Positions 1-34,080 of a stretch of 34,080 bases of DNA are shown here, piece by piece; within the stretch, counting starts at the first letter, position 1; every line of letters starts with the position of its first letter. The stretch covers positions 1-34,080 of the forward strand of contig CACXXO010000023.1 in assembly GCA_902771735.1 (NCBI GenBank). Direction: 5' to 3'. Source of the stretch: an uncultured Bacteroidota bacterium. GTDB taxonomy: Bacteria; Bacteroidota; Bacteroidia; Bacteroidales; P3. The translations under genes were made by a program, and so were the position numbers. The notes beneath the pieces were generated by a model that ran no database searches, had not been told where the DNA came from, and saw only the letters and a program-made list of their open reading frames with translations.

Positions 1-156
1 GTCCGTCAATGTGTCGGTCTCGAACATCAGCCGCCCGTCGTCGGCCGAATGGAACGCCAGCTGGTAGAGCATCGTGTCGCCCCCCGGGTTCCAGTGGAAA
101 TCAACCCTCCCCGAGAAATTCGTCCCCACACTCACCCTCGGTGCCGGGCACGGCAG
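1..156 (-). repeat. GC-rich 3' cassette, inverted copy of 12885-13041
   Basis: The reverse complement of this stretch matches 12885-13041 with only about four substitutions by eye, plus one four-base gap at the very end. The match begins at the codons for LPCPAPRV, exactly where base composition switches from AT-rich to GC-rich. The copy continues beyond the left edge, so its full length is unknown. It is a duplicated coding module shared by two otherwise diverged secreted-protein genes. Confidence 0.85.
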
Positions 157-798
157 CTTCAGAATGGGAAAAACGATACCCCACACCCCTGTCATTTCAT
201 TATTTGGTCCACTACCACATACTAAATCAAATGCATCTAACACAGGATTTAAACCGACATCATAGATATAATAGTCAGCTCCATAATGGTTTTCAAATGT
301 TGAATAAAATATTGAATCATGGACACTCACTTCGTGGTTGAAAAGGTAAATTTGGCAAGGCGAAATAGGTTGGTCTACTCCATAATCTAAAATTGTAGAA
401 TTATATTGATAAAACATGTGTTTTACAAAATGATTTCCATTGGAATGAACGGAGTCGTAGTAGAAATAACCGCTGTTTTCGTCATAGGTGCAAAGTTTGC
501 ACACCACCCCTTCTGGCAGTTCGTTGTTTGGAGAAGCTATTGCAATTCCATATACTACAGATTCTTTCTGAATTTTATTGTTGTGCCTATAAGACCAATT
601 TTCAATGGCGGTATTATTCAGTGACAACCCGGTGGTTTTATGGCGCAAAGTATCAAGTGGTAATTCAACCCACGGGTAAAATATTTCATGAAGTGTCGGG
701 TAGCTGAAACACGGATCAAGAAACGGTATTGTGTCCTGCGCCTTGAGCGGACCCGTCATGGTCATTCCAACTAATATTAGCAAAACTATTCTTTTCAT
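1..798 (-). CDS. Secreted T9SS-cargo-like protein, 3' end beyond window
   Basis: A continuous reading frame of 266 codons starts at the ATG at 798 and runs off the left edge without a stop. It opens with a signal peptide (MKRIVLLILVGMTMTG, then a cleavage-like LKAQ). Residues from about 25 to 215 are AT-rich at DNA level, Asn/Tyr-rich and unrecognised. From about residue 216 (LPCPAPRV) the DNA becomes GC-rich and encodes a fibronectin-III-like strand pattern (FHWNPGGD, LYQLAFHS). This part is almost identical to the plus-strand pseudogene at 12316-13416, which continues into a T9SS sorting domain, so the missing end here probably carries one too (inference). It lies 11 bp downstream of the gene ending at 810 and is probably co-transcribed with it. 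Function unknown; surface or secreted location is likely. Confidence 0.8.
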   Translation of the reverse strand, partial: MKRIVLLILVGMTMTGPLKAQDTIPFLDPCFSYPTLHEIFYPWVELPLDTLRHKTTGLSLNNTAIENWSYRHNNKIQKESVVYGIAIASPNNELPEGVVCKLCTYDENSGYFYYDSVHSNGNHFVKHMFYQYNSTILDYGVDQPISPCQIYLFNHEVSVHDSIFYSTFENHYGADYYIYDVGLNPVLDAFDLVCGSGPNNEMTGVWGIVFPILKLPCPAPRVSVGTNFSGRVDFHWNPGGDTMLYQLAFHSADDGRLMFETDTLTD

Positions 799-809
799 AT
801 ATAAGTGTA

Positions 810-2162
810 TTAATATGTATGGCAAACAGGAAGCCACTTTGCGGCATAAGTAGAAAGAACTGGCGTAACGAGTGTATTGGTCACAGGGATGAATCTGGGA
901 GGATTAGAAGCAGGCCCTGTCGTCAAATCGGGGATTCTATCCATTCTTACTTGTGCTTCGAAAGGACAGCCAAGATTTGTATGGGTCGGTATATATTGGA
1001 GATACGCTTTCTCCATCCCTACAGACACGAAATTGTCCGAATTGTATATATCAATCGAACGGTAAAGGTTTCCATGTGAAAAATAGGTTTCATCAGTGAA
1101 GTATGAATAGTTGTTGTAAGGTTCAAGATAATAAAAAAGTGGGTCATCCGTAAACGCAACAAAAGGTTCTTGAAGCAAAACGAGTTTTTTTAACCTTGAG
1201 GAGTATGCCATCTCCGCCGTTTCCAGTTTGTCGATAATCTGAGTTTCATGGGAATTGATGTTCAAAGGCATTGGCAATGCTTCCGTATCAATAACTCTAA
1301 GTCTTTTAAAGAAAGTTTGAGACGTGCCAGTCTCTACGTGAACATATGACATGGCAATCAACCCATCATCGAGAACCACCGAACGGGTGCGGGCATTGAT
1401 TTCATTAGAGGATAAAGAAAAGTAATAAAATGAATCAAACAAGGTTGTGCTCGCAATGTCCTCGGGTTGGTCTGAGATTCTGACTATAGGCCTTGCATTT
1501 GATCCCTGAAAAAAAGTCCCCACCAAAACCACCTTGGTACCAGTATATAACACATCATCGTAAATTTCTTCATATGGCATATACTCAATCTTATACATTT
1601 TAAATGTTGGTAATGTGGATAGAATATCGAAGATTTCCATAATAACAGGATCATCGGCAATGGTGAAACTTTTGCCAAGGGCAACTACCTTGTGCACCCT
1701 GTTATGTTGGTAAACTACGAGCCGACGGAAATAACTTGCTGCTGGGATTTCAAAAATGTGGGGAGTGATATTTCCCAGCATAAACTGATTTAATGGGAAA
1801 TAACCCACAATGCCACAAAACGTTTCCGGTATGGTCGAAAGATTTTTCGAGCCACAAAAAAACACTGTGTCATTCAATATTTTAAAGTCTGTGATTGCAT
1901 ATTCCCTTGGCAAAGGATCACTAAAGATTGTGGGAGCGACAAAACCCGAGGGACTGTAGGGTCCTAAAAATTGATAAAAATCCGTGCAAACGAACCGGTA
2001 TCCATCAGAATAAACCAAAGAAACCACATCCTTGTCATTCCAATTTCGGACCAAAACATTCTGTTCAGTTATAAACTCCAACTCGGCACTGTTATAATTT
2101 TGCGCCGAAGAAAAAAACGGCAGAAAAAACAGAAATGACAAAACAGTAAATATTCTTTTCAT
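810..2162 (-). CDS. Secreted protein of unknown function, 450 aa
   Basis: The product starts with a clear signal peptide (MKRIFTVLSFLFFLPFFSS, then AQ). The mature part is rich in short hydrophobic strands separated by polar turns, with recurring shapes such as VVSLVYSDG, FKILNDTVFFCGS, VVALGK, KVVLVGTFF and LVLLQEP. This pattern suggests a beta-propeller-like or other all-beta fold (inference). No T9SS sorting domain is visible: the protein ends in AKWLPVCHTY. The first 12 bases and about 340 upstream bases match, inverted, the region before the pseudogene at 12316. This gene therefore sits between a shared promoter block and the cargo gene starting at 798. DNA is clearly more AT-rich than the housekeeping genes nearby. 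I do not recognise the family. Confidence 0.8.
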   Translation of the reverse strand: MKRIFTVLSFLFFLPFFSSAQNYNSAELEFITEQNVLVRNWNDKDVVSLVYSDGYRFVCTDFYQFLGPYSPSGFVAPTIFSDPLPREYAITDFKILNDTVFFCGSKNLSTIPETFCGIVGYFPLNQFMLGNITPHIFEIPAASYFRRLVVYQHNRVHKVVALGKSFTIADDPVIMEIFDILSTLPTFKMYKIEYMPYEEIYDDVLYTGTKVVLVGTFFQGSNARPIVRISDQPEDIASTTLFDSFYYFSLSSNEINARTRSVVLDDGLIAMSYVHVETGTSQTFFKRLRVIDTEALPMPLNINSHETQIIDKLETAEMAYSSRLKKLVLLQEPFVAFTDDPLFYYLEPYNNYSYFTDETYFSHGNLYRSIDIYNSDNFVSVGMEKAYLQYIPTHTNLGCPFEAQVRMDRIPDLTTGPASNPPRFIPVTNTLVTPVLSTYAAKWLPVCHTY

Positions 2163-2500
2163 AATTTTATTTGTTAATGGCGTTTGTATTTTTAATAACA
2201 GATTGATAGAAAGATAATTGCATTAATCATCAAGTGTTATTCTATTCAGCAAAGTAAAAAAAAATTTTTGAATTTTGCAAATTAATTTTTCGTCGCCGAG
2301 CCAAAATTGGAAATCAGCAGGTTACAAGCATGAAAATGCACTTAAAGCATTGATTTTGAGTCTTATGGTTGATAAATAAATATATAACTACCTGATAATT
2401 AGTACCAACTCCGTATCAACTCCTACCCAACTCCCTACCATCTCCCTACCAACTCCTACCGTGGTAGGAGTTGGTAGGGTGTTGGTAGGTGGATGGTAAG
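2151..2500 (-). repeat. Upstream block copy A, inverted relative to 11985-12327
   Basis: Read on the minus strand, this block matches 11985-12327 on the plus strand over almost its whole length. It contains the palindromic element, an AT-rich promoter region, a leader of about 80 bases and the first codons ATGAAAAGAATA. Differences are scattered point changes and short indels, so both copies derive from one ancestor. The two copies face each other about 9.5 kb apart. Confidence 0.85.
2250..2281 (-). promoter_or_regulatory. Bacteroidota-type promoter for the gene at 2162
   Basis: On the minus strand there is a -33 box TTTG (2281-2278), a 20-base spacer and a -7 box TTACTTTG (2257-2250). This matches the consensus TTTG-N19-21-TAnnTTTG with one mismatch. 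The same arrangement with the same spacing is kept in the inverted copy at 12197-12228. The leader to the ATG is about 80 bases. Confidence 0.6.
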
Positions 2501-2505
2501 GTTTT
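2384..2505. repeat. Palindromic 11-bp-unit element, copy 1
   Basis: The element begins with CTGATAATTAGTACC and continues as imperfect units of about 11 bp (AACTCCGTATC, AACTCCTACCC, AACTCCCTACC, ATCTCCCTACC). It then mirrors itself around a GT centre at 2461-2462. Perfect 17-bp arms lie at 2444-2460 and 2463-2479; after a three-base mismatch the pairing resumes for six more bases (2435-2440 with 2483-2488). Transcribed RNA from either strand would form a long hairpin. Related copies lie at 11984-12095, 21234-21345 and 26690-26815. Confidence 0.8.
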
Positions 2506-2610
2506 CGGATGGTTTTTCCCTCTCTTTGGAATGACTGGGTGGCAGGCTGGGTTGTAGGTTGAAGAAAGTTTTTTTTAGTGTATGTATACTATATTTTGTT
2601 TTTTGTCGTT

Positions 2611-2619
2611 AAGGAGAGG
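2611..2619 (+). promoter_or_regulatory. Strong Shine-Dalgarno site fixing the mltD start
   Basis: AAGGAGAGG lies just before the ATG at 2621, with GGAG five bases from the start codon. Such a clear site is unusual in Bacteroidota. It selects this ATG over the in-frame one 13 codons upstream, whose extra residues look like translated leader. Confidence 0.7.
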
Positions 2620-2620
2620 T

Positions 2621-3889
2621 ATGAATATTAGGAAATATATATATATTGCAGTTGTTGTGATGGCTTTCGGTGTGGTGCCGGCGGAGGGGCAGACGGAGGC
2701 GGAGATGATGACGAGGCGCTATACAGAGGCTTACGACAGCTTGATCAACAGTTTTTATTTGAGGCAGTTTTCGCACAGCCGGTTGCTGAGCAGCCGGGAG
2801 TTGGACATGGAGGAGTTTGACGCGCTGCCGGACTCGGTGATAGCGGGGCGGCTTGGGGCGTTGCACACGGTGATTCCGATGACGTTCAACAGCGAGGTGC
2901 GCTCGTATATAAGGTTCTATTTGAAGTATATGTCGCGCCGGTTGGACGTGATGTTGAGTCTGGGGCAGTATTACCACCCGATGTTCGAGGATGCGCTGAG
3001 CCGCTACGGGGTGCCGGAGGAGTTGAAGTACCTGACGATTGTGGAGAGCGCGATGAATCCGATGGCAACGTCGAGGGTGGGTGCCGCTGGACTGTGGCAG
3101 TTCATGTACAGCACGGGCAAGATTTATGACCTTGAGGTGAACTCGGTGGTTGACGAGCGGAGGGATGTGTACAAGTCGACCTATGCGGCCGCCCATTTCC
3201 TGAGCGACCTGCACCGTGTGTTCGACGACTGGACGCTGGCCATTGCGGCTTACAACTGCGGCCCGGGCAATATCAACAAGGCTATCGCCCGCTCGGGTGG
3301 CAAGCGCGATTTCTGGGAGATATACTATTTCCTGCCGCGTGAGACCCGCGGCTATATTCCGGCGTTTATCGCGGTGACGTATGTGATGAACTATTATCGT
3401 GAGCACGGGTTGCGCCCAGTGGAGGTGAAGGTGCCAGTGCGAACCGACACGGTGATGGTGGCGAGCGATGTGTTGCTGAACTATGTGGAGGAGTATACCG
3501 GCATCGGGGAGGAGGAACTGAGGACGTTGAATCCGCAGTATCGCGCAGACTATATACCGGGATCGACGGGACGCTATTCCATCTGCCTGCCGACGACGCG
3601 GATGGAGCTATTCATAGCCCATCAGGATTCTATCTATGCGCGCACGCAGGACAGCCTGTCGCGGCGTCCGATGACGGTGGAGCCGGTCAAGGGGAAGGGT
3701 GAAAGAGGAAGAGTGAAAGGGGAGAAGAAGGGCGGCGGCGGGAATGCACGCTACCACACGGTGAAAAAGGGCGAGACTTTGTCGTCGGTGGCCCGCAAGT
3801 ATGGTCTCACGGTACAAAGGCTGAAGAAGCTGAACGGCCTGAAGCGGGATCAGATCAATGTGGGTCAGCGTTTAAGAATCAAGAATTAA
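2621..3889 (+). CDS. mltD: MltD-like membrane-bound lytic transglycosylase with LysM
   Basis: This enzyme cleaves the glycan strands of peptidoglycan in the periplasm to give 1,6-anhydromuropeptides. A signal sequence covers residues 1-23 (VVVMAFGVVPAEG). The transglycosylase domain spans roughly 120-250: the catalytic glutamate is E142 in TIVESAMNP, followed by GAAGLWQFM and AAYNCGPGN, all typical of the MltD/Slt family. A degenerate LysM-like stretch lies near 290-340. A clear C-terminal LysM covers about 375-422 (YHTVKKGETLSSVA to INVGQRLRIKN), after a Lys/Gly-rich low-complexity linker. At 422 aa it is a usual size for Bacteroidota MltD proteins. It heads a three-gene cluster with a divisome protein and an NlpC/P60 enzyme. 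Its last codons and stop fall in a heptamer array. Confidence 0.93.
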   Translation: MNIRKYIYIAVVVMAFGVVPAEGQTEAEMMTRRYTEAYDSLINSFYLRQFSHSRLLSSRELDMEEFDALPDSVIAGRLGALHTVIPMTFNSEVRSYIRFYLKYMSRRLDVMLSLGQYYHPMFEDALSRYGVPEELKYLTIVESAMNPMATSRVGAAGLWQFMYSTGKIYDLEVNSVVDERRDVYKSTYAAAHFLSDLHRVFDDWTLAIAAYNCGPGNINKAIARSGGKRDFWEIYYFLPRETRGYIPAFIAVTYVMNYYREHGLRPVEVKVPVRTDTVMVASDVLLNYVEEYTGIGEEELRTLNPQYRADYIPGSTGRYSICLPTTRMELFIAHQDSIYARTQDSLSRRPMTVEPVKGKGERGRVKGEKKGGGGNARYHTVKKGETLSSVARKYGLTVQRLKKLNGLKRDQINVGQRLRIKN

Positions 3890-3894
3890 GAATA
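3874..3894 (+). repeat. Heptamer array at the mltD stop
   Basis: Three 7-base units AAGAATC, AAGAATT and AAGAATA run over the last codons and the TAA of mltD and into the nine-base gap before the next gene. It is related to the AATTGAR arrays elsewhere in the window. Confidence 0.6.
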
Positions 3895-3898
3895 GGGG

Positions 3899-4186
3899 AT
3901 GGATTTCAAGAAAATATTGAAGATAAAGGGTTTGAAGTACTGGGTAGCGACGGCAGTGTTCGCGGTGGTGATTCTGTTTATCGACCCGAACAATCTGCTG
4001 GTGACTATGAAGTTGGGGCGGCAGGTGAGGCAGCTGCACGAAGAGGAACGAGAGCTGGCGGAGGCGATTGTGCAGGATAGCGTGAACAATGCCGAACTGA
4101 AGGGCAATCTGGATGCGATAGAGCACTATGGCCGTGAGAATTATTACATGAAGCGTGCCGATGAGGATATTTTTGTGATCAAGTAA
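3899..4186 (+). CDS. divIC: FtsB/DivIC-family septum formation initiator
   Basis: A 95-aa bitopic membrane protein with one transmembrane segment at about residues 15-30 (WVATAVFAVVILFI) followed by a short coiled coil (about 38-60, RQVRQLHEEERELAEAI). The C-terminal motif AIEHYGRENYYMKRADEDIFVIK-like ending is typical of DivIC/FtsB. These proteins form a complex with FtsL and FtsQ/DivIB and connect cell division to septal wall synthesis. Length and topology fit. It follows mltD by nine bases and precedes an NlpC/P60 lipoprotein, which agrees with a cell-wall role. Whether it is FtsB or DivIC by name is a matter of convention in this phylum. Confidence 0.88.
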   Translation: MDFKKILKIKGLKYWVATAVFAVVILFIDPNNLLVTMKLGRQVRQLHEEERELAEAIVQDSVNNAELKGNLDAIEHYGRENYYMKRADEDIFVIK

Positions 4187-4212
4187 GGGGGAGGGGAGAG
4201 TTAAGAATTCAG

Positions 4213-4818
4213 ATGAAGAGAATGCTAAAGGGACGATATATATTGTTTTTGTGTACCGTGAGTATGCTGCTGACGGGGTGCGATGCGTTGAAGAGTTTCA
4301 TGTCGCGCGACCTCGAAGAGGAGGATTTCATCATCGGCCAGTTGTATGTTGACGAGATGGTGAACGAGACTCCCTATATAGCGCAGCGCGTGGAGCGGGG
4401 AACGGTGGCCACGGGCACCAACCCCTTAGGCTTGACCTATAGTGCCGACGACAATATGGCTCTCTACGAGGCGGTCAATTCGTGGCTCGGTGTTCCTTAC
4501 AAGTATGGCGGTACCGACCGCAAGGGCATCGATTGCTCGGCCTTTGTAGGGACGATATACAAGGAGGTATACGGTGTGACGCTGAACCGCACGGCCAACG
4601 ATATGCTGAGGGATGTGAAACTGATAGCCAAATCGCAGTTGAAAGAGGGTGATTTGGTGTTTTTTACCAACTCGAAGGGGAAGGTGTCGCATGTGGGCAT
4701 CTACCTGAAGGAAGATCTTTTCGCCCATGCATCGACGAGCAACGGGGTGAGCGTTAGTCGCTTAGACAACAAGTACTGGGAGAAGCACTTTTATAAGGGC
4801 GGCCGGGTAAAGAGATAG
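4213..4818 (+). CDS. NlpC/P60 family lipoprotein, peptidoglycan endopeptidase
   Basis: The product has a lipoprotein signal with lipobox LLTGC, the lipidated cysteine being C23, so it should be anchored in the outer or inner membrane facing the periplasm. The NlpC/P60 papain-like domain occupies about residues 82-200. The catalytic cysteine is C108 in GIDCSAFV, the histidine H160 in GKVSHVGIYL, and the third polar position H172 in FAHAST. Family members hydrolyse gamma-D-Glu to diamino-acid bonds in stem peptides. It is the last gene of the mltD cluster; its stop is only three bases from the stop of the convergent gene at 4822, and no terminator hairpin is visible between them. Confidence 0.93.
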   Translation: MKRMLKGRYILFLCTVSMLLTGCDALKSFMSRDLEEEDFIIGQLYVDEMVNETPYIAQRVERGTVATGTNPLGLTYSADDNMALYEAVNSWLGVPYKYGGTDRKGIDCSAFVGTIYKEVYGVTLNRTANDMLRDVKLIAKSQLKEGDLVFFTNSKGKVSHVGIYLKEDLFAHASTSNGVSVSRLDNKYWEKHFYKGGRVKR

Positions 4819-4821
4819 GTT

Positions 4822-5130
4822 TTATTTGGTATTTGTGTATCCTAATTGGAGAAGGAGGGAGACCACCTTCTCTTTGTTATCACCTTGGATGATGATTTCT
4901 CCATCCTTGGCCGAGCCGCCGGTGCCGCATTTGGTTTTCAACTGTTTGGCAAGGGCCTGGAAGTCGTCGTCGGAGCCCACGAATCCACGGACCAACGTGA
5001 CCGTTTTGCCGCCGCGGTGGTGATGCTCGATGCTGACACGGAGTTTCTGGCGCCCGGGAGCGAGGGTCGATATTTCGGGCTCGGAGTCGTTGTAGTTGAA
5101 GTCGGGGTTGGTGGAGTAGACGATATTCAT
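4822..5130 (-). CDS. SUI1/eIF1-family translation factor (YciH-like)
   Basis: A 102-aa protein whose C-terminal two thirds match the SUI1 fold: GGKTVTLVRGFVG, then a helix with LAKQLKTKCGTGGSAKDGEIIIQGD and a final VVSLLLQLGY. This is the conserved signature of eIF1 and bacterial YciH. Bacterial members influence start-site discrimination on the 30S subunit; the exact role in Bacteroidota is not established. The start at 5130 was chosen because it gives a family-sized protein and because ATGA overlaps the stop of the upstream kinase gene (four bases), implying translational coupling. An earlier in-frame ATG would only add residues read from the kinase gene. Confidence 0.9.
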   Translation of the reverse strand: MNIVYSTNPDFNYNDSEPEISTLAPGRQKLRVSIEHHHRGGKTVTLVRGFVGSDDDFQALAKQLKTKCGTGGSAKDGEIIIQGDNKEKVVSLLLQLGYTNTK

Positions 5131-6008
5131 TTTCGGCCGAAGATTTTGATGGACTTTGGATGGTTGACGAAATGGAGCACATCGCCGAGGTTCTCGCCTT
5201 CGCCGTCGATGTTGACCCACTTGTGGACGTTACCTTCGATAAGGATTTCCTTGGCGCGGAACATTTCGGCATGCTGCGAGTGGTCGAGGAGGTTCATGAA
5301 GGCCATGGGTGCGGTGATGAGGATATGGTCGAGCGGGATTTTGTCGATGATGGAGATGTCGATAAGACCGTCGCTGAGGTTGGCTTTTGGGGCGACGGAG
5401 AGGTTGTAGCCGAACTGGCGGCCGTTGGCGATGGCGATGAACCAGGCGCTGCGTTCGAGGGTGCGACCGTCGACGGTGAGTCGGTAGGCGTTGTTTTTGT
5501 AGGAGGCGTATTCGCGGAGTATGAGGTTGGTATAGGCCGCGAAACCGCGGGTCTTGGCGGCTTTCATCAGTCGGGCGATATAGGCGTCGAAGCCTACACC
5601 TGCTGCGTTGACGGAGATGTAGCGGTCGTTGATGACGATGGAATCGATGGCGTGCTCGTTTTGTTGGTTGAGGAGCTTGACGGCGGAAGCGGGGGTGAGG
5701 GGTATCTTGAGCGAGCGAGCCAAGCCATTGCCGCTGCCGCAGGGGACGATGCCCATGGTGACGCCGGAGTCCTTGAGACCCTGGGCCACATCGTTGACGC
5801 TGCCGTCGCCCCCGACGGCAACAACACAGTCGATACCCTGATCGGCAGCTTGGCGTGCTATCTCGGTGCCGTGGTGGATGTGCTCGGTATAGCGGATGCT
5901 ATAGTCGAAGAGGTCCTGATTGAGGTTGTCCTTGACGACGGTCTCTATTTTCTTTTGTTTGCCTACACCCGACACGGGGTTGACGACGAAGAGTGCTTTC
6001 TTTTTCAT
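5127..6008 (-). CDS. Diacylglycerol kinase-family lipid kinase (YegS/DgkB type)
   Basis: The 293-aa product shows the diacylglycerol kinase catalytic domain: N-terminal FVVNPVSGVGK, then the nucleotide-binding loop AVGGDGSVNDV (about residue 66) and PCGSGNGLARSL, followed by the all-beta C-terminal domain. Members phosphorylate diacylglycerol, or related lipids, with ATP at the inner membrane. The start ATG overlaps the stop of the sulfatase-fold gene by four bases (ATGA), and its own stop overlaps the SUI1 start in the same way. The tight link to an LtaS-like phosphotransferase suggests recycling of diacylglycerol released by that enzyme, as DgkB does in Firmicutes (inference). The lipid substrate cannot be read from sequence. 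Confidence 0.92.
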   Translation of the reverse strand: MKKKALFVVNPVSGVGKQKKIETVVKDNLNQDLFDYSIRYTEHIHHGTEIARQAADQGIDCVVAVGGDGSVNDVAQGLKDSGVTMGIVPCGSGNGLARSLKIPLTPASAVKLLNQQNEHAIDSIVINDRYISVNAAGVGFDAYIARLMKAAKTRGFAAYTNLILREYASYKNNAYRLTVDGRTLERSAWFIAIANGRQFGYNLSVAPKANLSDGLIDISIIDKIPLDHILITAPMAFMNLLDHSQHAEMFRAKEILIEGNVHKWVNIDGEGENLGDVLHFVNHPKSIKIFGRK

Positions 6009-7891
6009 TTGGCAATGAGTTTGTTGTTCATGACGCGTAGGAAATATTGTTGCACGACGGCTTTGAGGAAGCGGATGTTTTCAGCGCTGCCAATTTCCTG
6101 ACTGCCGCAGAGGATGGTTATATCATGCTGCTTGGGGTTGCGTGGATTGTTGCTGACCATGCAGAAATAGTCGTTACCGAAATAGACCTGCCAGCCACAG
6201 TCGATGTCGTTCTGGCCGAAGGCGACGACGGGGTCGTCGAAGCCGAGGAAGCGGACGAGCGATGGGAAGAGGTCGGTCTGTTGAACGATGATGTCGTTGA
6301 CATTACCGATATTGTTTTGTGGGTCGTAGACAATCATGGGGATGCGATAGGAGCCGTCATAGTCGAGATATTCGGGACTGAGTCCGGGACCGCTGTGGTC
6401 GGCTGTGATGATGAAGAGTGTATTGTCGAACCAGGGCTGCTTCCTGGCCTCGTCGAAGAATTTCCGCAGCGAGTTGTCCATATACTCGACGCATTTCAGG
6501 ATGGGATGTTTGCCTTCAAGAAAGCGGTCTTTGTATTTCTCCGGAAGAGGGAAGGGGTCGTGGGAGGTGACGGTGAAGACGGTAGTGAGGAAAGGCTCTT
6601 TGAACGTGCTGGTGTGACGGACGACATACTGCAGGAATGGTTCGTCGAAGACCCCCCACACATGGTCGAAGTCTTCCTCGCGTGATTTGCTGTCAGCCTT
6701 GAATTCGTTGAGGCCGAGGTATTCATGGAATCCGATGCGGTTGCACACTTTGTCGAAGTCCATCACGCCGTTGTGGCTACCGTGGAAGAAGGCGGTGTGG
6801 TAGCCGTGGCGGTTGAGGACGGTGGGAATGCCGGCGATTGAGTCGTTGCGATAGGTGCAGTTGACGAACGGGACGTTCATCAGAGTGGGAATGCCGGTGA
6901 GGAGGGCTGTGATGCCTTCGATGGAACGTTTTCCGTTGGCACGACCTTGGAAGACGGTGCTGTGCCTTGCCAGCGAGTCGAGGAACGGTGTGCGGGTATC
7001 GGCGTTGGGTTGGCTGTTGTAGCATCCGAGGTATTCCTGTCCGAGGCTTTCGACGATGATGAGGACGATGTTCTTCGGTTGAGGCGGGAGGGTGTCGACA
7101 GCGGATGAGTCGGTGATGGCAGTTCCTATTGCGCTGATTTCAGGGTTGAACAGGCTGTCGGCCTCTTTCTGCGGCATGTATTCATGGGCTTCGAGTTGGG
7201 GTTGGAAGAGAGTACGGAAGATGTTGTATCCGCTGTTGCTCACCATGGGGATATTCTTCGGTTGGCAGTAGTTGGCGGCATCTGTGAGCTGGATGAAGTG
7301 GCCAAAACCACCGCGCAAGAGGAACCATGCTACAAGAAGACCTGCACCGAGGCCTATCCATTCGTTGGACATTACGGTGTACTGGTTTCGTGGTGCCAGG
7401 CGGATGCGGTGGTTGAGGAGGAGGAAAGCAACGACGATGATAATGCCGAAAACCCAGGCATACCAGTAGTTGACCATGAAGTGGGGAATGAGTTTGTCCA
7501 TTGGACCGCTGTTGCCGAGGTAGGTGAATATCTCATTTGACAACATGCGATAAGTGTATTGGAAGTAGGCCGAGTCGGCACCTTTTGCCACAAGCACCAC
7601 AAGCCATGGAAGGATATAGAGCGTCTCACAGACAATGCGATACCAGCGTTTCCATCGTGCTTCTGTTGGCAGGAGCATCAGGACGATGAATGGCAGCAAG
7701 ATTGTACATACCGTGGCTGCGCCAAAGACAATGTTGCCCCACAAGATACCCATCCACTCGCCAAAGCCGTCGGGACGGAAGATGTGGCTGTTGGCCACAA
7801 TGAAGAGCACCTGCATGGCAAGCAGCGAACAGAAAGCCAGCAGTAATTTGTGGAGGAGATAGATATAGGTGTTGCTTCCTTTATGTTCCAT
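6005..7891 (-). CDS. LtaS-like sulfatase-fold phosphotransferase, membrane-bound
   Basis: The N-terminal 240 residues contain about five transmembrane segments. From about residue 275 there is an alkaline phosphatase/sulfatase-fold periplasmic domain: NIVLIIVESLGQEYLG holds the first metal ligand, RANGKRSIEGI holds the likely nucleophile (a Ser or neighbouring residue, not proven), and TADHSGPG the later metal ligands. Layout and length (628 aa) resemble LtaS and MdoB/OpgB, which move glycerol-phosphate or phosphoethanolamine from phospholipids to glycans or lipids. I took the ATG at 7891 rather than the TTG at 7903, which lies in a heptamer-like spacer. The downstream kinase gene overlaps by four bases. 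Exact donor and acceptor are unknown. Confidence 0.87.
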   Translation of the reverse strand: MEHKGSNTYIYLLHKLLLAFCSLLAMQVLFIVANSHIFRPDGFGEWMGILWGNIVFGAATVCTILLPFIVLMLLPTEARWKRWYRIVCETLYILPWLVVLVAKGADSAYFQYTYRMLSNEIFTYLGNSGPMDKLIPHFMVNYWYAWVFGIIIVVAFLLLNHRIRLAPRNQYTVMSNEWIGLGAGLLVAWFLLRGGFGHFIQLTDAANYCQPKNIPMVSNSGYNIFRTLFQPQLEAHEYMPQKEADSLFNPEISAIGTAITDSSAVDTLPPQPKNIVLIIVESLGQEYLGCYNSQPNADTRTPFLDSLARHSTVFQGRANGKRSIEGITALLTGIPTLMNVPFVNCTYRNDSIAGIPTVLNRHGYHTAFFHGSHNGVMDFDKVCNRIGFHEYLGLNEFKADSKSREEDFDHVWGVFDEPFLQYVVRHTSTFKEPFLTTVFTVTSHDPFPLPEKYKDRFLEGKHPILKCVEYMDNSLRKFFDEARKQPWFDNTLFIITADHSGPGLSPEYLDYDGSYRIPMIVYDPQNNIGNVNDIIVQQTDLFPSLVRFLGFDDPVVAFGQNDIDCGWQVYFGNDYFCMVSNNPRNPKQHDITILCGSQEIGSAENIRFLKAVVQQYFLRVMNNKLIAK

Positions 7892-7914
7892 TACAATTCT
7901 CAATTTTTATTATT

Positions 7915-8865
7915 TTACGGGCGCCATCCTGAGGTTTCGAGAATTTTGCGACTGTCGGTCTCGGCAAGGAGTTGACTCATTGTGGCGTTGCTTTTCTTCA
8001 TATATTGCTTGACGATTTGCCATCCAATATAGGCATTGGTTCGTGGAGCCGAACCGTCGCCGAAAGCATTGGTTTTGGGGGCGTCGTCGAGTAGGTTGTG
8101 CAGTTTTGTCATGTCGGTGCTGAAAAGAACATCATTCTGTATCAGCCATCCCCACACATTTTCTACATTCTCCTCCATCCAGTCAAGTTGTTCTTTGCTG
8201 TAGCGCAGTTTGATGGTGTCGGGGGTGGAGGGAAGCACTTGGTCAAGGAAATATAGCGTCTTGCCTTCTGCAATGGCGTGGTCAAGGAAGGTGAGGTCGC
8301 CGTCGGGTAGTAGAATATGGTGGCGAACGGCGGTGGCCATCACATCGGAAGTGATGTATTCGCGGCGGCAGAGGCGTGTGATGTAAGTCGGTACACCAAA
8401 CTGCTGCATTTCCTTGCTGTGTCCAAGGGTGTAGCAGTCGATGGAAATGGCTAAATCGGTCATGTTGCAGAAGACCCGGTTGGCATAGTTCCCCATGTCG
8501 GCAGTGATGAGGGTGTAGAAATTGCGGTAGTCGATTTCTGGACAGAGTTCGCGTGTTTTGTCCATAGCGTCTCCAAGAGCTTGCTCGAGCCACGAGAGGT
8601 CGTGGTAGAGGCTGTCGGTGATATGGTAGATGAGATTCACAATTTCATCTCTCCTGAAATCGGCCAAAGCCATCATGAAATTTGGATCGTCAGGATGGTA
8701 GTTGAGGAGTGGTGTTTGAAAGTCGGCATCGGTGCCGTGCGAATGGTCGTCGGGATCGGCAAAGAGGAACTGCTCAAAACGCATTATCTTTACCGGTTCG
8801 GCCTTGTGTCCACAACCGGCGAAAGCCAGCAATGCCGGCATCAAGTATAGGAAGAATCGTTTCAT
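7915..8865 (-). CDS. gldB: GldB-like gliding-motility/T9SS lipoprotein
   Basis: A 316-aa lipoprotein with lipobox LAFAGC (C18). The body matches the GldB pattern: an early MRFEQFLF segment, a central DMGNYANRVFCNMTDLAISIDCYLG-type region, REYITSDVMATAV, and near the end APRTNAYIGWQIVKQYM, which corresponds to the GldB C-terminal motif. GldB is needed for gliding motility in Flavobacterium and occurs with type IX secretion genes; its biochemical role is not known. The gene start overlaps the upstream stop by one base (TAATG). T9SS cargo genes elsewhere in the window make a secretion-related role plausible here, but no other gld or por gene is present in the window. Confidence 0.82.
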   Translation of the reverse strand: MKRFFLYLMPALLAFAGCGHKAEPVKIMRFEQFLFADPDDHSHGTDADFQTPLLNYHPDDPNFMMALADFRRDEIVNLIYHITDSLYHDLSWLEQALGDAMDKTRELCPEIDYRNFYTLITADMGNYANRVFCNMTDLAISIDCYTLGHSKEMQQFGVPTYITRLCRREYITSDVMATAVRHHILLPDGDLTFLDHAIAEGKTLYFLDQVLPSTPDTIKLRYSKEQLDWMEENVENVWGWLIQNDVLFSTDMTKLHNLLDDAPKTNAFGDGSAPRTNAYIGWQIVKQYMKKSNATMSQLLAETDSRKILETSGWRP

Positions 8866-9881
8866 TAATTGGTCAGTTTGAAGTATTTCTCCAATACGCG
8901 CAGCCCGATATAGCGTTCGCGCCTCAGGTCGCGGAATTGGTCGACATAGCGGTTGGCGTTCTTCGCTATTTCTTTAGCCTCTTCAGGGTGACTACTGTAG
9001 TAGTCAAGCTGCTGCTCGAGGTCGCTGAAGTCGTCTTTCACCAAAATATAGTGTACCCCAGGCTCAAGGCGTTCTTCCATGAACCAAGACTCGCATGTCG
9101 GTTTGGGCATGACAGCCAGCGAGTTGCTCGACATTACCCACCGCAGGTTTGACGCCACATCGTTGCCCTCGAGGGCCATGATGTAGCGGTAGTCAAGATG
9201 CTCGTAGAGAGACAGGCGCGGTGCCGCATTGCCAGAGTTGGGTATTTTCTCTTCGGCAAAAGGGCTCCCTCCCGAAAGTGTGTTGGCTACGTCGACCCGC
9301 GGGTTGCCCGCAAAAGTGTTGCAGAACAGCAGTCGGTTGGGACGCTGGCCTATGTAGCCGCGGAAAATGGCTCGGTCGGTCTTCGACTCGAACGGACGCC
9401 GGTCGCGCAGGAAAACATAGTGGCGGCATTTGTCCAGTTTGAGTAGCACCCCATTACTGTTGTCCTCGCTCCCTTGGGCATGGGTGTCGTTGCTCAGGCT
9501 TCGGCTCTTCACGATAGAAGGGTAGGGGGGGATGTCGCGCACATCGCCAAAAACATAGTTCCACCGCAAATCCGGGTCGAACCATTGCAGCAGTTCTCGA
9601 CTGTCGTAGTAGTATGTGCTTCCGTGGTTGCGCTTCTGCAACCCTCCAATCTTTTGTGCCCCGGGGCCGAGACTCCTGTGTTCGTTGAAGCGGCAGTAGT
9701 AATCCACCCGGTCCTCGATGTAGGCCTCGTCATACAGGCGGCGGCATATCTCCATCTCCCTCTTCAACCTGCTGCGGAACAACACGTCTGGCAATATGTC
9801 TCTAAAGCCGGCCTTGACATAGTAGCCGGCTTTAGAGTTTTTGCCACTGTGCAGTATGTAGCCTATGGTTGCGTTGGCCAT
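8865..9881 (-). CDS. Glycosyltransferase family 90 (LpsA/CAP10-like)
   Basis: The 338-aa protein carries the GT90 core: CRHYVFLRDRRPFESK and AIFRGYIGQRPNR in the middle, then HLDYRYIMALEGNDVASNLRW, SSNSLAVMPKPTCESWFME and GVHYILVKDDFSDL, closing with helices. The second block is the typical nucleotide-sugar binding part of CAP10-type enzymes. Bacterial members such as LpsA add sugars to lipopolysaccharide; the sugar here is unknown. No signal peptide is seen, so it acts on the cytoplasmic side. It lies six bases after the DUF349 gene and overlaps the gldB start by one base (TAATG), so it is part of the envelope operon. Confidence 0.85.
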   Translation of the reverse strand: MANATIGYILHSGKNSKAGYYVKAGFRDILPDVLFRSRLKREMEICRRLYDEAYIEDRVDYYCRFNEHRSLGPGAQKIGGLQKRNHGSTYYYDSRELLQWFDPDLRWNYVFGDVRDIPPYPSIVKSRSLSNDTHAQGSEDNSNGVLLKLDKCRHYVFLRDRRPFESKTDRAIFRGYIGQRPNRLLFCNTFAGNPRVDVANTLSGGSPFAEEKIPNSGNAAPRLSLYEHLDYRYIMALEGNDVASNLRWVMSSNSLAVMPKPTCESWFMEERLEPGVHYILVKDDFSDLEQQLDYYSSHPEEAKEIAKNANRYVDQFRDLRRERYIGLRVLEKYFKLTN

Positions 9882-9887
9882 CGGGAG

Positions 9888-11819
9888 TTATTCTTCGCTT
9901 TTAGACGCTTCTTTCTCAGCCTTCTCGGCCTCGTTAAGGATGCGCAGCTTGGCCTGCATCAACGCTATCTGCTGGCGGGCACCCTGCATCTTCTTCTCAA
10001 ATTCCTGCTTCAACAGGTCGGCCTGCTTAGAGTTCGCCAAGAATCCAAGATTGTTTTCCCAGAGGTTCAGGTCGCTCTTCAGCTTCTCTATTCGCTCCAT
10101 CAGCTCCTGCTTCTCGTTGTTGACAAACTTGCGCGCATCGCCTGCGTTTCGTATGCGCTCCCGGTAGGCTGTCTCTTCCGCCTCGCGAGCACTTATTTTC
10201 AATTGCTCGAAAATCCTGTCAATTTCCCCGCGGAACTCCTTGTGCAGGCGGTCTTTCTCGGCCATGGGCACATAGCCTACCTCGGCCCAGCGGCGCTGGA
10301 ATTCCTTGATGGCGGCCAGGTTCTCCTCGCGGTCCTCGCCGAACTGGTGAGCCTTCAACTCGCTGAGTATTGCCTCTTTCTGAGCCAGATTCTCGCTCTC
10401 TGAGGTGCGACGCTCTGCGAAGAACTCACTCTTCTTGGCGAAGAATTCATCGCATGCCTTGCGGAAGCGCTGCCAGATTTTCTCGCTCACCTTGCGGCTG
10501 GTGGTGCCGATGGATTTCCATTCTTGCTGAAGCTCGAGCAGTTCTTCGGTGGCCTTCTTCCAGTCCTCGCGCTTGGCGATGGCTTCGGCCTTGAGGCAGA
10601 GGTCCACCTTCTTCTGGTAGTTGGCCTCCTGCTCGTCGCGTATGGCGCCGAAGTATTCTTTCTTCTCGCTGTAATGCTTGTCAATCATGCCCTTGAACTT
10701 GGTCCATATCTCCTCGTTCACTTCGCGTGGCACGGGGCCGATGGTCTTCCACACCTTCAGCAGCTCGTCGAGGGCGGCGGTGGTGTCGTTCCAATCCTTG
10801 GTGCTCTCGGGACGCTTCTCGGTGAGTTCGGTGGCCTTGTCGACAAGGGCCTGCTTGGCCAGAAGGTTATTGTCGAGCTCTTCCTTGCGCTGGTCGTAGT
10901 ATTCCTTGCGTCGCTCGTCAATCTGGTTGGCGGCGTTGCAAAAGCGTTGCCAGATCTCCTCGTTCTGTTCGACAGGCACGGGCCCCACCTCTTTCCAGCG
11001 GGCGCGCAGTTCCTGCAGACCCTTGAAAGCTTTCGTTACAGACGGTTCCATGATGAGTTCCTCGGCACTCTCGCAGAGTTTTATCTTTTCCTCGAGGTTG
11101 CGCTTCTGGTCGAGGGCACGCAGTTCGCGGTTGATTTTCAGCTTGGCAAAGAACTGCTCAATCTGGAAGTGGTAGTTCTGCCACAAGTCGTTCATCTGCT
11201 CGCGGGGCACTTCGCCGATGGCTTTCCAGCGCTCTTGGATGCTGTTGAACTTGTCCATCGCGGTGCGCACCTGCTCCTCCTCGGAGTCAATCAGCTGGCG
11301 CATCTCCTCGATGAGTGCCTGCTTGGCCTCGAGGTTGCGTTTCTTCTGCTCCTCGAGCTCTTCTATATGTTTCTGACGCATGGCTCGGTACTGGTCTTGC
11401 AGGCGGTGCATCTCCTCGGCCACGGCGTCGTTCTCGTTCTGATAGTCGTCTTTGTTTCCACCCTCGGCAATGAACTTCTCGAAGGCTGCATTCTGCACCT
11501 CGCGGTTCAACTCGTTGAAGCGGTTGCGGATGGCAGCGACACGGTTCTTGATTTTCTGTACATCCATGCCCAACAGTTCTTTCATGGCAGCCACCAGCTC
11601 CTCGCGGGTGCTGTTGCTGTAGTCGGGCTCGGGCTCGGCCTCCTCAACGGGAGCCTCTTGGGTTTCAGGTGCCTCCGTGGTTTCCGGAGCTTCTGGCATC
11701 ACCGGCGTCTCCAGTGTTGCGGGTTCGTTGTTAGGGATTTCAGTCACCTCTTCGGCGACGGGTTCAGTGTTCGGCAGAGCCTCATTGACGGCATTCTGCA
11801 GTTCGTTGGTTTCTTCCAT
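9888..11819 (-). CDS. DUF349 repeat protein, 643 aa
   Basis: After an acidic, Pro/Thr/Glu-rich and probably disordered N-terminus (about residues 1-75), the protein is a long series of charged helices. DUF349 units recur about every 70 residues and are easily recognised by their W-K-x-[IV]-G-x-[VTS]-P-R/V signature: RWKAIGEVPREQ, RWKEVGPVPVEQ, VWKTIGPVPREV, EWKSIGTTSRKV and RWAEVGYVPMAE, each followed by an IW-x-[RK]F-like segment. The family is common in Bacteroidota and Actinobacteria; its function is not established. No signal or membrane segment is visible, so it is cytoplasmic. It is the first gene of the minus-strand operon down to 4822 and has its own promoter. Confidence 0.92.
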   Translation of the reverse strand: MEETNELQNAVNEALPNTEPVAEEVTEIPNNEPATLETPVMPEAPETTEAPETQEAPVEEAEPEPDYSNSTREELVAAMKELLGMDVQKIKNRVAAIRNRFNELNREVQNAAFEKFIAEGGNKDDYQNENDAVAEEMHRLQDQYRAMRQKHIEELEEQKKRNLEAKQALIEEMRQLIDSEEEQVRTAMDKFNSIQERWKAIGEVPREQMNDLWQNYHFQIEQFFAKLKINRELRALDQKRNLEEKIKLCESAEELIMEPSVTKAFKGLQELRARWKEVGPVPVEQNEEIWQRFCNAANQIDERRKEYYDQRKEELDNNLLAKQALVDKATELTEKRPESTKDWNDTTAALDELLKVWKTIGPVPREVNEEIWTKFKGMIDKHYSEKKEYFGAIRDEQEANYQKKVDLCLKAEAIAKREDWKKATEELLELQQEWKSIGTTSRKVSEKIWQRFRKACDEFFAKKSEFFAERRTSESENLAQKEAILSELKAHQFGEDREENLAAIKEFQRRWAEVGYVPMAEKDRLHKEFRGEIDRIFEQLKISAREAEETAYRERIRNAGDARKFVNNEKQELMERIEKLKSDLNLWENNLGFLANSKQADLLKQEFEKKMQGARQQIALMQAKLRILNEAEKAEKEASKSEE

Positions 11820-11904
11820 CTTGATGGTTTTTGTTGATAGAACTACTTCTGTAATAATGTTTTACAGGTTAATAATCACGCTCTCTTCTCATGGAGAGAG
11901 AATG

Positions 11905-11912
11905 CAAAGATA
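11905..11912 (-). promoter_or_regulatory. -7 promoter box for the DUF349 operon
   Basis: TATCTTTG on the minus strand (11912-11905) is an exact match to the Bacteroidota -7 consensus TAnnTTTG. It lies 85 bases before the ATG at 11819. A matching -33 TTTG at the usual spacing is not evident; an A/T tract occupies that place. A small inverted repeat, CTCTC with GAGAG, follows in the leader (11881-11900). Confidence 0.5.
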
Positions 11913-11983
11913 CGTTTTTTTTTTGACTTTGCAGGATTTTTTCTCCCTTTAACTTTTTATATGAATCATACCTTCACCGTTTC

Positions 11984-12095
11984 TACCCCCTACCAACCCC
12001 CTACCATCTCCCACCGTGGTAGGAGTTGGTAGGGAGATGGTACGGACTTGGGTAGGAGTTGATACGGAGTTGGTACTAATTATCAGGTAGTTATA
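11984..12095. repeat. Palindromic 11-bp-unit element, copy 2
   Basis: This is the inverse orientation of copy 1, ending with GGTACTAATTATCAGGTAG. The core CTCCCACC-GT-GGTAGGAG has one mismatch. A second pairing is also possible: TACCATCTCCC (12002-12012) is the exact complement of GGGAGATGGTA (12032-12042), enclosing the right core arm. Core and outer hairpins cannot form together. Confidence 0.78.
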
Positions 12096-12327
12096 TATTT
12101 ATTTATCAACCATAAGACTCAAAATCAATGCTTTAAGTGCATTTTTATGCTTGTAACACGCTGATTTCCAATTTTGGCTTGGCGACGAAAAATTAATTTG
12201 CAAAATACAAAAATTTTTTTTTACTTTGCTGAATAGAATAACCCATGATAATTCATGCAATTATCTTTCTATCAATCTGTTATTAAAAATACAAACGCCA
12301 TTAACAAATAAAATTATGAAAAGAATA
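11985..12327 (+). repeat. Upstream block copy B, inverted relative to 2151-2500
   Basis: This block contains the palindromic element, the AT-rich promoter and leader, and the first 12 coding bases, in the same order as copy A on the other strand. It explains the whole 496-base interval between the divergent genes at 11819 and 12316 apart from the DUF349 leader and promoter (11820-11950). Confidence 0.85.
12197..12228 (+). promoter_or_regulatory. Bacteroidota-type promoter for the gene at 12316
   Basis: TTTG at 12197-12200, a 20-base spacer and TTACTTTG at 12221-12228 match the -33/-7 consensus with one mismatch. Boxes and spacing are the same as in copy A (2250-2281), which supports their being functional. 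Confidence 0.6.
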
Positions 12328-13416
12328 GTTTTGCTAATAATCGTTGGAATGTCCATGGCGGGGTCACCAATTATTTCAACAGGTGCTTCCTCCACAAACA
12401 TTATTTCCAACAGACACAGTGTTATATTATCAATTGGTAGTGCGTGATTGGGATAGTAAATATATAACTCTACACAATAGATATAAAGTATCTTATGGCG
12501 CTACTGTCTGCGGAATTGCGATAACGGCGGATTCGTGTTTTTTGGCACAGGAGGTTTACTACGATTCCATTAATACAGAAAGTGACATTTACAGAAAAAA
12601 AATGTACTACGACTATAACACTATAAATAATTATATTAATTATTCTTATGTTTCTTCAGGGATTGTGCCGTGCTACATATTCCCTTTTGACAAGGTTACG
12701 ATTTGCGACACAACACTTTATACAAAAATAGAAGTGGTAAACAGGCATTCCGAAACCCCTTTTGACGGTTGTGATATTTATATTGTTAGTTTAGCGGATA
12801 CTTCCTATATAGGTGATGGAAATCTCTGTTTTGCCACCCTTCACTGGTCTGGGTCTGCGGTTGGGGGTGGTATATTCCCTGTTTTTCAGCTGCCGTGCCC
12901 GGCGCCGAGGGTGAGGGTTGGGACGAATTTCTCGGGGAGGGTTGAATTCCACTGGAACCCGGGGGGCGACACGATGCTCTACCAGCTGGCGTTCCATTCG
13001 GCCGACGACGGGCGGCTGATGTTCGAGACCGACACATTGACGGCTACGAGGTGCGGGTGCGCAAGGCCTGCGACTACACGGGGGCCCCGATTGCCAACCC
13101 CTTGGTGTGGAGCGACTGGAGCGAGCCGCGGACGTTCAACTACATGCACCGCATCGAGGGCATCGAGGACATTGAGAGCTTCGGTCCGCAGTTCACGTTG
13201 TCGCCCAACCCAGCGAAGGGGATGGTGACGGTGGAGGGCGCGGCGGAGGTCGAGCGGGTGGAGATTGTGGACATGGAGGGCCGTGTGGTGATTGGGGAGA
13301 GGCCGTTGGCGGGGTCGCCGTCCACGGTAGACATCAGCCACCTGGCGCCGGGCGTCTACCTCGTGCGCCTCAGCGGGCCGATAGGGTCGGCCACGAGGAA
13401 GCTGGTGGTGGAGTGA
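12316..13416 (+). pseudogene. T9SS cargo gene broken by two frameshifts
   Basis: The gene starts like its paralogue at 798 (MKRIVLLIIVGMSMAG), but the frame closes at 12447. Adding up homologous segments requires two changes. First, the paralogue has GGG where this copy has GGGG at 12360-12363, a +1 shift. The second frame then runs through a diverged middle (VVRDWDSKYIT, TVCGIAITADSC) into the shared cassette LPCPAPRVRVGTNFSG. Second, near 13040 this copy reads TTGACGGCTAC where the paralogue has TTGACGGAC: loss of one ACGG of a tandem pair shifts back to the first frame. The restored frame encodes an Fn3-like end and a T9SS type A sorting domain (FTLSPNPAKGMV to APGVYLVRLSG). Either a pseudogene, a switchable gene, or sequencing error. 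Confidence 0.78.
12885..13041 (+). repeat. GC-rich 3' cassette, second copy
   Basis: This is the inverted match of positions 1-156. It encodes the LPCPAPRV to DTLT part of the cargo protein and ends at the ACGG deletion. The boundary coincides with a switch from AT-rich to GC-rich DNA inside one gene. Confidence 0.85.
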
Positions 13417-13427
13417 AGCCCTCGCCT

Positions 13428-13447
13428 CACCCCTTGGCGGGGTGTTT
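13428..13447 (+). terminator. Weak terminator-like hairpin after the cargo pseudogene
   Basis: CACCCC (13428-13433) pairs with GGGGTG (13439-13444) over a five-base loop and is followed by TTTAAAACTTT. The stem is short and the T tract interrupted, so termination would be partial. Confidence 0.45.
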
Positions 13448-13456
13448 AAAACTTTA

Positions 13457-13488
13457 TTTGGCAGGGTCATTTTTTTTTACTATTTTTG
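13457..13488 (+). promoter_or_regulatory. Bacteroidota-type promoter for the DUF3127 operon
   Basis: TTTG at 13457-13460, a 20-base spacer and TATTTTTG at 13481-13488 match TTTG-N19-21-TAnnTTTG exactly. The AT-rich leader to the ATG at 13559 is about 65 bases. This is the best promoter in the window. Confidence 0.75.
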
Positions 13489-13558
13489 TACGATTAAGGC
13501 CGATAGACAGTCGGCAGGTAAATTATTGATAATTAATAATAATAAAAGATATAATAAA

Positions 13559-14002
13559 ATGGAAATTACAGGCAAATTGATCCAGCTGTTGCCCGAAGTG
13601 TCGGGCGAATCGGCCCGCGGCCCGTGGGTGCGCGGAGGTTTTGTTATTGAGACCGACGGCGACTATCCCCGCAAGGTGGCCTTCACGGCCTTTGGCGAAG
13701 AGCGCGTGGCCATGGTGAAAAACATCCCGATGGGGTCTCCCGTGCAGGTGACCTTCATGCCCGAGAGCCGCGAGTTCAACGAGAAGTGGTACACCGACCT
13801 TCGTGCCTCGCGCGTCCAGCCCTTCGTGCCGGGCCAGATGCCCGCCGCCGCTGCCGGCTACGCTTGGCAGGGTGCCGCCCCCGCCGCTCCTGTACAGCCC
13901 GGCGCTGCTCCCGCCGCTCCTGCATCTGCTCCCGCCCAGCCCGCCAACTTCGCCGCCGCCCCTCAGATGGCCCCCAACTCGGACGACGACCTGCCTTTCT
14001 AA
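13559..14002 (+). CDS. DUF3127 protein with SSB-like acidic tail
   Basis: The 147-aa product has a compact N-terminal domain (about 1-90, MEITGKLIQLLPEVSGES to ASRVQPF) of the DUF3127 family, predicted by its strand pattern to be an OB-fold (KVAFTAFGEERVAM, VQVTFMPESREFNEKWYTDLRA). An Ala/Pro-rich disordered linker (about 95-140) follows. The last residues are DDDLPF, the same kind of tip that single-stranded DNA-binding proteins use to recruit repair and replication proteins (DDDIPF in E. coli SSB). The architecture OB-linker-acidic tip suggests a second SSB-like protein (inference); DNA binding is not shown. The ATG at 13559 was chosen because upstream in-frame codons lie in the promoter. 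First gene of the operon. Confidence 0.87.
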   Translation: MEITGKLIQLLPEVSGESARGPWVRGGFVIETDGDYPRKVAFTAFGEERVAMVKNIPMGSPVQVTFMPESREFNEKWYTDLRASRVQPFVPGQMPAAAAGYAWQGAAPAAPVQPGAAPAAPASAPAQPANFAAAPQMAPNSDDDLPF

Positions 14003-14028
14003 AGGATAACGTTTAAAGGTTTAAGACT

Positions 14029-14568
14029 TTGGAGAAAGCAGAGGTCAGAAAACAGATTCGCGAGTTGAAGCGTGCCGTGCCGCTGGAGGAGAAACTTCGG
14101 CGGAGCGAGGGTATCATGCGCCAGGTGGAGGCTTTGCCTGCCTTCCAACAGGCCAAGGTGGTGCTGCTCTATTGGTCGATGGCCGACGAGGTGCAGACCC
14201 ACGCCTTCGTTGAGAAATGGTACAGGAACAAGGTGCTGCTGCTGCCCTGCGTGGACGGCGACGACCTGCGCCTGCGCCGCTACACGGGCCCCGAATGCAT
14301 GGTGGCGGGCGAACAATTCGGCATCGGAGAGCCCACAGGCGAGGAGTGGAAAGACCTCGACAGTGTGGAGCTTATCATGGTGCCGGGCGTAGCCTTCGAC
14401 CCGACGGGCAACCGCATGGGCCGCGGCCGCGGATTCTACGACCGCCTGCTGAAATCAACCCCCAACGCCCTCAAGGTGGGCGTGGCCTTCGACTTCCAGA
14501 TGCTCGACACTATTCCCGTCGAGGCTTTCGACGTGAAAATGGACACCGTAATAACCGAAACCGCTTGA
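14029..14568 (+). CDS. fau: 5-formyltetrahydrofolate cyclo-ligase
   Basis: The enzyme converts 5-formyl-THF to 5,10-methenyl-THF with ATP in cytosolic folate metabolism. The signature of the family is clear: N-terminal basic helix (EVRKQIRELKRAV), the central VLLYWSMADEVQT, and the conserved VPGVAFDPTGNRMGRGRGFYDRLL near residues 123-145, followed by VGVAFDFQ. Length 179 aa is normal. The only start giving the conserved N-terminus is TTG at 14029, since the next in-frame ATG is about 29 codons in and would remove the basic helix. It lies 26 bases after the DUF3127 gene and three bases before the next gene, so it is in the same operon. Confidence 0.9.
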   Translation: MEKAEVRKQIRELKRAVPLEEKLRRSEGIMRQVEALPAFQQAKVVLLYWSMADEVQTHAFVEKWYRNKVLLLPCVDGDDLRLRRYTGPECMVAGEQFGIGEPTGEEWKDLDSVELIMVPGVAFDPTGNRMGRGRGFYDRLLKSTPNALKVGVAFDFQMLDTIPVEAFDVKMDTVITETA

Positions 14569-14571
14569 GCC

Positions 14572-15078
14572 ATGCCGATGTTCTACACCCCCAAACCGCG
14601 CCAATTCCGCTATCAGCCACGCTTCTACGACCCCGAGAAAGAAAAATGGGAGGCGCTGAAAGCCAAATATGCCCTGGAAAGAGAGCTGGCTGAAAGAGAG
14701 GAGAATCCGGAGAATTTGGAACATTCTGAGTATTCAGAGTATTCTGAAAACTCTGAGACTGCTGACAAAGAACTGGCCTATTTCCAGCGCCGTGTACGAG
14801 AGATGGACCGTGAGGAAAAGCGCAAGGGGTTGACATGGAAGGACCTCTTCCGCAAACGAGAGATGCCCACATTCAACTACCAGCCACGCTTCGCCACCAC
14901 CACCGAGAGCACCGTAGAGGGTACGGGTGAGCACATCGCCGCCTTCAAGAAACGCAGCGTCAAAATCAAACGCCGCTTCGACGTGACGGACAAAGACTAT
15001 ATGAAACCCATACCGGCCACGCGCATCATGCTCTACACCCTGCTGGTGTGCCTGCTGCTGTATTGGATTCTGTTTTAA
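14572..15078 (+). CDS. Tail-anchored protein of unknown function, 168 aa
   Basis: I do not recognise this family beyond a general likeness to small Bacteroidota hypothetical proteins. The protein is highly charged and ends in one hydrophobic segment (about 151-168, MLYTLLVCLLLYWILF), so it probably inserts by its tail with the rest in the cytoplasm. A short motif occurs twice: FRYQPRFYDP near residue 13 and FNYQPRF near residue 100, suggesting an internal duplication. Between them lie a Glu-rich helix and a Ser-Glu-Tyr run encoded by a 9-bp tandem repeat. The start may be the ATG at 14572 or the one two codons later. It follows the cyclo-ligase gene by three bases and precedes panD by 12. Confidence 0.75.
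   Translation: MPMFYTPKPRQFRYQPRFYDPEKEKWEALKAKYALERELAEREENPENLEHSEYSEYSENSETADKELAYFQRRVREMDREEKRKGLTWKDLFRKREMPTFNYQPRFATTTESTVEGTGEHIAAFKKRSVKIKRRFDVTDKDYMKPIPATRIMLYTLLVCLLLYWILF
14723..14758 (+). repeat. 9-bp tandem repeat inside the tail-anchored protein gene
   Basis: Four units, ATTCTGAGT, ATTCAGAGT, ATTCTGAAA and ACTCTGAGA, encode a run of Ser-Glu-Tyr/Asn residues. As the unit is three codons, gain or loss of units keeps the frame and only changes linker length. Confidence 0.6.
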
Positions 15079-15090
15079 CTGAAAAACAAA

Positions 15091-15432
15091 ATGTTGATAG
15101 AAGTATTGAAATCGAAACTCCACCGCGTGACGGTGACCGAAGCCGACCTGGACTACATCGGCAGCATCACCATTGACGAAGACTTGATGGACGCCGCCGG
15201 CATCATCGAGAACGAGAAGGTGGAGATCTACAACATCACCAATGGTGAACGTTTCGCCACCTACGCCATCCGCGGCGAACGCGGCACTGGGGTCATCGGC
15301 ATCAACGGTGCCGCGGCCCACAAAGCCATGGTGGGCCACCTGCTCATCATCGCCGCCTATGCACAGATGGACTTCGAGGAGGCCAAACAATGGCACCCCA
15401 CGGTGATATTCCCTAAAAACAACCGCCTGTGA
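15091..15432 (+). CDS. panD: Aspartate 1-decarboxylase
   Basis: PanD makes beta-alanine from L-aspartate for pantothenate and coenzyme A synthesis. The 113-aa proenzyme cleaves itself between G24 and S25 (DYIGSITID) and the new serine becomes the pyruvoyl cofactor. Other family marks are K9 in LKSKLHRV, the [10 protein letters not shown] segment, [15 protein letters not shown] and the AYAQM block. Length and sequence are entirely typical. The gene's last four bases overlap the GTG start of the next gene, so they are probably translated together. No other pantothenate gene lies in the window. Confidence 0.96.
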
Positions 15433-16454
15433 GCCAAACCAAAGAAAAGAAGAGCCTGTGGAAAGATGTCCTTCGGATGGTCATCTTCCTCGGCATAGGC
15501 TTTTTCTTCATCTACTGGTTCCTGCTGAAACTCGACAACGAACAGAAGGCAGCCATCTGGCAGTCGTTCCTCGAGGCCGACTATGGGTGGGTGATTGCCT
15601 GCGTGCTGTGCAGTCTGTTGAGCCATCTGGTGCGCGCGCTACGCTGGCAACTGCTGTTCAAACCCATCGGCTACCGGCCGGGGCTGAACAACACCTTCGG
15701 TTCGGTCATCGTGGCCTACCTCGGCAACCTGGCCTTCCCACGCGCAGGCGAAGTGATGCGCTGCGCCACACTGCGCTCCAGCGAGGACATCCCGGTGGAG
15801 AAATCGCTCGGCACCGTGGTAACCGAGCGCATCATCGACCTGCTGGCATTCGGACTCATCGTCCTGATAGGCATGCTGGTAATGTTTGGCCAAGCCAAGG
15901 ATTGGCTCTACAACACCCTGTCGCAGAAATTCGACAGCCTGCCCAACATGACAATGATTGCCATTGTGCTGGCAGTGTTGGCCTTGGCGGCATTTGTTTT
16001 CTACAAATTCTTCTGGAAAAAACTGCTGCACATAGGCATCTTCTCAAAAATCAACAACTTGGTGCTGGGCATGGTCGACGGCGTGAAGAGCATCCTCCAC
16101 ATGGGACGCCGCAACACGCTGCTCTTCTTCTTATACAGCGTGGCCATCTACTTGCTCTACATCCTGGGCGGCCTCATCATCTTCCACGCCTTTGGCGAGA
16201 CCAACTGGCTGGGCATGCGGGCGGCCTTCGTAGTCTACCTCTTCGGCTCGGTAGGCATGACATTCTCGCAAGGCGGCATCGGTGTTTATCCGGCATTGGT
16301 GATGATGGGACTGACCGACATCTACGGCATCAGCACCGCCGTTGGCACCGCCTGCGGATGGCTTCTCTGGGGTGCTCAACAGGCCGCCGTGATTGCTTTC
16401 GGTGCCGGCTACCTACTTTACTTCAGCCTCAAAAAACGCAAGAAAAACAAATAA
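15429..16454 (+). CDS. UPF0104/YbhN-family membrane protein (LPG_synthase_TM, flippase-like)
   Basis: A polytopic membrane protein of 341 aa with about eight hydrophobic segments. The family motifs [17 protein letters not shown] and [17 protein letters not shown]-like ([20 protein letters not shown]), followed by [17 protein letters not shown], are the standard signature of the lysylphosphatidylglycerol synthase transmembrane family. Stand-alone members lack the aminoacyl transfer domain and are thought to move or modify lipids; substrate unknown. The start is GTG at 15429, which overlaps the panD stop (GTGA). No ATG near this point gives the conserved N-terminus. Confidence 0.86.
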
Positions 16455-16467
16455 AAATAGAAAGAAA

Positions 16468-17397
16468 ATGGAAAAGACACGCTGTTTGATTATCGGCTCC
16501 GGCCCCGCGGGCTACACCACCGGCATCTATACCGGTCGCGCCGACCTGAAACCCATCCTCTACGAGGGAGAACAACCCGGCGGACAACTCACTATCACCA
16601 CCGAGATTGAAAACTTCCCGGGCTATCCCGAAGGTATCAGCGGCACTGCCATGATGGAGGACCTCCGCAAGCAGGCTATGCGTTTCGGAACCGATGTGCG
16701 CAGCGGTTACATCAAGGAAATCGACCTCAGCCATCGCCCCTTCCATGCCAAGGACGACCACGGCGTGGAAATCGAGGCCGAGACTGTGGTCATCGCCACC
16801 GGCGCCAGCGCCAAATGGATAGGCCTTGAGAGCGAAAAACAATTCTACGGCCAAGGCGTGTCGGCCTGTGCCACCTGCGACGGCTATTTCTATAAGAACC
16901 AGACGGTTGCTGTGGTGGGCGGCGGCGATACCGCCTGCGAGGAAGCCAACTACCTCACCACCCTCTGCTCGAAGGTCTACCTCGTGCACCGCCGCGATGA
17001 GTTGCGCGCTTCGAAAGCCATGCAGCACCGTGTCCTCACCAACCCCAAAATCGAAATGTGCTGGAACAGCCGCATCAGCCGCATCCTCGGCAACGACATG
17101 GACGGCGTCACCGGAATCGAGCTCGAGGACACCAAGACCGGCGCCCACAGCGAACGCGAGGTAACGGGAGTTTTCGTGGCCATCGGCCACAAGCCCAACA
17201 CCGACTTCCTTGGTGGACAAGTGGAACTCGACGAACAGGGCTACATCCGCGTGCAGAACCCCTCGGCAGCCACCAGCGTGCCCGGCGTCTTCGCCGCAGG
17301 CGATGTGTGCGACCCCAACTACCGCCAAGCCATCGTGGCGGCCGGCAAAGGGTGTGTTGCTGCCATGGATGTTGAACGATTCCTGCAAAACAACTGA
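16468..17397 (+). CDS. trxB: Thioredoxin reductase
   Basis: TrxB passes electrons from NADPH through FAD to thioredoxin in the cytoplasm. The 309-aa product shows the FAD-binding GSGPAGYTTGIY at residues 10-21, the redox-active pair C134-A-T-C137, the NADPH-binding VVGGGDTACEEA around 152, the HRRDELRASKAM block, and the C-terminal FAD motif VFAAGDVCDPNYRQAIVAAG. Everything required for activity is present. The ATG at 16468 was chosen because it gives the standard N-terminus; the longer reading is the tail of the previous gene in another frame. It is 13 bases after the membrane protein gene and eight before the porin gene. Confidence 0.96.
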   Translation: MEKTRCLIIGSGPAGYTTGIYTGRADLKPILYEGEQPGGQLTITTEIENFPGYPEGISGTAMMEDLRKQAMRFGTDVRSGYIKEIDLSHRPFHAKDDHGVEIEAETVVIATGASAKWIGLESEKQFYGQGVSACATCDGYFYKNQTVAVVGGGDTACEEANYLTTLCSKVYLVHRRDELRASKAMQHRVLTNPKIEMCWNSRISRILGNDMDGVTGIELEDTKTGAHSEREVTGVFVAIGHKPNTDFLGGQVELDEQGYIRVQNPSAATSVPGVFAAGDVCDPNYRQAIVAAGKGCVAAMDVERFLQNN

Positions 17398-17405
17398 AAT
17401 CCAAT

Positions 17406-19559
17406 ATGCGATTCGAAGCCGCCATACATCACCTTCTCCGCTACAGCAAGGTTGTAGCGCTGGCGGTATGCTTGTCTACGGCAGCAATCGCACATGCCCA
17501 GTACGACCGAACCGGCACTTCCAACTCTCGCGATTTCGGCGGCTTCCAAACGGCTTCCGGAACGGCTCAGACCAGAAACTCACAGAGCAACCGCAACCGT
17601 CCTTCCGACAGCAGTGCCTTCAACGCCGACACCTCGGCCACCAAAGGCCTCGTCTACGTCAAAGAGACCCCCGACTCGGTGCTTCGAAAAAAGGTCTTCT
17701 TCTTCAACCACATAGCACATAGCGTAAAGATTGACGAATTGTGGAACCCCACTCTCGACCCCACAGGTGTGCAGTTCAGCGATCCCCTCGACGGCCTTAA
17801 TGGCGACTTCTTCATCGGGCAAGGCACCATTGGACATCCCCACCAAAGCCTCTTCCCGTCTTTTGAGGATGGCATCAGCCACAGCCTCCAAAGCCACAAC
17901 CTTGACGGCTACCTGAAAACACCCGACAACATCCGCTTCTACCAGACGATGACCCCCTATACGGTCCTGTCGTACAACAACTCGCTGAAGAAGGACTACC
18001 TTGTCAACGTGGCACATACGCAAAACATCATTCCCGGATGGAACTTCTCGTTCGACTACCGTCTCATCTGCCCCGAAGGCAACCTCTCGGGTTCGGGAGC
18101 CAAAAACCACTACCTCGACGCCACCACCAACTATTTCTCACACGACTCACGCCTACAGGTGCGCGCGGGATTCATCTGGCAGTCGATGGCCATGGAAGAA
18201 AATGGTGGCCTGATTGACGACAGCTATTTCCTCAACAACCCCTCAAGCAACCTTGGCGGACTGCCTGTAAGACTCTACAATTCAAAATCGAAGAACCTTC
18301 ATCACGACGCCTTCGTCCACGCCACCTACAACTTGGTGCAGCAAGTGGACCAATACCGCGAGCACGACTCGCTGGTGGCACGCTACGACACCGTGACGGC
18401 CGACAGCATACGCCTGCTGATGGATACCCTCGTAGTCACCGACACCTTCAGAGTGGGCACCCCTCATGTGATCAACCTCGGCGTGCTCGGCGTGGAAGCC
18501 GACTACAGCCGCTGGAAACGCGCCGCCTACATCACCGCCTACTCCGACTCCAGCCTCTGGGAAGACGCCAGCGCCTCCCTCTTCTGGACCAACGACGCCT
18601 ATCCTGACCACCGTTGGCGCAACCCACTGAAAATCACTCTCGGCATCACCCCTCGACGCCTCCATGCCATCGTAGCCAAAGACACTTCTTCGGCCCCCGA
18701 CACACTGCTCACCACCGCCGCCGTCAACCCCTTTGCCAAAATGGAACTGAGCCTCTGGGATGCCACCCTCCTCGTCGAAGGAAGCCTTGACAACACCCTC
18801 CTCGGTCTCAGCCCCAACATCAAGGATCCCGACCTCCACGCCCGCTCCCTGCTGAGAATCCCCTTCGACAGCACCGAAAGCAACACATTGGAACTGAGCG
18901 CCTCCTACCTGAAACAGATGCCCGAGGTGAGAATTCTCCACGCTTCCAACTACACCTTCGGTCCCATCCTCTCGCAATATTATGCAGCACACTTCCAACA
19001 CGAAAGCGACAGCGGTCTCTTCCGTCTCGTCGACCTCAACCTCGGCGCCACGCACATGAGCCATAGCGTATGGTTCGACTCCACGCTGGCAGTCCATGAA
19101 AGCACTTCCGGCCTCTGGCTCTACCAGGCCGCCCTGACCCTTCGCCTTCAATGGCGTTGGCTCCACCTCGACATGCAGCAACTCATCCAGCACTCCACCG
19201 ATGAAGATCAGGTGTCTGTGCCACTGCTGGCCAGCAAGAACTCCCTCTATGCCGACTTCTCGCTGTTCCACAACGCCTTGCGCATGCAGATAGGCACCGA
19301 CGTGCGCTACTTCTCACGCTTTGCTCCCGACGGCTATGACCCCGCCCTCGGCATCCTCTACATGCAAAACTGCGAGGTCGGCGACTACATCTGGGCCGAC
19401 GCATTCATCAACCTGCAAATCAAGCGCGCCAGCATCTATGTCAAAGCAGGCCACTTCAACGCCCTGTGGGACAACCATCCGCGCTATTTCCTCCTCCCCC
19501 ACTACCCCGGCTCCCGCTTCGGCCTCTTCTGGGGCATGACGTGGAACTTCTTCGACTAA
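17406..19559 (+). CDS. Putative outer membrane porin (Porin_10-like)
   Basis: The 717-aa product has a signal peptide ending about residue 32 (VCLSTAAIAHA, then Q), a Ser/Asn-rich stretch, and then a long series of amphipathic strands with alternating polar and aromatic residues. The end, FGLFWGMTWNFFD, has the aromatic finish of outer membrane barrels. Features such as FFFNHIAHSVKIDELWNP, a DPLDGLNGDFFIGQ segment and periodic aromatic strands fit the putative porins of Bacteroidota (Porin_10), whose substrates are unknown. The family assignment is by general pattern rather than a single diagnostic motif. It follows trxB by eight bases and precedes a T9SS cargo gene by 28. Confidence 0.78.
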   Translation: MRFEAAIHHLLRYSKVVALAVCLSTAAIAHAQYDRTGTSNSRDFGGFQTASGTAQTRNSQSNRNRPSDSSAFNADTSATKGLVYVKETPDSVLRKKVFFFNHIAHSVKIDELWNPTLDPTGVQFSDPLDGLNGDFFIGQGTIGHPHQSLFPSFEDGISHSLQSHNLDGYLKTPDNIRFYQTMTPYTVLSYNNSLKKDYLVNVAHTQNIIPGWNFSFDYRLICPEGNLSGSGAKNHYLDATTNYFSHDSRLQVRAGFIWQSMAMEENGGLIDDSYFLNNPSSNLGGLPVRLYNSKSKNLHHDAFVHATYNLVQQVDQYREHDSLVARYDTVTADSIRLLMDTLVVTDTFRVGTPHVINLGVLGVEADYSRWKRAAYITAYSDSSLWEDASASLFWTNDAYPDHRWRNPLKITLGITPRRLHAIVAKDTSSAPDTLLTTAAVNPFAKMELSLWDATLLVEGSLDNTLLGLSPNIKDPDLHARSLLRIPFDSTESNTLELSASYLKQMPEVRILHASNYTFGPILSQYYAAHFQHESDSGLFRLVDLNLGATHMSHSVWFDSTLAVHESTSGLWLYQAALTLRLQWRWLHLDMQQLIQHSTDEDQVSVPLLASKNSLYADFSLFHNALRMQIGTDVRYFSRFAPDGYDPALGILYMQNCEVGDYIWADAFINLQIKRASIYVKAGHFNALWDNHPRYFLLPHYPGSRFGLFWGMTWNFFD

Positions 19560-19587
19560 AGGCATCCATCACTCAACAATATCAATC

Positions 19588-21171
19588 ATGAATACCTTTC
19601 TTTTATCCAAAAAATTGACTGCTGTTATCTCCATCATTTTGTTTGGTGGGATAGCTTACGGACAGTCGGATCCGACGCCTGCGTCGGTTTGGGATTGTGG
19701 CGAATACCTGTGGCCCGAAGTCCCTTCGCCTTGCTTCGAGGTACAAATCAAGCAAAAGCACGACCACACCTCCATGGAACGCTATAGGCAAAACGGCTGG
19801 GACACAGTGGTGACAGACGAAAACCACAGCATCGTGCTGACCTGCACCCCCAACATCCCCGTGCAAAGGTTCAACGGCACCTACTATGTAGACCCCATCC
19901 CTTACAATCCGCCCGACACTACATTCGCCATCGGCACCCGCATGCCCACCTTCACCGACGACAATTTCTCCAACTATCAGACAACCTTAGCCTTCCCCTT
20001 TTACTTCTTTGGCATCCAGAAAAACCATTTCGTTGTGGGAGCCAACGGCATGGTGGCTTTTGGCCCGGTACCTGTGACAAATACAAGCAGTACGGGTCCG
20101 AGTTGTCCGTGGAACTATTCCGCAGGGCTTCCTTGGACAAACTCCACCCCCGGTGCACCGAGCAACCTGGAGTATATGCGCGATGCCATCTACGGAGTCT
20201 ACGAAGACACCTACCCATCTCAAGGCATACACACTACAGGCAATGAAAATTGGGGAATCTACTATGGCATCCATGACGAATATCCCTGCCGCAAAATCAT
20301 CTGCTCCTGGAACGACATTCCGCAATACTCTTGCACCAACCTTCATTGCTCCTACCAGATAGTGTGCTACGAAGCGACAAACATCATCGAGGTGCATGTG
20401 CAGGAGCGCAACGCATGCAGCAACTGGAATGGCGGAAACGGCATCATCGGCATCCAAAACGCAACAGGTCAACCGCAGGTGGCCAACAGCGACTCGGCCG
20501 CCTCCAACGGCTCGCAAGCCATCAATGGCAAGCCCGCAGCTTTCTTCCCTGCAGACTGCAATCCCTCCACCACCTCCCTCAACCACATTGCCTACCGATT
20601 CACCCCCGCAGGCTCCTCAACATTTTCCTACGGATGGTACCGCATCAACGAAAACGGTGCCAACGACACTCTCCGCAATGCCGAAGAGCACCCCGACGCC
20701 ATAGACGACACCCTTGGCTACTTCCTGCCCATGCACTGGAACGATACGGCCGGGAGCTATTCCTGCCGCTCGCTCTCCATGGCTCACGTGGCACCCACCC
20801 AGCCTACAAAATATGCCTTCTACCTTCATTATCAGGATGCAAACAACACCCCCTACCACATGGAAGACACCATCTCGGTGGGCGTAGACACCACCGACAC
20901 CCACGACACAATATTTATTGCCAACGTAGAGGCTCCCAATGCCAAAATCTACCAACGCGACGGACAGATTGTGGTGGAAAGCGGCAACGGCAGCCCGATT
21001 GGCGAAGTAATGGTGTTCGACATGATGGGACGGAATGTCGCCGTGGGAGATGCAGCAAAATGTGTCTCAAAAAACGGTATCCAACAATATACTTTCGACA
21101 TATCGGCCTCGGGAACATATATTGTTAAAATCGGCCAAAAAACAGCAAAGAAAATAGTGATTGTCAAATAG
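19588..21171 (+). CDS. Secreted protein with T9SS type A sorting domain
   Basis: A 527-aa protein with signal peptide (about 1-25, ending GGIAYG, then Q). The middle contains many Cys, Trp and Asn residues and strand-turn patterns such as FPFYFFGIQKNHFVVGANGMVAFG, an arrangement seen in large Bacteroidota adhesin-like proteins. The last 75 or so residues form a T9SS sorting domain: AKIYQRDGQIVVESG, GEVMVFDMMGRNVA, and YTFDISASGTYIVKIG with a basic end KKIVIVK. This domain directs transport across the outer membrane and is removed there. The ligand or activity is not recognised. Its CTD differs from the cassette in the genes at 1-798 and 12316-13416, so it is a distinct cargo. A strong terminator follows. 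Confidence 0.85.
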   Translation: MNTFLLSKKLTAVISIILFGGIAYGQSDPTPASVWDCGEYLWPEVPSPCFEVQIKQKHDHTSMERYRQNGWDTVVTDENHSIVLTCTPNIPVQRFNGTYYVDPIPYNPPDTTFAIGTRMPTFTDDNFSNYQTTLAFPFYFFGIQKNHFVVGANGMVAFGPVPVTNTSSTGPSCPWNYSAGLPWTNSTPGAPSNLEYMRDAIYGVYEDTYPSQGIHTTGNENWGIYYGIHDEYPCRKIICSWNDIPQYSCTNLHCSYQIVCYEATNIIEVHVQERNACSNWNGGNGIIGIQNATGQPQVANSDSAASNGSQAINGKPAAFFPADCNPSTTSLNHIAYRFTPAGSSTFSYGWYRINENGANDTLRNAEEHPDAIDDTLGYFLPMHWNDTAGSYSCRSLSMAHVAPTQPTKYAFYLHYQDANNTPYHMEDTISVGVDTTDTHDTIFIANVEAPNAKIYQRDGQIVVESGNGSPIGEVMVFDMMGRNVAVGDAAKCVSKNGIQQYTFDISASGTYIVKIGQKTAKKIVIVK

Positions 21172-21195
21172 ATACACATTTTTTGAAAAAAACTG

Positions 21196-21225
21196 GGCAC
21201 CTTTGGAAAAAGGTGCCTTTTTTTT
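21196..21225 (+). terminator. Rho-independent terminator of the DUF3127-to-cargo operon
   Basis: GGCACCTTT (21196-21204) and AAAGGTGCC (21209-21217) form a perfect nine-base stem with a GGAA loop, followed by eight T residues. It starts 24 bases after the stop at 21171. Confidence 0.9.
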
Positions 21226-21233
21226 ATTTATAA

Positions 21234-21345
21234 CTAACTGATACTTAGCACCAACTCCGTATCAACACCGTCCCAACTCCGTACCAACTCCGAATGAACT
21301 CCGACCACGGTCGGAGATGATACGGACAAGGTACGGCGGTGGTAG
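21234..21345. repeat. Palindromic 11-bp-unit element, copy 3
   Basis: It begins with CTGATACTTAGCACC and continues with 11-base units (AACTCCGTATC, AACACCGTCCC, AACTCCGTACC, AACTCCGAATG). The core is CTCCGACC-AC-GGTCGGAG (21299-21316), a perfect palindrome; the units then run in mirrored form. It follows a terminator and precedes rdgB, and fills most of the 252-base gap there. The rest (21346-21423) is AT-rich and probably holds the rdgB promoter, though no clean consensus was found. Confidence 0.78.
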
Positions 21346-21423
21346 GTTTTTGGCGTTAATTTTATTTCAATCCGGCACAATATAAACGGCTTTTTAATGT
21401 TATTATAGTAAAAAAGAACTATT

Positions 21424-22002
21424 ATGCGACGACTGATTTTTGCCAGCAACAACAAACATAAACTGGTCGAGGTGCGCGCGGCGCTGGAGGGCATCGTCGA
21501 GGTGGTGAGCCTGGCCGAGGCAGGCCTTGAAGGAGAGATTCCAGAGACTGCCAACACCCTGCAAGGCAATGCTTTGCAAAAAGCCCAATGGGTTTGGGAG
21601 CGAAGCCACACCGACTGCTTTGCCGACGACACGGGCCTCGAGGTCGACGCCCTCGGCGGTGCCCCGGGAGTCTACTCCGCACGCTATGCCGGCGAACATT
21701 GCTCCTTCGACGACAACATCGACAAACTGCTTGCCGCCCTCGATGGCCAAAGAAACCGCAAGGCCGACTTCCGCACGGTTATCTGTTTGATAGAAAATGG
21801 GAGAGAATGTTATTTCGAGGGGCGTGTCGACGGTCAGATACTCTCCGAACGCCACACCAATGGCGAGGGTTTCGGCTACGACCCGATATTCATGCCCGAC
21901 CGTTTCGCCGTGAGTTTTGCCGAGATGCCTTTGGACGTCAAAAACCGCATCAGCCACCGAGGCCTCGCCGTCGCCAAGTTGAAAGAATATTTGGAGAAAT
22001 GA
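21424..22002 (+). CDS. rdgB: XTP/dITP diphosphatase (RdgB/HAM1)
   Basis: This enzyme hydrolyses the non-canonical nucleotides XTP, dITP and ITP to monophosphates, keeping deaminated purines out of DNA and RNA. The 192-aa product starts with the phosphate-binding FASNNKHKLVEVR and carries ADDTGLEVDALGGAPGVYSARYAGE, GEGFGYDPIF (residues about 150) and the C-terminal SHRGLAVAKLKEYL, all diagnostic. It leads the operon that runs to cardiolipin synthase; its last codon overlaps the next start by four bases (ATGA). Confidence 0.95.
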   Translation: MRRLIFASNNKHKLVEVRAALEGIVEVVSLAEAGLEGEIPETANTLQGNALQKAQWVWERSHTDCFADDTGLEVDALGGAPGVYSARYAGEHCSFDDNIDKLLAALDGQRNRKADFRTVICLIENGRECYFEGRVDGQILSERHTNGEGFGYDPIFMPDRFAVSFAEMPLDVKNRISHRGLAVAKLKEYLEK

Positions 22003-22550
22003 AACAGGTCTTCCCCCTCTCCATCCAAAGCGGCATGTCGCAGAGCGGCAGCTACATCCTGATGCTCTGCGAGCCCGTCAGCGGCCTCCAAATACCCATC
22101 TTCATCGGTGCCCACGAAGCCGAAGGCATCCTGCTGGCCAAGGAGACGGTTAAGACCCGACGTCCGATGACACACGAACTGATGGCCCACATCATGAATG
22201 ATTACGGGTTGACTATCAAAGAAGTAACCATCGACAACGTAATGGAAGGAATCTTCTACGCCACCATCCATATGACCGACGGATTCAACGAGAAGCATTT
22301 CGACAGCCGCACCTCCGACGCCATCACCCTCGCACTTCATTGCGATTGCCCCATCATGGTGGCCGACGATGTGCTGGAGGAGACCGGCGTGAAAATGGAA
22401 GCCGCAGTCTCGCTCTTTGCCGACAACGACGACCCTCGCCACGAGATTGCACGCCTGGAAGAGGATCTGCGACTCTGCGAGGAACGCGAAGAATACGAGA
22501 AGGCTGCCGAAATACAGAAACAAATCGAACAACTGAAAGAAAAACAATGA
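21999..22550 (+). CDS. Bifunctional nuclease-family protein with UVR motif
   Basis: The 183-aa protein consists of an N-terminal DUF151/BFN domain (about 1-135: LMLCEPVSGLQIPIFIGAHEA, then HMTDGFNEKHFDSRTSDAITLALHCDCPI) and a C-terminal UvrB/UvrC motif (about 140-183: EIARLEEDLRLCEEREEYEKAAEIQKQIEQLK-type helical hairpin). Plant BFN proteins have RNase and DNase activity; the bacterial role is unproven. The UVR motif mediates protein contact in excision repair proteins. The start was set by the ATGA overlap with rdgB; the end overlaps the next start by the same four bases. The arrangement next to rdgB points loosely to nucleic-acid quality control (inference). Confidence 0.9.
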   Translation: MKQVFPLSIQSGMSQSGSYILMLCEPVSGLQIPIFIGAHEAEGILLAKETVKTRRPMTHELMAHIMNDYGLTIKEVTIDNVMEGIFYATIHMTDGFNEKHFDSRTSDAITLALHCDCPIMVADDVLEETGVKMEAAVSLFADNDDPRHEIARLEEDLRLCEEREEYEKAAEIQKQIEQLKEKQ

Positions 22551-23365
22551 ACTACAACGAGACAGCACAATACCTCGCCGACACCATAGCCCGCAGCGGC
22601 CGGGAATTGCCCACAGTCGCCATCGTATTAGGCAGCGGCTTAGGAAAACTGGGTGAAAAAATTGAGAATCCTCTCGTTATTCCCTACCGTGACATCCCCC
22701 ACTTCAAGGCTTCCACCGCTATCGGACACAAAGGCAACCTGATTGTAGGAACCCTTGGAAACAAGACCGTTATGGCCATGCAAGGCCGTTTCCACTACTA
22801 TGAGGGCTACACCATGGAGGAGGTCACCTACCCCATGCGCGTCTTCGCCCGGATGAGTGTTCGCCAAGTTTTGGTGAGCAACGCCGCCGGCGCCGTCAAC
22901 CCCGACTTCCGAGTGGGAGACCTTATGGTCATCACCGACCATATCAATTTCATGCCCAATCCATTGGTGGGCCCCAACAAAGAAGAATTCGGCCCCCGAT
23001 TCCCCGACATGACCGAGTGCTACAGCCGTCGCATCGGAAGCATCGCCCATGAAGAAGCCAAACACTTGAACCTCAACCTCCGCGAGGGTGTCTACGTGGC
23101 CGGTACGGGTCCCACCTACGAGACCCCTGCCGAGTATCGCATGTACCACATCCTCGGTGCCGACGCCTGTGGCATGTCCACCGTACCCGAGGTCATCGTG
23201 GCACGCCACAGCGGCATGGAAGTCTTCGGCATGAGCGTCATCACCAACCAGGCCAACGACTTGGGCAACGGCGTGGTAAACGACGGAGACGACGTCATCC
23301 GCGCCGCCGACCGCGCCGCCGACAATATGACAGCCCTTTTCACCGGTATAATCAAACAATTATAA
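22547..23365 (+). CDS. punA: Purine nucleoside phosphorylase (trimeric PNP-I type)
   Basis: It catalyses phosphorolysis of inosine, guanosine or related nucleosides in purine salvage. The 272-aa sequence shows VAIVLGSGLGKL (phosphate-binding), GRFHYYEGYTMEEVTYPMRVF, SNAAGAVNPDF, GTGPTYETPAEYRM and GADACGMSTVPEVIVARH, all typical of the trimeric PNP/XapA family. The final ITNQANDLGNG corresponds to the substrate-binding Asn region. Start at 22547 is supported by the ATGA overlap and the family's usual N-terminus; longer readings are the UVR gene in another frame. It fits with rdgB in purine metabolism. Confidence 0.94.
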   Translation: MNYNETAQYLADTIARSGRELPTVAIVLGSGLGKLGEKIENPLVIPYRDIPHFKASTAIGHKGNLIVGTLGNKTVMAMQGRFHYYEGYTMEEVTYPMRVFARMSVRQVLVSNAAGAVNPDFRVGDLMVITDHINFMPNPLVGPNKEEFGPRFPDMTECYSRRIGSIAHEEAKHLNLNLREGVYVAGTGPTYETPAEYRMYHILGADACGMSTVPEVIVARHSGMEVFGMSVITNQANDLGNGVVNDGDDVIRAADRAADNMTALFTGIIKQL

Positions 23366-24256
23366 ATGCAACGCTTCCGCCCATACGTACTCCCCGTTGC
23401 CATCGTCCTCGGACTCCTGCTCCACCGTTGGTGCGCCATGTTCTCGTTTCTCGTCCCGTTCATCATCTTCAGCATCCTGCTGCTCACATTCACCGCAGTC
23501 GACCTGCGCCGCCTGCGCATGACCATGATCGACCTCTGGCTCATTCTCTTCCAAGTGGTGGTGAGCATATCCTGCTTCTTGTTAATCAAACTCATCGGCG
23601 GAAGCCACATTGTGGCCGAAGGCGTCCTGATAGGGGTTTTGTGCCCCGTGGCGTCGTCGGTAGCTGTGGTGGCCTGCATGCTGGGGGCCAACCGCGAAAC
23701 GGTGACCACCTACACCATCGTGGGCAACCTGATGGTGGCCGTTGTGGCACCGGTGGTCTTCAGCCTCATCGGCGACCATCCCGAACGCGGTCTCCTCGAC
23801 GGATTCCTCCTGATGTTCAGCAAGATCGGCTCCACCCTCGCCCTGCCATTCTTCCTCGCTGTGCTCATGCAATTCATGCTCCCAAGAGTCAACAACTTCA
23901 TTGCGCAATACAAGGGACTTGGGTTTTACCTATGGTCGGTGGCACTGCTCTTCACTCTCGGACAAACCATCGACTACATCTTCCTCAACGGCGAAGGCAA
24001 TTGGAGCAGCATCGTCTGGTTAGGCATCTTATCACTGACATTCTGCGTATTACAGTTCGCATTTGGTCGTTGGCTGGGCAAGAAATACGGCGATGTGGTA
24101 GGAGGAGGGCAACTACTTGGTCAGAAGAATTCCGCAATGGGGATATGGATGGCCAACACCTTTCTGACACCACTCTCTTCGGTCTTCCTGGCCTTCTACA
24201 GCGTATTTCAGAACGTATTCAACGCATGGCAATTAGCACATATTAAGAAGAAATGA
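23366..24256 (+). CDS. BASS-family (bile acid:sodium symporter-like) transporter
   Basis: A 296-aa inner membrane protein with about nine or ten hydrophobic segments. The motif GVLCPVASSVAVVACMLGAN in the middle and GQLLGQKNSAMGIWMANTFLTPLSSVFLAFYSVFQN-type ending (GQKNSAMGIWMA) match the BASS superfamily, whose members move bile acids, pantoate, pyruvate and other organic anions with sodium. The substrate is not predictable. It starts directly after the PNP stop and overlaps the HAD gene by four bases, so it is firmly in the operon. Confidence 0.82.
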   Translation: MQRFRPYVLPVAIVLGLLLHRWCAMFSFLVPFIIFSILLLTFTAVDLRRLRMTMIDLWLILFQVVVSISCFLLIKLIGGSHIVAEGVLIGVLCPVASSVAVVACMLGANRETVTTYTIVGNLMVAVVAPVVFSLIGDHPERGLLDGFLLMFSKIGSTLALPFFLAVLMQFMLPRVNNFIAQYKGLGFYLWSVALLFTLGQTIDYIFLNGEGNWSSIVWLGILSLTFCVLQFAFGRWLGKKYGDVVGGGQLLGQKNSAMGIWMANTFLTPLSSVFLAFYSVFQNVFNAWQLAHIKKK

Positions 24257-25017
24257 TAAAAGCAGCCTTTTTCGACATTGACGGCACACTGTTAAGTTTC
24301 ACCACCCACCGCGTATCGGCGGGTACTATACGCGCGTTCGACCGCTTGCATCGGGCCGGAGTGCGCACATTCCTCTCCACTGGACGTCCCGAGGTTCTCA
24401 TCCCCAAGATGCCAGTCTCATTCGAGGCAAAAATAACAATGAATGGTGGGTTGGTATTCACCTCTAACGAGGTTCTATTGAGCAATCCAATTCCAAACGA
24501 CGAACTTCAATCATGGCTTGACATAGCGAAAGACAAACACCTGTGCACCATGATTTTCACAAAAAACAACATGTTCCTTGCGCAACCCAACGAGGTGGGG
24601 ATAAAACTGAGAAACCAGCTGGAATTCGAGATGCCGCCAGTGGTGGAACTCGACTCACTGCGTAAGGAGACAGCCTATCAGATCATAGCCATCATGCCCG
24701 GCGAAATGGACAACACCGTGGGCAAGATGCTCCCCCACTGCCGCCTGCCTCGTTGGCATCCATACTTCACTGACATCGTGGCATTTGACAACAGTAAGGC
24801 GCGTGGCATGGAAGCCATTTGCCAACACTATGGCATCCTCCAGGAAGAGACCATCGCTTTTGGCGACGGCGCAAACGATATTGAGATGCTCGAATGGGCA
24901 GGCATCGGCATCGCCATGGGCAACGCCGACGAGGGTGTAAAGAAACACGCCAACATGGTGACCACAGACGTGGATAACGAGGGAATTGAAAATGCTGTAA
25001 ACGAGATAATGAAATGA
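24253..25017 (+). CDS. HAD-superfamily phosphatase, Cof type
   Basis: The 254-aa protein has the HAD motifs in order: motif I FFDIDGTLLSF with the nucleophilic Asp (D8) and acid/base Asp, motif II FLSTGRPE, motif III lysine in NSKARGMEAI, and motif IV AFGDGANDIEMLEWAG followed by IGIAMGNADEGVK. A C2-type cap lies between motifs II and III, as in Cof/YbiV phosphatases acting on sugar phosphates or cofactors. The substrate is unknown. It is joined to both neighbours by ATGA overlaps. Confidence 0.93.
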   Translation: MIKAAFFDIDGTLLSFTTHRVSAGTIRAFDRLHRAGVRTFLSTGRPEVLIPKMPVSFEAKITMNGGLVFTSNEVLLSNPIPNDELQSWLDIAKDKHLCTMIFTKNNMFLAQPNEVGIKLRNQLEFEMPPVVELDSLRKETAYQIIAIMPGEMDNTVGKMLPHCRLPRWHPYFTDIVAFDNSKARGMEAICQHYGILQEETIAFGDGANDIEMLEWAGIGIAMGNADEGVKKHANMVTTDVDNEGIENAVNEIMK

Positions 25018-25226
25018 AAACAATTGAAGAAGAACTTGAAGAAACCTTACGCCTGCTCGACAGCTACCAAGACCTCTCTGTAGACCAGGAAGACGACGAT
25101 TCCTTCGTGGCACGCGGCAACGGTTTCTGCGACCGAAAATACAGCGACGATTTCCTGCAAATGAGAATTTCACAGCTCACCGCCCGCGCCGCCGACCTGA
25201 AGAGAAAACTGAACATTAACGACTGA
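25014..25226 (+). CDS. Small acidic protein of unknown function, 70 aa
   Basis: A 70-aa product that I do not recognise. An acidic N-terminal helix (TIEEELEETLRLLDSYQ) leads to a DQEDDDSF stretch and a basic C-terminal helix (MRISQLTARAADLKRKLN). No signal or membrane segment is seen. The ATG overlaps the HAD stop by four bases and 21 bases separate it from cls, which together with good codon use makes it very likely a real gene. It may be a small partner of one of its neighbours (inference). Confidence 0.72.
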   Translation: MKTIEEELEETLRLLDSYQDLSVDQEDDDSFVARGNGFCDRKYSDDFLQMRISQLTARAADLKRKLNIND

Positions 25227-25247
25227 GCATCCTTAAAAAAAACATCC

Positions 25248-26666
25248 ATGGTTTACGAAATCATTCTGGCACTTATCATCATCGGCTCCCTGATACTTGT
25301 CATTTCGGGCAACCGAAAACCCTATGTATCATTCTTCTGGATTCTCTTCATCACACTCCTTCCCGGTGTCGGAACAATATTCTACCTGCTGCTGGGCAAA
25401 GACTACCGCAGCCGTCGAGTCATCAAACACGACGAATTGGCCCGCCTCGACGCCCTGCGAGACAACGCTTTGGGAAACAACATTGTAGACAGACTTCCTG
25501 AGGAAAAATACAACAAGCTGGCCTCCATGATGCGCCACGCCAACGACACCCCCATTATCAGCGGTAACAGCGTGCGCATTTTCACCGATTTCACCCCCAT
25601 GTTCCAATCGATGCTCGACGACATCTCGCGCGCCAAAAGCTTCGTACACATACAATTCTATATCGTGGAGAACGACGAAGTGGGTCACCAGCTGAGCAGC
25701 CTGCTCATCCGCAAGGCCCAGGAGGGCGTAGACGTGAGGCTGATGTTCGACAGTTGGGCCAACCTTTTCGTCCGCAGCGAATACTATGACCATATGCGAC
25801 GCGGCGGAGTGAAAGTGCAATCATTCCAGAAACTTATACCCTCCATGTTCACGCGAGACGTGAACTGCCGCACGCACCGCAAGATAGTGGTCATCGACGG
25901 TCACACGGGCTACACCGGCGGCATGAACATCGCCCGCCGTTACCGCGACGGCATCAACCACGGAGCCTGGCGCGACACCCACATCCGACTCCAAGGCCCT
26001 GCCGTGTGCCAGTTGGAACTGTCCATCCTTGCCGACTGGCGTTTTTGCACCAAGGAGTTCCTCGACGACCCACGTTTCTTCCCGGCCCTCGAAATCCCTA
26101 CCACAACGCCACAAACCACTCTGGCACAGATAGTCACATCAGGGCCCATGGACGAATGGAACACCGTGATGCAAGGCATGGTGCAAGCCATCGCCCAAAG
26201 CCGCCGCTATCTCTACCTGCAGACCCCCTACTTCATTCCCACGCACCCCATTCTCCTGGCACTCAGGAATGCAGCCTTGGCGGGAGTCGACGTGAGGCTG
26301 ATGATGCCCGCCGTCTCCGACCGCAGCCGAATCACACTGGCTGCCTCCAAGTCCTACTTCCGCGACCTGCTGCCCGCTGGCGTCAAAATCTATCTCTACA
26401 ACAAGGGGTTCCTCCACGCCAAAACCATGGTGTGCGACGACGACTTCGTGACCATCGGTTCTACCAACATCGACCCCCGCAGCCTTGAGCAGAACTTTGA
26501 GGTCAACGCTTTCATTTACGACGAAGCCATCGCCTGCCGCCAGCGCGACATTTTCCTCGACGACCTCAAGGAGTGCTCCCTCATCGACCCCGAGGCCTGG
26601 CAGCACCGTTCCCAGATAGCGAAATTTGCCCAGTCGACAGCCCGCATCTTCACCCCCATCCTCTAA
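25248..26666 (+). CDS. cls: Cardiolipin synthase (phospholipase D family)
   Basis: Cls joins two phosphatidylglycerol molecules into cardiolipin and glycerol at the inner membrane. The 472-aa product begins with two transmembrane segments (about 1-20 and 27-45, with FFWILFITLLPGVGTIFYLLLG), as usual. Two HKD motifs are present: HRKIVVIDGHTGYTGGMN near residue 210 and HAKTMVCDDDFVTIGSTNIDPRS near 390, giving the His-Lys-Asp pairs. Length is standard. It is the last gene of the rdgB operon; after it comes the palindromic element copy 4 rather than a plain terminator. Confidence 0.95.
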   Translation: MVYEIILALIIIGSLILVISGNRKPYVSFFWILFITLLPGVGTIFYLLLGKDYRSRRVIKHDELARLDALRDNALGNNIVDRLPEEKYNKLASMMRHANDTPIISGNSVRIFTDFTPMFQSMLDDISRAKSFVHIQFYIVENDEVGHQLSSLLIRKAQEGVDVRLMFDSWANLFVRSEYYDHMRRGGVKVQSFQKLIPSMFTRDVNCRTHRKIVVIDGHTGYTGGMNIARRYRDGINHGAWRDTHIRLQGPAVCQLELSILADWRFCTKEFLDDPRFFPALEIPTTTPQTTLAQIVTSGPMDEWNTVMQGMVQAIAQSRRYLYLQTPYFIPTHPILLALRNAALAGVDVRLMMPAVSDRSRITLAASKSYFRDLLPAGVKIYLYNKGFLHAKTMVCDDDFVTIGSTNIDPRSLEQNFEVNAFIYDEAIACRQRDIFLDDLKECSLIDPEAWQHRSQIAKFAQSTARIFTPIL

Positions 26667-26689
26667 CCCGAAAGCGACCTTTTCCGTAT

Positions 26690-26815
26690 CGCCGACGTAC
26701 CATCGGCGTATCTTCGCCGTATCATCTCCGACCGTGGTCGGAGTTCACTCGGAGATGATACGGAGTTGGGACGGTGTTGATACGGTGTTGGTGCTAAGTA
26801 TCAAGCTGTTAGAAA
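26690..26815. repeat. Palindromic 11-bp-unit element, copy 4
   Basis: The inverse orientation of copy 3, ending TTGGTGCTAAGTATCAAG. The core CTCCGACC-GT-GGTCGGAG (26726-26743) is a perfect hairpin. Alternatively CCGTATCATCTCCGA (26717-26731) pairs perfectly with TCGGAGATGATACGG (26749-26763), a 15-base stem that excludes the core. It lies between the convergent ends of cls and the outer-membrane-protein operon; the rest of that 281-base gap holds only the terminator at 26884-26919. Confidence 0.8.
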
Positions 26816-26883
26816 CGGGCAAATTGGGGTGTTTTCTACAAAAAAAGCAACAAATCGTATCCCGCTGATGCACAAAGTGATAT

Positions 26884-26919
26884 AAAAAAAAAGAGCCCTT
26901 GCTTGGGTAGCAAGAGCTC
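26884..26919 (-). terminator. Rho-independent terminator of the ECF-sigma/OMP operon
   Basis: On the minus strand, GAGCTCTTGCT (26919-26909) and AGCAAGGGCTC (26903-26893) form an 11-base stem with one mismatch and a five-base loop, followed by nine T residues (26892-26884). It starts 28 bases after the stop at 26948. Confidence 0.85.
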
Positions 26920-26947
26920 ATGTTCATGGAAGGCGATTCCCGAGGCG

Positions 26948-28294
26948 TCAATCCATCGTCAGGATGATGCCGAATTTAATCGGGTAGAGGTTTTGGACGG
27001 AGGAGCGCATGGTGCTCATGGTGGGCGCCTGGAAGTAGACGCCTATGTTTTCATAGCTGAGGGTGGCGCGGAGGTCGAGCTTGTAGGGGTTGATATATTT
27101 GTTGATGCTCTGGTCGTAGTCGGTATGCTCTTCGATGTCAGTCGTGTACTCGCGGCGGAGGCCGGTGTGGCTGCCGCTCCAGTGGATACCGGGGAGGGCG
27201 CTGAGGGTGAGGCTCCAGTCGTGCCAGAGGTCGAAGCGGAAGGTCAGCGGCAGGACGACATAGCGGGTGTTGAGCCACGAGGTGCAGGTGGGGTCGCCGC
27301 CGTCAACGAAGCTGTGCGGGTCGGTGGCAGTGTTGAATGTAATATCCTTTCCTTCAAACTTATACTTGTCCCACTCAAGACCCAAGCCTATGTAGAAGCC
27401 GAAGTGGCGGGTGCCGATGAGGGGGTAGTTGACGGAGAGTTGTATGTTGTTGAAGGAGGTGCGGATGGCGGCGGCGCCGTCCACACCCTCGAAGCCGTTG
27501 AACATGTCGGTGCCCCAATTATGGAAGCCCCAGGCGAAGTTGAGGGCCACGTCGCGGTGGCGCCAGATGGATTTCTTCTCTTTCTGGACTTGAGGGGCCA
27601 TGCTTTGGTCTATTTTCTCCTGCACCACATCGGCAAATACCTTGCCTTGAGGGCTTACCGGACGAACGGTGTCGCCATCGCAATAGTTCCAATCCACATG
27701 GGCAAACTTGTTTTCGGGATCGAAGGAGATGCTCTGTACACGCGTTTCCAAGTTTGGTTCATAGATGGTTTTGATGCAGGCGACGCTGATGCGGGAGTAG
27801 TCGAAGGAGCCGATTTGGAAATTGTGGTTGGCCTGGCGAATCTCGGAGTAAATCATCGAGTGGTCCTGGGCACGGAGGTTGAGGTTGACAGCCCACATCG
27901 AGTCGGCGATGCTGCCGCTGAAGGTGGCGGAGGCGAAGTCGTGGGTGATGATAGTGAGGTGGTCGCGTTTGCCAAAGCTTCCCAAGAAGATGAGATTGGC
28001 GTGGTCCTCCACCTCGAAAGTCATGGAACGTCCCACAGGCAACAGGAGTGTGACGTTGGCGTGGTTCGCAGAGATGGTCATGCGGTTGTTCTTTATCGTC
28101 GCCACATGGTAGCGGCTGGGCGACTGGAGCACGGTGGGACCGTCGGTCGATTTCACCATGAGGCGTCCAATGCCTTCAATGCGTATCTCCTCCACCTCGT
28201 CGGGCACCTGCTGGGTGTAGAGCTGCTGGGCATGGGAAATTGAAAGGTGAAAATTGAAAATTGAAATTATTGCTAACAATGCTATTCGTTTCAT
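26948..28294 (-). CDS. Outer membrane protein with beta-helix-like head and C-terminal barrel
   Basis: A 448-aa protein with a signal peptide (ending HLSISHAQ). Residues about 25-215 form a strand-rich region with short repeats such as RMTISANHANVTLLLPVG and DHLTIITHDFASATFSG, similar in pattern to the DUF2807/GIN head domain. From about 246 (VALNFAWGFHNWGTDMFNG) comes a PorT-like outer membrane barrel with GLGLEWDKYKF, LPGIHWSGSHTGLRR and an aromatic end. It is a paralogue of the next gene upstream: barrels align well, heads less. A heptamer array encodes part of the signal peptide. It is last in the sigma/anti-sigma operon, so it is a likely target or partner of that regulator (inference). 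Confidence 0.8.
   Translation of the reverse strand: MKRIALLAIISIFNFHLSISHAQQLYTQQVPDEVEEIRIEGIGRLMVKSTDGPTVLQSPSRYHVATIKNNRMTISANHANVTLLLPVGRSMTFEVEDHANLIFLGSFGKRDHLTIITHDFASATFSGSIADSMWAVNLNLRAQDHSMIYSEIRQANHNFQIGSFDYSRISVACIKTIYEPNLETRVQSISFDPENKFAHVDWNYCDGDTVRPVSPQGKVFADVVQEKIDQSMAPQVQKEKKSIWRHRDVALNFAWGFHNWGTDMFNGFEGVDGAAAIRTSFNNIQLSVNYPLIGTRHFGFYIGLGLEWDKYKFEGKDITFNTATDPHSFVDGGDPTCTSWLNTRYVVLPLTFRFDLWHDWSLTLSALPGIHWSGSHTGLRREYTTDIEEHTDYDQSINKYINPYKLDLRATLSYENIGVYFQAPTMSTMRSSVQNLYPIKFGIILTMD
28238..28265 (-). repeat. Heptamer array within a signal peptide
   Basis: Four 7-base units, AATTGAA, AGGTGAA, AATTGAA and AATTGAA on the plus strand. They encode the SIFNFHLSIS part of the signal peptide of the barrel protein on the minus strand. 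Unlike the usual Leu/Ala-rich core, this core is Phe/Ile/Asn-rich because of the repeat. Confidence 0.65.
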
Positions 28295-28340
28295 AATATC
28301 AATGTTTTACATTTGTCTTAACTACTGTCTCCTTAACTCC

Positions 28341-29732
28341 TCAAAAGATGATACCAAATTTGACGGGGAAGAGTTCCTCACAGCTGCCCTTGAAGGCCGG
28401 AAGCATCGAGGTCTGGAAGTAGACGCCGAGGGAGCGGTACTGCACCGAGATGCGGGCGTCGAGCTTGTAGGGCGCTATGTAGGGGTTGACGGAGAAGTCC
28501 TTGACGTTGGTCTCGTCGTCGCCACTGGTGATGTCGCGGCGGAGGCCGGTGTGGCTGCCGCTCCAATGGAGGCCGGGGATGGCGGCGAGGGCAAGCTTCC
28601 AATGGCGGCCGAGGTTGAACTTCACCTCGATGGGCAGTATGACATAGCGCGTCAGCAGACGGCTCTCGCTGTTGGCTATGGGACCATTGACGAAATGGTA
28701 GGGTTCGGCCGTCTGGTCGAAGTGGATGTCGCCGCGATGGAACTTGTATTTGTCCCACTCCAATCCGAGGCCGGCATAGAGGGCCACATGGCGGGAATAT
28801 AGCACCGGATAATTAAAAGTCAGCAGGATATGGTTGAACGAGGTGCGCACAGCGGCGTCGCCATCGGTGCCGGCAAGGCCGTTGAAGCGGTCCTTGCCCC
28901 AGTTGTGGAAGCCCCAGGCAAAGTCGAGGTTGGCGCCCCATGAGTAGCGCTTGCTGCTGCGGAGCTTGATTTTGCGCACCACGTCGGAGAGGGCGTCGGC
29001 ATCTAAGTCGCTGAGACCGCCGAGGTCGAGTGCATCGTCGGCTGTACTCCAGAAGTTCTCCTCCTCTTCGGGGTCGAGGATGAGTTTTTCTCCATTTTGA
29101 ATCCGGTGGCCGATGTGGATGGATGCGTAGAGGGTGTTACTGAAATTCAACCTGGTGCCGTCGGAGTCTCCTATCGGCTCGATAACGAAGGCTTTGAGGC
29201 GAGAGTAGTCTTTAACGGCGAAATCGAGGTTGCGCATCTTCAGGCGGCTATGGGCGTTGAGGCGCGAGACATCGGCGAGGGACACCACCATGCAGTCGGC
29301 ATAGAGGGTGTCGAAACCGTTTTTGGCGATGATGGTGGCGGCATCGTCGCCCACCAGTTCCAGAGTGCCGGGGAAGTGGAAGGAGCCCTGGAGGGTCACT
29401 TCGCTGTTGCCCGTGGCTTCGATGCGGGTAACTGTGCCGGGATTGAGGTGGATTTGCACGGTGCGGTCGAGGCGGGAGAAGGTCATCACGCTGCCGCTGA
29501 CCTGCACTCCGGAGCCGTTGTTCATCTTGCCGTCTTCATAGCCACTCTGGCTGTCGGGGATAATGACGGCTTTGCAGTCGTCGAAGATCAGCGTGTGCAC
29601 AGCGTCCGATAGGGGTACAAGCTCTTTGTCCGCCATGTTGGATGTCGGATTGGGCTGTGCAGGTTGCGCCTGCGCCCAGGTGGCGATGGGCAGCAGCAAG
29701 GCCATTGCCAGGATAATACGGTTGTGTTTCAT
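28341..29732 (-). CDS. Paralogous outer membrane head-plus-barrel protein
   Basis: The 463-aa product has a signal peptide (LLLPIATWAQA, then Q). The N-terminal part (about 40-225) has repeated short strands (TRIEATGNSEVTLQGSF, DAATIIAKNGFDTLYADCM, DVSRLNAHSRLKMRNLDF), like the GIN head of its neighbour. After an acidic linker (about 218-250, DPEEEENFWSTADDALDLGG) the barrel begins: GANLDFAWGFHNWGKDRFNG, GLGLEWDKYKF, IPGLHWSGSHTGLRRD. These blocks are shared with the gene at 26948-28294, so the pair arose by tandem duplication. Ten bases separate it from the anti-sigma gene upstream and 46 from its paralogue downstream. Confidence 0.82.
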   Translation of the reverse strand: MKHNRIILAMALLLPIATWAQAQPAQPNPTSNMADKELVPLSDAVHTLIFDDCKAVIIPDSQSGYEDGKMNNGSGVQVSGSVMTFSRLDRTVQIHLNPGTVTRIEATGNSEVTLQGSFHFPGTLELVGDDAATIIAKNGFDTLYADCMVVSLADVSRLNAHSRLKMRNLDFAVKDYSRLKAFVIEPIGDSDGTRLNFSNTLYASIHIGHRIQNGEKLILDPEEEENFWSTADDALDLGGLSDLDADALSDVVRKIKLRSSKRYSWGANLDFAWGFHNWGKDRFNGLAGTDGDAAVRTSFNHILLTFNYPVLYSRHVALYAGLGLEWDKYKFHRGDIHFDQTAEPYHFVNGPIANSESRLLTRYVILPIEVKFNLGRHWKLALAAIPGLHWSGSHTGLRRDITSGDDETNVKDFSVNPYIAPYKLDARISVQYRSLGVYFQTSMLPAFKGSCEELFPVKFGIIF

Positions 29733-29742
29733 AATCTTATTT

Positions 29743-30489
29743 TTATTTACGTTTGTTTTTCAGGTTCTCTATTCTTTGGCGAAGGGGTTCCACCACGCGC
29801 TCCTCGAGCTGGCGGCTGTCGGGCAGCGTACGGCTGACGAGGCGCCCCAGCGGATGCTCGTTGAGGCTTTCCTGATAGGCATCGTTGGCGGCCAGCAGCA
29901 GGTCGCCCCAGTCGGCGGTGTTGTCGTATACAATGAGGCTCCACGACTCTACCGTTGTCGCCTGCTCAGGATCGTCCTCTATGGCAATGAGCATGTCGGT
30001 CTCTATGGGGACCGTTGCCACAGGCTCCTCTGCCCCTTCCGTCGCCTCTGTCTCTTCGGCCGAAGCAATGGCATCTGCCATAGTGGCTGTTTCCTTGGGT
30101 CGCACAGGCATCGCGGTCTCGACCTTCTCCGTCCTTTGCTGCAGCGTATCCGCTGTGCGGTTCTCGGCAACGGCGGTGGCACCCTCCAACCTCTCCATCG
30201 TTCCCATACGCATGGCAGGCGTCATCAGCGCCATCACCACAGCGGCAGCGGCTCCGAAGCGCAGCGTCCTCGGCCACAGGGGCGCTACCTTACGCTGCGG
30301 CTCGCCACCATACCTCACCCGCTCGTCCTTCTCCAGCTTTGGGGCCTCGCGGTAGAGTGCCAGCTCCTCGGCGGCCTCGGGATGGCTTTCAAGCCATGTG
30401 TCTATAGCCGCGCGCTCCTCGGCGTTCAGGTCGCCTTCGGCATAGCGCAGCAGCCAGAGCTCGTAGTTGTTATCATCTATTGTTGTCAT
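29743..30489 (-). CDS. Anti-sigma factor, single-pass membrane protein
   Basis: A 248-aa protein with a short N-terminal cytoplasmic domain (about 1-60: LWLLRYAEGDLNAEERAAIDTWL and ESHPEAAEELALYRE), the layout of zinc-free anti-sigma domains in Bacteroidota. A hydrophobic segment follows at about 78-95 (FGAAAAVVMALMTPAMRM), then a Thr/Glu/Ala-rich periplasmic part and a final helical region (ESWSLIVYDNTADWGDLLLAAN). The segment contains Met and charged neighbours, so membrane insertion is probable rather than certain. Its start overlaps the sigma gene by 17 bases, the usual arrangement for cognate pairs. It should hold the sigma factor at the membrane. Confidence 0.82.
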   Translation of the reverse strand: MTTIDDNNYELWLLRYAEGDLNAEERAAIDTWLESHPEAAEELALYREAPKLEKDERVRYGGEPQRKVAPLWPRTLRFGAAAAVVMALMTPAMRMGTMERLEGATAVAENRTADTLQQRTEKVETAMPVRPKETATMADAIASAEETEATEGAEEPVATVPIETDMLIAIEDDPEQATTVESWSLIVYDNTADWGDLLLAANDAYQESLNEHPLGRLVSRTLPDSRQLEERVVEPLRQRIENLKNKRK

Positions 30490-30967
30490 ATCCCATTGTT
30501 TTCAATTGTTTGCGCATGGCCACGCGGGCGCGGAACAGATACACTTGGACCTGACTGTCGCTGAGCGCAAGGGTCTCCCCTATCTCGGCATAGCTGAATC
30601 CCTCCACGTCGCGCAGCTGGAGGATGGCCCTTTGCACCTCGGGCAATGTCTGGAGACTTTTCTCTATGGCCTCGCGGAGGTCGAACCGCTCGTCGGGAGC
30701 CTGTGTCTGTTCCACGATGGCCTGTTCCGCATGCATTTGCACCACCTTGCCGTGCCTGATACTCATCATCAGGTTGCGATAGGCCACGCTGAGCAAGTAG
30801 CTCTTACCTTTCTCCTGCGGCACCTCGCCGCGATGGCTCCAGAGGGCTGCCAAGGCCTCCTGCACAGCATCCTCGCAATCGGGGCGACTACCGCCGCAAC
30901 GCACTACAAAGCGCATCGCATCGTCGGCCCACAGGCGCACTCCATTGTTATATTCCTTGGCAGTCAA
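30473..30967 (-). CDS. ECF-type RNA polymerase sigma factor
   Basis: The 164-aa product has sigma region 2 (about 5-65: YNNGVRLWADDAMRFVV, CEDAVQEALAALW, KSYLLSVAYRNLMMSIR) and region 4 (about 105-158: LPEVQRAILQLRDVEGFSYAEIGETLALSDSQVQVYLFRAR-type helix-turn-helix, FSYAEIGETL). The two-domain build without region 1 or 3 is that of ECF sigma factors. The start must be TTG at 30967: an in-frame stop lies not far upstream and the first ATG falls after half of region 2.1. It overlaps the anti-sigma start by 17 bases. A TTG start suggests weak expression. No clear promoter was seen in the 265-base upstream gap. Confidence 0.9.
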   Translation of the reverse strand: MTAKEYNNGVRLWADDAMRFVVRCGGSRPDCEDAVQEALAALWSHRGEVPQEKGKSYLLSVAYRNLMMSIRHGKVVQMHAEQAIVEQTQAPDERFDLREAIEKSLQTLPEVQRAILQLRDVEGFSYAEIGETLALSDSQVQVYLFRARVAMRKQLKTMGYDNNR

Positions 30968-31142
30968 ACGGCAGTTTTCTTGTCCCTTTACACCTGATAA
31001 TTGCGCAAAAGGGGTGAAATATTACACTTGAGAACGTATTTTTTTCAAAAAAATTATTTCAGTTCTGTTGTGATACGACTTCTCTCCGCGTCTAATCTAT
31101 CGTAAAAAAACAAACTGTAATCATTTTATAATTACCACGGAA

Positions 31143-31241
31143 TTGGACGAAAAAAAGGAAGACGCTTACCACAAGGTTCTGTGCGACCCGTGGCGGGAAT
31201 ACAAGACTCGACTCCAGGAAATACGGTTGGGATTACAATAA
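31143..31241 (+). CDS. Possible 32-residue small ORF or gene remnant
   Basis: A plus-strand frame from TTG at 31143 to TAA at 31241 reads DEKKEDAYHKVLCDPWREY and then a basic helix ending LQEIRLGLQ. The composition looks like natural protein rather than noise, but there is no ATG and no recognised family. It overlaps the mntP stop by nine bases. It lies in the otherwise featureless gap 30968-31232; apart from it, I see only AT-rich DNA there. Confidence 0.25.
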   Translation: MDEKKEDAYHKVLCDPWREYKTRLQEIRLGLQ

Positions 31242-31799
31242 GTGCTCCAATAGTATCTTCACACCAAGACCTATCAGAACGAGACCGGCGATGATGTTGG
31301 CCGTGCGTTCCGGGACGGGGATGTTGCGCTTGCCGAGATAAACGCCAACCATGGAGACCACAAAGGTGACAACACAGATGATAGCAACAATCCATAGTAC
31401 GGCGGCAAGCGGATTGTCCAAACCCAATCCTATACCGACGGCGAAAGCGTCGATGCTGGTGGCAACGCCGAGAAGGAAGAAATTAAGAATTGAGAATTGA
31501 GAATTGAGATTTTTCGTTTCGTCGGCCTTGTTTCTGATGGCTTCAATAATCATTCTTCCACCGACAAAAAGCAATAGTCCGAAGGCTACCCAGTGGTCGA
31601 CGCTCTCGATAAACTCGCGCGCCACATCGCCGATGAGGGCGCCTGCCAGAGGAAAAGCTCCTTGGCAAAAGCCGAAGACAAGAGCCATCAGAAGTCCCCG
31701 ACGGTAGCTCATCTTGCTTTTGAAAGCCGTGGTGGTGCTTACCACAAGCGAGTCGACACAGAGTGCGAGGGCCAATAACAGCGCTTCTACAAATCCCAT
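31233..31799 (-). CDS. mntP: MntP manganese efflux pump
   Basis: MntP exports Mn2+ across the inner membrane. The 188-aa protein has six hydrophobic segments in two homologous halves, each with the conserved acidic motif: LALCVDSLVVS (residues about 12-22) and VATSIDAFAVGIGLG in the second half. GFCQGAFPLAGALIG and VGVYLGKR are also typical. The loop between the halves (about 95-108, NLNSQFSILN) is encoded by a heptamer array and differs from the usual hydrophilic loop. It lies five bases after the ATP-grasp-like gene. No yybP-ykoY-like leader was noticed in front of it, as it sits inside an operon. Confidence 0.93.
   Translation of the reverse strand: MGFVEALLLALALCVDSLVVSTTTAFKSKMSYRRGLLMALVFGFCQGAFPLAGALIGDVAREFIESVDHWVAFGLLLFVGGRMIIEAIRNKADETKNLNSQFSILNFFLLGVATSIDAFAVGIGLGLDNPLAAVLWIVAIICVVTFVVSMVGVYLGKRNIPVPERTANIIAGLVLIGLGVKILLEHLL
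31481..31508 (-). repeat. Heptamer array inside mntP
   Basis: Four 7-base units, AATTAAG then AATTGAG three times, on the plus strand. They encode the loop between the two halves of MntP. The four units add 28 bases, so gain or loss of units other than by threes would break the frame. Confidence 0.8.
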
Positions 31800-31827
31800 A
31801 ACTTTTAACTTTTAACTCTTAACTTCT
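31800..31827 (-). repeat. Heptamer array at the ATP-grasp/mntP junction
   Basis: Four units, AACTTTT twice, AACTCTT and AACTTCT, on the plus strand. They cover the last codons (KLRVKS) and stop of the ATP-grasp-like gene and the spacer before mntP. This parallels the array at the mltD stop. Confidence 0.7.
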
Positions 31828-32677
31828 CATGTGCCACCATGCCCATGGTATGGCGGAAATTGATTTCGGAGACATGGACACTGCCGTCGGTGCAGAGCAT
31901 GAGGTCGACTCCGAGAGGGCCGTGATAGCGGTGCCAAACGTTGGCAGCCAGCCATGGCTCGATGCGTTCACGAGCCTCACAAACGGGAAAGGCTGCCTCA
32001 ATCTGTGCGTCAGTCCAGAGAACATTTTCTTTATACACTCCACTACCTGTCTTAAAGTAGCTATACCCAAAGAACACACCATCCATATATTCCAACGCCA
32101 CATCGGCCACCGAAGAGAGGTTGGCTCCACTACGGTCGCCGGCCTCTCTTCGATTCGGCTCGGCTATCACGCAGCGCTGCGTGGCGACGGTCTTCAGCAA
32201 CCAGTCGCGGTCGATAGGTGTAAGGCTGCCGTGTACCCAGCGCAGTCCCCGCCCCGCCCCGCTCCATGGCGCCTTCATCACCCAATGCTCGCGCGCGGAT
32301 AACAATGATTCCATTTCTTCTATGGAATGTACCTCATGGCAGTCCTCCTGCAAGGGGAGGACGGTGGAGCGGTGCTGAAGCTCGCGTATGGTGGCGATTT
32401 CCTCGTCGGAAGGCAGCAGCGATTCGTCCACTCCCCTTTTCATTAGCTCGTGTTTCACCACGGCATCCCAGCCCCAGGCTACAACCCTGTCTAATTGAGA
32501 ATTGAAAATCGAGAATTGAAAATCATAGACGGAAGTGCAGACGGCTCCGGGGTAGAGTACAGACATAATGCCCGCATCGCGGCGGGCGAACTCGACTGCC
32601 GACCTCGGCGGAACATAATGAGCACGACCTTTGGCCAGGCAAAGGTCGTGCTCAGGGTTGAAAATGCACAGGCGCAT
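31805..32677 (-). CDS. ATP-grasp-like protein of unknown function
   Basis: The 290-aa protein starts MRLCIFNPEHDLCLA and has the outline of an ATP-grasp enzyme: WVMKAPWSGAGRGLRWV (about 132-148) as the nucleotide-binding lysine and glycine loop, ALEYMDGVFFGYSYF, and GPLGVDLMLCTDGSVHVSEINFRHTMGMV near the end with the acidic and asparagine residues expected to bind Mg-ATP. Such proteins are widespread in Bacteroidota without a known reaction. Residues about 50-60 (VYDFQFSIFNSQ) come from a heptamer array inserted in the frame, and the last residues from another. It starts three bases after serA and lies five bases before mntP. ATP-grasp is a motif-based assignment. Confidence 0.75.
   Translation of the reverse strand: MRLCIFNPEHDLCLAKGRAHYVPPRSAVEFARRDAGIMSVLYPGAVCTSVYDFQFSIFNSQLDRVVAWGWDAVVKHELMKRGVDESLLPSDEEIATIRELQHRSTVLPLQEDCHEVHSIEEMESLLSAREHWVMKAPWSGAGRGLRWVHGSLTPIDRDWLLKTVATQRCVIAEPNRREAGDRSGANLSSVADVALEYMDGVFFGYSYFKTGSGVYKENVLWTDAQIEAAFPVCEARERIEPWLAANVWHRYHGPLGVDLMLCTDGSVHVSEINFRHTMGMVAHEKLRVKS
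32493..32520 (-). repeat. Heptamer array inside the ATP-grasp-like gene
   Basis: Units AATTGAG, AATTGAA, AATCGAG and AATTGAA, on the plus strand, followed by AATCATA. They encode DFQFSIFNSQL near residue 52, between conserved parts of the protein. Confidence 0.75.
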
Positions 32678-32680
32678 TTT

Positions 32681-33601
32681 TTATTTATTCACCTGGAATT
32701 TCTTGTTACCGGTCTTGAAGAAATCGGCAATCTGGTTGGCTGCGGCGATACCGGCATTGATGTTGGCCTCTTCGGTCTGGGCACCCATCTTCTTGGGGGT
32801 GGCGAAGTAGCGGCCTTCAAAAGCCTTGAAGTCGGCATCGGCATCGGGCATGATGTCGGTGATGTACTTCAGGTCGGTACGCTCGGTCATCAGCTTCAGC
32901 AGGCCGGCCTCGTCGATAACTTCCTTACGGGCGCTGTTGACGAGGATACCGCCCTTGTGCATCTTGCCAACGAGGTTGTAGTTGATGCTCTGCTTGGTCT
33001 CGGCGGTGGCGGGGATGTGGAGGCTGACGATGTCGCAAGTCTCGAACAGGGCGTCCTGACTGGCAACGGCGGTGGCCATGCCGCTGGCATTGATCTGATC
33101 GGCGGTCATAAAGGCATCGTAGGCATAGACATCCATACCGAAGCCCTTGGCGATGCGGGCCACATTGCGTCCCACGTTACCGAAGGCGAGGATACCAAGC
33201 TTCTTGCCCATGAGCTCGCTGCCGCTCTTGCCGTTGTAGAAGTTGCGGACGGCATAAACGAGCATACCCATAACCAACTCGGCAACAGCGTTGCTGTTCT
33301 GGCCGGGGGTGTTCATGGCGACAATCTTGCGGGCGGTGCAAGCCTCGAGGTCGAGGTTGTCATAGCCGGCGCCGGCGCGGACAACAATCTTCAGGTTTTT
33401 GGCGTGGTCGATAACCTCTTTGGTCACCTTGTCGGAACGGACGATGAGGGCATCGGCATCCTCGACGGCTTTGTAGAGGTCGTTCACGTCGGTATATTTC
33501 TCGAGGAGGGCGAACTGATAGCCGTTCTCTTCGACGATTTTCTTGATACCGTCAACAGCCACTTTGGCAAACGGTTTCTCTGTAGCAACTAAAACTTTCA
33601 T
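32681..33601 (-). CDS. serA: D-3-phosphoglycerate dehydrogenase-type 2-hydroxyacid dehydrogenase
   Basis: SerA oxidises 3-phosphoglycerate with NAD in the first step of serine synthesis. The 306-aa product has the short Bacteroidota form without ACT domain: N-terminal ALIVRSDKVT, substrate-binding VRAGAGYDNLDL, the NAD fold GILAFGNVGRNVARIAKGFGM (about 136-156), and the catalytic NSARKEVIDEAG. The frame stays open upstream to an ATG at 33697, which would add 32 residues (MEIRDDYRAGYEKK...). The start at 33601 gives the usual family N-terminus (MKVLVATEKPFAKVA). Downstream of serC, as expected, with a small ORF between them. Confidence 0.9.
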   Translation of the reverse strand: MKVLVATEKPFAKVAVDGIKKIVEENGYQFALLEKYTDVNDLYKAVEDADALIVRSDKVTKEVIDHAKNLKIVVRAGAGYDNLDLEACTARKIVAMNTPGQNSNAVAELVMGMLVYAVRNFYNGKSGSELMGKKLGILAFGNVGRNVARIAKGFGMDVYAYDAFMTADQINASGMATAVASQDALFETCDIVSLHIPATAETKQSINYNLVGKMHKGGILVNSARKEVIDEAGLLKLMTERTDLKYITDIMPDADADFKAFEGRYFATPKKMGAQTEEANINAGIAAANQIADFFKTGNKKFQVNK

Positions 33602-33642
33602 TTTGTTGTAAATCTTTATTTCGTCAGAGAAGACACAGGTAG

Positions 33643-33661
33643 GCTCCTTGCGGAGCTTTTT
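33643..33661 (+). other. GNRA-type hairpin in the serA leader
   Basis: GCTCC (33643-33647) pairs with GGAGC (33652-33656). On the transcribed minus strand the loop is GCAA, a stable tetraloop, within the possible 32-codon extension of serA. On the plus strand it is followed by five T residues, but no plus-strand gene ends here, so a terminator role is doubtful. Confidence 0.35.
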
Positions 33662-33696
33662 CTCGTATCCGGCCCTGTAGTCATCCCTGATTTCCA

Positions 33697-33822
33697 TTAT
33701 TTTTCTTTTGTTCTCTTGAACTTCTTTTTGAGTTTCTTCCAGAATCCATGGGTATCCTTGACATCGTCGATGCCGGAAAACGCACCGCCTAATACCTCAA
33801 ACAGTATCTCAAGGACATCCAT
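33697..33822 (-). CDS. Small ORF between serC and serA, 41 aa
   Basis: From ATG at 33822 the frame reads MDVLEILFEVLGGAFSGI, then DDVKDTHGFW and a strongly basic end (KKLKKKFKRTKEK). A hydrophobic amphipathic start with a cationic tail is visible. It begins 14 bases after the serC stop and its TAA overlaps the next ATG (33697) as TAATG, so the spacing resembles a real operon gene. I do not recognise it. It could be a small membrane-associated protein or a leader influencing serA. Confidence 0.5.
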   Translation of the reverse strand: MDVLEILFEVLGGAFSGIDDVKDTHGFWKKLKKKFKRTKEK

Positions 33823-33836
33823 GTCATGGCGTCAAC

Positions 33837-34080
33837 TTACTTGTTGGCTTTCTCGAAGTCCTGCATGCACTGGACGAGAGCCTCGACGGCCTCGATGGGG
33901 CAGGCATTGTAGAGGCTGGCGCGGAAACCACCCACGCTGCGGTGACCCTTGATGCCAACCATGCCACGCTCCTTGGCGAAAGCCATGAAGGCGTCCTGCA
34001 GGTTCTCGCGGCCCTCGGCCATCACCCAGCAGTGGTTCATGATCGAACGGTCTTCCTTCTCGGCAGTACCGCGGAACATG
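33837..34080 (-). CDS. serC: 3-phosphoserine aminotransferase, C-terminal part
   Basis: Only the last 80 codons are in the window; the gene continues beyond the right edge. The end of the protein is clear: [20 protein letters not shown], then [33 protein letters not shown], the conserved phosphate-binding and C-terminal region of SerC ([10 protein letters not shown]). SerC transaminates 3-phosphohydroxypyruvate with glutamate in serine synthesis and acts also in pyridoxal phosphate synthesis. It leads, with serA, the minus-strand operon to mntP. Confidence 0.93.

Follow-up and report, generated by a model that had tools for sequence, protein, structure and literature searches.

Gene conversion between fixed ends very probably diversifies the middle of a T9SS-exported protein encoded by a dispersed gene family, which we studied in the window (the whole stretch of DNA analysed, 34,080 nt, identical to contig C23). 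Copies of this family share their ends, have diverged middles, switch sharply from one to the other, and in one case have the same middle at two loci. The 5' block consists of a G-rich repeat, the promoter region, the signal peptide and the QDTIPF codons, and the 3' cassette encodes an FN3-like domain and the sorting domain. Gene conversion by homologous recombination, for which RecA is presumably required, would begin or end in these blocks, so that the middle of the exported protein is replaced by that of a second copy, located either in the same genome or in a different strain. We infer the enzymes and the rate of exchange; crossing over may take place at both ends during a single event, and the presumed benefit would be that a binding protein, at the surface or secreted, varies.

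Organization of the family and its export signals

The left locus reads on the minus strand, beginning with an inverted arm (2148-2492) that holds the G-rich repeat, an AT-rich promoter region and the start of gene B. The open reading frame of gene B (810-2162, 450 aa) follows, and gene A starts 11 bases behind it. Gene A comprises a signal-peptide start (about 724-798, recognized by eye) and an AT-rich variable middle of type 1, together an open frame at 157-798, and then the first 156 nt of the 3' cassette (1-156, GC 64%), the start of the FN3-like domain. The initial annotation had taken 1-798 as the gene; instead, gene A is truncated at base 1, where contig C23 ends inside the cassette, and the left promoter block precedes gene B, with A behind it. 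Homologues of gene B also precede A in G046, G107, C27 and others; ancestrally, the complete unit comprised gene B followed by gene A.

The right locus reads on the plus strand, with its inverted arm, the 5' block, at 11986-12330 (12142-12486 in C29, a contig of a close strain). The signal-peptide start of gene C (12316-12362) is followed by a middle of type 3 (12363-12885), which is open in its own frame and resembles the copy on contig C21 (92% over 139 codons), and by the 3' cassette (12886-13416) with its FN3-like domain and T9SS type A sorting domain. Read earlier as one gene at 12316-13416, gene C is not a single open frame: compared with other copies it lacks 47 nt directly after 12362, exactly where contig C26 ends, and 55 nt after 13042, exactly where contig C21 ends. 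Because both gaps coincide with the ends of other contigs, gene C was probably stitched by the assembler. That it is a decayed gene is less likely, given that its middle is open and that both gaps sit at such ends. Frameshifts, real or not, occur in copies C21 and C27-B.

What stands of the inverted pair with shared ends is the repeats themselves: the 5' blocks (2148-2492 and 11986-12330, 345 nt, 95% identity, 9.5 kb apart), the cassette starts (3-187 and 12859-13043, 185 nt, 91%) and the signal-peptide starts (752-814 and 12300-12362, 63 nt, 83%). The shift in base composition at the cassette edge is likewise as first described, with middles at 37-39% GC (six copies measured) and cassette parts at 64-66%, in a window of 53%. 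Further copies, for which the initial annotation had proposed to search, were indeed present: the genome gave nine matches to the cassette, of which one was weak, and the 5' block had five strong copies, including those on contigs C26, C21 and C27. About five copies of the family are dispersed through the genome, and the 5' block is present in those whose 5' end was assembled. The cassette DNA found matches in 2 of 120 genomes of the genus, G000 and G013 only. A profile of A matched in 119 of 119 genomes, mostly, among the matches listed, by the sorting-domain part alone, and we did not use this tally. In viral contigs searched for relatives, none of the 177 pattern matches was a relative.

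The candidate N-terminal Sec signal peptide, MKRIVLLILVGMTMTGPLKA-Q, looks typical by eye, and the sorting domain at 13051-13416 scored 45.3 bits against PF18962 (cut-off 27) and 45.7 bits against TIGR04183 (cut-off 23). SprA, the component of the T9SS machinery for which we searched, was found in the window's own genome, on contig C11 of G000 (TIGR04189, 2394 bits, cut-off 200) and in none of 14 control genomes. A profile of A gave 11 weak matches to solved structures; the best, to leptin-receptor chains, had an E of 0.0033 and fell in the FN3 part. Gene B matched no Pfam or NCBIfam family, and its profile had no match among solved structures; by eye, it has the look of a beta-propeller. Mean AlphaFold2 pLDDT was low for both A (30.2, 3 sequences) and gene B (35.1, 2 sequences), and a fold search was therefore not made.

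Switch points and probable reassortment of middles

Comparison of copies located the switch between middle and cassette precisely. In 13 of 15 copy pairs, identity jumped from 50-64% to 95-98%, the best break fell 1-18 nt ahead of the cassette edge, and none of 500 permutations per pair reached the observed break; for gene A and the gene at 12316, the break had a chi2 of 101 (0/500). A fourteenth pair, the copies on C27 and at the right locus of C29, broke at the 5' edge instead (0/500), and C21 and the right-hand copy of C23 showed no strong break (18/500). Silent divergence was partitioned in the same way: cassette dS was 0.030-0.134 in all 15 pairs, whereas in 13 of them middle dS either reached 1.26 or more or could not be computed. 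Intragenic gene conversion between paralogues is expected to leave switch points that are sharp, as these are, and flanked on one side by sequence with little silent divergence. The 3' parts of the cassette are 93-97% identical in nucleotides between copies, and the middle of gene A shares 58-66% with the other full-length middle types. All aligned copies have motifs in common (e.g., YYDS, PC, FP, LPCPA), and the middles are diverged homologues, not unrelated domains.

The comparison strain consisted of a single contig, C29, which is binned in RUG12008, apparently wrongly, and whose backbone is 98.8% identical to that of the window (9237/9350). Despite this, its middles differ from those of the window at both of the two loci. 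At the left locus, the middles of the two strains have a dS of 1.26, compared with 0.107 for the adjoining gene B and 0.027-0.107 for four other genes. At the right locus, the C29 middle is that of the C27 copy in the window's own genome, with 1 mismatch in 583 nt, so that the same middle is found at two loci, preceded at each by a different signal peptide. This was the only middle caught at two loci; no donor was found for the middle of gene A in the window or for the left-hand middle of C29. The switch at the C29 right locus falls within a six-base shared stretch, which is too short for the joint to be a k-mer assembly chimera, and gene A is open and gap-free at the joints of C29 right, C29 left, C23 left and C27.

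The same pattern recurs in G046 and G107, a pair from the same genus. Within G046, identical runs exceeded those of all 1000 permutations in 9 of 10 pairs. The unit on G107 C26 has a flank 87-99% identical to the syntenic G046 C35 and an inner part only 54-89% identical, and the syntenic copy was the sole best match in just 3 of 13 inner windows. Moreover, in 14 of 20 unit windows the unit on G107 C31 is closer to the non-syntenic G046 C35 than to the syntenic C9; in 5 it is less close, and in 1 the two are tied. Together, these data bear out most of what the initial annotation had proposed. The sharp breakpoint, different middles at one locus (albeit from one contig) and exchange between fixed ends are all supported, the last through one middle at two loci, breaks at the cassette edge and recurrence in G046/G107. 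Its expectation of identical ends around unrelated middles held for the ends, which are near-identical, but not for the middles, which share motifs as diverged homologues.

Alternative explanations

Conversion might act on the ends only, homogenizing promoter, signal peptide and cassette while the middles stay put and diverge by mutation and selection. The low silent divergence of the ends and the homology of the middles fit such concerted evolution, but the shared C27/C29 middle, a left-locus dS of 1.26 between nearly identical backbones, and the affinity of G107 C31 for a non-syntenic unit do not, and we think it improbable. We rate still lower the chance that repeats led assemblers or binning to join the wrong pieces. 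Several observations fit such errors: 8 of 74 contig ends in the window's genome lie within it, the two gaps in gene C fall at contig ends, and the left and right flanks of gene C were on different contigs in the 5 genomes examined. Against this stand the four open, gap-free joints, the short shared stretches at the switch and the recurrence in G046/G107.

It is hardly credible that plain purifying selection has kept the signal peptide and the sorting domain alike while the middle drifted freely. The sorting domain does have a known role in export, and the FN3-like part could have a structural one, but the near-identity extends to silent sites (dS 0.03-0.13 versus at least 1.26), and the switch takes place within a few bases. 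Equally remote is a site-specific switch inverting the segment between the 345-nt blocks. These blocks are inverted and lie 9.5 kb apart, but each already faces its own gene, the arrangement is alike in the assemblies of the window and C29, and a scan of 10 proteins encoded between and beside the copies revealed no recombinase. An inversion of the 10-kb piece would be invisible in these assemblies, as it is bounded by repeats on both outer sides. Our preferred reading remains gene conversion between fixed ends. In a bolder version of it, which we regard as unlikely, rumen-type Bacteroidetes that are not known as pathogens would possess a system dedicated to frequent variation, with the B-A units as its cassettes; recombination would start at the palindromic G-rich repeat that lies immediately upstream of the promoter, and middles would be shuffled so often that the population holds many forms.

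Relation to known variation systems

If gene conversion operates as we propose, uncultured gut Bacteroidetes vary an exported protein by swapping middles between dispersed loci, as is reported for oral pathogens, which would suggest that host antibodies, phages or changing ligands exert pressure on them. It would also serve as a warning that such families break and mis-stitch metagenome assemblies right at biologically relevant sites. In Neisseria, antigenic variation by gene conversion between pilE and pilS uses one expression site and silent donors. The family described here likewise has a variable inner segment between conserved flanks that would be replaced from other copies. In these assemblies we found no single expression site and no promoterless donors; five copies have a strong 5' block, and two copies are frameshifted, in doubtful assembly.

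Among T9SS-exported surface proteins of Porphyromonas gingivalis, recombination of domains and alleles among strains produces mosaics that depart from the strain tree, according to PMC5266723, which concerns named virulence proteins of a cultured pathogen in 23 genomes. Both cases involve recombinational variation of a T9SS-exported protein; ours differs in that the family is limited to a genus of uncultured relatives, its 5' and 3' blocks are fixed, and reassortment links loci that are dispersed. In the literature searched, with most subscription journals outside it, we found no other paper on T9SS cargo exchange of this kind.

The KLIKK proteases of Tannerella forsythia, as described in PMC4404884, are encoded by several T9SS cargo genes of one genome with near-identical C-terminal sorting domains and differing inner parts, an AT-rich tract before each, and shared motifs that spoiled genome assembly. 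Our paralogues resemble them in each of these respects. The six KLIKK genes, however, form two clusters, and their inner parts represent distinct protease families (PMC4404884). Here, the protein ends in RKLVVE rather than KLIKK, and no protease domain was among the Pfam matches to A or its relatives. The middles are diverged homologues of one kind, without a known domain, the loci are dispersed with the partner gene B before A, and exchange at one locus was seen between close strains.

Arrangement of the cargo genes and their copies

The assembly containing the window comprises 2.29 Mb in 37 contigs, and the window is the whole of one of them, C23 (34,080 bp). The inverted arrangement reported in the initial annotation was borne out, with three inverted pairs that correspond to the 5' blocks (a 345-nt promoter-region repeat), the signal-peptide starts and the starts of the cassette, the near-identical GC-rich 3' part of the cargo genes. 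At the left locus, on the minus strand, the 5' block is followed by gene B (810-2162, 450 aa) and then by gene A, which is interrupted by the contig end inside its cassette; at the right locus, gene C (12316-13416, plus strand) directly follows the 5' block. Upstream lies a region similar to the Bacteroidetes -33/-7 promoter (TTTG, then TAnnTTTG). Two domains are encoded in the cassette, one FN3-like and the other a T9SS type A sorting domain; the latter scored above curated cut-offs, and the FN3 assignment is weak, coming from leptin-receptor chains when the family profile was searched against solved structures (E 0.0033) and from PF00041 at E 0.21 on a relative in genome G046. The FN3-like part contains WSDWSEP at 13110-13130, whose WSDWSE stretch resembles the WSXWS box of cytokine receptors. 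Neither gene A, as present in the window, nor gene B matched a Pfam or NCBIfam family. A GldB gliding-motility lipoprotein gene (7915-8865; PF25594, 224.8 bits) sits between the two cargo loci.

Searching the genome extended the family beyond the window's two copies, on which cassette exchange by recombination had been proposed: nine cassette matches were found, of which one is complete, three cover the 5' half, four cover a 3' part and one is weak. Five of the 78 matches to the 5' block were strong copies; the remainder were a short G-rich repeat. Eight contig ends fall inside the family, namely the starts of C23, C21, C26, C32 and C2 and the ends of C27, C30 and C2. This fragmented assembly, with four 5' and four 3' pieces broken off and a single copy joined, suggests about five genes. 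The 158-kb contig C2 carries tails of the same cassette at both ends. On contig C27, gene B (7784-9120) spans three reading frames; the two shifts, close to G and T runs, may reflect real decay, switching or sequence error.

Diverged middles between near-identical ends

The AT-rich middles were homologous yet diverged: in 13 of 15 copy pairs their dS was 1.26 or more, or could not be computed, whereas cassette-start dS was 0.030-0.134 in all 15. Identity changed stepwise, the best break lying 1-18 nt before the cassette edge in 13 of the 15 pairs. Selection at the protein level alone was rejected as an explanation: silent sites of the ends are near-identical too, from which we infer that the ends were recently exchanged or copied.

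A second strain allowed the same locus to be compared. Matches to protein A came from 4 genomes out of 99, one being that of the window; they were strong only in that genome and in G013 (RUG12008), whose contig C29 (CACYJU010000029.1) is collinear with window 2-12362 and agrees with it at 9237 of 9350 aligned backbone sites (98.8%). Because G013's own versions of the backbone genes are only about 67-78% identical, C29 is probably a misbinned contig from a strain of the window's species, or else a transferred piece; in either case it is a close comparison for the window locus. The outcome was positive for the exchange proposed initially, as C29 carries other middles at both loci. At the left locus, identity falls right after the gene B stop codon and returns at the cassette, with dS of 1.26 in the middle, 0.107 in gene B and 0.027-0.107 in four other genes. 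At the right locus (copy C29R), the middle is that of C27 in the window's genome, but behind another signal peptide: from a switch point inside the six bases CCGTTT to the cassette edge there is 1 mismatch in 583 nt, followed by 1 in the next 156 nt of cassette. Two silent differences immediately to the left of the switch account for this pair's dS of 0.016.

C27-C29R, which breaks at the 5' edge and not the cassette edge, is one of two close middle pairs; the other, C21 and gene C, lacks a strong break, its best being matched by 18 of 500 permutations. In the latter pair dN (0.096) exceeded dS (0.064) over 139 codons, a hint of diversifying selection from two copies with frameshifts.

The simplest explanation is gene conversion via ordinary homologous recombination, with the ends serving as homology, and exchange could occur within one cell, between strains or both. 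No recombinase was found among ten neighbouring proteins scanned. The sorting domain, the SprA gene and the place of variation suggest that the purpose may be variation of the exported protein. In its design, including the assembly trouble, the family resembles the KLIKK proteases of Tannerella, described as having near-identical sorting domains and different inner parts (PMC4404884). In P. gingivalis, T9SS-exported and other surface proteins are varied by domain rearrangement and exchange (PMC5266723). Unlike both systems, the A/B family has one diverged kind of middle and forms a two-gene unit with shared promoter blocks at dispersed loci.

Two-gene units in other genomes of the genus

Gene B lies upstream of A in many species of the genus: by hand count among the matches listed, on the same strand and within 700 bp in at least 14 genomes (G000, the window's own, G004, G011, G013, G018, G023, G046, G102, G104, G106, G107, G115, G121 and G143). 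Of 198 relatives, 74 carried gene B: 73 belong to this genus and one, at E 8.8e-4, lies outside it. G046 has six B-A units; in the five aligned (the more distant sixth, on C5, was not included), the ends are highly identical and the inside is a patchwork. For 9 of the 10 pairs the identical runs were longer than those of all 1000 permutations; in the tenth they were reached by 1 of 1000.

In G107, four contig ends have an identical 96 nt of gene B in common, the same kind of assembly break as in the window's genome. G107 C26 occupies the locus of G046 C35, and all 14 windows of the flank outside the unit are 87-99% identical; inside, identity is 54-89% over 13 windows (151 to 2100), of which the syntenic copy was the only best match in 3, shared first place in 2 and lost to another copy in 8. 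Similarly, G046 C9 is the syntenic counterpart of G107 C31 (81-97% over 9 flanking windows), but the C31 unit was nearer to C35 than to C9 in 14 of 20 windows, with the opposite in 5 and one tie.

The gene C joint and dispersed repeats

Relative to other copies, gene C has two gaps, one of 47 nt following 12362 and one of 55 nt following 13042. Contig C26 ends exactly at 12362 and C21 exactly at 13042, and both C27, at its end, and the window, at its left, stop within 3 bases of the place equivalent to 13042. The middle of gene C is open, as is the remainder of its cassette. In each of five other genomes of the genus that were examined (G001, G002, G014, G022 and G013's own contigs), the block to the left of gene C (about 2700-11900) and the one to its right (from about 13450) are on separate contigs, which makes the joint (12363-13043) doubtful: the assembly may have stitched it or joined it wrongly, or it may mark a real rearrangement between repeats. 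The inverted 5' blocks are not in question, since C29 has them too.

Just upstream of each 5' block is the G-rich repeat, a dispersed palindromic element with an 11-base period (GGTAGGAGTTGGTAGGG...). It occurs in the window at 2402-2505, 11986-12076, 21226-21351 and 26695-26815, at 35 or more further genome places among the matches listed, and commonly in G002. The repeat is located mostly between genes, as only 5 of 24 midpoints checked fell within a stop-free frame of at least 150 codons. Elsewhere in the window, the adjacent genes at 26948-28294 and 28341-29732 form a tandem pair of diverged duplicates, seen as direct repeats D3 and D4 (71-72%, spacing 1384).
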